Source: Tetraselmis striata (Eukaryota > Chlorophyta > Chlorodendrophyceae > Chlorodendrales > Chlorodendraceae). Taken from it: DNA of 64,000 bases. Under the pieces are notes generated by a model. The model saw only the letters and a list, made by a program, of their open reading frames with translations, was not told where the DNA came from and did not search any database. The DNA is taken from the NCBI GenBank assembly GCA_006384855.1, contig VCJN01002314.1:1-64000 (forward strand), written 5' to 3'. A program made the position numbers and the translations under genes. Shown here piece by piece: positions 1 to 64,000 of the stretch (position 1 is the stretch's first letter; each line of letters begins with the position of its first letter).

Positions 1-1
1 A

Positions 2-265
2 ACCATCAGAGTCCCGCTGTCCCTCATCCGCCACCAAGGCGGGTGGGTAACCAACTCCGTCTTCCTGGACTACATCGACGCCAACGTCCTCCCTTCACCT
101 GGAGTGTGTTCCTTATTCGGCCACACCGCGCCGCTTCGCCCCTTCCAAGTTCAACAAGTTCAACAAGGCAGCAGTGGCCCGTCCAGTGCCCCCCTCGCAA
201 CATGGCGCTACCTTGCTTCGTCAATCTGCCGCTCTCTTCGTTCGCGCTTCCTTGGCAAAACTTGA
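2..265 (+). pseudogene. Tyrosine recombinase C-terminal end (DIRS-like), cut by window edge
   Basis: Frame 2 is open from the first base to TGA at 263-265. It reads IRHQGGWVTNSVFLDYID followed by ANVLPSP. This matches the C-terminal block of the recombinase at 32458-33519, which reads GSWAMESNVVLDYID and PTVLPCP. The tryptophan after glycine and the tyrosine in LDYID correspond to the last catalytic positions of tyrosine recombinases; the Tyr would be the nucleophile. The HxxR box and everything upstream lie outside the window. The last roughly 55 residues are Gln/Ser/Arg-rich. Such enzymes integrate the circular DNA copy of DIRS-like retrotransposons. Whether the complete gene is functional cannot be judged. 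Confidence 0.75.
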
Positions 266-1257
266 AATGATCTAAACTATTTTACAGGATTTCCTCCTTT
301 CCAAACCGCTTCTCCGGCTACATGTGCTGCTAAGTGGTACGGGTTACTAGTTCACCCGTCGTTGCTTCCGTTCGTGTGCACAACGCGAGCAGTAGACATA
401 AGCAACCGCAACAGTTGAGCCTGCCATCTTCTGGTTTCGTCAAGGTGTTATTACACACAACCCCCCCCCCCTCCCCCCGTGACTCCGTTTCCCCTCCACG
501 CTTTCACTACTCGTGCCAAACCTCTGCCAGTTTTGGCTGTTGAACAGCCTGCTCGACCATTTTGGCAGAACTAGACTCAAATTGAAATCCGGGCAGTAAG
601 CACGTGACGACGATATAAAGCCGTAGTCGTTGGCGCAGTCGCTGTATAATTCGTCTGCGTGCTGCGCTTGCACTACTAAGGATTCTCACTAGTCGCTACC
701 AGTAATCCTCACCGAATTCGAACTACCTAACTAGTAAACCCGAGTTACTGGTAGTCTTTATAAGCGATCTTTCAGTACGGGTACTTCTTTTAGTGGTGGA
801 TTCGTTGCTGGCGCCTTTTTCTAATTCACACGGATATTGGTGAATTACAAAAGGGGCAGTAACAAAGCCACCTACTACAGAAAAGTACCTGTAGTACTAG
901 AAAATCAACACAGCAAGCCACCTGAAGGTATTGGTACCAGCACTGCCCATCACCGGGATCCTACGCATCATCAGCTCGTTACTGCTGCGCTGGTCCTGTT
1001 GGAGGATGATGCGCCGCCGCCGCGGGGTCCTCGCCCCGGGCGCCGTCCGTTCGAGCTCTGGCTTATGGGCGGAACGACACATAAGGATTACTACGCCTTC
1101 GTCGTCGAACCGATGCGCCCAGGTTGCGCCCGGAGTGCGGTTGGACCTCCGCTGTGATACCCGATTACCGATACACGCAGCCACTCGCCAGTCTGTAGCA
1201 GATTGCCCGAGCAGAGACGCGACCACGATTCTTTACGGGGCCACGCAGTCTGCTACG
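266..1257. other. Non-coding stretch with a short palindromic repeat
   Basis: I see no supported gene between the recombinase end and the TPR gene. The stretch holds a C-rich run near 460-477, a TAGTCGCTA motif at 690-698, and an imperfect palindrome at about 810-867 (see the separate repeat entry). The part from about 930 to 1257 is GC-rich and probably contains the promoter and 5' UTR of the TPR gene. No convincing TATA box is visible. Confidence 0.6.
806..922. repeat. Short dispersed repeat with palindromic core (copy 1)
   Basis: The left arm reads gttgctggcgccttttt then ctaattcacac. After about ten bases it is answered by ggtgaattacaaaagg then ggcagtaac. The sequence agaaaatcaacacagcaagc follows at about 899. 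The same palindrome followed by the same tail occurs at 27293-27402. The arms also occur as a separated inverted pair at about 30168 and 31940. This looks like a fold-back or MITE-like family; no target duplication was defined here. Confidence 0.6.
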
Positions 1258-2717
1258 ATGGCGCCTCTATCACGACTTGCCAGCCCGCGAGCTCCGGCGG
1301 CGGCGTATACCATTCGGGGCAGGGCTGAGCTGCCACTTCGCCGCACCCCGCTGCAAGGACAGCGCCTCTCGCTGCAAACCTCAAGCAGGCTCCAGCGCCG
1401 GCGCTGCTTGTGCGTCCGGTCCAGTATGAAGGTAGGGCGCGCGAGTATACTCACCGGGAGGAGGCTCCCCCCTTGACCTGGGGCGGAGGCAACATGCTCC
1501 CAGGAGAAGTGGGGGTGGTGGCGATTGCCAGCGGTACACCTTATCAGCGTCCATGACGGAAGTGGCTGCGGATTTCCCTGCAGTCGCAGGAGCTCCTTGA
1601 CGAAGGGAAAGCTCTGGTCACTGCCGGAAACCGTATGGGGGCTATCAGGGCATTTGAGGAGGCTCTCGCCGAGGTTTGCCTGCCAGATTTAGCTTGGTTA
1701 TGCTTGGTTACTGAGCCCAGCACTGGCATGGGCTCCGAGTGCTGAGGTACATCAGCCCTCAACTGCATGCAGGACCCTTCTCCTGCACAGCGTCAGGAGT
1801 CCCTGTACAGCATCATGGTTTGCCACGCCTCATTTGGCGATGTGGAGCTTGCTCAGATAACACTGCGAGGTATGGCGTCTCACATGAGCATACACCTGTC
1901 CATCAAGTCGAGCTCCAGCGACGCCTAAAGACAGCGCTACACCGCAGAATGATGCTCGTGGGCACTTCATGTTGTTTGTGCCTGCTGGAACAGAGGCGAT
2001 TCAAGCTGGGCTGACGCTGGATGATGCGCTTCGGAACGATAGCTATTTGCCATTTACAGCCTCCAAGCAGGTCACTCCCTGGGAGAGACTCAATCGTGCC
2101 TTGCCACCCATGCGTGATATCTCGAGCATGCCCTTCCCCCATCCCAAATGCCATGTTCTTCATGCGTTGGCCCGTGAACGATAATAGGTGCGGCCTGACC
2201 CTGGATGTGGGCCCGGTGTGCAGGCCCAGATCCAGCTGCGCAAGTTTTCTGAGATCTACATCAAGTCGGTTCAGAAGGCGGAGGCGCAGGCGCCTGCACC
2301 CGCTACCCTCGACAGCGCAACACTCAACAAATCTCGGCCGAAGAAGTCTGTACAGGAGCTGCTTGGGACAAGGGACGTCAGCGGCATGACGTCGACTACG
2401 CTCACGGGCATTGACACATCTGTTGCAGGTGCTTGGACCCCTTGCCCCCTGCTGAGCGCATGCCGGCCATTCAGTGCACATGCAGCTATTTGGATCCGAC
2501 AGATTACTGCGATGGCTTTACTTTAGCGCTGCTGTGAGCAGCAGCCTGTCTGACTCCCCTCGGTGCCCACAATCCATAACATCTGTACGGCTGGTGCATT
2601 TCAGGAATCTTCGCGCGCGTCGCCGCGCTGGTCGCTTTCTTGATCGTCTTTGGTATTGCGGCGTACTTCATCGGCCTGGACTATGTCATGCAAGTTCCTG
2701 AATTAGACTCAAACTAA
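1258..2717 (+). CDS. TPR-repeat protein with predicted plastid transit peptide and one C-terminal membrane helix
   Basis: Six exons fit with GT-AG borders and matching phase: 1258-1431, 1584-1673, 1773-1869, 1994-2070, 2224-2428 and 2605-2717, giving 251 residues. Residues 1-58 are Ser/Ala/Arg-rich with almost no acids, as in green-algal plastid transit peptides. Next come two TPR-like helical hairpins: LLDEGKALVTAGNRMGAIRA, then a second around ASFGDVELAQITLREAIQAG. A basic linker follows, and then a single hydrophobic helix (ARVAALVAFLIVFGIAAYFI) near the C-terminus. The frame ends PELDSN with TAA. A tail-anchored or inner plastid membrane adaptor is the natural reading, since TPRs bind partner proteins. 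The partner is unknown. The gene converges on the rhodanese gene 115 bp away. Start choice: first ATG of the transit-like exon. Confidence 0.8.
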
Positions 2718-2832
2718 ACAAAGATGGAAGCTCGGAAGATGGAGCACCGTATTCAAGAATTTTTCCCCAGAAGCGGCAGGGTGAAGGGTCTGCCATGACA
2801 CACATTCATTGCGGGTTCCTGCAGGCTGCCTT

Positions 2833-3342
2833 TCATTGCTGTGCTATGCTGCTGAGGTCCACGAGGTCTGCATCGTTCAAATAAATGGCACTAAATTTCT
2901 TGTAGCCATTCTTCATCACGTTGACGTAGTCGATCTCTCCGCTACCGACATCTTGTAACCGCTCGGCAAAGCGGGCAGCACACCATGGCCCCCTCTGCAG
3001 ACGCAGGAAGGCAGCGTGCTTAGTTTGTACACGGATGCCGCTTTCCTGGTCTGTGGTAATATGATAGGTTTTTCAAGGGGATGTGTGGGGGGGCACCTGT
3101 TGGCTCAACCAGCAGTGGAAAACAACGCGCTTCACGCCCTGGTCATGGAAGGCCCGTATCAGCCCGTCTATGTTCTCCTGCACCCCAAAAAACTCCTGTG
3201 TCAAGTTGAGCGCCCCGACTATGTGGCCGTTGTCATTGAAGTCGTAGTCTCTGACGTCAACGACACGGATGTTGGCCTTATCAGTCCCTCGCAGCAGTTC
3301 CGCAACAACGCTGACATCGATATGCTTCACGAGTGCTGCCAT
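2833..3342 (-). CDS. Rhodanese-domain CDC25-like phosphatase / arsenate reductase family protein
   Basis: Two exons on the minus strand: 3342-3097 (82 codons from ATG) and 2994-2833 ending in TGA, total 135 residues. The intron has a GTGCCC donor and a CTGCAG acceptor, both in phase 0. The protein is a single rhodanese domain: VVDVRDYDF, then GHIVGALN, then across the splice junction HCWLSQQ joined to RGPWCA. That creates the HCX5R catalytic loop used by CDC25-type phosphatases and by plant ACR2/CDC25-like arsenate reductases. The length fits these small single-domain proteins. Cys acts as nucleophile and Arg binds the oxyanion. Which activity dominates cannot be decided from sequence. Convergent with the TPR gene; intact. 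Confidence 0.85.
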
Positions 3343-3470
3343 CACCGAATCGCAGGTCCTTGCTCAGCCGGCGTTGTGCCGGGAGCGTGGCAGGAAGTTG
3401 TGTCTTAAATACTACCGCAGGAAGGGCTCTGGCCCGGTGACATCACAGAGCGCCAAGTCACGTGACTATA
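3343..3470 (-). promoter_or_regulatory. Probable promoter region of the rhodanese gene
   Basis: Upstream of the ATG at 3342 the minus strand carries a TATTTAAG-like box at about 3402-3409, some 60 bp before the start codon. Further out lie tgacatca (about 3441) and a CACGTGAC box near 3460, a bZIP/bHLH-type core. These are sequence matches only; regulation is not shown. Confidence 0.35.
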
Positions 3471-4028
3471 GCTGTCGTGGGCGGTAGCGCAAAAAAGGAT
3501 CAGTCGTCAAGCTGGGATTCTGCCAAGCGGTCACGGCGTTTATTTTCTGAACACCTGACAGAACCGCTGCTGTGTATCGTACTGCGCGAGGAGTCTACCC
3601 GTACCGTATGCGGCGGAAGCAGGGAGGGCTGCCGTCACGAGTTCGAACCAGAGCTCAGCGAAGCCACTATCAGGCGCACTAGTGCGGTGCGGTATTGAGG
3701 CAAGGACAAGTGGTTTGAGCAGATTCTGGCTACATGCCGGTTGGCCGCCGGCTAATAACTGGCAAGTCGTGGCATTTCGGGCTAGGGGTCACGGATGACC
3801 GGGCAGCTGCAGTCAGATGGCACCATATGTAGTATAACAAATGTGGGCCGCGGGGATTACCCTCATCGGGCATTGGGCGCATGCAAGCATAGGAGCATAC
3901 TCGTAAAGATAATGAGGATGGTTTGCAAGTATTCTGCAAATGATATATGTAACAGTGGTGTAACAGTGGTATAGGTGCATGCATAGGTAGGGTTGGGGAA
4001 CATACCCTAACAAGAAACTTTCTGAAAG

Positions 4029-4313
4029 GCAAGCTGACGGCGACGCCACTGAGGCGGGCGAGGCCAAGGCCAATGAGGACGTCGACAATCCCGTCGGCGA
4101 TGATGATGATAAGGAGGAGGAGGAGGAGGAGGAGGGGGAGGGGGATGAGGCCACCGGCGCGGACAATTCCAGTGGCGATGATGAAGATGAAGATGAAGAT
4201 GAGGACGAAGACGAGGAGGAGGGGGAGGGGATGACTCCTCTCCCGAGGAGGCGGATTCGGAGGAGGGTGATGATGGTTCCAGTGATGGTGATGAGGATCC
4301 GTTGGGTGACTAA
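4029..4313 (+). CDS. Last exon of an unidentified protein with a long acidic tail
   Basis: After a plausible acceptor (tctgaaag) the frame from 4030 is strongly acidic. It opens QADGDATEAGEA, then has runs of Asp/Glu through about 4230. The acidic reading continues in the +1 frame (DDSSPEEADSEEGDDGSSD) to TAA at 4311-4313, so a one-base slip in the G-rich tract near 4228 or a tiny intron must lie between. Such tails occur in chromatin, nucleolar and ribosome-assembly proteins, but nothing identifies this one. Upstream exons were not recognised; an open frame at about 3480-3698 could be one. The long hydrophobic ORF on the opposite strand is only the shadow of the acidic tract. Confidence 0.45.
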
Positions 4314-4379
4314 GCCGATATACCGCCAGCGGCCTCATGTGTGCAGAAACACAACCCATGCGGCCGCGCCTATCTTTCA

Positions 4380-4740
4380 ATTGTGAGCTAGCCATGAATA
4401 CATGTATGTGTAACAATATGTCACCAAAATTGATTTCGGAGCATCTGCATATTATTCATGTCCTCACTTCATGTTTTGGGCCGCATGACAAACATGATGG
4501 TTTCGGAGCTTGTCTAGGAAACTTTAATCTTGCATTGCTTTTATTATCATCCACATTTTGTTGCATGATTGCTTTGATCATACATAAAAATAGCAATGGC
4601 AATGTTGTTTCAAAGATAGAAAATTTCAATTACATAGCCAGAAACCATCGTGTAACCCACTACGTTAGTAAGTACCAAGCTACATCTAAGTATCCCCATG
4701 ACACACAAGGTCATAATAAATCCATTTAATGTTGAACCAG
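4380..4740. other. AT-rich island without a recognisable gene
   Basis: Base composition drops sharply compared with the flanks: T-rich and A-rich stretches such as ttgcttttattatcatcca. An open frame of 130 codons runs through 4337-4729 (+), but it has no recognisable motif and starts in the 3' region of the acidic gene, so I do not call it a gene. An old organellar or foreign insertion is possible. Confidence 0.4.
4409..4413 (+). terminator. TGTAA polyadenylation motif
   Basis: TGTAA, the usual green-algal (volvocine) poly(A) signal, lies 96 bp after the TAA of the acidic exon. Confidence 0.45.
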
Positions 4741-4911
4741 CCTTGAAGGTTACTGATTATTCACACGCAGCAAGCTGGCCACACAATAATCTATGTGCCG
4801 ACGTCTTGCCCCCCTGAAAACAAGGTTTTTGAGGCGAATATTGCTGAACACCGCAACCGTGCATCCAGTGACCAACCTAACATTTATTTTGAATGTCTGT
4901 TGCGCCCCATC

Positions 4912-6650
4912 GCAGCGTCATCAATAACGTGATAAGCTGCCGGTAAGCTAGTTCGAGGTATGTACTTCTCCGACCCGTCATGCCGAGCGATCTCGCCGGG
5001 TGGGTACTATTGGCCCATAGATGAATCGCCCCGAGAACTAGGGCTCTGCAAGCTTTGCAAAGCACGCCAGCATGTACGCGCATCGTTTGTCGGGGCGTTA
5101 TATATCAGCACAAGGACCGTATGCCGGCTTACTTCGTCCGAGCGAGCGTACCCATCGTGGTCGTGCGTGGCGCGACGGTACGAGGTTACTTCGGCTGCCC
5201 CACAGAGGTTTAGGTTACCCGTAGACAGCGGGCCCCGAACTATAGACACCCGCTGATCGAGCTAGGTGTACCGCCCTACGCCGCGTCATCAACATCGTTC
5301 TGCTCCCGGTAAGCTAGTTACGGGTACTTCTCCGACCCCCCTGCCGATCTCCACATACGGATGCGTATGACCAAGCCTAGCGCCTCGCAGGTCATGCAAG
5401 GCACGCACGCCGGCGAGTACGGGCTGCGTACACCGGGGCATCATCCGCCGAGCGGACCATCTGCCAATTAACATCGTCCGTGTAGTGAGCGTACAGGTAC
5501 GCATCGCGGTCGTGCTCGGCGGGACGGTACGACATTAGTCGTTACTTCGGTTGCCCTAAATATTTAGTTGTAGACAACGGCGCCCGCATCAACCCCCGCA
5601 ACTCCAGCTAGGTGTACGCCAGCGTGAACGCAGTTATGCTCATCGCGGCGTCATCAATAGCGTGCGTGATCCGATGTTGGTGAGCTAGTTCTAGGTACGC
5701 CTGCGACCCCCGTGCTGATCTCCACGGGTGCGTATGACCGATATATTGCCGGAGCACAACGAGAATGAACTAGCGTCTCGCATGTCCTGATGCAAGGCAC
5801 GCCGGCGTTTACGCGCCAAGTACGACGAGGCGTCATTAGGAGAGGGGCCATCTGCCGGCGGTTAACATCGTGCGTGGCGGACGCGACGGTGCGTACGAGG
5901 TTACTTCGGCTACCACTCAATCAGAGATTGATGTTACGCCGAAGACAACGGCGCCCGCGTCCTACACGAGCAACGAGTCGAAGTTGCGCATAGTGGACCA
6001 AACACTCGGAAAATGCCTAGAGCTCTATAATAATAAACTGGGCGCGGAAGACGGAGATAGTAGACCACACGAGGATCAGCCCAAGGCTGCGACGGAAGGA
6101 GGTGGGGGGGACACTGAAGAGGATGGCCGGTGGCCTGATGAGCTGGAATACATATATGTGACCCTACATGGCTAGAGATGGCATGCTCTTAGAGCAACAA
6201 GGTCCAAGTAGCGGAGAGTAGGGACTAACATTTGTAAATCAATTTCAATTGCAATTTCGCCCGGGTCATCACCCGCTAGTCCATGCACCTTACCTGCACG
6301 CCGGCGAGTACGTGGTTGCGCTCATTGTACCGTCGTCAACACCGTGACCCGCTACGTAAGCTAGTTCTAGTTCTAGGTACACGCTCCCAGTGCCGGGACC
6401 CGCGGGTGCATATGCCTGACACACGTTTGGAGCGCAACGAGACGTATTAGCGCCTTGCAAGGCCAGCAGGGCACGCCGCGTGTAGGCGCTGCGTATATGA
6501 CGGGGCGTCGTCATTAACATAAACTGGGACCAACAGCCGGTCGCCATTCGTCGGTGTATAGGCGTACGCATCGCGAAGCTGTGCGGCGCCACGTGACGAG
6601 GTTACTGCGGCCGCTCGCCGTTAGCTGGCGGAATATAATCCTTAATTATA
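4912..6650. repeat. Diverged tandem repeat, period about 364 bp, interrupted by an insertion
   Basis: Units start with a gcgtcatcaa-like box at about 4915, 5283 and 5648. A further unit starts at about 6328 (gtcgtcaaca). Each unit repeats the order: gtaagctagtt, a gtacttctccgaccc-like box, a tgcgtatgacc-like box, a block around gcaaggcacgc, then acgaggttacttcgg. Units are perhaps 70-80 percent alike by eye. The third unit is broken at about 5960 by a 300-bp insertion ending in an AATTTCAATT tail, and the array resumes at about 6266. No ORF is conserved among the units. Confidence 0.65.
5960..6265 (+). mobile_element. Probable 5'-truncated retroposon 3' end inserted in the tandem array
   Basis: This block has no counterpart in the other 364-bp units. 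It carries an open C-terminal frame (VDQTLGKCLELYNNK ... DELEYIYVTLHG, stop at 6173-6175), about 60 bp of 3' sequence, then the tail ttgtaaatcaatttcaattg. The same tail type closes repeats at 49432-49465, 60920-60955 (inverted) and about 63019-63050. A truncated non-LTR retroposon 3' end is the simplest reading. The encoded fragment is not recognised. Confidence 0.45.
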
Positions 6651-7440
6651 CACCGTCTCCCCACTGGATCGTGACGTGGAACCACGGCACATCGCGCACG
6701 CTGATATGCCGGGTGTAAGCCGGGTGTTGCTTGCGAGCAAACTGCGCATGTACTACCTAGTAGGCCTCGACCTTGTTGGTGACGGCGACTCGATACCTAC
6801 GCACGTTGTAAGCAGAGCATCTCCAATAAAGTCGGCACTTCCCGCCCGTTCCGCGCGTAGCAAAATCAACCCGCGTATTTAAATACATAGCTCGTGTGCA
6901 AGAAATGCCCTTGCAAAGAAATTGGTCGGCCCAGCACCGGGTCGATGTTGGCTTTAGCCCCCATGAATCCCACGTAACTCGCGAGCGGATGACCGTCCGC
7001 GGATATGGGCTCGGTGAGCTGCAGTCCGGGGGACGAGCGCACCTGGGTTGACGTCCGTGACAAAGGCCACTTGACGTCCCGGTGATCGGCGCATCGGTCC
7101 AAACGGCAGAGACGCAAGAGGATGGTCGGCGCGCGTTGGTGAGTACTTTCCCTCCTTGGTAGCTGTGCGCTCGAGGCCCGACAGCGTATGCTCACGATAG
7201 TAGTAGAGCTCTGTCGCGCTTCAACGCTCTGACCGGGGGGGGGGGGGGGGGGGGGGCTCGACGCGTCGGCTGGCGCGATCGGTCGATGTCTACTTGCGGC
7301 GGTTGACTCAGCCCGTGGTTAGAAGCGCGAACTGCGGCTCGCTGAATTACTGCGTACGTCTTCAACGCTTTGCATGCGGCGCAATCAATCAATCGCGGTA
7401 TGTCCGTCATTCCCACACGGCGTAACAGCCACAAGCTATG
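6651..7440. other. No gene recognised; 22-base G run
   Basis: No frame here shows a known domain or a consistent exon structure. A run of 22 G lies at 7235-7256. The stretch is the left flank of the LTR element. Confidence 0.5.
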
Positions 7441-8170
7441 TGTTATGTACTCTACACTGCTGTACTTTGTACTGCGGGAGCCGACGAAGGAGCGAAGAAC
7501 TGGCGACTGAGGCGGACGAGAACGAGTACAAGCCAAGCGAAGTACGAGCATGAGCATTGCGAGTGCGAGTACGAGCGAAGGCGAAGTACTGGTACGAGGA
7601 CGACGAGGCGTCAGTACGAGCGACTACCAGGCGACTAGTAGTGCAGGACAGTATTACGAGTACCCACATGGGGTGCGAGTAACCTGTACTTACGCCTGCG
7701 TACCAGCCAGAGCGCGATTGTCGTACGCTATGGTGTCACCTGCTAGAGGATGATGATACCAAGCGTGAGATGGAGCGCTGCCTTAGTGGAGTGTTAGTAG
7801 TAGGTACTAGAGCCTACTAGAATCATCGAGAACGCTATAGCATTTGCTATAGCAATAGTAGATAAATATTATATCACTGTGCTGCGGACAGACGAAGGTG
7901 CTAGCAACCTGTCTGTAGTTAGTTGTGTGTTACTAAAATAGCGACGGGCCGCGGGTTAGGACCGCACACGTCGATTTTAGTATTACTATAGTAGTTACAC
8001 GCAGCACAAGTGGTGGGAATTGGAATCTATACGCAGCGCACGGAATGACGGAAACCAGCGACTATAAATAGGCCGGCAAAACCACCGCCGAGCCAGTCAC
8101 CCAGGTTACCGGCATTCCGGTATTGTAAGAATCCCTTTTCCCAAATCTCCGCTCATTATTCCTAGCCGTG
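7441..8170 (+). repeat. Left terminal repeat
   Basis: 730 bp, with TATAAATA at 8063-8070 and a small hairpin gctatagcatttgctatagc near 7834. Nearly identical to 9979-10708. Confidence 0.8.
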
Positions 8171-9978
8171 CGACGAAACACTTGGTTTCGGAGCGGTGAC
8201 CGGAGCACATGGTTCCGGATTCCACAAGAGAAGCGGCATAGCGACGAGAGCGAGAGGCGAGATAGGGACAGAAGAAGACTTCAGATGTCAAGGATCCTAT
8301 GGCGGGGACGCCCACCGAGGATGCGCACCGGCTTTGATAGATGGAGTCACGTTCGACGTGGCGAGAACGATGTAGCGACGATGAGGAGGATGCGACAACG
8401 CGCGAGCGAAATTATGAACTAGCGAAGGGACGAAGATCGCGAGTACCAAGGAGCAGCCGAACGTTCGATCTGAGATGTGTAACGATGACGCTGCAAGCTG
8501 CGAAGCCATGAGGGCGGAGCAACGTGCGACTCGCGACCCCAGCTACAGTTCCGACGACGCGAGTTGGCGATGGCGCGACATCAACCAGAACCGACCTGTA
8601 TCAGCCGTTATCGGCACAGTAGCGACTACTGGTAACGAGCTGGTATAGCGAACAACAAGAACCGCAGATTTTTTTTTCTGCGATGAAGAATGAACCTGCC
8701 ACATGAAAATCGAACTCAGAACACGAAGAAGACAGAACAGCTGTGGTTACCGGTACAACCATGAGGTGCTGGTACGATTAATTTCGTACGCGAGTACAAA
8801 ACAGCTGTAGACTCAGATTCGAGGGGAGCGCTGCGAGATTTATGACATGAGCCGTCAGGTGAAAATCCTGGGTGACCACGGCTCAATGTCCGGGCGCGCG
8901 CATTTCTCTCGACATGATGCGGTATGGCGGAGGAGACCCTGCTGCCTGCTGCCAAGACAGAAGACTCGACGACGGCCAACGCGAAGATGGCGCGATGGGA
9001 GCTGCGGAGAGGCGACAGAGACTCGGCGCGTTACCTGCCTGTACATGCTGGATGCTGTACGGTACCGAACGAAGCGCGTCGTACCACAGTAGGAGATACC
9101 GAAGCAGCGACTACGAATCTACTATTGTGGAGGCCAAGAGTGCAAAATACAGGAACAGGAGGATATTTGCACAAGTATGTCTACGACTCAATGCATCAGA
9201 ACCAAAAACAGTATCACCGGTATGGGACGGATATATTGTACTGCTGCGACGAGAAGATGGCTACGACTACAAATGGCGAGGAGGTATCCGGTATGGGACG
9301 GTTATCTACTTGCGGAAATACTGTATAAGGTACTGGCCGATGATTCCCTCTACCAGCCCAGCTACGAGCTTTGACCGAAATCGAGAGCAGAAAAATCCGT
9401 GGACGACATGCGACTACGGTTCAGCGAGTGAGCGACTGCGAGCACGGGTGCTGTATCGGGCGCGACATGTGACGCACCGACGACATCGCGAGCAGCGACG
9501 ACCTACTGCTAAGCGATGAGCGACACCGAAGCGCTGCGTGCCGATGCCGACACCGTTGAGAAGATGCGAGCCTGCTAACTCGGCGAACTGCGACGCAAGA
9601 GCCTATGGTATATAATCTTAGACCACGACTACGCGAGTGTGCGTTCCGATGGCGGGAGCGATGGCGCACACGCTACGAGTCAATGGGGTCTTGCGACAGT
9701 TCGACGCGACGAGGCTGAGCTCGAAGAATGCTGCATTTCTGTGGCTACCCACCGAACGACACCTATCGGTGCCATTGGTGGCGTTTTGCTGCGACTTGCT
9801 GCACCACCAGATGATGCTCGACTATGAGGATTTTTTTTCCGAAGGGACTGCCTCTATGACGAGTGTCACCACTGTACATATCTGTACATATTCTGGCTAC
9901 GCGACTCTACAACGACGACCGAGTTCTGCTGAACGTACTGGCGAACAGCGCGGCCGCTGTTCATTAACAGGGTGAGAG

Positions 9979-10708
9979 TGTTATGTACTCTACACTGCTG
10001 TACTTTGTACTGCGGGAGCCGACGAAGGAGCGAAGAACTGGCGACTGAGGCGGACGAGAACGAGTACAAGCCAAGCGAAGTACGAGCATGAGCATTGCGA
10101 GTGCGAGTACGAGCGAAGGCGAAGTACTGGTACGAGGACGACGAGGCGTCAGTACGAGCGACTACCAGGCGACTAGTAGTGCAGGACAGTATTACGAGTA
10201 CCCACATGGGGTGCGAGTAACCTGTACTTACGCCTGCGTACCAGCCAGAGCGCGATTGTCGTACGCTATGGTGTCACCTGCTAGAGGATGATGATACCAA
10301 GCGTGAGATGGAGCGCTGCCTTAGTGGAGTGTTAGTAGTAGGTACTAGAGCCTACTAGAATCATCGAGAACGCTATAGCATTTGCTATAGCAATAGTAGA
10401 TAAATATTATATCACTGTGCTGCGGACAGACGAAGGTGCTAGCAACCTGTCTGTAGTTAGTTGTGTGTTACTAAAATAGCGACGGGCCGCGGGTTAGGAC
10501 CGCACACGTCGATTTTAGTATTACTATAGTAGTTACACGCAGCACAAGTGGTGGGAATTGGAATCTATACGCAGCGCACGGAATGACGGAAACCAGCGAC
10601 TATAAATAGGCCGGCAAAACCACCGCCGAGCCAGTCACCCAGGTTACCGGCATTCCGGTACTGTAAGAATCCCTTTTCCCAAATCTCCGCTCATTATTCC
10701 TGGCCGTG
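9979..10708 (+). repeat. Right terminal repeat
   Basis: 730 bp, with TATAAATA at 10601-10608. It is preceded by a purine-rich agggtgagag stretch that could serve as the polypurine tract. Confidence 0.8.
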
Positions 10709-12095
10709 TGGAATAACGATCCAATGGGCCCTTGACTCAGCTCCTGCTTTAGGACTATCTATGGCTAGACGACTATTCGGCCTAAGTCCTAAAGGGGGCT
10801 GTAACACTATGACAGCGGAGGTCCAAGGTGAGTGCCCCCTCGGCCCATGTCGGGCGAACGAGGCAAATGTGATGGCACTGTGCGCCATGGTGCGAACGGG
10901 CAGGTGTGATGGAAGCAAGAGCGAGTGGAGGTGAGACGGAAATCTTGACGATATCTGAGCGATTAAAAAGCCGGAACTGAACGGATTTTACATACCCCCA
11001 AACTATTGCAGTGAGATAGCCGAGGTTCCTACGTTCCTACGACCCCCGTGGCCCACTACTAAATGACCTAGTGTCGTTTGCTCTTCCTCTCCCGATGTTG
11101 CTGCGGTTGCCGCCCGCGTCGGTCCTCCACGCTTCTTCGGCTGCTTCAGATACAGCAACAACTATCGGTAGGCGTGGAATGATTAGTTAAATTACTCGAA
11201 CGCCGACAGCTAGATGGAGACCGCGCGTTGCGTGCGACCATACCGCCCCTTCCAGAATCATCATTTCGTCGCCACTACTGTCACAACAGCTCCGCAGTCG
11301 GCGAAAAAGACCGTACGCGTGCGTTCGTGCGTTGCACAAGCGGGCGGAGTAATACCGAACTGTATACCGGACAAAACACCGGATCCTGTTGTAATCCCGA
11401 ACCCCATGACGGACAAAACCACGGAACCCGGACAACTACGCCGCCACGTGATCTATCCGGTTATTACTAGTACCTACCACCCTAATACTGTTGCTCGCCA
11501 ACATATATGCGGCGCCTGCCGTCGCGCGCCCGCGGACGCTTAACCGCCAACCACCGAAATTCGTCGCGCGTCGTCGCCGAATTCATCTTGTTTTTGGAGC
11601 CCTTGTCTGTACGGATACAATATGTGCCTTATATCCCATGTCACTAGCGACTACTCTAGTATGTTAAGTCATATTGGCATACCATATCGTCAGTATCTCC
11701 ATACGTATTAAAAAGATTTTTCATATACATACGTATAAATGTGTACGTTTTAATACGTATATATGTATGTATGTATACATACACGTGTGTGTATATATAC
11801 ACTCCTCCACATCCGTACGGGGTTTGCGAATTCGAACCACATGCCCATGCGCGGCTAAACTGAGCCGTGCGTGCGTGCATGCATGTTAGGGTGGGACTGG
11901 TACCAGTACGGCTGGGGGGAAATGCTGCGGTACCGTGATACACCCGACATTGCCACGCGGTAGCCGCTGCCGTCAACAATTTCATTCAGACAAAACCAGG
12001 GCTTCTGGCACTAGCGCTTCAAAATAAACGAAAAATTTCGCCACTCTTGTGCATAAACAGGCATTGAGCGCACCGTTAGTAGACAGAGACGACAA
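10709..12095. other. No gene recognised
   Basis: This stretch holds a perfect 9-bp inverted repeat (ctttaggac/gtcctaaag at about 10747 and 10786), a TAGCGACTA motif at 11645-11653, and a TA/GT-rich microsatellite at about 11700-11805 (atgtatgtatgtatacatac). No frame shows coding character. Confidence 0.5.
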
Positions 12096-12380
12096 GCTGC
12101 ACTGGCAGCAGCTGATGCCCTACCCCGAGGCGATGGTCCCCATTGGTTTCATGTTTCCCTTTCGGTATTTCTGGTCGTTCCTTGGCTTCACTGCTTCCCT
12201 TGACCCTTTGGTTCCTTGGAAGCTTGACGGCTCCGTGGTTCCCTTGGCTCTTCCTTGGTTCCTGGCTCCTTGGTCTCCTGCTTGATCTTGGTTTCAGGCT
12301 TATGTCTCTCTTGCTTGCAATCTTTCATAGTTGCTTTAAGTTCTGTTTGTAGTGCGCATATGTTATAGCACTGATGTACA
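12096..12380 (+). mobile_element. 3' end fragment of a LINE related to the one at 28576-30120
   Basis: The sequence from gctgatgccctaccccgagg to the box gtttgtagtgcgcatatg is the inverted counterpart of the stretch just after the LINE reading frame at about 28590-28380 (minus strand). That one has gctgatatggcctaccccgg and the same ending. Shared blocks include ggtttcaggcttatgtctct. A copy containing only the 3' UTR fits 5' truncation during target-primed reverse transcription. Confidence 0.55.
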
Positions 12381-12559
12381 TACAAATTACAAGATAGCAA
12401 AATTTCGGCAGTTGTTCGTATAGCTTTGCATGCGACCCCATCCTGAGGCTTACATTACAGGTTCTTTTAGGTGAATCCGCATCCGTATCCAGCATAACCT
12501 CCCTGTGCCCTTGCGTTCCACATGCATACACAAAGATCATCTATCCATCCATCCCGCAG

Positions 12560-15500
12560 CGCGACACCCGCGTCGCGGAGCTGGCGGCCTCCCTCTGGGA
12601 AGTTGAGGAGCGCGCGTCGGAGGGCAGCGCTGCGCTGGATGAGCTGCACGCCAAGTTCAGTGGTCAGATGACGGCGGCGCTGACCTCAGTTGAGGAGCAG
12701 CTGCGGGAGGGGCCGGTGGCGCGCATGGAGAGTGCTGTGGATGGCGTCACTGGCGAGCTGCGGGGTCTGAGCGCGCACGGCAAGGAGATGGAGGAGCGCG
12801 TCGAGGTAGTGCCTCGCTCTCGGCAACTGGGGGAGGGGTGTGGAGGTGGTTGTGAGGGTGCGAGGTAGCTGGGCAGCATCTCGCCTGGGTGGAGGCTGGG
12901 GCGGTGTTACCCGTATTAAACAGACGTGGGCTCCATGTTGCGGCGGCTGCGTGTAGGTGCTCGCCATGGAGAGGCGGGGCCTCGAGGATGAAAAGGCCGC
13001 GATGAGCCTGCTCAACCAGGAGCTGCTTGAGAATAGCCGCCTGCTGGCGGAGCGCACAGAGGCGGAGGTGCAGGACAGGTGGCGGATGCCGGTGCCCTCG
13101 TGCCGCTGCGCGTGGTGATCCCCTCCAGCCTGAGCGACGTCAGCGGGAGCAGCGACCGCACGGACGCGCTGCTGGCGGACGCGGCCCGGCAGATACAGCG
13201 CTTCCAGCGCATCATCCAGCTGCGGGCCAGCCTGGCCCCGCGCGCAGAGGAAGCGGCCCCTGAGGTGGGAGCCTCTGCAATGCCAGAGCACTGCCGTGCC
13301 GGCGACTCCTAGTCGTACAAAGGAGGGGTGTTAATCACAATTCTTGTTATTTAGCGGCCACTAGCCAAGGAGTGTTTGTTTCGTGGCGACCTATTGGACT
13401 TCTATGGAACTCCCAGCCCCCAAAAGAAATATTTGTTCTGGGCGCCAAACTGGCCCCTTGTTGCTTGAGCTTGTCCGTAAGTGGGGTTTCTCGCCATATT
13501 CGCCATGGTGCGAGGATTTCCAGTGACCTGTTGACAGTCGCTTAAAACCAAAATGGCGCAAATTTAGGATAATAATCAAAAACAGCTACAAGCAAATCCA
13601 GCAATGGGAAGCGGTGGGACTGCTTGCACCTAGTTGGCCACCTTGCGGCAGCAGCAAGGGACTGACATGTCGGCTGGTGTGTCGGCTGCCGCTCGTCCCG
13701 GCAGCAGCCAGAGTAGCAGCAGCAGGATCCGCCCCCCGCCGGCGACCGTCCCCCCGCGGAGGGGCCCACGGACGCGACGGCCGCAGCCATCAGCGCGCTC
13801 CGCGAGCAAGAGGCGCGGGCCGCGGTGGCGCGCCAGGTGGAGCTGGAGCGCCTGGAGCAGAAGGCGCTGGTGGGCAAGCTGCATCAGCAGGCTGAACAAG
13901 GTGCCGCCCCGCCTCCGCCAGCCTGCCAACTCCCAACGGCAAGCAAGTCGGGGGTAAAGCTGCCGGTGCGTGTTGGCTGTGCCTGACTTTGCTTCGGACT
14001 GGTTTTAATCGAAACATCATATGAACCTAGAGCGGTATCCCGGCAGCCCAGGAATGCGCAGCTTCAGCGTCCAGTGGCGGCTCTGCGACTTTGGCTGTGG
14101 AATATCCGCCGCAGCCGTCCACGACACACGTGTAATTTTGCGTAGTTTTCACACGCCCCCGCAGCATGGTGCTCACATTCCGTACCTCATTCTTTCGCTG
14201 TTCGTGATGCCGGCGCCACGCCGCAGATGCAGCACTGCTTGTTCCTTTGTTTGTTTGGGTCCTGCAAGGTGTCCGGTTGTGCCTCGTGCAGCGCTTGAGC
14301 GAGGCCCGCCTAGCGTAGTGCGGGGACCCCGTGCATACCCCGCCAGCAGCCGATAACATCATGATGGTTTGTATGGCCAACCTGTACCGCGCAGTCAATC
14401 AAGCAACGGTGCTACGAGGCGGAAGCTGCGCGGTGTGCGATTGTGCTGACCGAGGGCGGCGCGCTGGTGTGCCCGTCCTGGCAGGTGATCGGCAAGATGA
14501 GGAAGAAGGTGCAGAGCCACCGTGCCGCGGCGCGGGTGAAGGAGCGGCAGGTGCTGGCGCAGCTGTCGGCGCAGCAGGCGCAGCTGGCGGAGATGCACCC
14601 GGGGGAGGAGGTGCGCGGGCTGGAGGCGCGCCTGGCGGAGGCGCAGGCGGCTCACAAGAGCGCCAAGGCTGACATCGCGCGGCTCAAGCAGCACGTCAAG
14701 GTTTGCCCCCCCCCCCCGCCCCCCCCCCCCCCCCCCGCCTCGCCCCCCCCCCCTCTCCCCGGTCTCTGGGATGCACGCCAGTGAACACCCGTCAGTGCAG
14801 GATCACCGCCATCAGGCTGTCGCCGTCTCTCTGTCCGCACGTCTCTCCTTGGCGGCACCGAGCCGCCATGGACTATGATAGAGGAACCACATGTTGGGGA
14901 TACGTATTATAGGGCCGCCGGCGCTGCTCCATATGATATGTCCCCTGGTCGTGTGCAGCTCACATCAGCCACTATCGCGACTACCTAAGGGGGCTCAGCT
15001 TCCAAACGCCACATGACAGCAAACAGCTTTGCCCGGTTCGGCATCACTGCCCGGTGAAGCAGCATTGCCGGTACCATGGCCATCAGCAGTGGATCGGTTC
15101 GTTGCGAGCGCGCATGCTTGGCGATAATGAAAGCGTATGAGATGCGCAGTCTCTGGCATTGCCTACCAACCTGCCACCACCCGCGGTCACGGTTGTGACT
15201 GCCTCCGCATCTAGCCTATGGCTTCACTTGCGACAAACAGCGGAGGCCAAGCTAGATTCGCATGGTCTCGAGTCTCGTGCCACGTCCCCAACTGTCATGA
15301 CTGACATGCGTATATCCCTAATAACCGTCAGGCTGGGGTGTTGTCGTATGTTTCGTCCTACCAAATGCGTGGGATAGGCTGCATATGGCGCCTCTGCGGG
15401 CACTCCTCGTCGTGCTTATGAAACAACTTACTCCTTACCCACCTTCCTCTCCAATTGCGACACCACGCCCAAGCTATCCGCGGAGCTCTCCGCTGAGCGC

Positions 15501-17899
15501 ACAGCGGGCGAGACGGCAGAGTCCAACCTCAAGGCCGCCAAGTTGTCACTGGGGCTCCAGGAGGTGAGTTGTGGCAGTCAGTGGCGGGAGTGGTGTCCCG
15601 GCGGTCAGTGGCATGCCTGAGTGCCCTAAGGCATGGTGGCTGACCGCGTCCTGCTACCCGCAGACGATGATCACCGACCTCAAGGCCAAGGCGGCCAATC
15701 TGCAGCAGGACGACCACTTTGAACTCATTGACCGCGCCGTCAACGCCGAGGTGCGCCCTCCGGTCGCGTCCACATGCCATGCCGGCACCGGCTCATCAGA
15801 GGGCTGACAGGACCCTGTGTCCCGCACGGCCACCAGGCAAAGCTCAAGGCAACGGCCAGCAGCGCGGCGCGCAAGGAGGCGCAGATCCGCTGCCTGCAAG
15901 AGCGGCTGGCGGAGGCGGGGCGCGCCGAGGCTCGCCGCGCCGCGTCGGAGGTGGAGACGGAGGATAAGGCGTCCGCGCGTCTGCGGACCGAGCTGCGGCG
16001 GAGGGAGACGGAGCTGCGCAATACGCGCCAGGAGCTGGCGGCGGCGCACGAGGCGCTGGAGATGGCGGCGCAGGTGAGGCCGGACCGCTCGCTCCATTGT
16101 CCGACTGTCATTCACCCATCTTGTCTCAGTTGCCGGTGTCCTCCCTGTTGCTGCAGGATCGCGCCATGGTGATGCTTTCCTTGGATGCCATCGCTCTTCA
16201 CACGTGATCATTATCGAACTGAACTTCTTATCAAGCTTGACCAGATGCCGAACCAATTCTATCATTCCCTCTCTCTCTGAAGGCCCGAACTATTTGACAC
16301 CCCTTTCGCGCCGTTACTACCAGTGGCGACAACTGTCCTACGGCAGCTAATACGGGTATGTGGTTTCGGAGCAAGAATCAAAGAACTTGCTCTTATTATG
16401 GCAGCAAGCCACTCATACGCACTGCAACTCCAATCATTCCTCCGCTCCAACTTGCGATGCCCACCTGGAGCAAAGGCCGGGCACCGTCCAGCCCCCCCCC
16501 CCCCCCCCCTTCGCCCTCGATGATCGCACGCCTTCCCCATAGCCCCAAACATGGTCCACAGGGGCCGGTTGTCGATTGTTGAAGTGCATGCCAGCACGTA
16601 GTCATGACATGCTCCTGCCGGCGTGGCACCTGAACGCGGGCCGCAGACATGCACTGGAGTGTCTGACCCCCCCCCCCCCCCCTTTGCTGTCCTGCCCTCT
16701 GTATGATAGAGCGCGGAGGCCGCCGCCATCTCAGAGTCGCATCAGCTCCGGCGCTCCGATGAGCGCGCGGCGCGGCAGGCCAAGTTTGCGGAGGACCTCA
16801 TCGCTGCTGTGCGCGCGGTGTCGCGCCTGGCGCTGCATGCCTCCGCCTCGATGCGGTCCGCCGCGGAAACGGTGGGCGCGGCGGCGGCGCCGCCGTGGCC
16901 CGCCTCGCCCTTTGGCGAGGGGGAGGGGGAGCTGGGCGCGGAGCTGTCGGAGATCGCGGGCCTGGTGGGCGCGGTGGGCATCACACCGGGTGAGGTGCAG
17001 CAGCTGCTGGGCATCAACCGCAGCTGCGGGCGGCGGCGTGGCAGCGGGACGGCGCAGTCGCAGCGTCCGGCGCCGCAGGCGCAGAGCCTGGCCAAGGTGT
17101 CGGACGCACTGCGGCAGCTGGAGGCCGCGCTGGAGGGTGAGCGGCCACCTTGGCATCCGCCCCTCCTTTCTACCCCCTAATGTAATACCCATTGCACCTC
17201 CACTGCTGAAGTCTCAGCGGGGATGCAATAGTTTCGGATCATGGCACCTGAGATACTCTTGTGTTAGTCGGAGCATATCCTCTTAATGCTTCAAACATAG
17301 AACACACGAACAATAGCCAATGGGGGGGGGGGAGGGGATTCTACAGTCTTTTCTGCCGGCTGCTTTTGGTGGCGACGAAATGAAGCAGGGGGCAAGGGGG
17401 AATTCAGCCAGGCTCCAGCGCTGCCCACAGCGGCTGAAGGCCCGCACTACCTGGCCGCCTTGCAGGGATGGCGGCAGAGGATGATCTGGAGAACGCGGAC
17501 CCCAACCGCGGGGCGCTCCCCCCGGCGGCCGGCTGGGACGCCAAGCCAGTCTCCGCGCGGCTGGAGGGGCTGGAGACGGAGCTGCGCCACGCGGAGGGCG
17601 AGCTGTCTGCGGCGGCGGAGGCGCAGCGCTCCGCTGCCGGCGCCACCCCGGCGAGGCGGCCGCACGAGTGGTGGGTGGAGGTGGACCGCGGCGTGGTGGG
17701 CAAGGTGCTGGCCGGCCTGCCCCCCGCGTGGCGCAGTGGTTCCAGCACGGAGGAGGAGGAGCAGGAGCTGTCGTTCCAGCACTCCTCCGGTGGGCACTCC
17801 TCCGCCGGCAGCTGGGCGGCCACGGCCCAGGAGATGGGGCACGACATGGTGGCCGCCACCCGGGATGCGCGCGCCAGGCTGGCGCAGCGCAACGCCTGA
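12560..17899 (+). CDS. Large coiled-coil protein, multi-exon, 5' end not found
   Basis: Exons with plausible GT-AG borders: 12560-12805, 12957-13078, 13129-13264, 13726-13900, 14484-14700, 15474-15563, 15664-15750, 15837-16073, 16737-17136, 17466-17899. Phases agree across the last four. Nearly every exon encodes long Glu/Arg/Ala/Leu heptads, for example KATASSAARKEAQIRCLQER and LRRRETELRNTRQELAAAHE. A less charged stretch (LSEIAGLVGAVGITPGEV) sits in the penultimate exon. The last exon ends RDARARLAQRNA with TGA. Rod-like coiled coils are typical of centrosomal, basal-body, motor-associated or tethering proteins; no head domain is visible, so the role is unknown. No upstream start was found before 12560. 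The second and third exon borders are the least certain (a 50-bp intron). Confidence 0.6.
14701..15473 (+). other. Long intron of the coiled-coil gene with C-rich tracts
   Basis: The intron starts at a GTTTGC donor followed by C runs (14706-14758). Nothing coding was seen up to the acceptor before 15474. Long G/C homopolymers also occur in other introns of this gene (16494-16509, 16669-16682). Confidence 0.5.
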
Positions 17900-17949
17900 C
17901 AACGACCCCCACTGAAATATGCAAACGCACGCAAACCACCAGCAAGTAG

Positions 17950-18151
17950 TATATAAAGCCGCGTGGTGCCTGCGCACAGTCTCGCAGCCAGACACGTATT
18001 GTACTTATTTCCTTCGCATAGAACCATGCCAGGACAGTTTCTCAACAATGCGCCCGGGTCTGCATATCAGCTAGTGCCGTCTGCGCGGAGGACCGGCTCC
18101 TTATGCCCACCCAGGTGGCGCGCCTTCATGCCCTACAGTCATCTGCCGTGA
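17950..18151 (+). promoter_or_regulatory. TATA box and small frame downstream of the coiled-coil gene
   Basis: TATATAAAG at 17950-17958 precedes an ATG in good context (agaaccatgcc, ATG at 18026) opening a 41-codon frame beginning MPGQFLNNAPGSAYQLVPS. The duplicate has the same TATA (23997-24005) and ATG (24073), and the frame there stays open for 93 codons. The copies agree in codons beyond the premature TGA of copy A. It may be a first exon or a short gene of unknown function. Confidence 0.35.
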
Positions 18152-19136
18152 TTCCCAGCAGTCCGCCTGACAGCACTCCGCGTTCAAGCTCTCTCCCTCT
18201 CGCTCTCCGCGTGTCTTGTATGGTCCCGCTGGGAAGGGGTACCCTGATACTCTGTAAACCGCTGTGCCATGTTGCCATCCAGCAGAGAATGTCATAAAAG
18301 TATAGTAATACCTAGCTGGGCCTCCACCAGCTAGCTAGCAGCCAGTGCTTCTGCCTCTCAAGGCGCCAGTCGCGGCACAGTACGAGCTCCGTGAGGGTCA
18401 ATACACGCCCCCAAACTCACAATTGACAGAAGAGTCCAGGACACATGTCAGCTGAGGCGGGATTGGATGAGGTGGCATAGTGCTGCTGGGCTGGTTGTTC
18501 CGCTCGCTGATGAGGGCGCTGAGCGGCGCATTGCGCCTCCCGTGAGAACGCCAGCACCGGCAGGACCGCCATCATGCGGGCACGGCTGTACAGCAGCTTG
18601 TTGCGGGCAATCTCAGTCATGCATGCATCGACAAATAATGTCGTGCTGCGGCATGCAGCTCCTGTCAAATATCCAGGGCGCGGAGAGGCTGGTTCGGTGG
18701 CAGTGAGGCATGAGCTGCAACTACTGCCAAGTGCAGGCAAGGATGGCGTGAGGCACTGCGCAGCACCGCACGGCATCACGAAACCATAAGCTTCTGCTCT
18801 GCGCATCGAATGCCGTGATAACAAATGGATATCAAGTTCGTATGTTACAACATTGTGGCGCGCTGATGTACAGGATAGCACATTGCTTTCTAATTTACGT
18901 GCCCGTAATAAGCACATTCTACATTCTGCTGTCTATCTATCTACATGGGCTAGGCTAGCTGCAAAAGGCGATTGGGAAATCACCCGAAAAGGCATAAACA
19001 GGAAACGCCCAGTGCGGCAACTGCGAGGTGACTCATGCTGTGTTTTATCTTCTATCTACTATAATACTGGGCGAAGGCCTCGAGAATCCGAACCCTGTTG
19101 CACGGCTATCAGCTCCATCACGAGACATGCGTTTCA
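18152..19136. other. Duplicated stretch without a confidently called gene
   Basis: Both strands contain frames conserved with the second copy. The best is on the minus strand at 18420-18640 (EIARNKLLYSRARMMAVLPV), matched at about 24490-24670. It could be a downstream exon of the minus-strand gene at 19137-19901, but no clear splice link is visible. TGTAA occurs at about 18254 (+) and 24300 (+). Confidence 0.3.
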
Positions 19137-19901
19137 TCAAACCCGGATGTCGCCGTGAAGGAGTACATATCTGACGTTGTCGTTGCGGTAGTCGCGGTGC
19201 GCCTTGCGTGTCTGGATGTCGTGACGATAGCGTCCCACCGCCGACTTGGCGTTATTGTGGCTCCTGCTCACTACGCTCCTGGAGAGGGGTGCCCGCGCCC
19301 TTGTGGCAGCGGCGGTGCCGACCTCGGCGTCCGAGTCCTCGTTGTCGCTGGGCAACGGGATGCGCATGTAGCTCTGAATGTGCCTGGTGCTGCTTCTCGC
19401 CTTAGCTGTATCCGGGTGGACCAGGTATGGTAGCGACAAGTGCCCGCCGCGAGAGTCGTCGTTGCCTCTATTGGTCGACGGTGAAGGCTGCTGGGCCGCC
19501 CGTTGTGAAGACGGGTACACGATGGCGGGGAGATGCAACTGAGCTTGGGCTTTGTTCTCTGTGGCTGAGGGGATGATCGGCTGCCGGTACGACCTCGGCT
19601 GGAGCGGCGAAGGCTCGTGGACGCGGCCGCCGGTGGTCGTGCTGCAATGCTCCGACTGGCGGTGGCACGCCTCCGGCTGATGCACCGCCGTCCGCAGTAG
19701 CATCCTGGGGTGGCCGCTGCTGCAGCTGGGGGACGGCCGCTCCAAAAACATGGGGGAGATGATTACGGCAGCCGCCATTGCGACGTCGGGTTGTCGGAAG
19801 TAGATTGCTGATTTCCCTTGGTGGAGGGCGAGCCTGGCGAGCTCTCGTCGTTGGGTAGACGGGTCGTCTGGATGAGTGCGTCGTGCTGCTGCTCCTCGCA
19901 C
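19137..19901 (-). CDS. Unknown protein, duplicated gene copy A
   Basis: A 254-codon open frame ends in TGA at 19137. It is conserved over its whole length with the frame at 25220-26005. Shared blocks are AIYFRQPDV, SPMFLERPS, SEHCSTTTGG, KAQAQ, LSLPYLVHPDTAKAR and GRYRHDIQTRKAHRDYRNDN; indels are in multiples of three. This is the only frame open through both copies, which argues for coding. The 5' end begins with GTG after an in-frame TAG, so an upstream exon or splice site is likely. The middle is Ser/Pro/Gln-rich and probably disordered; the C-terminal 50 residues are basic. No domain is recognised. Confidence 0.5.
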   Translation of the reverse strand: MRGAAARRTHPDDPSTQRRELARLALHQGKSAIYFRQPDVAMAAAVIISPMFLERPSPSCSSGHPRMLLRTAVHQPEACHRQSEHCSTTTGGRVHEPSPLQPRSYRQPIIPSATENKAQAQLHLPAIVYPSSQRAAQQPSPSTNRGNDDSRGGHLSLPYLVHPDTAKARSSTRHIQSYMRIPLPSDNEDSDAEVGTAAATRARAPLSRSVVSRSHNNAKSAVGRYRHDIQTRKAHRDYRNDNVRYVLLHGDIRV

Positions 19902-20110
19902 GCCACACTACAGGATAAAGATTTGTCGTCGTCGTCTTCCGCACGTCGTTTGCCAACAGCAGCGGTCGAAGTAAAATACGTATTTTATGCTTTTCCTTAA
20001 TTCATACGCTGTACAGATAACTTCCGCCGTAGCTTGTAGTGCATGCAAACCGTAGCGCCTAAGCGCCGTGACCCCGAATTAAGTCATTTTAATCGAGTAT
20101 CATCCAGTAG

Positions 20111-20640
20111 CATTACGCCATTCCCCATATGGGGATTGCCGGGATCTTGTTACGAGATCGTCCCATCGTCATATATAGAGCGCTATATACACCATCATGG
20201 AGCAGAATATTTATGGGCAGCACAAGCAGATAATAAACTCCCGCCTGCCGACAACTAATATAGCGACTACTGTACTGCCAGTGCCCTTTTATCATTCACG
20301 CCGTCCCTGGGCTGCTGTTTTTTTTCGCCTCCGAAACAGGACTGGCACCAGTGAAACCCTTGCAGCGTTTACTCTACGTTTGTTCTCCACGACGGCCGTT
20401 TAGGCAGCGATCCAGCTACGGAAAGCCCTGGTGGGCGACGCTCAGAGAAGAAAATTGCCGAAGCATTCTGCAGGGCAAATTTATAAAGACCAGTGTTGGA
20501 ATTTCCGGAACTGTTGGATCACCGTCAAAAACACTGCCATCAAAATATACCCGGCACTGATCACGAAAGGTCCGCCCTACCCGTTTGGGCGTCCGCCCAT
20601 TCGAGTAATGCGAGTTGGGGCAAGCCACATCCCGCGAAGC
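20111..20640. other. Junction region between duplication copies
   Basis: No gene seen. It holds TAGCGACTA at 20261-20269 and a segment (about 20313-20447) that recurs inverted at about 26232-26365. Shared pieces are gactggcaccagtgaaaccc and the gaaagccctgg/gcgacgct boxes. The part from about 20460 to 20640 is probably the 3' region of the adjacent LINE fragment. Confidence 0.4.
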
Positions 20641-20643
20641 AAA

Positions 20644-21838
20644 TCATTTTGGGGAGTGCGATACATGTGCAACAAAAAAGGTCAAGTGAAGGAGCGCCCG
20701 ACGCCATAGGTGGGAAAATTTTCCAATTCCCAGTAAAATCCAGGGCGCCGTGAAGGGAGGGAAGGGGGACCCCGCCCAAAATAAAGTAAAGTCCTCATGT
20801 GTTGACGCGCATGTGTTAACATGACTTCTACTAAAATCCCTAAACTCCGGCACTACCAACCCCAAATTATGACGGTGATACCCCCACCGCGGGCACTCCA
20901 CCAACATATGTTCGATAGTCTCAGATTCACCTCCGCCACTACATGCAGTGCAGTGTTCAAGGAATAACCGCTCAGGCATGGCATGAATCCGGGCCAATCG
21001 ACGGGCGATGGGAAATACTCGGGTGCGTAATGGTGTCATAATGTACAGCCCGGCCACAACCCCCATGGGAACACCCACACCATACTGTGGCAACGGGTTT
21101 GACGCATAAGACGCATGGACATATACACCCCAGGTTTTAGTACTTGCTAACGATGCCGACAATTCGCAGCGGCCGTAGCCTCTATGGGCGCCATATCCAA
21201 CTCCCGCATCATCGGTGCAGTGGCCACCCCAACGGAGTTTTTACCCACTCCAATAAGGCACTGCAAGCACTGATTGAGTATGGCTTGCAATCAATTTGCG
21301 CCGCTAGTTCTAGCCGTAACTTAGAACCGGTAGTATACAAGGTTTAAAGAGAGACACACGCACATTAAAATAACTTATGTCCTGTCCACCGACTAACACC
21401 GAATCGAGCGCCTGAATGGCGCGTTTATCCTTCTTAACCCGGTCGTCTACTATGTGCCACATACCTAAATCCAAGTAGTTAATGACCGAACCCAATACCT
21501 ATATTCATTAACAACCAGTACCCCCCCAAGTTGCCATTGGGCAGCTTGTTCGCATAACGCGGTCTCGTCGGAATATCGGCCTAATGCCATCACCCCACAC
21601 CCCAAAGCCCATGAAATGCTCCTCCGCCCATTGCGAGAAGTGGGATACATGGCATGCAAGTTATCGAGCGAGCATGCGATATCAACAGCGTCGTGCATGT
21701 GATACCAACAACATCGTCCGCGTATAACTGACATGGCACCCGAAGTTGTTGCCTTGCCGCTAATGTGTCGGTGCACACTGGTACATCACACCCTAGATAT
21801 TCTACCCCAACGAATATATCGAGGCATGCATGGAGGCA
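20644..21838 (-). pseudogene. 5'-truncated LINE: reverse transcriptase C-terminal half and zinc knuckle
   Basis: Read on the minus strand from about 21838, the frame carries the polymerase box VPCQLYADDVVGIT (YADD at about 21715). After frameshifts come NEYRYLG-like and GSVINYLDLGMW, then the thumb region SLFKPCILPVLSYG. It closes with a Cys/His knuckle, HCTACSGGGESETIEHMLV then ECPRW, and a stop at 20644. This is the standard order of a non-LTR retrotransposon RT tail. Endonuclease and palm N-terminal parts are missing, as expected of 5' truncation. The break point at 21838 coincides with the left limit of duplication copy B. Confidence 0.7.
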
Positions 21839-21884
21839 CTGGCTCATCAGAGGGCTGACGGGACCCTGTGTCGCACACGGCCAG

Positions 21885-23946
21885 CAAGCGAAGCTCAAGG
21901 CAACGGCCAGCAGCGCGGCACGCAGTGAGGCGCAGATCCGCAGCCTGCAGGAGCGGCTGGCGGAGGTGGGGCGCGCCGAGGCTCGCCGTGCCGCGTCGGA
22001 GGCAGAGACGGAGGATAAGGCGTCCGCGCGTCTGCGGACCGAGCTGCGGCGGAGGGAGACGGAGCTGCGCAATACGCGCCAGGAGCTGGCGGCGGCGCAC
22101 GAGGCGCTGGAGATGGCGGCGCAGGTGAGACCGGACCGCTCGCTCCATTGTCCGACTGTCATTCACCCATCTTGTCTCAGTTGCCGGTGTCCTCCCTGTT
22201 GCTGCAGCATCGCGCCATGGTGATGCTCTCCTTGGATGCCGTCGCTCTTCACACGTGAGCATTATCGAAATAAACATCGTATCAAGCTTGAGCAGATGCC
22301 GAACCAATTCTCTCATTCCCGCTCTCTCGGGAGGCTTTAACTAGTTGACACCCCTTTCACGCCGTTACTACCAGTGGCGACAACTGCCCTACAGCAGCCG
22401 AAACACGGGTATGTGGTTTTGGAGCAAGTATCGATTAACTTGCACTTATCATGGCAGCAAGCCACTCATACGCACTGCAACTCCAATCATTCCCCCGCTC
22501 CAACTTGCGATGCCCACCTGGAGTGAAGCCGGGCACTGTCCAGACCCCCCCCCCCCCCCCCCCCCTTCGCCCTTAATGATCGCACGCCTTCCCCAGAGCC
22601 CCAAACATGGCCCACAGGGGCCGGTTGTCAGGCGTTGAAAGTGCATGCCAGCACGCAGTCATGACATGCCCCTGCCGGCGTGGCACTTGAACGCAGACAT
22701 GCACTGCGGTATCTGACCCCCCCCCTCCCCCCCCCCCCCTTGGCTGTCCTGCCCTCTGTATGATAGAGCGCGGAGGCCGCCGCCATCTCAAAAGTCGCAT
22801 CAGCTCCGGCGTGCCGATGAGCGCGCGGCGCGGCAAGTCAAGTTTGCGGAGGACCTCATCGCCGCCATGCGCGTGGCGTCGCGCCTGGCGCTGCGCGCCT
22901 CCGCCTCGACGCCGTCCGCCGCGGAAACGGTGGGCGCGGCAGCGGCGGCGCCGTCGCCCGCCTCGCCCTTAGGCGAGGGTGAGGGGGAGCTGGGCGCGGA
23001 GCTGTCGGAGATCGCGGGCCTGGTGGGCGCGGTGGGCATCACGCCGGGTGAGGTGCAGCAGCTGCTGGGCATCGACCGCAGCGGCGGCCGGCGGCGTGGC
23101 GCCGGGACGGCGCAGGCGCAGCGGCCGGTGCCGCAGGCGCAGAGCCTGGCCAAGGTGTCGGACACACTGCGGCAGCTGGAGGCCGCGCTGGAGGGTGAGC
23201 GGCCATCTTGCCATCCCCCTCCTTTCTACCCCGCAATGAAATACCCATCGCACCTGGCCTGCTGAAGATTCTGCGGGGATGCAATAGTTTCGGATCATGG
23301 CAGCTGAGATACTCTTATTTTTTCGGAGCACATCCTGTCAATGCTTCAAAAACATAGAACACACAAACAATAGCCAATGGGGGGGGGGGGATTCTACAGT
23401 CTTTTATGCTGGCTGCTATTGGTGGCGACAAAACGAAGCAGGGGGCAAGGGGTGAATTCAGCCTGGCTCCAGCGCTGCCCACAGCGGTTGAAGGCCCGCA
23501 ATACCTGGCCGCCTTGCAGGGATGCGGCGGAGGATGACCCGGACCCCAACCGCGGGGCGCGCCCCCCGGCGGCCGGCTGGGACGCCAAGCCGGTCTCCGC
23601 GCTGCTGGAGGGGCTGGAGGCGGAGCTGCGCCACGCGGAGGGCGAGCTGTCCGCGGCGGCGGAGGCGCAGCGCTCCGCTGCCGGCGCCGCCCCGGCGAGG
23701 CGGCCGCGCGAGCGGCGGGTGGAGGTGGACCGCGGCGCGGTGGGCGAGGTGGTGGCCGGCCTGCGCCCCGCGTGGCGCGGTGGTTCCGGCGCGGAGGAGG
23801 AGGAGGAGGAGGAGCTGTCGCTCCAGTACTCCTCCGGTGGGCACTCCTCCGCCGGCAGCTGGGCGGCCACGGCCCGGGAGATGGGGCACGACGTTTACGC
23901 CGCCACCCGGGATGCGCGCGCAAGGCTGGCGCAGCGCAACGCCTGA
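21885..23946 (+). pseudogene. Truncated duplicate of the coiled-coil gene
   Basis: The three last exons are present at 21885-22124, 22795-23194 and 23520-23946, with the same splice sites as copy A. All exons upstream are absent because the duplication begins in the preceding intron. At the start of the last exon one base is missing compared with copy A (ggatgcggcgg against ggatggcggc). Splicing at the conserved acceptor therefore shifts the frame. The remaining frame from 23531 still reads DAAEDDPDPNRG through to RARLAQRNA and TGA. Many differences between copies are synonymous or conservative, so part of the sequence may have stayed coding for a time. Confidence 0.7.
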
Positions 23947-24072
23947 CAACGACCCCCACTGAAATATGCAAACGCACGCAAACTACCAGCAAGTAGTATA
24001 TAAAGCCGCGTGGTGCCTGCGCACAGTCTCGCAGCCAGACACGTATTGTACTTATTTCCTTCGCATAGAACC

Positions 24073-24354
24073 ATGCCAGGACAGTTTCTCAACAATGCGC
24101 CCGGGTCTGCATATCAGCTAGTGCCGTCTCCGTGGAGGAGCGGCTCCTTGTGCCCACCCAGGTGGCGCGCCTTCATGCCCTACAGTCATCTGCCGTGCTA
24201 CCCGGCAGTCCGCCTGGCGGCACTCCGCTTTCAAGCTATCTCCCTCTCGCTTTCGGCGTGTCTTGTATGGTCCCGCTGGGAAGGGGTACCCGGATACTCT
24301 GTAAACCGCTGCGCCATGTTGCCATCCAGCAGAGAATGTCATAAAAGCATATAG
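24073..24354 (+). CDS. Small frame behind a TATA box, duplicate of 18026-18151
   Basis: 93 codons beginning MPGQFLNNAPGSAYQLVPS. TATATAAAG lies at 23997-24005. Compared with copy A the frame is intact where copy A has two TGA codons. No motif is recognised. The conservation may also reflect conserved untranslated DNA. Confidence 0.3.
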   Translation: MPGQFLNNAPGSAYQLVPSPWRSGSLCPPRWRAFMPYSHLPCYPAVRLAALRFQAISLSLSACLVWSRWEGVPGYSVNRCAMLPSSRECHKSI

Positions 24355-25219
24355 TCATGCCTAGATGGGCCTCCACCAGCTGGCCGGCAGCCAGTGCTTT
24401 AGCCTCTCACTGCGCTAGTCGCGGCACAGCACGAGCTCCGTGAGGGTCCATACACGCCCCCAAACTCACAATTGACAGAAGACTCCAGTACACAGCTGAG
24501 GCGGGATTGGATGAGGTGGCATAGTGCTGCTGGGCTAGTTGTTACGCTCGCGGATGAGGGCGCTGAGCGGCGCATTGCGCCTCCCGTGAGAACGCCAGCA
24601 CCGGCAGGACCGCCATTGTGTGGGCACGGCTGTACAGCAGCTTGTTGCGGGAAATCTCAGGCATGCAGGCATCGACGTATAATGCTGTGCTGCGGAGTGC
24701 TGCTCCTGTCAAAAAATATCCAGTCCGCGGAGAGGCTGGGTCAGTTGCGGATTGTTGTCGCGGCAAGGCATGAACTGCAACCACTTCCAAGTGCAGGCCA
24801 GGATGGCGTGAGGCACTGCGCAGCACCGCACGGCATCACGAAACCATAACCCTCTGCTCTGCGCATCGAATGCCGTGAATAACAAATGGGTATCAAGTTA
24901 GTAGGTTACAACAATGTACTGGGACGTAGGTGACAATGGGGCGCGCTGATGTACAGGATAACACATTGTTTTCTAATTTGCGTACCCCTAATTACCATAT
25001 TCTGCATTCTGCTGTCTATCTATGTTATAGTACATGGGCTAGCTGCCAAAGGCGATCGGGAAATCACCCGAAAAGGCATTAGGAAACGCCCAGTGCGGCA
25101 ACTGCGAGGTGACTTCTGCTGTCTATGATCTACTATCGACTATAATACTGGGCAAGGGCCTCAAGAATCCGAGCCCTGTTGTACGGCTATCGGCTCCATC
25201 ACGAGAGACATGCGTTTCA

Positions 25220-26005
25220 TCAAACCCGGATGTCGCCGTGAAGAAGCACATATCTGACGTTGTCGTTGCGGTAATCGCGGTGCGCCTTGCGCGTCTGGAT
25301 GTCGTGACGATAGCGGCCCACCGCCGACTCGGCGTTGTGGCTCCTCATCTGCTTGGGGAGATATACTCGTCGCCCCCTTGTGGCAGCGGCGGTGCCGACC
25401 TCGGCGTCCGGGTCCTCGTTTTCGCTGGGCAACGGGATGCCTGTATAGCTCTGGACGTGCCTGATGCTGATTCTCGCCTTAGCTGTATCCGGGTGGACGA
25501 GGTACGGTAGCGATAAGCGCCCGCGGCGAGAGTCTCCGCTGGCGCTTCTGCTATCGTCGTCGCTGCCTCTCTTAGTCAGCGGTGAAGGCTGCTGGGCCGC
25601 CCGTTGCTGTTGAGGCGGGTACACGACGTCGGGCAGATTCGACTGAGCTTGGGCTTTGTTCTCCACGGCTGAGGGGATAATGATCGGCTGCCGGGACGAC
25701 CTCGACTGGCGCGGCGAAGGCTGGTGTTCGCAGCCGCCTGTGGTCGTGCTGCAGTGCTCCGAGCGTCGGTGGCACGCCTCCGGCTTATGCACTGCCGTCC
25801 TCAGCAGCACCCCGGGGTGGCCGCTGCTGCAGTTGAGGGACGGCCGTTCCAGAAACATGGGGGACATGGTTTCGGCAGCCGTCGTTGAGACGTCGGGCTG
25901 TCGGAAGTAGATTGCTGCTTGTCCTTGGTGGACGGCGAGCACGGCGAGCTCTCGTCGTACGGGAGACGGGTCGTCTGTACGAGTGCGTCGTGCTGCTGCG
26001 CGCAC
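25220..26005 (-). CDS. Unknown protein, duplicated gene copy B
   Basis: A 261-codon open frame ending DIRV with TGA, paralogous to 19137-19901 over its whole length with small in-frame insertions (for example around SDDDSRSASGDSRRG). It has the same features: basic start, disordered Ser/Pro/Gln-rich middle, basic conserved C-terminus. Like copy A it opens with GTG rather than ATG just after a Cys/Ala/Arg-rich stretch, so the true start is upstream. Function unknown. Confidence 0.5.
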   Translation of the reverse strand: MRAAARRTRTDDPSPVRRELAVLAVHQGQAAIYFRQPDVSTTAAETMSPMFLERPSLNCSSGHPGVLLRTAVHKPEACHRRSEHCSTTTGGCEHQPSPRQSRSSRQPIIIPSAVENKAQAQSNLPDVVYPPQQQRAAQQPSPLTKRGSDDDSRSASGDSRRGRLSLPYLVHPDTAKARISIRHVQSYTGIPLPSENEDPDAEVGTAAATRGRRVYLPKQMRSHNAESAVGRYRHDIQTRKAHRDYRNDNVRYVLLHGDIRV

Positions 26006-26373
26006 GCCACACTGTTACCGCCCGAGCGTCGTTTGCTGATAGCTGCGTCCGTGTAAAGTACTGGTACGTTTTTAATGCTTTACTTACTTCCCTGTACGAG
26101 TACCAGCAGTGCGTGATATCGCCTTTTGCTGCTAGCTCATGTAAGTACTCTAAAGTACCAGCAGTATCAAGCATGTACCTTTCCTTTATATTCCTTTTCT
26201 GGCGGTACTGCGTCCACCTCGCAACTGCTTGATGACTATAACGGAGCGTCGCCCAGCCAGGGCTTTCCGTGACTGGATTGCTGATGCCCAAACGCCGTCG
26301 TCTCAAAGACGCTGCAAGGGTTTCACTGGTGCCAGTCCTGTCCCGGGGGCGGGAAAAAAAACCTCGCAACTGC

Positions 26374-27290
26374 TGTAGTGGACGTTTCCTGATGCTGCAT
26401 ATTCGGGTGGTTTCCTGATCGCCCTTTGCAGCTAGCTCATGTAACTACATCTAGTATATATTGTGTACTATAGTGTACAATTAATATATACTACCCTTCC
26501 TGATATCGCCTTCTGCAGCTGGCTCATGTAAATATAAGTATAAAGCATGTTGCCCCGGGCGCGGCGCGTTTTAAAGCCGAATCAGCATATGAAATAAAGC
26601 CGAACCAGGATGAGTGCAACGACTAGTGCATGCAAGTGCAAACGTAGCGCGTAACCGTGACCCCGAAATAGGTCATCGAGTATCATCGTGTACGGGTAGC
26701 ATTATTACCCACAGTAATAATGGAGTGGCCCGGGATTGTGTGCTGGGGAGAGAGTATACTGCGTGGAGCGGCGGCTGGCGGGTGGCGATGCCTGGTCGGT
26801 GGCTGCCATGGCGGTTCCCGCCTCTGTTGGCCCGTAGCTGGATTTCCTTCTGAATTTCTGTATGGATTTCTTGAATGTTGCGTCTGGCACATGTAATCAT
26901 TATTACCACAGCATGTGTGATGTCAGGAGGTACGTAGCATTTAATAACCGCGCACTGTGTCAAGTAAAGCGCGGGAGATCCGTGGATGACACACTGCGAG
27001 AGTGTATCGTACATAGCGACTTTATCGTGAGAATATCTCCTCACAGCATGTGATGCCAGGTTTGCTACGAGTCCGTTAAGAAATAAAACCCGCTTGAGAG
27101 ACTGCATCCTTAAGTACTTTTGCCACTAACTAGAGAATATTTACTGGCAGGCTGGCAGCACAAGGAAATGAAATTCCCGCCTGATGACAGCTTGCCCTAC
27201 CGGTACATTTACTAGCGACTGAGGATTGCTACAGGTACCAATGTACCAGCGCCTATGCTGTACAGTACAGTACTACTGCTTTTAGCAGTG
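26374..27290. repeat. Short dispersed repeats, no gene
   Basis: The block gtggacgtttcctgat ... tttcctgatcgcc ... ttgcagctagctcatgtaa at 26380-26440 recurs partly at about 26107-26140 and 26490-26530, and again at 32050-32112. After the duplication ends at about 26710, I see no gene up to the palindromic repeat at 27293. Some of it is AT-rich. Confidence 0.45.
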
Positions 27291-27292
27291 GA

Positions 27293-27402
27293 TTTCTTAC
27301 TGGCTTTTTTTATAATTCACACCAGAGCCAGTGCCAGTACTGGTGTGAATTACAAAAAGGACAGTTCCCCAGAATTAGAAAATCAACACAGCAAGCCGCC
27401 TA
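27293..27402. repeat. Short dispersed repeat with palindromic core (copy 2)
   Basis: The arms cttactggctttttttataa then ttcacacc and ggtgtgaattacaaaaagg then acagtt surround about 15 bases. The tail agaaaatcaacacagcaagc follows at 27377, exactly as in the copy at 806-922. Confidence 0.6.
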
Positions 27403-27733
27403 AAAGCGGCCCGCATCCCGCATGAGGTGGGATGGATGAGTGATGCGCACACGGTTCAGAGTCCGGGCCACGCGTGCACGTGTGTGTGTGGGTGATCCTC
27501 GGACGTGCTGTGCAGCTTCAGCAACGGGATGGCAGACGAACCTGCGCCGTCGGATGAGGCAGCGAGCGCGCTCTCGAGCGGCAACCAAGCTCAGGACCCC
27601 TAGGAAATCTCTTGCGAGCAAGGCCTCCTGGTGAGTCCGGGTGATGCACCGAGTGCCCCGCGATGAGAGGGCACCCCGATCCGCAGCCAAGCATGCGATA
27701 CCACGCACTATGCGGCGCACCCCTTGCTCACCT

Positions 27734-28100
27734 CACCCACCGTGCCGAAGACCATGCCTGTGTACTCCGACATATCCATGATATCTCGAAGAGGACCCTT
27801 CTGTCCGGGCTCCGTGTTGTGCCACGCCGCATCCCGCGCGGCCAACCCCAGTTGTATGTCGCCCAATAGGGAGCGCTCAAACCGATCCACAGCCGTGGCC
27901 CGGGGCACTGCAGTGTACTTGACTCCGTACCGCATAGTCTTGAACTCCAGCAGCGTGGACTTCAAGCTCCGGGGATCATAGCTCCCGGTCACGACGTTGA
28001 ACGCCAGAAGGGAGAGCTTTGCGTCCGGCACTAGATCCTTGAGCTCATCGCTGGGTACGGTGTTGCCGAGAGGCACTGCATGCTGAAACAAGTCATCCAC
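27734..28100 (-). CDS. Single exon of an unrecognised protein
   Basis: The minus-strand frame begins right after a ctag acceptor-like site at 28101 and runs to a GAG/GTGAGC donor at 27734, so it behaves as an internal exon of about 122 codons. The sequence is well balanced in composition: LVPDAKLSLLAFNVVTGSYD, then SLKSTLLEFKTMRYGVKYT, then ERSLLGDIQLGLAARDAAWH. It lies 480 bp downstream of a LINE on the same strand and may belong to a related retroelement gene. Following exons (27400-27720, minus) are possible but unproven. Confidence 0.35.
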
Positions 28101-28379
28101 CTAGACCAGTAGACCCGTTGCATGAGTGTGGAATCAAGAGAGCCGTAGTAAGGATCAATCGTAGAAGTCGCTACTTTGTACAGCCACGCGTCCGCCGACC
28201 CGCCGACCCGGGGCCCGGCGTCCGTCGACAGATGGGCGGCGAGGCGGACGGGCGACGGTCGCTACTGCTTTACTGCTTTTAGCATCGGCCATCTATCCGG
28301 TTGTAAAGCGCGGCGCGGGGGGACGATAGCTAAAGCACACATGTTGTGGTCGCTCTGATCCTCGGCCATTTCGAGGTTT

Positions 28380-28595
28380 AATAGTTTTTACTTCAGGGCT
28401 ACATATGCGCACTACAAACAGAACTAACAACAACTGTGAAAGGTTGCCAATAAAAGAGAGACATAAGCCTGAAACCAAGGTCGAGCAGGAGGCCAGGAAC
28501 CAAGGGAGCCAAGGGAACCACGAAGTGGCCAAGCTGCTAGGAATCAAAGGGACCACCGCCCCGGGGTAGGCCATATCAGCCGCGGCGAGGACGCT
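28380..28595 (-). mobile_element. 3' UTR of the LINE
   Basis: This stretch directly follows the ORF and is shared, inverted, with 12096-12380. It ends near catatgtagccctgaag. Confidence 0.5.
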
Positions 28596-30120
28596 TGCAG
28601 CCAATGACCCGGGTCATAGCAACACATGCCGACGAGCGACGCGACGCACGCGCAGGAGCACAATCACGTGCCGCGCGCGGCCGCGATCCCGCCAAGAACG
28701 TTGTCTGCATGTGCCATGTTGATGAGCCGGAGAAACGGCGGCGCCACGCAGACAAGAGCCGGCCGATTTTTTGGCCAGTGTGTGTGTGGCTAGCTTTTGC
28801 GAGCTCCACCAAGAAGGCCTCAGCGTGCGGGGCCAACGAGCCGAACTCGGAAACGGCGAAAGGAACAAAGTGAAGCATGCCGGCGGCGTTTCGGACACCC
28901 TCGTCATACTTCTGGCTTTTGTGGCGCTCTGCAGCCCGCAATGCAGTCGTTGGATCCGAGCTTGACACACCAAGGATAGGGGCGATGATGGTATCGACAG
29001 CAACCGTGTTCCCGCGGATACCACCATACCCAAAAAGCCCAACATCGGAAGAGAAACAAGCACCAACGGGTCCGTGAGGATCTGGACACCCACGCCCAGG
29101 GCGCACTTCACGTCGTGGCAAACGTCGGAAAGGCCATGTGCCGCCCACTCGTGTGCGGTGTGATTGGAGTCCCCCCCAGAGCAACGTGCCACGTGATCAG
29201 CGTACGCGAACGCCCAAGTTAAAGGAGTGAATTCCACGCCAACTTCCTCAAAACGGGCTAGCATGCCTTGTACCGAGAAGGAGCAAAAAGCGCAAGGGCA
29301 GGGCTCGCCAAGGGAGAGGACACGAGCCGCCGGAAGGCCAAATGGGCGGCAAGCGGCAACGCGGAACATGGAATCGTAGTACTAAGGGGAACGCTCCCGG
29401 ACTTCACCAAGGCGACCCTCACCTGGAGGATCAGTCACCAGGAACGCTTTCGCATCGCGTATAAGAGGCGGCCCCGGAAGCGGTCCGTTACTGTCAGGGC
29501 CGCTTGTAGGCATACGCGCAGCAAGCATTGCGAAGCGGACCGTGTGAATGCGGTGGCTCGGGGTTTCTTGGACTTTCCGCATGGAGTGCAAGGGGAAGTC
29601 CGAGTAATGCGGGATAGCTTGGAGGTCGGCTGCCGAGCGCATCGCAAACGCCGGCTCAGCCCTAGCGGCCGAGCAGCCGGCACGGGCAACGTGAGAGCGC
29701 TTGGAGGGGAGCAACTTTAGGGCAGAGGCCAACGGCCCCGCTAGATCCTCGAGCACCGCGTCTCCACACTCGTTAACGACACGGGTATGAGCAGCGCGAA
29801 GCTCGACAGCTCGCATCGGCCCCGACACGTTGGCGCCGGCATCGGGCTCCAACGTTGGGGTGACCAAAGCCTGGTAAATGGAGGACGCCCCAACAAGGTA
29901 GAGGCTATGAGGGTTGGATACGCCTGGCGGGTCGGAAAGGAACGCGCCGCCGTCGCTCATGGTGGCGTGTTGAGCACGGAGGAAAGTCACAGCTTGGCCA
30001 ACCACAAGGGCGGCAGCGCCAATGTGGTAGGCATTTGCGATAACCGCATTATCGCCGATGCCGAGGCCCCCAAATTGGACCCCCAAATCGATCATTTCGA
30101 ACTGCCCGGTATCAGATGTA
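28576..30120 (-). pseudogene. LINE-like ORF C-terminal half: RT tail, Cys/His region, PD-(D/E)XK-like nuclease
   Basis: The minus-strand frame from about 30120 reads EMIDLGVQFGGLGIGDNAVI then ANAYHIGAAALV, the post-RT GGLG region seen in LINE-type polyproteins. After a TAG at 29382-29384 in the same frame comes a Cys/His stretch: CPCAFCSF, then YADHVARCSGGDSNHTAHEW. One frameshift near 29045 leads to NTVAVDTIIAPILG, ERHKSQKYDEG and LHFVPFAVSEFGSLAPHAEA. That pattern resembles a PD-(D/E)XK nuclease (Asp, then Lys) at the C-terminus of some protist LINE proteins. The ORF ends at 28576. The RT palm is missing (5' truncation). The family assignment is from memory of sequence style, not a search. 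Confidence 0.5.
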
Positions 30121-30162
30121 ATTTAATATTTTAAGCTCGTATAGTTGCTATTTCGCGCCGGT

Positions 30163-31945
30163 GCATTTGTTACTGGCCTTTTTGTATTCACACCAACACC
30201 TGTACTACACAGCAAAACTCGGCCGTAGCGACTACAGGGTGCGTGTACATACCAGAGTGGCGATGAAGGGCCTGCAGTTCAGGGTACTTCAGCCTGAAGT
30301 CCCAACTTCAGCGGTATTCAATACCTCCCGGAAATGGTCTGAATACCCCCTACCTGAACTCCCTTAAGAAATACGAGTTTTAAGTCTGGGGCCCGGCTAT
30401 AGGATTGACTACCTCTGAATAGTCCGAATCCGTGGAGATGTTGTTCCCTGCCGCCCATTAGGGTGTCCTACGTGGCGTAGCCGTATATGGCCCAGATGTG
30501 TGGCGGATAGTATTGAATAGCCCCTATCAGTAGATTAGCTCGTATTGACATGATAATTTGCAATATATGTACGGCCGGTGCAAAACGGTTTGAATTCGTG
30601 GCAAAATAGTTATTATGGGTTTGGTATAAATAATCCTCATGCTAATTATCTTTAGCTATTGACCTTGCTTCCCCGCCGACGGCCGCCGGACACCACGATG
30701 TTGGAAGGAGATCCGCAAGGCACATCACACACTGCCACACCACATTCACCTCACCAAATCATACACTCTTCCCTCACGATACCGAGTGTGGACGTTGCGG
30801 AGCCAGCCGCAGAGCCTGCAGTCGTGAACGCCGGCGAGGGTGGTGTTCCGGTGTCATCGGGAGGGGCTCAGCGCACGACCGCCAGCAGCGCGGCGGCGGC
30901 ATCACCCCACGCGCGGCCGTGCCGCCGCCCGCCCCCTGCTAACCGCCGTGACTCGTCCCAGTTCCCTACCGCGCCTATTCAGTCCGTGTCCCATACCGGC
31001 GGTCCCGTCAGTGTCACAAATGTAACAATATGTTCAACCGCACAAAAATTGATACTGCTCCGCGCCGCTGTTGGAGGGGGGAGGGGGGGGGGGTCTTCAG
31101 GCCTGAATTAAGTATGAATACCTGCATACCTGAACTGAACTGACTTCATGCTGAATCCATGGCATGCATTCAGGGCATGAATTCAGGCTGAAGTCTGTTT
31201 AGCTGAATTCGGCTGAATTCAGCTGAAATCAGTTCAGGCTGAACTGATTACCTCCAGGGGATACTTCAGCGCAACCCTGGTACATACCATGTAGCGACTA
31301 CATTCCTTGTCCGCTCGGTTGAGCGGTCGTCTCGTATATATGCGAGAGGTCCCGGATCCACTCCTGGTCGCTGTATTTCGGCAACATCGTCCCGGCGTGT
31401 CCTGGGTTCACCCGGTTGATGCAGTAGCCCTTTGAGGTTCGACTTGGGCAATGGTACAAGGACGGGCTATGCCTGACGACCTACGACTGCAGTTGGCGCA
31501 AGGGGTCAATAAAGTGCTGGGGCGGCTTCAGCCGAACTTCGGGCTTCGAACTTCGAGCTTCGGGCGAACTTCAGTTTACTTTTACCAGTAGGTCACACTC
31601 ACATGTGACCAAGTATTAAATTGCACGTGCGCAACGAGCAAATGTGATCTGTACGGCTGTACCAGTGTAGTTTCAATAGACAGTACTGGTGGTGGTACCT
31701 ATACGAGTAAAACACGTACGTTGGAACTGCGAACCCCGCGCGTCCATACAGGGCATTGAATTGCACAACCGGGGGTACTGGTATATTTACACTGACAGAT
31801 CGATGAGGCGACGAGCAAAGCATCAGAGCCACTGCCATGGGACTAGATGCAACCGCAAGTACTAAGAAAGTGCGCAGCATGTAATCAGATCAACATGCGC
31901 ACCCTGACAGCTACTGGTGTGAATTACAAAAGGGCAGAAACGAAC
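30163..31945. mobile_element. Candidate 1.8-kb element with inverted ends and TTCAG-rich subterminal repeats
   Basis: The left end gttactggcctttttgtatt then cacacca at about 30168 is answered on the other strand by the right end, tggtgtgaattacaaaaggg then cag at about 31915-31940. Just inside both ends lie clusters of TTCAGG/CCTGAA words (30270-30365 on the left; 31090-31270 and 31530-31575 on the right), a common feature of transposase-binding subterminal regions. TAGCGACTA occurs at 30226-30234 and 31292-31300. The ends match the palindromic repeats at 806 and 27293. No transposase is encoded and no target duplication was confirmed. Confidence 0.4.
30625..31111 (+). CDS. Open frame behind a TATA box inside the 30.2-31.9 kb element
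   Basis: TATAAATA at 30625-30632 precedes an ATG at 30698. The frame runs 137 codons to TAA. It is Pro/Ser/Ala/His-rich without a recognised motif, opening MLEGDPQGTSHTATPHSPHQ. It may be a passenger first exon or chance. Confidence 0.25.
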
Positions 31946-32220
31946 CCACCGTGACAGCTACCCGGTGCTGGTACCAGTACGATATACCACACCACTAGTA
32001 CGATATACTCGGACTGTTGCTGCTTCCACCCCGCAGTTGCTGTAATCCTTAGTGGACGTTTCCTATGCCTTTTCGGGATTTCCTGATCGCCTTTTGCAGC
32101 TGTAGCTGATGTTAGCAAAGCAGGGGGCTCGCAGTTTTTGCCAAAAGGTGTCAGATCTCTTACAACATTGTTGGCACAGGGGCTGAGGCCCCAATTCACG
32201 CATGAAAGGGTTGGGAAGGG
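31946..32220. other. No gene; short repeats
   Basis: Contains the third copy of the gtggacgtttcct block (32050) and the first of two tagcaaagcagggggctcgc boxes (32113). The second box is at 32427, flanking the dispersed repeat at 32225-32430. Confidence 0.45.
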
Positions 32221-32224
32221 TGGG

Positions 32225-32430
32225 TTGTGCTAGCTGGAAGCTGGCGCAAAGGCAGAAGGTGGAGACACCGCCCCGTCACGGGGCGTCATATCGGGGTGAG
32301 GGATAGCAGACGTGGGCACACGGCAGTAGCGTCCTAGCCGCGTATGGCGGAATTTGTAACGCCGGGTAACACCCGTCGTACTCAACCCCTTGCAATTCAA
32401 ACCTCTATAATTCTCAAATTGACCATTAGC
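32225..32430. repeat. Dispersed repeat, copy 1 (uninterrupted)
   Basis: The block from ctagctggaagctggcgcaa to ttcaaacctctataattc matches 49771-50160. Shared landmarks are gtcatatcggggtgaggga, gtgggcacacggcagtagcg and cgccgggtaacacccg. This copy lacks the 196-bp insertion of the second copy. Confidence 0.7.
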
Positions 32431-32457
32431 AAAGCAAGGGGCTCGCAGTTTTTGCCG

Positions 32458-33519
32458 TCATGCCGCCACTTGGCGTGGCAGCCTGGCTGGTTGACCGCCC
32501 CTGGGGATCATCCAGCCAAAGAGGTGCCATTCCGTCGGACACGGCAACACGGTTGGGTCGATGTAGTCGAGCACCACGTTGGACTCCATCGCCCAGCTGC
32601 CGAAGTACAGGATCTTCTGCATTGTCACGCCGATCACGTACGCGGTTGTAGTGGCCCCCTTTCGGAGGGAGTGGGACGTCCACGCGAACCTAGCGGGGGG
32701 CGCCTCTTGCACTGCTGTCAACACCAGTTGCAACCAGCTGGTGAGGGTGCCCGCCGTCCATTTGGCCTGCCCCTCGCGCTGGCTGATGGCCCATCGCGCC
32801 GCTGACACGCGGCCGCCGGCGAACACCTCACGGGCGGCATCAAAGTAGTGCAGCAGCTCCGCGATGTCGGCATGCGCTGACGCTGGCAACTGACACAACA
32901 ACTTCTTGCTTGCATCCGCGCCACGCCGGCCTTTCCGGTCATGGTATAGGAGGATTCCGCCGTCCGGGCCGACGGTGAGGTCGCTCGTACGACACTCCAC
33001 CCCCGCTCCTCCGCGGCAGAAAAACAGACAAAGCACGACGACTGCCAGGCTGGCGCGGAACAGCTCCACGCGCACCACGGTACTTGGGTCCGTGCCCCAA
33101 GTAAGTCCCAGCTCCAGCCGTAGGGCTTTCGCGAGGGGCGGGGCTTTCAGCACCACACGCGCGGGCAATGGGGCCCGCATCAGCTCGGGGTGTAGCGTCA
33201 CATGCGACGCCGCAAGGCCCTTGCGGATCCCGCTCACCAGATCGCCCGGAGCCATCGGCTCCCAGCCGTGGTCCTTGAAGAAGTTGTTGACGGCCGACAG
33301 GTAGGGCTGCAAGTTGGAGGCCTTGATCGTCCCCAGGTTGCCCAACCACGTGACGTACCGTGCCATATAGAGGGGATCCATAAACTCCTTTTCCATACTT
33401 TAGGGGATGTCCGACAGGAGGTAGCGCCAAGAAAATGGGCGCGCAACACCCTGCAGTTTGTGCAGTTGCTGCGGGCGTTCCCGGTTGCGGCCTTCGCCAG
33501 TCGGGTTTGCCAACGTCAT
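32458..33519 (-). pseudogene. Tyrosine recombinase (DIRS-like), nearly complete, one in-frame TAA
   Basis: From ATG at 33519 the frame reads MTLANPTGEG ..., has a TAA at 33400-33402, and continues from MEKEFMDPLYMARYVTWLGN to TGA at 32458 (312 codons after the stop). The N-terminal helical domain contains TIKASNLQPYLSAVNNFF. The catalytic domain shows an Arg box (FFCRGGAGVECRTSDL), a Lys in YHDRKGRRG, then TSHSLRKGATTTAY (HxxR), GSW, and LDYID with the nucleophile Tyr. All catalytic residues are present. Changing one base (TAA from CAA) would account for the stop. No RT or gag lies beside it, so it is a fragment of a DIRS-like element, or alternatively a Crypton-type gene. Confidence 0.75.
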
Positions 33520-33729
33520 GCTCTCGTGACAATCGACGGCCCGAAACCACACTAAAACCCGACCCAGCAGCCCTCCTTGCCCGTCAGACGGCGGCGGTGG
33601 GCGCCGGCATCGGGCGACCAGCAGCTGGGGGCGCCGCCGCCCTACATGTGCCGCCGACTCCGACTAGTCGGCAATTCGCCATCCTACACCAACCAGGCAC
33701 GCACCCTACTTGCCGTGGCTTGACCCAAG
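33520..33729 (-). other. Upstream part of the recombinase reading frame, shared with 45230-45390
   Basis: The frame stays open upstream of the ATG and contains PPPPSDGQGGLLGRVLV. A near-identical stretch (PPSDGRGGLLGGVLG) occurs on the plus strand at about 45306-45350. It is probably N-terminal or leader sequence of the element. Confidence 0.45.
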
Positions 33730-34167
33730 ATGGGTGTCACGGGTCTATTGAAGGCCCTCGGTCCGCTTTGCCGGCACTCCAATATCTAGGTGTCGGCAGC
33801 CGGTGAGATAGTGGCGGTGGATGCGTGTGTGTGGACGCACCAGCTCGCGTATGCGTACGCTGGCGATCTTGTCGCTGACAGCCCTGACTACACACGCCTG
33901 GCAACTGCGGTACGGCAGCGCGCCCAGTATGTCGTATCTAGAGGCCTGAACGTAGTTCTAGTGTTCGACGGCAGTCGCTTTCCTGCCAAGAGCCCTACCG
34001 ACGCTGCGCGCGCGACAAGACAGACGATGGCGGCAGTTTTGTAAGATGGAGCGAAACCCGACCAGGTCGCACAGGCAGCCGCCATGAGGCTTGGGTGGCC
34101 TGCCACGAGAGAGGGAGGTTTTAGGCAGATGTTCGATCCCACTAGCGCGCGAGACAAGAGAGACTAG
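33730..34167 (+). pseudogene. N-terminal fragment of an XPG/FEN1-type nuclease, broken by two stops
   Basis: The frame opens MGVTGLLKALGPL, the hallmark start of XPG/FEN1/EXO1 nucleases. TAG follows at 33787-33789, then EIVAVDACVWTHQLAYAYAG and RGLNVVLVFDGSRFPAKSPT, matching the XPG N-terminal block with its metal-binding Asp residues (VDA, FDG). TAA follows at 34042-34044. The frame goes on as DGAKPDQVAQAAAMRLGWPA to TAG at 34165. The XPG-I domain is not found. It lies divergently to the recombinase and just outside the MULE-type element. A viral or host origin cannot be separated. Confidence 0.65.
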
Positions 34168-34402
34168 CCGTCAACTGCACGAGAGCCTGCGTTTACCGAA
34201 AGGCTTGAGGGTATGTATAGAGCTGCTGCAAAGTCGTGCGGCACTACATGCAGCATGCAAATCACATATGACCCCACCAGCTCCATGTAATTTGAAAAAG
34301 AGTTATTACATTCATTGCTCCTCTTCCCCATCGGGGTCTCCTCCGTCCCATGATGCATCCACGTGCAGCGGCCGGCCCAGGTTGCACAGGTAGCTCAGCA
34401 CA

Positions 34403-34410
34403 CAAAACGC
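34403..34410. repeat. Left target-site duplication caaaacgc
   Basis: Identical to 43304-43311 at the other end of the element; 8 bp is within the range for MULE-type transposons. Confidence 0.7.
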
Positions 34411-34742
34411 GGTACATGGTACATTTTTGAGTCAAAACGGTCCTACTCCTGGACTCCAAAATGTGCCCCCCACGTGATCGCTTAGGCTGGGATATGTACC
34501 CATTCTTCGGGCACATTTCAAGTTCAATGCAATACTATACGAGAGTACTAAAAATGGCACATCGGCGTGTCCTCTTCACGCCCTCAGTCGCGTGAAGTAC
34601 TATCCGCCTCACCTAGGTGGCGGCGCTACTTCGCGCCATTTTGCGCGCCCCAGTGGCGCACCTTGTTGGAGATTCCACTCCTCGCCCCACTCCACACCAT
34701 TGCACTGCACTTCACTCTCCTTGACGTCCTTCTGTAGCCGCC

Positions 34743-37198
34743 ATGGCCGACCCTTCCTCTGCCCCGCAGGCTAGCGAAGCCTTTCGCCAGGCCCAAGAGC
34801 AAATTTAGCCTTGCATCTCCTTCCTATACAGTTTGCCCCTTCAACCGGATCACATAGACAAGCTTTTCAACGAGGGCGTGAATGCCGTTGCTGGACGGCT
34901 GCTACATGGGCTCGCCCCTTCTCCGTGTCTGCCTTCGGAGGTTTGTAAGCCTTGGTGCAGCGCGCCCTCATGCGCTACGGGTCCGGAACGTGCCGGTTCC
35001 GGCCCGCGGAGCCACCAAAGCAAGCGCCCGGCCCCCTCGCCAAGCCCCTGCCAGCAGGGGAGCGCTTCTGCGCAAGGGGTGGAAAAGCGTTTGAGATTCG
35101 ACTGGAGGAAGGTTGGCGACGCAACCTTTCCCACGAGGCAAGCCGCAGTGCAGGAGTTGATATGGATGATGGACGAATGGAAGGCCCAAGCAATATGTCA
35201 GCAAGGGCGCGTATGTGAGTGCTCCTCACGCGTGTTGTGTCTGAAGGGGGGCATCTTGCACCTGAGTCTCGGCATGTTCCACGAGTGTATCCACTAACAA
35301 TGGTTGGGTCTCGGCAGGTGTATAACTGCGCCTCCCACCTTAATTGCCCCGCGCATCTCCGCATCTATCGTGATCCGGTGAGCGAGCGCTGGGAGATGCA
35401 GCGCGACCACCGCCTCCACACGTTGCATGAGGTTGACGTCGTCGTGGACGGGAAAGTTCGCATTCGTCCTCAGCGAGTTAAAGCCCAGATGAAGGAGCAC
35501 GTCGATGACGCGCCAATGCGACGTGTGGAGAAACTGGGGAAGGACGACAGGAAAATTGCGGACGCAAGGGCGTGGCGACTGGCGTTTAAATCCTGGAAAA
35601 AAGCCTCACTCGCGCAGAGAAGGGGTCCCGGGCCTACGAGTCTATCGCCGACCTCAGAGATTGGGCTCGTCGAAACGAGATGCCACCTCTGCACTCTGCT
35701 GACAGCGACGCGGCGTTGGAAGACGACGATTTGGTCGTCCTACAGTTCAACGACGAGGCCAAGGCAGTGATGTTCCATACGATGGGCATGTTTAGGACCT
35801 TGCGGCTGGCCGAGACGGAAAGTCTCCCACTCTGCCTCGTCACTGACGGCACGCACAAGATTCACTACGGCAAGTGGGTCCTTTCGACCCTTGGCACCCA
35901 CTCAATCGAGTATGACATGGAGAAGTACAACCTCGTTCACAGCTTCCGCCCAATCTCCTTCTGCTTTGCGCAAGAGGAGGATGGGGCAGCGATGACCCTC
36001 TTGTTCAAGACGACGATGGATACGCACAAGAAGATGTATGGCAGTTCGCCCAACATGCGCGGGCTCTTGAGCGACAAAGGGGGCGGCTTTCGCGTCGCCA
36101 AAAGAAATGTTTTCCCTACTGCGAGTGTGCGCCCTCCCCACCCATGTGCATCTCTTGCAAACTATCGGTTGTTGGATACCTGTCCTTCGCAAGTTCCAGT
36201 TCAAGAAGGGCACGATGAGCGTCAACGGTCGACGTGTCCAAGTATGCCGAGGGGAGCACGAGTGGAAGGTGTGCGAAGAGTGTGTGAAGGTGATCCGCTC
36301 TTGCCGCTCCGAGGAACAAGCACTACAGGCAGTCGGAACCAAGTCGTTGCAAGTGATTGCGAGGTCAGCCCCCGGCCGGTGGGTCGAGGACAATTATTTT
36401 GGCGCCAACCTCGACTGGTGGTCGAGAGCCTCCACCTTCGTGGGAGTTCCCGCCAAGAATAATAGCATGGAGGGGTGGCACAATGCTGCCAAGAACGCCT
36501 TTCCTAAGGGATTGCGCAACCCCACCGACTCCCTCATGGAGAAGCACTTCCCCAAGTGGCTGGAGAACGAGACGTACAAGCGCAGCAGCAAGCATATCAA
36601 CCCTGCCTTCGGCATGGAGCTCTCGACGGACGTCCACTTCGCGGTTGACTATCTGCAGGCACCGGGAAGCCACGTGGAGGTCGACGGGGCGTTGTACCTC
36701 GTCGGCGACCCCTTCAAGATCGGCACTCGCAGCGTCACTACACCAGCGGTGCTGAATTACCGCAATAGCTTGGCCGGAAATGTGGGGATCAGACCGCGAT
36801 GGACGATTCAGGCGATTGAGCGAGACTTCCTCTTCCTGAATCGAGTGACCCTTCACAACGGCCGGCCAAGCAAGGCCGCCAAGATGCGACGGCGAGCGCT
36901 TTTGGCTGTACGGCATATGCTCCCACAAGCTTTTGTGGGGTGCCCTACGAGACCCTGCGGAGAAGATGCGGCTCGAGAGGCTGGCAGGCGACATGAGCGA
37001 CCGTTCAGGCAGGCATCGGCCTCGCAGTCCTATTGCGGCCCTAGTGAGACAGCCCCAAGACGGCGGGAACGCGTCGCAACGCCGTCACGGAAACGCCATG
37101 CCGCAGCACGGGAATCTCCGGGCGGCAACGGGTACGGGGGCTCCATCTCCTTCCGCCTCCCCGGCCGCGGGCGGCAGCGGACGCAGGGCGAGGCGTAA
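34743..37198 (+). pseudogene. MULE-like transposase with Cys/His zinc finger
   Basis: ATG at 34743 in strong context (gccgccatggcc). Exon 1 runs to 35210, intron 35211-35317 (GTATGT ... TCGGCAG), exon 2 from 35318. A TAG at 34806-34808 replaces a CAG found in the relative at 50981. The zinc finger is CASHLNC ... RDHRLH (C-x5-C ... H-x2-H), as in WRKY/FLYWCH-type fingers of MULEs. After a frameshift near 35600 comes the catalytic region: CLVTDGTHKIHYGKW (first Asp), MRGLLSDKGGGF (second Asp). After a second shift near 36110, THVHLLQTIG and PAKNNSMEGWHNAAK (Glu). The C-terminus is Arg-rich. Order and spacing fit a DDE transposase. Confidence 0.7.
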
Positions 37199-37317
37199 AC
37201 CAAGGACAAGTGCCCGCAGATCGTAATAGCCGTGGCTTAAGTCAACGGCGTAATTTTGTAATGACATTCCGCACTCCGACGTGCGACGTCTCTGCAAGTA
37301 AAATGTGTTCCAAGCGG

Positions 37318-37838
37318 TATTGCCCAGTGAGCTATTGCAGCGAAGCTAACGCTGCATGAATCCCATGTCACGGACCATACACGAACCCACTTTGCTTGCT
37401 GATGCGCGTTGGCGCCGCGCTGCCCCCGCCGCCGCGCGTTGGCGCCGCGCTGCCCCGGCCGCCGCGCGTTGGCGCCGCGCTGCCCCGGCCGCCGCGCGTT
37501 GGCGCCGCGCTGCCCCGGCCGCCGGGCGTTGGCGCCGCGCTGCCCCGGCCGCCGCGCGTTGGCGCCGCGCTGCCCCGGCCGCCGGGCGTTGGCGCCGCGC
37601 TGCCCCGGCCGCCGCGCGTTGGCGCCGCGCTGCCCTGGCCGCGCTATCAAAGGAAATGCGGTTTGTGAAATCGACGGACAGGATTCGATTCAACTCTCAT
37701 CTGCGGTCGAAAATGATTTGTTATGATCGTTGGTAATGATAATGATTAATGAGGTATTGCCAAGTCAGCTATTGTAGCGAAGCTAACGCTGCATTAATCC
37801 CCTGTCACGGACCATACACGAACCCATGTGGCTTGCCG
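37318..37838. repeat. Direct repeat pair flanking a GC-rich array
   Basis: The stretch from attgcccagtgagctattgc to tacacgaacccac (37318-37393) recurs at 37753-37828, roughly 85-90 percent alike. Between them sit the 30-bp array and an AT-rich spacer. The repeated unit encodes the C-terminal end of the methyltransferase-like frame on the minus strand, so the 3' end of that gene seems to have been duplicated. Confidence 0.6.
37406..37643. repeat. Tandem array of a 30-bp GC-rich unit, eight copies
   Basis: The unit contains gcgttggcgccgcgctgccc plus cggccgccgc. Copies start about every 30 bp from 37407 to 37617, nearly identical, with one-base variants (cgg against cgc). It is open in several frames on both strands because the period is a multiple of three, so the long ORFs here are not genes. 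It sits between the convergent 3' ends of the transposase and the methyltransferase-like frame. Confidence 0.9.
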
Positions 37839-38623
37839 AGGTGCTCCGAGAGATGCGCCGTTAAAGTCGCTGAATCTCTTCCGACGACCAATAACAATGC
37901 GCGTCTGTTGGTGTCGGGGTTCCTTGGGTGCTTTGACGCGATGATAAGTACATGACCCGCTGTCAACAAGCTGTCGAGGCAGTCCATTCGCGGGAGTGGC
38001 CTTTGCGTCAAGTAGGTGATTTCCGCCTTGGAGGCCGCCAGCAGCGGTAGGAGCAAATCCAGGTGAGTGAACCAAGGCGACGTGACAACGACAAAGGGCT
38101 CCTTGCACATGGCAGCGGCCTAGTCGTGCGTTTCCGGCGACAAGGCGTCCGCGACGAAGTGGGGCACGCGAGACAGGTTGACGTCGCTCAATAACACCCT
38201 CCCGGCCCTCCCGAAGAGAGCGTGTGCCGTGCCAGCGAAGCCGCTGCAGGGATCCCACACGCATACCTGTCGCCGGGTCTTTACGCAGGCCGTCAAGCAG
38301 TGATACTCCCACGGAGACGTGTAGATGCAGGGTGGGTTGTTGCCCAACATCTTGCGGTAAAGAGCGTGCCCGCGTTTCAGGGTGCGCTCCGACCACGCGC
38401 GAAGCATCCCCGTGTCAAGCGGACTGCGTACGTCGACAGCGTACCACCAATCTCCGGAAAAGTCCGGCGCAACAACCTGTAAGACAAGGTTCCACCACGC
38501 ACGGGAGTCGGGTATGGAAAAGCGTCTCTTCGTTTCAAGAGCTAGGAGCGACGGTACACGGGTTTGTACGCGAGAGATTCGGGCGTTCACCTGCCCCCGC
38601 CGCGGAGATGCGGGTAATCCCAC
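37805..38623 (-). pseudogene. SAM-dependent (DNA) methyltransferase-like protein with internal TAG
   Basis: The minus-strand frame shows motif I CVWDPCSGFAGTAHALFG (SAM-binding loop) and LLSDVN (acidic residue after strand 2). VADALSPETHD follows, then TAG at 38120-38122, then in the same frame VVVTSPWFTHLDLLLPLLAA. The TSPWF box stands where amino-methyltransferases have their catalytic DPPY/TSPP motif. The frame ends HGFVYGP with TGA. A CAG-to-TAG change would explain the stop. The start is uncertain (only GTG at 38623). An amino-methyltransferase acting on DNA, or on RNA, is the likeliest class; the substrate is unknown. Confidence 0.55.
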
Positions 38624-38779
38624 CCCTCTCGCTTAATTCTCTCCACCCTCCGCATCTTGCTCGTCAGTCTTGCCTGCGGTGGCCTCATCCACCGCTGCTT
38701 TGACGTCCGCGAGGACGTCCTCGTCGTCCCCAATGTGGGCCTCCGGGTTCCAAAGCCGCATCTCTTTCGCCGCCACCAT

Positions 38780-39240
38780 GGTTCACGCCGTCTCGTACTT
38801 GCGACGGCACGGCGGGCCTTGTCCTCGTGATCGACTTAAGGCAGGAAGGCAGACATGCCGGGGACGTGATATGGCAAAATTTGCCAATCCGGTCCCGGCA
38901 TCATCGCGCATGTGTTGGGGTGCAGGCTCCGGAAGATGCGGAAGGAAGGGGTGACACCCGCGAGGTCCTTGCATCTCGGGCATCCTGTTGCGAACGCATG
39001 GTTGACGCCTCCCTTGGGCGGGCTGGCGTGGACATCTTGTGCATGCAAGAGGAAGGCAAGGCTAGGGCGCGAGCATGTCGGAGCGTCCTCGTTTCCTGGC
39101 AGACCGTGCGGTAGCGGTCGTCCGCGACGCCGAGGGGGACGAGAGATTTGCTATGCGTCAGGCGCCCAGTGCAGAGATTCCGGGCCTCCCGGAGCTCGGC
39201 AAGGGTCTCCGGCCGATTCTGCTCCAGCCACGGCACGACG
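38780..39240 (-). pseudogene. Remnant frames between ORF2 and the methyltransferase-like gene
   Basis: The minus-strand frame at about 38836-39048 reads GVNHAFATGCPRCKDLAGVT then FRIFRSLHPNTCAMMPGPDW, with a C-x2-C pair. It could be an N-terminal domain of the methyltransferase-like protein or a separate small ORF. Competing frames overlap, so boundaries are not reliable. Confidence 0.3.
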
Positions 39241-39327
39241 CCAAGCGGTGACGCTGCTACGACTTCCCACTGGGCGGAGATGCAGGGAGAGACAGGCGCG
39301 AGGGTGAGATTCCACCCCGACTAGCGT

Positions 39328-42300
39328 CTAAAACATAATGGCACTGTGGAAGGCGAAGGGGGGGGGGCTCACGATTCCATGTGCAGCCCACTTCAAGGCG
39401 TCGACAATTGTCACATCTCGTCCCCTCCGGACGGCATTGAGTGGCGCGCAGCAATTGAGAAAGGTGATGAGGAGCAGCCCCCCCGCCACGCCGTCGACAT
39501 GGGCAGGATCCGAGCCGCAGTCCGGGTCTGCCATGACGAGGGCCTTGTGCCGGGCAATGTAAACACGGGGCGAGATTCGCAGCTGACGGTGAGCTTCTTG
39601 GGACATACTCGTTGCAAATCCCCCGCAGCTCGTTGTACACAAGCCGGTGGTCTTCGGAGGCCAGAAAGGCCCGCATGTTCATCGTGCTCTCGTCCCCGCC
39701 CCTCCCCTGCGGTATGATGTCATCGGGTCTTGCGGATCGTGAGGTATTAGAGGTCGTTGGTAGACAAGGACGAAAGCACGAAACGGGTGGGAAAGGGGGC
39801 GGGTGTCACCACTCATGTCGAGATGCAGCGGCTTCTTGCCGCCTCCAATGAAGGTCCACGCCTTCTCCTCACCCATGGAACCGGCAAGACGTACCTCGAC
39901 GAGCCTGTCCCCCAGGTCGGCGACGCGGTCGCAAAGGTCTTGGGAGCCAAAAAACGAGCGCACGCGTGTTTGGAAGAAGTCTTGGTTGCCCATGAGAGTG
40001 GCGACGGTGGGGTCGGTGATTGGCGGAGATTCTTCGACAAGGCGAGGCGCGACAAGTCGCTCAGCGAGGGGCGTAGGTGCATGCGGCCCAGGAAGGGGAG
40101 GGAGAGGAGCATACCGCTGGAAGCCGAGCTTGGGTGCACTTAGGGTGCTGCCTGTCCCGGGCCGACGAAAGACTATCGGCGCGAGCGTAGGAGACCGAGC
40201 TGTCGGCGCATGCAACGGTGCGGGCTTCGCGTCCCGAGATGAGGGCTTCTTAGGCGGAGATGCGGATCGGGGGGGCGGAGATGGGGCACCGCCACGGGAA
40301 GATGTGGCCCTGCGACTCCCGCCCGCGGCACCCGAAGGCGCCTGACGGCTTGACGTGGCTTCGCGTTTCGGCTTAGGGGCTTGGAAGGGATCGTCGTCCT
40401 CCAGCTCTTTTGCCATCTTTAAAGGAGGACTCGGCCCGCGCTTCTTGGAATGCTTCCTTCGCAGCTTCATGTGCGACAAGGTGCTCTTGCCTCCCGTGCG
40501 CAACGCACCGTGCGGGCGCTTTGTCGCACTCGAAGGCTCATGCTCACTCGGCGGCTTGGCAGTCTCCAAGCGACCAAGCATCTTCGGGGGTGGGGGCGGA
40601 GCTGCTCGAAGCTCCAACAAACATGCTGCAGCGCCGTTTTGGGAGCCATCTCCACCGGACCCCGGTGGCGGTGGTTGAGATGCGGGCTTGGAGGACCCGC
40701 CGGCTTGACGCGACGCCGCTACGACCTGGTAGTAGCGGTCGTCGACTAAGAGGGTGGGGGTAGAGAGCCGGCGGCTATGCAGGGCTGGCAGGTGTTGGTG
40801 GACTTCGTGAAGCGTTGGTTCTTGATGTGTTGAATGCCGCGCCGCATCTCGTTGTCGTTGTGTCATTCGCGCACGTTGCAAATCGAGTAGCCACAGTGTT
40901 TCACAGTTTTGCTCTTGCACTCCACGAAGAGGACGCACTCCACGGCATGTTGCCAAGATGCCTCCGGCCAGGCTCCTTGGCTGCCATTGGAGTCCTGGAG
41001 TGCGCGCTTGCGGTCGGCGTACGCGTGCTCGTTGATAGAGTCAGGGAGACATAGACAGAGTCAGGGAGCGCACGCACCCAGAGCTTCAGAACTCCACTTG
41101 CAGCGGTATGCGAGAACACATTGGTCGGCACCATGTCGAGAGCCGACGCAATATTGCTCGCGGCTGTCTCGGAGAACCCGAAGTGCCCCACAGTTTGAGC
41201 CACGTTCCCCTCCGTGAAACCGGCAGAATTTTGGGTAAAAGGGAAGAACTCGATGGGTATCTCGTGAGCTTGCCCTGGAGATGCGGGTGAAAAAGACCTT
41301 CGACCGGTCCACGCCGTTGAAGAAGGGATTCTCGGAGATGTGCGCACACTCGAAGAAGGGGGCCCACACCTTGGCCATTGTGGCGACATCGTCGTAGCCA
41401 ACGAGCAGTTCGGGGAGTTCGGTCACACCGCTTTGGCTTGGAACATGCATCTTCACGAAGAACTTCCACAAGAAGAACGTGGCGATGGCTCTTGCATCAA
41501 GCACGCATCTCGCCCAGCAGGTGTTGGCGTCTCTTTGTTGCGTGACGACCCCGTGGAAGAAACCGTGGCGAGGGGGTTGGGGCTTTCACCCACTCAGGGA
41601 GGCAGGCCTAGCAATATCTAGTCATACAGCTTGCCAACCGGGGTAGGGGCTGGTGCGGTTGAGCATCTTGGGACGCAGGGTTCGTAGATGAAGACAAGGG
41701 CGACCAAGGCGCCATCTCGCGGCAGCCAGACACCGCATGCGAAGTGCCCCGAAGTCCTCACGATGTCCAGCCAGGCGACGAGCTTGCCCTTTTCGGGAAC
41801 GGGGTATGTCTTCCTGTAGAATCTGGGGAAGATGGTCTCCAACGTCTTCGCGACCTCTAGGCAACTGTGACGCTCGTGATAGACCGACAGGGGCACCCGG
41901 AGCTCCATACCTTCTGGGCAAGGGAAGAGGTCCGCCATGGCGTGGAGGCAGGGCAAGAACAACCAGCTCGAGTTGGGCAACTTGTTGACCACGTTGCCGA
42001 TGACTCTTGTCAAGAGCACGTGATGCTCCTTGTAGGAGATGGGATGCCCGTCCTGTGGTTCGGGTTAGGTGGCAAAGTGCTCAAGGAAGTCCTGCTCGTA
42101 GCAGTTCCACTCGCCGAGTTTTGGGTCGACAGGTGGCACTCCTTGTTCAAGTGGTGTCGAGGAGACGGTATATGTAGGGAAGGGCAGGAAGCGTGTGAGA
42201 ATCTTTGCCCTCACGCGCGAAGATGCGCACACAATTGAGGTTGTGATGGGAAGGGGCGAGGGGTTACCGTTTTGCTCCCACATCTGGCGCTTGTGGCGGG

Positions 42301-42929
42301 GCTCGTTTGCCCAAAAGCAAGCGGACCGCCCCCGACTGTATTGGGCCCCTCCTCCTCCTCCACCTCCTTCCCTTCCTCCTCCTCCTCCTGTGATTCTTGT
42401 CCGTGCTTTTCCTCACGGATCGTGACCAAGTGTTCACCTTGGCCGGCTTGAGACTGGTCGTCATCGGTCTGGGTGACTATAGATCCCTGAGATGCGCGAA
42501 GGCGAGGTGCGCTTAACGCAACCCACGGCGCCCTTATGAGAGATGCGAGCGAAGATGCGAGACCGCGTCCCGTTGGAGGCGCTCCTGGGAGAGGGTCCAA
42601 AGGTGGCACACCTTGAGGCTGGGGGTCAGGCTGAGGTTCGCGGCGAGGCGGCTGCGAATCTCCGGCCCGAGGCAATGGCGGTCCGCTTCCATGTTGCCCA
42701 CCGCTCAGTTGCATGGACCTCATGGGCTGAGTCGTGGGTATTGGCGCCTGCGACGCCCTCTTGCCCAAACGCAAGTGCATCTGCGGAGAATCTTGCGCGA
42801 TGGGGGTCACTAGCAGTGTGTCGAGAGCCCTCGTTGGTTCAAAACCAAGTGCCCCCGCCACATGACTTTGCAAGCGGGCAAAATGTGCGTTTTGCTATGC
42901 CAGGACGGTTTGCCATGCTATTGTGCACC
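39328..42929 (-). pseudogene. ORF2 of the transposon: long protein of unknown function
   Basis: The start is fixed by comparison: MANRPGIAKRT at 42929 matches MANRPRRAKRT at 55005 in the relative. A Pro/Gln/Ser-rich segment follows. Next are folded-looking parts conserved in both copies: VRAKILTRFLPFPTYTVSST (42240) and EGNVAQTVGHFGFSETAASN then IASALDMVPTNVFSHTA (41200). Then come HAVECVLFVECKSKTVKHCG and NEMRRGIQHIKNQRFTKSTN (about 40900). A second disordered segment, rich in Pro, Lys and Ser, covers 39679-40700, and the end reads NAVRRGRDVTIVDALKWAAH to TAG at 39328. Several shifts and stops (for example VRE-TGA where the relative has TGG) break it. No known domain is recognised. Confidence 0.5.
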
Positions 42930-43303
42930 GAGAAGCGTGAAGATGCCTCAAAGAATAGAAGCGCGAGGGAGCTTGCGAGTGGTAGATGAGTGAAAAGCAC
43001 AGTGGCGGTGTAGGATTCGAGGCTAGAGAAAACGGTTAGCATGGAAGGGTAGCGATGCATCTCGTCAAAGGGCGGTGGACAGGCGTGTAGTACATAGTGC
43101 AGGTTCACTGAATAGCACCTCGTACAGTGTTGGCAAGAAGAGGAACGTGTCAAAGCCCAGTTTCACAGTACATTCGTATAGTATTAGGCGTAACTCAAAT
43201 TTGCACCCCCCAAAAGGGGTACATTTTTGAGTTAAGGGGGGGGGGGGGTAATTTTGAGTCTAGAAATGTGCCCATTTTGACTCAATAATCGCCCTTTTTC
43301 CCT

Positions 43304-44340
43304 CAAAACGCATTGCCAATGAGATCGGCATACAACAAAGGGATTTTTTGCGGCAAAAAACCCCAACCCTGGACGCGAGAAAAGTGCCGCTCCACATGAA
43401 TGCGGAGATTGGACTGCAAACTACCCTCTTCTAATTCATCAGAGGGTAGACTGGTCTACACCGCGAAACTTACGGGGAGGGGCTATAACATCTGCGCCCC
43501 GAGCTTTCATACGGGCGGCAAGATAATCAAAGCCCTTGTCCGTTGGAAAGATATCTCCTTTCTGCACCACGTCAAGAAAACCACTATGCTCGCATATCTC
43601 TATGTCTCATATTCTCGTAATCGGACGGCTGTGTAATTAAGAACCGTGGGCGGGCGGGCGGGCGGGCAGGTGGATTATAGTACTTAGTAATACATGCCAG
43701 TAGATAAGCGCTTTAGTCATGCACCTATAGGCCCGATCCGCAGTAGACGGGTACCCGTACGGCAATAAAGCTCACCGCCGAAAAATCGACGACGCTTCGC
43801 TGGATAATCAAAATTTAATTCAAACTTAATCAATAGGAACCGAAAGCAACTTCAAGTCAAACAAATGCAGATGCAAACAAAATCAAAATAAAAACAAATG
43901 CAAATCGAAATCAAAATCAAACAAATGCAGCAAAATCAAAGTCAAACAAGCGCAACAAAATCAAAATCAAACAAAAGCAAGTCAAACAAATGCAAAAAAA
44001 AAAGATACGTAGATGAATGGGCCATGATATTTAGCCATGTCACCACGGTTCTGGCCATCCGCCATACGATGTTATGGCCCAAGTGCTGATCAAATTTAGC
44101 GACAGGCATGTGCGCATCTTCACCAGCGTCAGCAGGAAGGCATCTTGTGAACTATTTGTCTTGTCTGTATGACCACAACTATGCAGCCTGGCGGTGCCGT
44201 CACGCTCAGCGTGCATTCGTTGAATGCTTTGTTTGCCTGACCAGGTAGGAATTAAGCCGCTCGCATTGGCCATTCGAATTAAGCAGCTCATAAACGCTTA
44301 CCGGCAAATCAACAGTGGCTAGATCAGTGAGTTCCTGAAC
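43304..44340. other. Flank of the transposon; small frame and A-rich tract
   Basis: 43304-43311 is the right target duplication. An ATG-started frame of 78 codons (43403-43636, MRRLDCKLPSSNSSEGRLVY) has codon use unlike its neighbours and no motif. A GGGC run is at 43645-43667. An A-rich tract at 43855-44000 repeats words such as aaatcaaaatcaaacaaatg, resembling a degenerate poly(A) or tail repeat. No other gene seen. Confidence 0.4.
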
Positions 44341-45140
44341 TCACTCGCGCCAGCTATCAGTTGGGGACGTTACCGACTCCCAAGATAAACTATCACTCAC
44401 TCTAGCTTGCACTTCCCGAGCTAACTCTGCGCTTGCCTTCAACGTCTCTGCTTGCGTTGCAGCAACCTCGCGCCGCAATTTTTTGTTGTCGTCATAAAGC
44501 TCCTCAAGAAGGCGCTCCGGCTCCTTCACGCGATCCTGTGCCTCTTGTGCATCCGCCCTAGCTCTGGACGAGGTATGACATACGTGATCGAGCTGCTTTC
44601 GCAGCTCGTCCACTTGCCGCTGAGCCACCTCAAGGCGGGAGGCTTGCAATGCCTCATGCGCCTGTACCTCCTCCCTGGTGCGGCGCCGCAGCGGCGCAGA
44701 ACCCGGTGCGCCGCGCCCCACACGGTTGGCGGCAGAGGCTTGCGCACGAGCGGAAGGCTTGAGGGGGCGATTGGATGGGGGGCGGACGTCGGTGCCTGCG
44801 CGGGGTGTCGCGGCGCAATCGGCCGGGGTGGGTGTGGCTCCGAGTAGCTCCTCGCGCCGCTGCAGCGCCTGCACCTTGGCCAGCGGCTTCGCCGCTGGAT
44901 CAATGCTCGGGCGGCCATTGCCGCCCAGGCGGCTCGAGCAGGCAGCAAAGTGCGAGGCGTGCACTCGATAGCTGCCAGGGGTGGCTAACACCCTTTGGAT
45001 ATGAGCTTCGTCCGCTCTATCAAGCAACTCGCGGCGCTGCAGGTTCTCCAGGTTGCTATTGAATGTGCTGCACTTAAATGCATGGCTGTCGACAGACAAG
45101 CCGCACCGCGACTTGTTGCACACGCACGTGCCCGCCTTAG
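44341..45140 (-). CDS. Protein with an N-terminal Cys/His (THAP-like?) module and a C-terminal coiled coil
   Basis: The frame from about 45140 reads AGTCVCNKSRCGLSVDSHAF then KCSTFNSNLENLQR and ends that module with GSYRVHASHFAACSS. The arrangement CxC, C, then HASHF is reminiscent of the C2CH THAP finger, whose last block is usually CxxHF. Here the Cys would be replaced by His, so the call is tentative. A Pro/Arg-rich linker follows. The last 110 residues are a coiled coil (LEVAQRQVDELRKQLDHVCH, LLEELYDDNKKLRREVAATQ). Ends SPTDSWRE with TGA. THAP fingers bind DNA and often come from transposons. Confidence 0.4.
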
Positions 45141-45229
45141 ACTTCTAAGCCCCGCTGGCTAAGGCTGAAGCCTCCGCCTGGCCACTAGCCATGCAGACGA
45201 AGCAGGTGAGCATGTTGGCACGCCGCGAG

Positions 45230-45500
45230 TGTGCAACTGGGTGGGCGCATGGTAGTACCTGTCGCGGTGGCCGACATTCGCTCTCAGCCGCCCATGCCGG
45301 CGCCCACGACGCCGCCGTCTGACGGGCGAGGGGGGCTGCTGGGTGGGGTTTTGGGGGGCTTCGGGCCGTCGCTTGCCACGAGATCCCGAGGTTGGCAAAC
45401 CCGAGACGTGACGGCCACCACTGGGCACGCCCGCAGCAACTGCGTAAACGGAACGGCGCTGCGCGCCCAGTTTTCTCGGCGCGCTGTTGGGTAGTACTAT
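45230..45500 (+). pseudogene. Recombinase leader/N-terminal fragment in inverted orientation
   Basis: This plus-strand piece matches the minus-strand sequence upstream of and inside the start of the recombinase at 33400-33700: gccgtctgacgggcgagggg, tttcgggccgtcg-like, ttggcaaacccga, cgcccgcagcaactg. Its frame LANPRRDGHHWARPQQLRKR corresponds to LANPTGEGRNRERPQQLHKL. It abuts the DIRS-like element that runs the other way. Confidence 0.6.
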
Positions 45501-45740
45501 CGTAATGTACGTCTTCAGTGTATGGATCCCCTCTATAGTCCCGGGTTCGGCAGCCAGGGCCGGTCGCCAATCCTCTTCGCAGAAACAGAAATATTGCTTC
45601 ATGCAACTGACGTACGACGCCGCAGTGGCCGGCGCCCACGCAACTGATAGGAGCTCCATGGTCTGGGCGTTAAGGGTGTCAGACCCTAGCATCTGTGTCA
45701 TGTACGGGCGCATCGAATCAGCCCATGGTGTCGTACATCT
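45501..45740 (-). pseudogene. Tyrosine recombinase N-terminal (core-binding) domain, truncated
   Basis: Reads SDTLNAQTMELLSVAWAPAT then AASYVSCMKQYFCFCEED then WRPALAAEPGTIEGIHTLKTY, the helical DNA-clamp region preceding the catalytic domain in DIRS recombinases. It ends abruptly at the junction with the inverted fragment. Confidence 0.5.
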
Positions 45741-45871
45741 CGCGACCTCGACGCGGTACTTCACAGCTGCAGTTCGTACTGGTGCCGCACGTACAACCGG
45801 TAGTTGGTGGCCGTTGCCCGGAAACACGGATAGCGTAGCACTTACGGCCCCTCGGCGCATGTAGACCCATG

Positions 45872-47798
45872 CTAGAAGGGAACGCGGAATATAGTCACGG
45901 CCCTGTGAGGCCTGCCGATCATACCTCGCCCGCCCCGCCGCCCCGGCCGGAACAAACCGGCGCGCGGCGCCACCGTGAGCTCCTCCACTTCCATCTCGGT
46001 GAGTGCCCGGTGCCACGCCTTGCCCCCCCATCGCGGCGCGACGACGGTCGCCGCTGCGCCACTCCGCTGCAGTTTCTGTACGAGGTCGGGTAGCAGGGGC
46101 CACGGTGCGTTGCACCAGTTGCTTTCGCGGCGCCAGTCCGCATCCGGCAGGTGCAACGAGTCCACCGCCTCGCACGTAGGGTCCAACCACGCCACGTTGT
46201 AGCGGGGGACTAGGGTGTTGCGGGCGGACGCGAAGCGGTCGATGGAGTGAGGGCCGAACCGGCTCTCCAGTTCCGCGAACAGGAGGGGGTCGAGTTGCCA
46301 ATCGTCGCTATCGAGGTGCCGGCTTAGACTGTCCGCCCGTATATTCGTTGCCGAGCGAATGTACCGTGCGCGCAGGTGGATGCCGTGCGAGTCCAGCAAG
46401 CACCATAGTCGTCGCAGCTCGGCCATCATCTCGGGAGAGCGTGAGGTTACGCCCGACAGAACGTGATATACCGCCGGGCTATCCTCGTGCAAGTAAGAGG
46501 ACGTTGGGCCCGGCGAGGTGGGGGAGGAAGCTTTCCACCGCAAGTCGAACCGCTTTGAGCTCCTTCCATGTGATGTGCTGTCGCTCGTCCGTCGAGTTCT
46601 AGAATCCCCGCGCCTCCAGCCTGCCGTTCAACACCCCGCCCCACCCGTAGCATGAGCTATCGGTGTGCAGATAAGCCGTCTCCACCGGAAAGTGGATGGG
46701 CTTGCCGTTGGACTGACTAGGCACCGATGTCCACCACTGCAGGTCGGGGCGAAGGTGTGGCGTCATCCGGACGCGCCCGCCCCACCGGTCGCCGACCACG
46801 GAGTTGAGCAGGAAGAATCTTGCGGCCGGGATTGCCAAAAAGAGGTACTGCGCCTGCCCTGCCACTGACTGCAACTCGCGCACCGGGAGCCACCTGCCCA
46901 CCTGGCGTTCCGCATGGCGCGGCCGATGAGCCGGGTGGCCTGCCGGAAGAGCCCGTCCAGCTTGTCTGCCGGTGCGTAGAACATGCCGGACGCTGAATCG
47001 ATGTCCACCCCTAGGTGCCTGCCGAATTGACGGGGCTCCCAGAAGCCCTTTGTGGGGTGCCGCTGCAGCCCCAAGGCATCGAGGAGGCTGGCGAGCCGTT
47101 GACGGAGGTGGAGCGCCTGCTCCATTGACGCCGAAAAGGAGGAAGTCGTCCACGTAGGGTAGGATGCGCGCTCCCCTCCACTTGGTCCGCCGGAGGTAGC
47201 GCTTGCTTCGTGTGAGCTGTGTAGACGATGAGGGGGGCTCGGGCTCGGGTTTCCGCGGGTGGGTGATGAATACTTGGGTGGGCGTGACGCAGTAATAGGG
47301 CGAGAGGCTCCAGCCCATTGGCAGATCCGCGAGCCTATAGGGCTGACCTCGGACGTCCACGGTGAAGTGTCGGTCCGCCTCTGCGATGCCTAGAGCATAG
47401 AAGCCGTCTTGGAGGTCGAAGGAGAACATGTAGTCTCCCTTTTTGGTGAGGTGGCGCACTCCTAGTAGGGTCTACATCTTGAGCCGCTTGCGCACACAAT
47501 AAGAGTTGAGCACTCGGAGGTCGATGATGCAGCGCCAGTGGTTGACGCCGGGCTTGGGCACTAAAAAGAGTCTTGACACCCACCTGCGGCAGGTGCCAAG
47601 CTCCCCCGCGCCGGACTCCACGAAGCGGGCAAGCTCGCCCTCGAGGAAGGTGAGCTGCGCTGGGGTAGCGTCCTGCATGCTGGTGACGTTGTGGAAGTTG
47701 GGTCGGGGGCGGTTGTGCTTGAAGGGGATCCGGACGCCCTCCTGGATCCACCGTAGGACTTGATCGCTCGCCCCGATGTCTTGCCATTGCCGCCGCAC
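45872..47798 (-). pseudogene. DIRS-like reverse transcriptase and RNase H
   Basis: The frame from 47798 has VSRLFLVPKPGVNHWRCIID (RT fingers). A TAG at about 47474 follows RKRLKM, and the same frame continues GDYMFSFDLQDGFYALGIAE, then LPMGWSLSPYYC. After an insertion rich in Pro/Ser comes the catalytic ILPYVDDFLLFG at about 47131-47165. In a shifted frame, ALGLQRHPTKGFWEPRQFGR is the connection region. RNase H follows: AYLHTDSSCYGWGGVLNGRL, a TAG at a position where related enzymes have Trp, DERQHITWKELKAVRLAVES, then DSPAVYHVLSG and IRSATNIRADSLSRHLDSDD. At least three lesions make this copy inactive. Confidence 0.7.
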
Positions 47799-47857
47799 GC
47801 GGTGTCACATATAGCTTGAACTTGCGTAGCATGACTTGGAACGGCGAGGCACACCGT

Positions 47858-48700
47858 CAGTTCTGCTCCTTGGTCTGCGGGGTAGTAGTCTTCCTCGCAG
47901 GGTTGCCGGGCTGAGACTTGCCCTTGTTCTTGTCTTTGTCCTTGTTCTTGTCCGCCCTCTCCTTAGTGACTCGCTCTGCGTGTTCTGCGCGCTCCTACTC
48001 CTTGATGCAGCTGTTGCCGCCGCTGCCGCCTCCGCGCCCTCCGCTGCCGCTTCCCTTGAACTGCGCGGCGGCCTGCGCCTTGGCCGCCTGGTGGAGGCTG
48101 ACCTCGAGTCGTTTGTCGTTCAGGGCGTTGAGGAGGCCGTCGCCATTGCTAGAGCTCCCGGCGGCGGTGGTGTCGAAGAAGCGGGAGTAGACGAGGCGCT
48201 CGGCGACTCCCTCCTCGCCGGCAAGCGCCTTCTTGCACTTGAAACGCCTGAGGTAGGTGAGCAGCTTGCCCGCACGTCACGATCGTGCGAATCGCGGAGT
48301 CGAGTAGGTCGTTGGCGTCCGCGGTGTCGCGAGCGGTGGCGTTTTCCGCGCGAAGCGTTGCCACCGTGTCCGTGAGCGCCGCGTGCGCGGAGGCGGTAAA
48401 GACTCCATAGCACAGCAGGTGACGATACTCGTCGCGCGTCGCGAGCTTCTTCTCGTCGATGAGGTAGCGGTCCCACTCGTCGTTGCGTGGGTTCCACAGC
48501 CCGGGGATGATGAGTCCTACGGGGGGCATAGACTTGGCGTATGCCCGCGGCATGTAGTCGATCCAATCGCGCGGGTCGATGAACGCCGCGTGGCCTGGAG
48601 ATTTTGCAGGGAAACCGGGAGGAGGGTCGTCCTCCTGGTCGTAACCATCGAGGTCGTCGACTGGAACCCACCCCAGCAGGCAAGGGCAAGGCAGCCACAA
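47858..48700 (-). pseudogene. DIRS gag-like ORF
   Basis: Reads WNPRNDEWDRYLIDEKKLAT then RDEYRHLLCYGVFTASAHAA. A one-base shift near 48235 leads to VAERLVYSRFFDTTAAGSSN and SLHQAAKAQAAAQFKGSGSG. A TAG near 47995 interrupts NSCIKE/ERAEHAER. The Lys-rich tail ends KTTTPQTKEQN with TGA at about 47858. It is assigned as gag by position before RT and by its low-complexity basic tail; no zinc knuckle is seen. Confidence 0.45.
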
Positions 48701-48959
48701 CAGCCAAACATAAGAAGAAGCAGCCCGGGGCCGTAGCCGCTCGGACGGCGCCACCCGCAACCGCAACAGGAGCAAACCACGCCTCTCTGGCACCCGCGGC
48801 TCAGACAGCGAGTGGGAAACGGGCGATGATGCAGCCCATCCGTCCAGCAGCTCGCACCAGTAAGCTGTTGAGCGAGCCACTGCATCAACAACCAAGCCAA
48901 CTGTCTCAAGACCACCGCCCACCACTAGTTCTGTGGCCGGTGCAGCTCATACACTAACA

Positions 48960-49050
48960 CACACCCGGAAACTCACCACACACACACAACACGCACCGAT
49001 GATTCCCACAACCACAACAGGCAACACCTACCCAATTACCATACATGTCG
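48960..49050. other. CA-rich stretch, no gene
   Basis: Repeats of acacacac and accacaac type words; nothing coding. Confidence 0.4.
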
Positions 49051-49054
49051 GAAG

Positions 49055-49465
49055 GCTCCGCAGCCCCCACCAATGATACTAGCCGGCTCAGCGGTACATA
49101 AATACTGAGCACCACATAGTTATTCCGGTCATCCCCCTTCCCATATCTCACCTTAGTAGCTGCATGCGGGACGCTTCGGCTGCCTAAGCTTGCCTGCTGG
49201 GCTCTGAATGGGATAGGCCTGACTTAGGTAGAGACAACAGGGGGGCTTTGCTGTCCTAGCTTCAGCCCGCTGGAAGGAGGAGGGGCTTGGGCACACTGGA
49301 GGAAGGCCGTTAGCTTGAGCTGTAATTACACCTAGTGTTCCCTATTATGGTTTGAGATAGCAAGTCCTAAGAAAAACTCAGTCTAGGCCGGTGGATGAAG
49401 ACTAGCAGACTAAGAAAAACCAGACTAGCAGTTGTAATCAATTTCAAATTGAATTTCGATTTCGC
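49055..49465 (+). repeat. Dispersed repeat with AATTTCAAATT tail, copy 1
   Basis: The stretch from gcagcccccaccaatgatac to the tail ttgtaatcaatttcaaattg is the inverted counterpart of 60920-61300. Shared blocks are gccggctcagcggta, gcctgctgggctctg-like, ggaaggaggaggggc and gcagacta. It is probably the 3' part of a non-LTR retroposon family. Confidence 0.55.
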
Positions 49466-49770
49466 CGGCTTGCGTCGCGGGATTAGGTTTCTGTGGAGGT
49501 GGTTGTTGAATGGAATAAGAGGTGCGGGAGTCTAGCTCGTCGAGTCGCAGCACCATCTGTTGCACCAGCGCAGTGAGGCTAGCGGTGTCAGTCGTCGAAC
49601 TCGCGGCGTTGCCTCTACCGCACCCCTCCGAATCGTACAAGTCGTCAGGCAACCGTGTGTTGTCCACAGTACGGCATGCTGTCGTTATTGCAGTCGCGGC
49701 GAGCGGCTGGCGTCGAACGTCGTTGTGAGATCGCGTGTCACGTTGCGAGACTGCGAGAGTCTCGATGCCG

Positions 49771-50160
49771 TAGCGCTAGTTGGAAGCTGGCGCAAAGGCA
49801 GGTGAAGACACCGCCGCGCCGCGGGGTGTCATATCGGGGTGAGGGATGGACGTGGGCACACGGCAGTAGCGTCATGTGAGGAAAGGTGCGCGTGGTGGCG
49901 AAGGTGAGTGCTATTCCACGGAGTGATGGTGTATGATGATCTGATTACATGCCGACATGCGCCGTGCCTGATATATCAAGCGACGCGATGTGCACCGGGC
50001 GGGCGCGCGCTACGCGCCTAATGTGCTATGAAATTCGGGCCAGTGAGGGTATATGATATATCCTCACACGTCCTAGCCGCGTATAGCGGAATTTGCAACG
50101 CCGGGTAACACCCGGCGTACTTATTCCCGTGCAATTCAAACCTCTATAATTCAATATGAC
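49771..50160. repeat. Dispersed repeat, copy 2 (interrupted)
   Basis: Matches 32225-32430 on both sides of a 196-bp insertion (49874-50069). Confidence 0.7.
49874..50069. mobile_element. 196-bp MITE-like insertion
   Basis: It is absent from the paralogous repeat at 32225-32430, which reads straight from gcagtagc to gtcctagccg. The insert begins atgtgagga and ends tcctcacac, giving 8-bp inverted ends, and is flanked by a gtc duplication (49871-49873 and 50070-50072). It is non-coding. Confidence 0.65.
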
Positions 50161-50657
50161 CATAATTATATGTACTAGTAGCGGTAGAAAACCCGCAAAT
50201 TTTCTAAAGTACGCCCACATGTAAGGATTATTACAAACTGAGAACCCCGCGCATCGTCATTTCACAAGGAACGTCTAGTTTGCCGAAGAATACCATGTCT
50301 GATTATAGGTTGTGATAATCAGGAGCGTGCCAAAGCAAAGGAGAGTGACCGGTCGGTCCGCCGTGATGGCAAGTGGAGGCCCTGACCGCCCCCCGCAATC
50401 ATGCGCGCACACGCGCGCTACGGGCGCCGCGCTATCTCGTATAGTTCGAGAAACCACATAAACTAGTTAAGAACATTTCACAAGGAACGTCTGGTCTGCC
50501 GACTAAAGAATGCCGTGCGCAACAGGCCACGGGCGGGGGTCACGGGCGGGAATGTTGAAGGCGGCGACATGCCAGAGGGGTGCACCTACGGAAAGGCGGT
50601 CGCTAGTACGGCTAGGAATGAAGAGGTCGTGGCATCCAGGAGCGCATGTCGGAGCAT
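50161..50657. other. No gene; 28-bp direct repeat
   Basis: The block catttcacaaggaacgtct with tgccga occurs at about 50259 and 50475. Otherwise nothing recognised. Confidence 0.45.
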
Positions 50658-51174
50658 GTACAGGGGCATTTTTTGAGTAGTTCTATTCCTAGACTCAAAA
50701 ATGTGCCCCCACGTGATCGCTTAGGCTGGGATATGTGCCCACTTTTCCGGCACGTTTCAGGTGCAGTGCAATACTATACGAGAGTACTAAAATGGCAAAT
50801 CAACGTGTCCTCTTCGCGCCCTCAGTCGTGTAAAGTACTATCCGCCTCGCGTAGGTAGCGGCGGTATTTCGCGCCATTTTGCGCGCCGCAGTAGCCCACC
50901 ATGTTGGAGATTTTACTCCTCGTCCCACTCCACACCACTGCATTGCACTCCACTCTCCTTGACGTCTTTCTGTAGCCGTCATGGCCGACCCTTCCTCTGC
51001 CCCGCAGGCTAGCGAAGCCTTTCGCCATGCCCAACAGCAAATTCAGCCTTACATCTCCTTCCTAGCTAGTTTGCCCCGGGCTCGGGCCTACGAGTCTATC
51101 GCCGACCTTTGAGATTTGGTTCGTCGCAACGAGATGCTACCCGTAAACTCTGCTGACAGTGACGCGGCGTTGGG

Positions 51175-52250
51175 GCGAGATGTCGGCGCATGCGGCGGTG
51201 CTGGCTTCGCGTCCCGAGATGGGGGCTTCTCAGGCGGAGATGCGGATCGGCGGGGGGGCGGAGATGGGGCACCGCCACGGGAAGATGTGGCCATGCGACT
51301 TCCACTAACGGCACCCGAAGGCGCCTGACGGCTTGACGTGGCTTCGCGTTTCGGCTTAGGCGCATGGAAGGGGTCGTCGTCCTCGAACTCTTTTGCCATC
51401 TTTAAAGGAGGACTCGGCCCGCGCTTCTTGGAATGCTTCCCTACGCAGCTTCATGGGCGACAAGGTGCTCTCGCCTCCCGTGCTCAACGCACCGTGCGGG
51501 CGCTTTGTCGCACTCGAAGGCTCATGCTCACTCGGCGGCTTGGCAGTCTCCGAGGGACGAAGCCTGCTCGGGGGAGGGGGCGGAGCTGCTCGAAGCTCCA
51601 ACAAACATGCTGCAGCGCCGTTTTGGGAGCCATCTCCGCCGGACCCCGATTGCGGTAGTTGAGATGCGGGCTTGGAGGACCCGCCGGCCTGACGCGGCGC
51701 CGCTACGACCTAGTAGTAGCGGTCGTCGACCAAGACGGTGGGGGTAGAGAGCCGGCTATGCATGGCTGGCAGGTGTTGGTGGACTTCGTGAAGCGTTGGT
51801 TCTTGATGTGTTGAATGCCGCGCCGCATCTCGTTGTCGTTGTGCCATTCGCGCACGCTGCGAATCGAGTAGCCACAGTGTTTCACAGTTTTGCTCTCGCA
51901 CTCCACGAAGAGAACGGACTCCGCGGCATGTTGTCAAGATGCCTCCGGCCAGGCTCCTTGGCTGCCAATGGAAGTCTTGGAGTGCGCGCTTGCGGTCGGC
52001 GTACGCGTGCTCGTTGACAGAGTCACGGAGCGCACGCACCCAGAGCTTCCGAACTCCATTTGCAGCAGTGTGTGAGAGCACTTTGGTCGGCACCATGTCG
52101 AGAGCCGACGCAATATTGCTCGCGGCTGTCTTGGAGAAGCCAATGTGCCTCACAGTTTGCGCCACGTTGCCCCCCATGAAGCAAGCAGACTTTGTGGTAA
52201 AAGGGAAGAACTCGATGGGGAATCTCATGAGCATCGTGGGCCGGTCTGTG
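51175..52250 (-). pseudogene. ORF2 middle part, relative copy
   Basis: Carries IEFFPFTTKSACFMGGNVAQ, IASALDMVPTKVLSHTAANG, VLFVECESKTVKHCGYSI and NEMRRGIQHIKNQRFTKSTN. A one-base insertion near 51970 and a TGA at a Trp position of the other copy break it. At other sites it is intact where the other copy is broken, which helps define the true frame. Confidence 0.5.
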
Positions 52251-52368
52251 CAATCTGTGGGCAATCGTGACTGTGCAGCCTTCCGGAGGCGGAGAAAGCT
52301 GATCTTGTGGATGAAGATCCATGCCTCCTTGCACACCTGCGGGATGCCAGTCGACGTTCATTGATTAC

Positions 52369-53030
52369 TACAGCGCTGCACCACAAATTGCTGCCTTTAG
52401 GCAGGCTATAACGGCCTAATAGATGGCTGCCAACCTTTCAGTATGCGGATTTATATGACAAAAAAGTAATTTAATTGCGCATATGCTTTACAATACTATA
52501 CATATTGCAGGTCAATACCGCTAATACCCGATTTTTGCTGGCGGCACGCCGCAGATTGCTGCCGCGTTGCACCGCAGATGCTGCCTTTAGGTATGCTTTG
52601 GCTGCCTAGACGGCTGCAAACCATTTAGTATGCGGGGTGGCATGGCATGGAAGGGATATGAACACGCACCGGCTTGACGAAACTATAGAGATTGCAAGGC
52701 AGTACCGCAAATACCTGATATTTGCTGGCGGCACGCCGTAGATTGCTGCAGCGCTGCACCGCAGATGCTGCCTTTAGGAATGCTTTATTTGCCTAGATGG
52801 CTGCAAACCATTTAGTATGCGGGGTTGCATGGCATAGAAGGGATATAAACACGCACCGGCTTGACGATACTATACAGATTGCAAGGCAGTACCGCAAATA
52901 CATGTTATTTGCTGGCGGCACGCCGTAGATTGCTGCAGCGCTGCACCGCAGATGCTGCCTTTAGGCATGCTTTATTTGCCTAGATGGCTGCAAACCATTT
53001 AGTATGCGGATTTTTTTGACATAGAAAATA
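52369..53030. repeat. Tandem repeat, period about 187 bp, three and a half units
   Basis: Units begin cgctgcaccgcagatgctgc at about 52371 (degenerate), 52564, 52751 and 52937. Each continues with cctttaggcatgcttt, atggctgcaaaccatttagt and ttgctggcggcacgccg. The inner units are about 95 percent alike; the first is more diverged. Confidence 0.8.
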
Positions 53031-53340
53031 ACACAACGCTGCGATTGATGGCGCCACAAGGTGAGTGGGCGTAGCGTGCATATATGTGTATAGCGACTAT
53101 GGTCCGAGATATACGGGTTGGCGACAATCTGGCTAGAATTAACTTAGAGGGCAGACGGCGGTATTACCGCAGTCGGGCGACATGATGGTCGCGCTAGAGT
53201 CCCCATCTCCAGCGTTGCCGGCGTTAGTGGCCGGTCTACAGTCTGTCGGTCAAAGTAATCGCCGGCAGGACCGCATGGCGAGGCAAGTGGCTGGGAGCTG
53301 GAAAATAATCGCCGGAAACAAGGTCACAAGTTGGTTCGCG

Positions 53341-54000
53341 CTACGGGCGGCATGCTACCCACCCACCCATGGAACCCACCCGGACGGAGCTGCCGTTCTC
53401 AGTAAACCACCACTTCTCCTGCGCAGGCCGGTTGTCGCCGCCCTCTACGTTGGTGGTATCATATTCGTTTTCGGCGGTGACATTGCGCGACTTGATCTCG
53501 CCAGGCTTGAAGCACCGGTCGACCCTCTTAGCCAGCTCGTTCCACGATGCCTTATGGCCGTTGCCGTGGATGGCACGCCGAGTCAAAGCCACCGCGGTCG
53601 CGAAGTCAAGCCCATTACCGGAGGGTGGTGAGGCGGGGGTGCTCGGCGAGTTCGGAGGCGGAGGCGAGGGAGTGTTATGCCCGTTCGAATGGTGGCCACA
53701 GCGAAGGAGCTTGGTGATGCAGCAGTGGGACTTGCAGCAAACCAGGGGGCGAGGGGTGCCATCGGGAGAGGCGGGCTCGGCCTCCGCGAGGATCAAGCGG
53801 GGGGACGTGCGCGCGATTACGCGTGGGCGGGTCTTGGGTGGGGTATGTGTCCTTCCTCGGTCGAGGCTTCTGCGGCTTCCGAGCGCGAGTGTTGAAGGCC
53901 GTATTCGACGGCTTGGCGAGACTTGCGTCGGGCGCGCTGCATGCGATGGAGTCGGAGGCAACCGCGGCCATAGGGGCAGTGAGACTTCAATGGGACACAT
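53341..54000 (-). CDS. Unknown 219-codon frame inside the insert
   Basis: Open minus-strand frame. The N-terminal half is Pro/Arg/Ser-rich. The C-terminal half looks folded: NGLDFATAVALTRRAIHGNG then HKASWNELAKRVDRCFKPGE and EKWWFTENGSSVRVGSMGGW. No domain recognised. It may be captured host sequence or a further transposon gene; the start codon was not verified. Confidence 0.3.
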   Translation of the reverse strand: MCPIEVSLPLWPRLPPTPSHAARPTQVSPSRRIRPSTLALGSRRSLDRGRTHTPPKTRPRVIARTSPRLILAEAEPASPDGTPRPLVCCKSHCCITKLLRCGHHSNGHNTPSPPPPNSPSTPASPPSGNGLDFATAVALTRRAIHGNGHKASWNELAKRVDRCFKPGEIKSRNVTAENEYDTTNVEGGDNRPAQEKWWFTENGSSVRVGSMGGWVACRP

Positions 54001-54059
54001 GGTGTTGGGAGGGGGGGGGGAAGGTTTTCTGTGCTCCAGGAGACATGCATGCGTAGTCT

Positions 54060-55005
54060 GATCAAGGCATTTGAACAGGCTGCGAATTCAGGTGGCAAAC
54101 TCAAGGAAAGAGTCTACATGCTGATGCGGCCTGGTCAAGGTTAAAATGACTGTGCATCTTGCAATCGTGACTGTGCAATTTATGGGCCAGGTGGCGAAGT
54201 ACGCAAGGAAGTACTGCTCGTGGCAGCTCCACTCGCCGAGGTTTGGGTCGACAGGTGGCACTCCTTGTGCAAGTGATGTCGAGGAGACGGTATATCTAGG
54301 GAAGGGGAGGAAGCTTGTGAGAATCTTTGCCCTCATGCGCGAAGATGCTCACACAATTGAGGTTGTGATGGGAAGGGGCGAGGGGTTACCACTTTGCTCC
54401 CACTTCTAGCGCTTGTGGCGGGGCTCGTGTATGTGCCCAGGCGGACTCCCCTCGATTGTATTGGGCCCCTCCTCCTCCTCCTCCTATCCGTGCTCTTCCT
54501 CACGGATCGTGGCCAAGTGTTCACCTTGGCCGGCTTGAGACTGGTCGTCGTCGGTCTGGGTGACTTGAGATCCCTGAGATGCGCGACGACGAGGTGCGCT
54601 TAACGCAGCCCACGGCGCCCTTGTGAGAGATGCGAGCGAAGATGCGAGACCGCGTCCCGTTGGAGTCGCTCCTGGGAGAGGGTCCAAAGGTGGCACACCT
54701 TGTGGCTGGGGCTCAGGCAGAGGCTCGCGCTGAGGCGAAGGCTGCGAATCTCCGGCCCCATGCGATGGCGGTCCGCTTCGATGACGTCCACCGCTCAGCC
54801 GCAGGGGCCTCATGGGTATTGGCGCCTGGGACGCCCTCTTGCCCGAACGCAAGTGAATCTGCGGAGAATATTGCGCCATGAGGGTCACTAGCAGTGAGTC
54901 GAGAGCCCTCGTTGGTTCAAAACCATGCACAGCTGCAGATGCCCCCGCCACAGGGCTCTTCAAGCGGGCAGAGGTGCGTTTTGCTCTTCGAGGACGGTTT
55001 GCCAT
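54060..55005 (-). pseudogene. ORF2 N-terminal part, relative copy
   Basis: Starts MANRPRRAKRTSARLKSPVA at 55005 and stays open to 54484 (173 codons, Pro/Ser/Gln-rich, DPLPGATPTGRGLASSLASL). After a shift it resumes as RAKILTSFLPFPRYTVSST at 54336-54200. This copy fixes the start of ORF2 and keeps the early frame that is broken in the other copy. Confidence 0.5.
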
Positions 55006-55395
55006 GCTTTAGTGCACCGAGATGGAAGCGTGAAGATGCCTCGAAGAATACAAGCGCGAGGATGCATGCGAATGATAGATGTGTAAATAGCACAGTGGCG
55101 GAGTAGCATTCGAGGCAAAAACGGTTTGCATGGGAAGTGGTAGCGACGCATATCGTCAAAGGGCGGTGGACATGCGTGTAGTACATGGTGCATGTTTATT
55201 TCACTAGCTAGGTGAATAGTACTGCGTACAGTGTTGGCAAGAAGAGGAATGTGTCAAAGCTCAGTTTCACAGTACATTCGTACAGTATTAGGCGTAACTT
55301 AAATTTGCACTCCCCAGAAGGGGTACGTATTTGAGTTAAAAGGGGTAATTTTGAGTCCAGAAATGCGCCCATTTTGTCTCAAATATTGCCCTTTT

Positions 55396-58300
55396 CCCCA
55401 CTTGTGCACCCCCTCAATCTGGTGCACGAGCGTCACATGTCTGCTTCCCGGCCGAATGCGGCAACTATCGACACATTGCCCTCATGAACTGCGTGCTGAA
55501 GCTGTGGGCAGCCTGCCTCCACAACATTGGGGCTGCGTACGCCGGGGAACATGGCATTGATGCGGCACAAACGATGGCTTCATCCTAGGAATGCAGTTGC
55601 ACGATGGTCTCACCACAATCCCCTGACCGCACATGCAGACGCAAAGGAACACCACCATGACATATACGCGGGATATGCTGACTTCAAAGGAGCCTATGAC
55701 TCCACCGACCACGAGATACTCTTTAAAACCATGACGAACATGGGCATGCCCACGGAATACATCGCCGTGTGCGGGACACATATTCCAAATGGACCACCTA
55801 ATACCACACGCCATGGGGGGAAATAGCAAAGGTCCAAGTGAACGGAAACACTTTACAAGGAGACTCTCGACCCCCCTTCCTTTTCACCTTCTTCGAGGAA
55901 GCCCTCATGCAATGGCTCCAGGTCGGTAGTCGGGCCTACCCTCTCCACTGCATGCGGGAGGACACCCACCCCAATCGACGAACCTACGCCGGCCACGGCT
56001 TTGCGGACGACATAAGCATTATCACATCCACAATAGCGGACATAAAACTCCAGCTGACCAATAAACTCTCCGAATTCAGCGAATGCACAAAATGTCGGTA
56101 GAAGCCTCCAAATGCAAGGCCACTGGAGCCCTATAGAGCATACCAAAAGCCCTCTCCCCCGCGAACCGGGCGGCCCTCTCCCAATAACTTTCCCACCTGC
56201 GCCTCCTCTGAGTATCATGCCATCTCGAACCCATAGACCGCCTCCCAACCGTATAAAATCCTAGGGGGCCCTTGTTGTGCGCAGCGTCCCTACCAACCCG
56301 CCATGTCTGCGGGTCCCGGCGCGGGCCGGGGACTGTGTGAGGGAGCATGAAGCACGGAGAGTGACTGCTTACATGGAAGTGACTACCCTGGGGTAGGCCC
56401 GCTAGGCGCCGCACTCATCTAGGCATGCGTTGCGGTGCCTACCTGGTGCGCGCGCGCAGTGCTAGTGCGGACCCCCAATGAGGATATGTACTCAAGTACT
56501 AAGGCATACCCTAGCTACATTGTACATATGCAGTAGTGTACCAACACTGATGTCAACATCCCAACCACAATGACACTGAACTTTGCGGCACACCACTCCG
56601 CTCTGCTCCGTGAACTCCGACCCGTAGGCCGGGCTATCTCCACACTGCGCCTCTCCTCCACCAGGAAGACCCATATAGTCGAGTCCCTCATAAGGGGAAA
56701 GCTTTTCTCACTACAACTAGGCCTCTTCTCCATGTAACAACTCCGCCAATTCGATTCCGCCCTCGGCACGGGTAACCGCATTACCGCAGAGCTGTGTCCG
56801 CCACAAAGTCCCTTCCGCGACAAGCCGTGCAACGCCCCCATGCCAACTTGACCTCGGCTTCCCCTCCATCCGCGCCGAGGCCGCCTCAATGGCAACAGAA
56901 CACGTAAGGTACACACTAACCGTGCCCGACCTAAGGGGGGAACATGTACATGGCCCACATCAAAGACACGGTCGCCAGATATGCCAAGTGGCCGGAGGAA
57001 TACACAGCATATCCTCCCACTCCTACCCGGCACTGCGAAGCCGCACGCACATTCACCGCGACCTGCACCTCCATATCACGGGGTACTCGTACGCCTTCGC
57101 AGACAACATACCTCGCCAACTCCATCCGCGAGGCCTTCAACTATCGGCACGAGGCCGTAAAGGTAACAACACGGACCAAACTCTCGGTACACCTACCCCC
57201 CGCTGATAAAACCGCGACGTACAATTAATGCAAAGCCAAACCTAAAATCGCGGCCATCATGCACGGGTTGGCCCCGCTTTTGGCAGTCGGCCTTGAGACA
57301 TGGGGGGACGCCCTGGGAACCCACCGAGGAAACGACGCCCCCATATACCGCCCCGAACGGTCGCGGAGAGTACCAAAGCCGCCCCCACCCACACCCCATC
57401 CTCCATCCGATCCGCCATCCCGAAGGCATTACATACCATATCGCAATTTCTCACCCTAACAACAGGTACCGTACCCCCGCCGCGCTACCCCTCCCCCGAC
57501 ATGCGTCAGCTCTCCGTACACAACACATGACTGTTTGTCCTTCCGCGCACCGCACGCCGCCCACAACTCGCCCCGCCGGTCCTACACCCCCAGCGCGCCC
57601 TGGCCCAGGCCCGCACGGCCCAATTCCGCACGCGACCCCTCATAGTCCATGCAACCCCCTGCCAGCCAGCGACGTGACCCGCATCACCTCCACAGCCCAA
57701 GGATCATATGGCATCAACCAACACCTCGTCCAGTGGGCCCCGGAAGTCCTCATCAACCTTGCGGAAATCAACGCCCATAAGCACATGGGCTTCATTCCGG
57801 CCTCGTGCACACCCATCACACAAGACCGCCTTCCGCCATGAGAAGCACAAAACGCCGGTCGACGTTACAGCACCCATTGCCACCTCCCCGCCGCAGGCAT
57901 AGTGTGGAACTGCCTAGTCATAGGGTTCGATAACGTGGTCCACCGTGCTTGCGTCCTCGCCACGGATGCATGGTTTGCCAAATGCGGCCTTAAAAAATAA
58001 CCAAGACGACATCACCCACCTATTCGAGGTCCAACGGGAACCAGCCTGGCAACTAGCCGAATCCATTATGGCTACGGAACCTGGACCGCGCGCACTCAAT
58101 GCAAGTCACCGCATTCAGACCAAATTCGAAACCCTGGAATTCACCCCCGCTCAACCGGCCGCGTGGCACACCCCCAAACACCAAGTGGAAATCAGACTCG
58201 CCACCATCAATCCGGACATGGGCTCCCTGCCCACGGGGGATTTCTACTTCAGCGTCCGGGACGCACACCAACGAGTGCTCCACAAGCCGGACGGTACAGC

Positions 58301-60245
58301 CTCCCATACCCTCGACCGCCGAAGGGTCGAACACCTCCACTTTCTCTTCAGACCGGACCGAACAAATAAGGCGTTTGCAGAGGACATTTATGCGCTCCTT
58401 GGCAGAGTGCCGAAGAGAATTCCAAAAACCAAATCCGAAGAAACATGTGGGCCACGGATTACCGCTTTACATTGGCAACCATGACCGCCCTCCATGCCCG
58501 CACAGAACTTTTCAGCGACCCACTTAACAAGTCGATCTACATTTCCCAGAATTATAGCTTGTACCCCGAATATGTAGTTTTCAGCGCTAGACTCCCCAAC
58601 GACCTATACTTGTGGGCTGAAACGTCCCTCGCCAACCTCGAATACGAGACAAATGTATGTTGAAAGCGGTGCAACACGCTCTCCGTAGCGTGCACACTCA
58701 GCGGCACGAGTCTACCGCCACAATGCTCATCCTCCCCGAGCGGGTAGACGCATCCTACAAGAAAGCTCATCTCCTCAACCACTCCTACATGCAGAAACTG
58801 TGCGAGCTCCCCGCGGACCTCGCCAAATTCCGGTCCTCAGACCAACACACCCGGACAGCCTCGAACACGGACCTCGGCACCACATGGCCGGTGGGAGTAG
58901 TGTGCTTGGTGGTTTCCGCCCCCTACCTCGCAAATGTCATCGCAGCAGAAGCTTCAACCAAGACTACCGCTGCCCTCAAGGTCTTGTACCCCGGCCGCAC
59001 GCCGCACCTCCACCTTAATACCACCCACTGACCTATAGGCTCGGACGCAACAAAAGCCGCAACAACATGCCCCCGTCTTCACAGACCGCCTCGCGATTGG
59101 CAAATACCACCCGCTGCACCGGAACTCCGCCCGCTGACGACACCAATCCCGTCCATACAACCCATGGAACGACGACACGATCCAAAACGTTTTACATGCA
59201 CCGACGGCTCCCGTATCCACCGCGGTGGAGGGGTGGGAATCGGCGCCGGGGTCTACACGCCAAGCAATAAACCCATCGCAGTGGGAGTGGACGAAGACGA
59301 AGTTCGCCGCACCATCACCAGAGCCGAACTGGCCGCCATATCGGTGGCACTCGAGTCTGACCTTCCGAAGCACATCCTTTCGTATAGCGCCGTCTCCTTT
59401 CCCTAATAGAACGCATGATGTACCGGCCGGTCACCTTACGACGCCACGCTCACAAAATGCGACTCAAACACATAGTTCACCAACTTTGACACCGAGGGAA
59501 TTTGGGACTCCGAACCATCCTTCAGAAAGTCAAAGCCCATATTGGGGTCGAAGGCAACGAGCAAGCCGACACCACCGCCGGCGAAGTAGCCAACGGGACA
59601 ATCCCACCTGACACTATCGTAACCGTAGGCGCGACTCCCGAACCAGCCGATGACGTGTGGCTTAACTCCTGGCAAGGCGCGCCGACCACCACTCTCACCC
59701 CCAACAACCTGAAAACCTCCCTCCGGAAACACGCCAACTCTACAGTAGGCTGTGACGTCTTCGACGAAACCCTACACTCCCACCTCCTAGACCAGGCGTT
59801 GGCCACATGTGTAATGCCGGACCTCGTCACCCCCTCGGACATCACCACCTCGAAAAGAATCCACAAGCTATAATCAATTTGGGGAACACACTCAAGACGA
59901 ATGAGACGAAAAGGCCAGCCGCCCTTCGGGAAATGCGGACAGCACCTCAGCAACGGCCACAGGGAAGGCAACTGCCTCTCCATGGCCGGCCTTAAGACAG
60001 ACCGACACAACATCACGCTTAAACTCCTCCTCAACGAGCTGGAAGTCTTGAACGGCGCTCGCTGGCACGTACTATCCACGGACGCGGGCAACAAACCTGT
60101 GGATGACTTCTCCTCCCCCGACAGAGACACCACAATCTCCGACCTAACCGACAGAATCAAACACACAGTCCCGTACATCAACATCCCCGATCGCCTAGCG
60201 GACACTCAAGAATGGGCAACCGAAGGTCCTAGCACCGCCCAATAA
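55396..60245 (+). pseudogene. Decayed LINE with reverse transcriptase and RNase H
   Basis: The first recognisable RT motif is CGNYRHIALMNCVLKLWAAC (about 55457). Then follow GYADFKGAYDSTDHEILFKT (55675), NGNTLQGDSRPPFLFTFFEE and GHGFADDISIIT (YADD-like box with Phe, 55995). The thumb region includes LFSLQLGLFS (56700) and DLGFPSIRAEAASMATEHV (56848). RNase H occurs late: CTDGSRIHRGGGVGIGAGVY, RAELAAISVALES (59190-59358), then VKAHIGVEGNEQADTTAGEV (59529). Frame changes occur every few hundred bases. A LINE carrying its own RNase H (I- or RandI/Dualen-like) fits. The 5' part, including endonuclease, is absent; it begins at the right end of the MULE relative. Confidence 0.7.
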
Positions 60246-60915
60246 GCACCCACCCTGCTCCCCACGACTACGCTATCCCCCCCCCCCCCCCCCCCCCCAC
60301 CTCCGCCCTAAACTCTGCAAGCCGGACGCAGTTCGCATCGTCGGATTCGACTGGGACCCGGTCACCGAAACCATATCTTCGTGATCCCAGAGCGGCCCCA
60401 AAAATACAAATAATCGAATTCAAATACTGCACTGATCTCAATCATACCACCGTACACGCTCTCATCCGCGAAAATTCCAACACATGGTGAGCGCCCTACG
60501 TCAACAAGGATGGCAGTGTCCGATTGAAATCATCCCCGTCACCCTCAGCCGCGGCGGTACCATGCACAAACTCACACTAGAAGCCATCCATATAACTTCA
60601 CAATCCTCCGCCCCAAGAAGCAATCCCGGGACGAACCCCCTCCACCTCCCAGCGCCGCTGCAATCCGTAGCTGTAGAAAACTCCAAAGGAACTCAATCGG
60701 ATGGCTACATACTCTCCTCCGCATATCCCGACAGTCCCCACATCTCTCACAACCCTAACACTTACACCCACCGTTAACAGACGCGCCCCCGCAATTCACC
60801 AACCACGACACACCCGCTACTGCAGCGCGGGCCAATATCAAGCGGCATGGAAGGAGGAGGGGCGCGGGCGAAAAGGAGGAAGGCCGCAAGCTGCATCCGT
60901 AATCCCTAGGGTTCC
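60246..60915. other. Probable 3' region of the LINE; C run
   Basis: A run of about 22 C lies at 60277-60298. Frames remain weakly coding to about 60370 (AVRIVGFDWDPVTET), suggesting the LINE ORF originally extended further. Nothing else recognised. Confidence 0.4.
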
Positions 60916-61305
60916 CACAGCGGTTGGAATTGAAATTGAAATTTGTTACAACGTCTAGTCTGCCGCATCCACTCGCTCAGACTCAGTTGCGCTTAGGACC
61001 TGTTATCTCTAACCACAGTGGGGAACACGAAGTGTTATCACAGCTCAAGCTACCGGCCATCCTCCTATGTTTCCTAGCCCCTCCTCCTTCTAATGGGCTA
61101 TAGCTAAGACAGCAGCGCCCCCATGCTGTCCCTACCTAAGTCAGACCCATTCCATCTAGAGCTCAGCAGGCACGCTAAGGCAGCCAGAGGCGTCCCGCCT
61201 GCTGCTACTGAGGTGTGATGGGGGAGGGAAGCCAGCCGGAAAAGTTATACATGGTGCTTAGTACCGCTGAGCCGGCTAGCTTGATGAGGTGGGGGCTACA
61301 ATGCC
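60916..61305 (-). repeat. Dispersed repeat with AATTTCAATT tail, copy 2 (inverted)
   Basis: Minus-strand counterpart of 49055-49465. The tail (reversed) is ttgtaacaaatttcaatttc at about 60920-60950. Confidence 0.55.
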
Positions 61306-61380
61306 CTCCATCTCTTTTTTATATATAGGCACAGTATACTGCTTTTAATGGCATGATGAGTCCGTCTCCTACACGTACCA

Positions 61381-62501
61381 AGCCCGCGGGTAGGGCGATA
61401 CACTGTCTGTAAAAACCCTAGTACTTGCGGGAAAGTACTGGTAAATTCGAAAACATGCATCCGGGCGTATCGAATAGAAACGTCCGTAGTTCTTGGGTGG
61501 CGGCGCTGACAGTCGCGGGCGTGCGTCCGGCTTGGGGTTGGGCGCCTTGCCGGCGGAAGGTATCCGTAGACGGCCTACCCGCAGCTGCAAGGGGTTCGTC
61601 CGGCGCGGGGGGGGGGGGGGGGGGGGGGCGGGGGCGGGGAGCCTCTGCCGCGAGCTGGGCCAGGCGGGACGCCTGGCTTGGGCTGGTGTGCTGGTTGTGT
61701 AGGATTGCTCGAGGGGGGCGGTCGCCTCCGAGGCCTCTCCTGTCGCGGTGGGGCATGGGTTGCGGCCGGTGGAGACGGCTCGGGGTGCGGGGCTGGATCG
61801 ACGCTTGTCGCCGGCGGCTGATCGACTGCCGGTAGTGAGTCGTCGCCGTCCATCTCCGTGGCTTGAAGGGCTGCCGCGGCCGGGGCGTGGGCCGCTTGTA
61901 GCTGGGTAGTTGGTGGTGGCTGGAGCTCTTGGGGGAACTGGCCGTGGTGCGTCGCCGACTGGTCGGCTGTAGGCGGCGCCGGTTGGTGTACAGTCGCGAT
62001 CTTCTCCCGCCCATATAGGTGCGTGATACTGGCTGCGACGATAATCGCGTCGGATCCCGTGTTAGTGGCGAGTCCGGCTCTGCTCACCCTTGCCGGAGCG
62101 GCGGCAGCCGGTATAGGGGCGCGTCGGGCCACTGCCTGGACGTCGTGAGTGGGTGTGAATCCCCCGAGCTTGGAGCCGAGGGTACGGATCGGGTTCTGGA
62201 ACACACAACTGCGGCGCAAGTCGATCCCCGTCGCACGGTTGCGGGTCGCCAGACTGCTGAGTAGCAGGGCGACTTGCGTGGCACAATCGGTATCAAGGGG
62301 AAGTTCGACTGGGGGCTGGCGGGACTGGCGGCTCGAAACGCGGAGGAGACGGCGGACAGCAGGTGGGAGGCGGGTGTATGCGTATTTTTTCGCGGCAATG
62401 GTTGCTGGGATCTCGAGGGGTTCGGCTCTGCCGCTGCGTGGCGCATCGATAGTGGCGCCGACCGCGGCGGCTTGGTGCTCCACAGGTCTGCTGATGGCCA
62501 T
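61381..62501 (-). CDS. Unknown Pro/Ala-rich protein
   Basis: ATG at 62501 in good context (aacatggcc) opens 308 codons to TAG at 61575. The N-terminal 190 residues look structured or mixed (RRSCVFQNPIRTLGSKLGGF, SDAIIVAASITHLYGREKIA); the rest is Pro/Gln/Ala-rich and runs into a proline homopolymer over the G/C run at 61608-61628. An indel in that run would join other frames that stay open to 61418 or 61369 (NYGRFYSIRPDACFRIYQYF). No domain recognised. A partial tandem duplication of the 5' end lies just upstream (62620-62800). Confidence 0.35.
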
Positions 62502-62800
62502 GTTGGTTGTTGAGATAGTCTCATGTGGAGCCTGCTCTTCACGCCTCCGTGGCCGGCAGTTGGCATGGGGCGGGCAACAAGTGGAAGTCTTGTGCCTGCG
62601 ATTTGTTCCGCGGCGATGGCGGATCGGATCATGGGAGGTTGGGTCGTGCCGCTGCGCGGCGCATCGATAGTGGCGCCGACCGCGGCCTTCTATTGCGTCT
62701 CAGGTCTGGTGATGTCCATGGTGATTGTAGTGAGGGTCTCATGTGGAGCCTGCTCTTCGCGCCGCTGTTGGCGCTGGCCGGCAGTTGGCCTGGTGGTGGG
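62395..62800. repeat. Tandem duplication, period about 228 bp
   Basis: The block tgccgctgcgtggcgcatcg then atagtggcgccgaccgcgg ... gtctcatgtggagcctgctc occurs at about 62431-62540 and again at 62650-62758. On the minus strand both encode AAVGATIDAPRSG, with ISRPVEHQ- and ITRPETQ-like stretches upstream. Confidence 0.7.
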
Positions 62801-63219
62801 TCGTCCGGTCGTCGGGCTGTCCACCGTTGCACATGAGTACACTATCATCACCACCAGTAGAGCCGCGCCGGCTCGCCCGGATTTAATACATAAGCAGTAC
62901 TTCGTCCGGGTTTAATACATAAGGGCCGGCGGGAAAGTGAGAAGTGCTACACAGCGGTTGAATAAAGCAGATCCTAAGAGCAATTCGGCTTGGGCAGTGG
63001 AGAGCGGCAAGTCAGCACGTTGTAATTCAACTTCAATTTCAATTCGACATCAGTGCTTTGGCACTAGGGTGTTTCTAGTTGGTTGCGTCGCAGCAAGGTA
63101 CCCAAGTCTTACAAAACGGCGGGCGCAGTGGCACCAGGTGACCGGGCCTGATCTTGCGGGCATGTACTAGTACGAACCCCTTAATATGCGTACCACGGTA
63201 ACCCTCGCCACCCTTCATC
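62801..63219. other. No gene; tail-like repeat
   Basis: Contains a short duplication (gtttaatacataag at about 62881 and 62910) and an AATTTCAATT-type tail at 63019-63050 (ttgtaattcaacttcaattt). It may include the leader of the gag-like gene. Confidence 0.4.
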
Positions 63220-64000
63220 ATGGCGAACGCTGATCCGCCTGCACCTGCGACCGGTGGCATCATCACTGGTGGTGCTGCATCTGAAGCGGAACAATATGTG
63301 TTTGCTGACACAACCGCCGCTGTCAATGTTGTGGATGCCCAAGCACGCGCACAACATCACCCGGCTCTTGCTGCTGCTGCGGCCGCCGCAGTTGTGCGAC
63401 AAGCTCTGCCTAGTAATGTTGCGACCGCTCTTGCTGTTGCAATGGATCATGCGGCAACTATTGGTGCTCGTGCCGAAGCTCTTGCCCAAACTGCAGCGGA
63501 TGATCGCCGGCTGCGCCGTGAAGCTAATCTTAGGCCATAACAATTCACGTACCTCCAAGTGTCGGATTGTCACAACATCCTAGCCTTCCGTAAGCTCCTC
63601 GTGCAATTCAAGTAATCCATCAAGAATCTGCCGGGCGATCGCACCGTATGCGAGCCCAGCGATAATGCTGAGATCTACAACGCATATCGTCACCAGCATG
63701 GCTCCCAACTGCTCTTGTCACTGCTCTCGTCACCCCATCGCAGTCAATGCGATTATGACAACCCGTGAGGATGCTTGGCCCGATGGTCAGCATGCTTACC
63801 GCTGTCTGGAAGCTTTGCGCCTCGAGTTCATCCCGAGTCTGAAGGTGAAGCCCTCGAGCGGCGTCGTGACTTGGATGAGAAACACCGCTCAACTGAAATA
63901 ATGCGTGACTACGCTCGCCGCATGGAGCGGTGCCGCAGTTCGCTTTTGGATGCATATGGTCTCATCATAGATCGTGAAATATTGACCCTTTTCAAACATG
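63220..64000 (+). pseudogene. Retrotransposon gag-like protein, broken, runs off the window
   Basis: ATG at 63220 opens an Ala-rich N-terminus (MANADPPAPATGGIITGG). The same frame continues across TAA at 63538-63540 and TAA at about 63613 as QFTYLQVSDCHNILAFRKLL and SIKNLPGDRTVCEPSDNAEI. A shift near 63740 gives MTTREDAWPDGQHAYRCLEA then LRLEFIPS, and a shift back gives EGEALERRRDLDEKHRSTEI then MRDYARRMERCRSSLLDAYG. The helical layout resembles UBN2/gag capsid domains of LTR retrotransposons. Pol would lie beyond the right edge. Confidence 0.45.

Follow-up and report, generated by a model that had tools for sequence, protein, structure and literature searches.

This locus raises the question of why a DNA transposon carries a methyltransferase-like gene and whether the two belong together. 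DNA-modifying enzymes are known from transposons, and their benefit to the element is mostly unsettled. The window, that is the whole stretch of 64,000 nucleotides of Tetraselmis striata DNA that was analysed, had been read before from its letters only. This sequence-only reading had proposed a MULE-type transposon with a methyltransferase-like gene and an unrecognised ORF2, and had suggested that the element may modify its own DNA or the host's methylation state, thereby controlling transposition or evading silencing.

Anatomy of the element

Positions 34411-43303 represent one MULE-type DNA transposon; this copy is decayed and dead. The proposed class was borne out by inverted ends, a target duplication, a transposase on the plus strand and a methyltransferase-like frame on the minus strand (Table 1), and the 8-bp caaaacgc noticed earlier on both flanks is indeed an exact match. 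In the six full-length copies with both flanks, the duplication amounted to 8 bp in the window and to 9 bp in C2869, C155 and C1620 with the ends set at the terminal GG (11-12 bp counting neighbouring letters); it was partial (7 bp) in C426 and uninformative in C771, which lies within poly-G. The left ends of other copies matched the right end of the window copy with 76-78% over about 80-96 query bases (blastn), and the end words were visible in each of the copies compared. The tandem repeat between the genes is variable in copy number, and several contigs end close by.

Table 1 Features of the element and of its second copy in the window.
Feature	Position	Strand	Remarks
Target site duplication, left copy	34403..34410	.	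caaaacgc
Left terminal inverted repeat	34411..34476	+	imperfect; extent read by eye
Transposase exon 1	34743..36125	+	decayed: frameshifts, one stop; limits from open copies
Transposase intron remnant	36126..36160	+	read against other copies
Transposase exon 2	36161..37226	+	C..H word, N-SMEGWH (catalytic E)
30-bp GC-rich tandem repeat	37404..37642	.	between both genes
ORF2-methyltransferase last exon (predicted)	37805..38476	-	SAM-methyltransferase-like domain (DPCSGFAGTAHAL, SD, TSPWF)
ORF2-methyltransferase exon 4 (predicted)	38591..39327	-	CPRC pair; junctions from open copies
ORF2-methyltransferase exon 3 (predicted)	39373..39731	-	upper limit approximate
ORF2-methyltransferase exon 2 (predicted)	39810..42171	-	broken in window copy; upper limit approximate
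ORF2-methyltransferase exon 1 (predicted)	42270..42916	-	start codon 42914-42916; lower limit approximate
Right terminal inverted repeat	43238..43303	-	imperfect; extent read by eye
Target site duplication, right copy	43304..43311	.	caaaacgc, exact 8-bp match to left copy
Dispersed word CGCATCT/AGATGCG	34411..43303	.	18 sites, both strands; tandem repeat left out
Second copy, internally deleted	50680..55399	+	ends and part of ORF2; from matches to first copy

Exon 1 of the transposase contains an N-terminal Cys/His cluster and the catalytic words TDGTHK and SDKGGG, and in intact copies exon 2 also has a SWIM-like CDC...CSH; this motif and the cluster were read by eye, and the corresponding profile match in family B (AFT) reached only E 0.061. 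The intron acceptor is AA in the window copy and AG in other copies, and the frame was open at 811 codons in three of the six loci having both intron ends. The transposase of the window's own family (family A) gave no Pfam match, but it is similar (44.5% over 128 codons) to that of a related family, B, which matched PF10551 with an E-value of 2.9e-4 and 21.6 bits, below the curated cut-off of 27.6. Because of this similarity family A was placed in MULE/MuDR, and judged from the MULE domain (via family B), the target duplication and the terminal inverted repeats the element is a member of this superfamily.

ORF2 had been taken for a separate protein. Instead, ORF2 and the methyltransferase frame are predicted to form one spliced gene of ~1,590 codons, with splicing deduced from GT-AG frames only, in which ORF2 would be the N-terminal and middle part and would contain a protease-like region. 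Of 21 loci, six had the predicted gene open, with 1590-1595 codons; one of these, C426, has ATA in place of the start codon. A further 12 had no exact junction or start word because they were older, truncated or interrupted by a contig end, and three had a premature stop. Exon 1 encodes an acidic low-complexity N-terminus, and exon 2 a protease-like H-D-Q-C region near its start, followed by CxxC and a low-complexity stretch. In the window copy, the last exon is interrupted by an in-frame TAG (38120-38122) and has also undergone a short deletion and a 1-bp frameshift. An HVDG word in exon 3 had hinted at a 2-oxoglutarate dioxygenase; this reading was dropped since family B has no such word.

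Copies, related families and selection

A blastn search of the same genome with the whole element gave at least 68 matches, more than chance would produce. A nuclear rbcS match agrees with a green alga or a plant as host. Among the matches listed, the order of the two genes was kept in 24 of the 26 contigs named in all three match lists, in 22 of these within 7.6 kb; the counts from the genome searches are lower bounds. Copies with the same ends and the same gene order are thus common, and neither of the refuting cases named in the sequence-only reading was borne out; a nested element with ends of its own that carries both the methyltransferase and ORF2 was rejected, since gene order and ends are conserved among copies. 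Family B has the same layout with a convergent MULE transposase, its methyltransferase being 40% and its ORF2 26% identical. Shared ends and order, the layout of family B and purifying selection on both genes all indicate that transposase and methyltransferase-like gene belong together.

Decayed and deleted copies of the element are many. In the window's second copy (50680-55399), most of the transposase and the methyltransferase are gone, and no target duplication was detectable. Since it is an internally deleted remnant, the part of ORF2 that it retains is uninformative on need, and the argument from the presence of ORF2 in both copies fails; the claim of a required second protein is supported in substance, for other reasons.

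Selection was determined from one subfamily pair, C426 and C771, for which dN/dS was 0.31 and 0.185 in the transposase exons, 0.36 in ORF2 exon 2, 0.39 in exon 4 and 0.183 in the methyltransferase exon. Nonsynonymous changes were below the neutral expectation in all five exons tested (p 4.7e-4 to 1.4e-13), and the value of the methyltransferase exon was lower than that of ORF2 exon 2 (p 0.024). The methyltransferase domain, with a dN/dS of 0.18, is as constrained as the transposase. Pairs including the decayed window copy gave higher values (0.33-0.70), and C1620, C1975 and C2575, in which changes were few or frames were broken, gave 0.30-1.24.

Domains of the second protein

The C-terminal domain is probably a class I SAM methyltransferase. 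Compared profile to profile with YhdJ-type N6/N4 methyltransferases, the one family alignment used, it scored 41.6 (P 2.6e-5) over the SAM-binding motifs, a match that spans about 42-55 columns at the SAM motif, and the best of 100 column shuffles scored 21.4. YhdJ was the sole usable profile because searches for viral proteins related to Dam and HsdM of E. coli confirmed none. The second half of the domain, with TSPWF, gave nothing (score 9.9), which a different order of motifs may explain. In eight aligned rows D, G, T and the second D of the SAM-binding motif I and acidic motif II are invariant, as is SPWF, the candidate for the catalytic motif IV, and four families share both the SAM motif and TSPWF. 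An SPP[YFW]-type box is typical of DNA base methyltransferases, and TSPWF resembles it. PrmA, a protein methyltransferase, aligns at motif I too, weakly (score 16.4).

The HMM search of the translations that the earlier reading had proposed matched no methyltransferase profile: the domain found no match in Pfam, NCBIfam, PHROGs or PDB sequences, family A proteins as a whole gave chance-level matches only in the first three (e.g. DUF6774, E 0.25), and the best PDB sequences had E 0.28-1.3, among them the methyltransferase 1f38 (E 0.88), aligned at motif I. Peptide patterns confirmed no relatives of the domain in viral contigs or GTDB genomes, a search over non-eukaryotic sequences that does not imply rarity, and a Dam-like domain of a DIRS-like element in the window, compared as a single sequence, did not align (score 9.8). 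The domain also terminates a Ty3-type polyprotein in the same genome, and its presence in unrelated element classes of one genome suggests repeated recruitment.

CE-clan proteases are marked by an ordered H, D, Q and C, spaced 17/43/6 in yeast Ulp1. The H-D-Q-C of ORF2 is invariant in four sequences from three families and is spaced 21/50/6, close to Ulp1/C48-type (CE-clan) cysteine proteases in order and spacing, a resemblance by motif only; Ulp1-type enzymes have G after the C, the element W or C. The region had no PDB match at E 10 and no match in Pfam, NCBIfam or PHROGs.

The word CGCATCT

CGCATCT, a word chosen after inspection of the sequence, occurs 18-21 times in family A copies, on both strands and in coding and noncoding parts; in C155, 21 were observed versus 1.4 expected. 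A k-mer background from eight loci (0.37 words per kb) was set aside, these loci having been selected for containing the word. The coding sequence of ORF2-methyltransferase contains 12 words versus 2.6 in synonymous shuffles and that of the transposase 4 versus 0.85, each with 0 of 1000 shuffles as high; the longer word CGCATCTC was not significant in the transposase coding sequence (1 site, a count reached in 88 of 1000 shuffles). Sites are mostly exonic but also found in introns, and use all three frames. In the ORF2-methyltransferase gene 11 are sense and 5 antisense (hand count), in its coding sequence 8 and 4. A 592-bp satellite derived from the densest stretch of the element has five words per monomer. 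CGCATCT was absent from families B and D, both of which have the same kind of domain, and a link between word and methyltransferase is therefore not general.

Comparison with known elements

MULE/MuDR elements likewise have target duplications of 8-11 bp, inverted ends and, in several groups, an antisense second gene (PMC6446971, Table 1). For their extra ORFs the relevant part of that source names SET, OTU, FAR1, PMD and others and no methyltransferase, whereas the extra gene described here joins protease-like and methyltransferase-like parts. In the VANDAL MULEs of Arabidopsis, with their VANC anti-silencing proteins, a second gene is proposed to target copies of its own family via a short family-specific word, according to sections of PMC10398659; in contrast, the word of the present element lies in exons and introns, with a tandem array only as derived satellite, and its second gene has an enzyme-like domain. 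DNA transposons with a DNA methyltransferase gene also exist, but as described in parts of PMC3627910 they belong to another superfamily, with separate genes and other methyltransferase families. SymbioLINE-Dnmt, SymbioDIRS-Dnmt3 and the MT domain of DIRS, mentioned in parts of PMC5890265 and PMC3266345, are further cases of DNA-modifying enzymes in mobile elements, with DNMT or Dam-like domains, but, unlike the MULE-type element, these are retroelements.

Proposed function

We propose, at about even chances, that the element is an autonomous MULE with two convergent genes whose second protein marks or protects the DNA of its own family via the candidate word CGCATCT. The plus-strand gene would make a MULE-type transposase of 811 codons, and the minus-strand gene a protein of ~1,590 residues with acidic N-terminus, cysteine-protease-like region, CxxC pairs and C-terminal methyltransferase. 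This protein would bind its own family's DNA, probably through the dispersed CGCATCT; the methyltransferase domain would methylate it so that copies stay expressible or become good transposition substrates, and the protease-like region might serve to process this protein or to strip off a host mark, for instance SUMO. Escape from CpG methylation found no support in the mutation pattern: on the window branch, CpG transitions were not in excess (0.0246, versus 0.0297 at other C/G), and no CpG-decay footprint of silencing was seen.

That the domain is a SAM enzyme acting on protein or RNA (e.g. the transposase or histones), with CGCATCT bound by another element protein or a host factor, is doubtful but the most serious of the alternatives. 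No database match fixes the substrate, the domain also occurs in families B and D, which lack the word, the weak alignment of PrmA involves a protein methyltransferase, and part of PMC12730594 reports SET histone methyltransferases from some MuDR and HarbingerS elements; on the other hand, the best-matching family, in the one family alignment compared, acts on DNA, and TSPWF is like the box of DNA base methyltransferases. Less probable is anti-silencing without methylation, in which a VANC-like protein binds CGCATCT and displaces silencing, its methyltransferase-like domain being a DNA- or SAM-binding remnant. VANC proteins bind short family-specific motifs, as stated in sections of PMC10398659, and CGCATCT is specific to its family and enriched in a derived tandem array; however, the VANC motifs described there lie in noncoding tandem repeats and the CGCATCT sites mostly in exons, and the conservation of SAM motif and TSPWF in four families, together with the low dN/dS of the methyltransferase exon, argues for a kept activity.

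Similarly unlikely is that the word acts as a signal at the level of RNA or translation rather than as a DNA target: the ORF2-methyltransferase gene has somewhat more sites in sense than in antisense orientation, but sites occur on both strands, in all three frames and in introns as well as exons. A captured passenger useless to the element is very improbable, given purifying selection on all five exons and the same gene pair in a family 40% identical, although MULEs frequently capture host genes (PMC6446971, in part) and many copies are decayed or deleted.

A bolder version of the proposed marking of own-family DNA is less likely than not: a self-marking transposon whose methyltransferase would recognise CGCATCT, built up at synonymous positions in its own genes, and would thus modify its own family alone, with the 592-bp satellites as reservoirs or decoys for the enzyme and the domain acquired by both MULE-type and Ty3-type elements of a single genome. 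The family specificity of CGCATCT makes the hypothesis of self-modification more concrete. Because a single family with many near-identical copies combines an enzyme-like gene, the element that carries it and a candidate target word, self-marking would be directly testable.

The element and its relatives in the host genome

The element in the window is bounded by inverted, imperfect ends and flanked on both sides by an exact 8-bp duplication, so that the sequence-only reading was right about the duplication and largely right about the ends. The strand layout it had described also held: transposase-like frames lie on the plus strand and methyltransferase (MTase)-like and long ORF2 frames on the minus strand, all of them broken in the window copy. 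By its ends, its duplication and its transposase the element is a MULE. A blastn search of the host genome (224 Mb, 2903 contigs) gave at least 68 matches to the whole element. Copies of the subfamily near contig C155 are mostly 98–99% identical to one another, with C1620 and C1824 (95–97%) and C1975 (93–96%) as exceptions. Identity of this subfamily to the window copy is about 85%; C771 and C2575 come closer, at 89–92%.

It had been considered decisive whether relatives carry the same genes. Among the matches listed, 26 contigs appeared for transposase, MTase and ORF2 alike, and the order transposase, MTase, ORF2 was kept in 24 of them, with all three parts within 7.6 kb in 22; C488 and C2208 were ordered but wider, and C192 and C1638 lacked a fitting order. 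A 30-bp tandem repeat lies between the two genes; several contigs stop nearby and, therefore, the left half seems to be missing in some copies.

Coordinates of the element and of other features
Sequence	Position	Strand	Feature
Window	7440-8170 and 9978-10708		731-bp direct repeat, 99.7% identity
Window	15773-19909 and 21825-26013		4.1-kb direct repeat, 88.9% identity
Window	32461-33399	minus	Long frame, tyrosine-recombinase-like by eye; no Pfam match
Window	34411-43303		MULE
Window	45875-47471	minus	DIRS-like remains next to the MULE, with a reverse transcriptase frame (PF00078, E 0.0018) and a match to Dam adenine methyltransferase (PF05869, E 4.6e-5, below cut-off)
Window	50680-55399		Copy 2, internally deleted
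Window	52363-53031		Tandem repeats of ~190 bp inside copy 2
C1447 (L041/L039)	about 21600-23550		About 10 tandem copies of a 190-bp repeat in family B's ORF2 gene region
C1713 (L042)	699-6014		Ty3-type polyprotein of family D
C22	about 6215-7410		Word spacing as in the satellite
Element	4411-4676 and 3672-3995		Segments building the satellite unit

Gene models and selection

In open copies the transposase is predicted to have 811 codons in two exons with one GT-AG intron. The frame was uninterrupted in three of the six loci in which both junctions were found; in the remaining 15 of 21 a start or junction was missing from the stretch examined. ORF2 had been taken for a separate second protein. 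Since five exons on the minus strand can be joined by four GT-AG introns into one frame, ORF2 and MTase are instead predicted to form one gene of 1590–1595 codons, with the MTase as last exon. This gene was uninterrupted in 6 of 21 loci (C426 among them, with ATA as start codon), had an early stop in 3 and lacked an exact junction or start word in 12. Where exon-1 junctions are present, its length varies within an acidic stretch, mostly in steps of three.

Between C426 and C771, nonsynonymous changes were below neutral in all five exons tested. For the transposase exons dN/dS was 0.31 and 0.185 (p 8.1e-10 and 8.5e-11), for exons 2 and 4 of the second gene 0.36 and 0.39 (p 1.4e-13 and 4.7e-4), and for the MTase exon 0.183 (p 1.4e-8).

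Identity of the second gene product

The MTase domain found no match in Pfam, NCBIfam, PHROGs or PDB sequence searches. The proposed methyltransferase fared better with Hhalign against 23 aligned YhdJ-type N6/N4 MTases (score 41.6, P 2.6e-5, probability 74.9), the match spanning the SAM-binding motifs; 100 column shuffles reached at most 21.4 and the reversed alignment 10.8. Comparisons with single proteins gave 20.7–22.5 for YhdJ, Dam and HsdM, 16.4 for PrmA and 11.3–16.4 for eight non-MTases; judged by coordinates, the YhdJ, Dam, HsdM and PrmA alignments all lie round motif I. The SPWF half by itself scored 9.9. In an eight-row alignment across groups, D-P-x-x-G...T, a second D further on and SPWF are conserved, and the C-terminal domain is probably a class I SAM MTase.

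The order H-D-Q-C is that of CE-clan proteases, Ulp1 among them. GH[FY]A, VAPVF[IL]YDS, Q and [ST]C recur in this order in four sequences of families A (the window element and its relatives), B and C, with spacings of 21, 50 and 6 in A and a Q-to-C spacing of 8 in B, and by this order the region resembles such proteases. Sequence searches of Pfam and PDB gave it no support.

The MTase domain also occurs in at least three groups beyond A. In family B (e.g. C1447, C423) it is 40% identical to A, the layout is convergent as in A, the transposase weakly matches PF10551 and ORF2 has 26% identity to A over 589 aligned columns. Family C (C2453, C354, C2308 and others) shares about 53% identity with B. 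An ORF2 region is found ~5 kb upstream of the MTase, on the same strand, in C2453 and C2308. Family D (C1713) is a Ty3-type polyprotein, 1771 codons long, that contains RT, RNase H, integrase and PHD finger and ends in the MTase-like domain common to A; an N-terminal C5-DNA-methylase match (E 1.8e-4) was just below cut-off. Among the matches listed, a frame of 1771 codons occurs in at least seven rows and one of 1767 in at least two.

A dispersed word in family A

The element holds 11 instances of the word GAGATGCG/CGCATCTC and copy 2 holds 5, with a single one in the remaining 50.4 kb of the window; the word's reversed spelling is absent from all three. Words holding GCATCT are the top enriched 6–8-mers in four of four A copies, and C155 has 21 CGCATCT vs 1.42 expected (Poisson 8e-18; Bonferroni over 8192 words 7e-14), the word having been noticed first and tested afterwards. 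CGCATCTC reaches 1.27–1.55 per kb in A copies and about 0.065 per kb genome-wide (14,486 on both strands; reversed word 8,759) and was not found in B or D. In 1000 shuffles with protein and codon usage held fixed, the mean was 2.58 (maximum 8) vs 12 observed in the ORF2-MTase CDS and 0.85 (maximum 3) vs 4 in the transposase CDS; in such shuffles the longer word was not significant in the transposase CDS. Sites lie on both strands and in all three frames. From C426 to C771, 15 of 21 sites are kept vs the usual 44.5% (p 0.012), sites in different copies not being independent. From its distribution, CGCATCT is a candidate self-recognition word of family A.

Loci L061 and L062 are arrays of a 592–595-bp unit built from two element segments, each unit of L062 having five CGCATCT sites; only 0.85% of element windows have as many sites as segment 4411-4676. 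Judged by these two loci, many short MTase matches (residues about 114–232) look like satellite units.

Proposed function

Mariners of algal viruses are reported to carry MTases (PMC3627910), the passages and table consulted in PMC6446971 name no methyltransferase in MULEs, and no MULE with a protease-MTase gene was found in the open PMC literature. Mutation patterns gave no sign of CpG methylation decay. The second gene of this MULE has a make-up not found described in that literature and comes with a candidate self-recognition word. Anatomy, linkage, constraint and the word are observed; any enzymatic activity and the purpose are inferred. The protease-like part could process the protein or remove SUMO. 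The second protein would act on its own family by binding or modifying DNA at CGCATCT, by which copies may stay expressible or ready for transposition.
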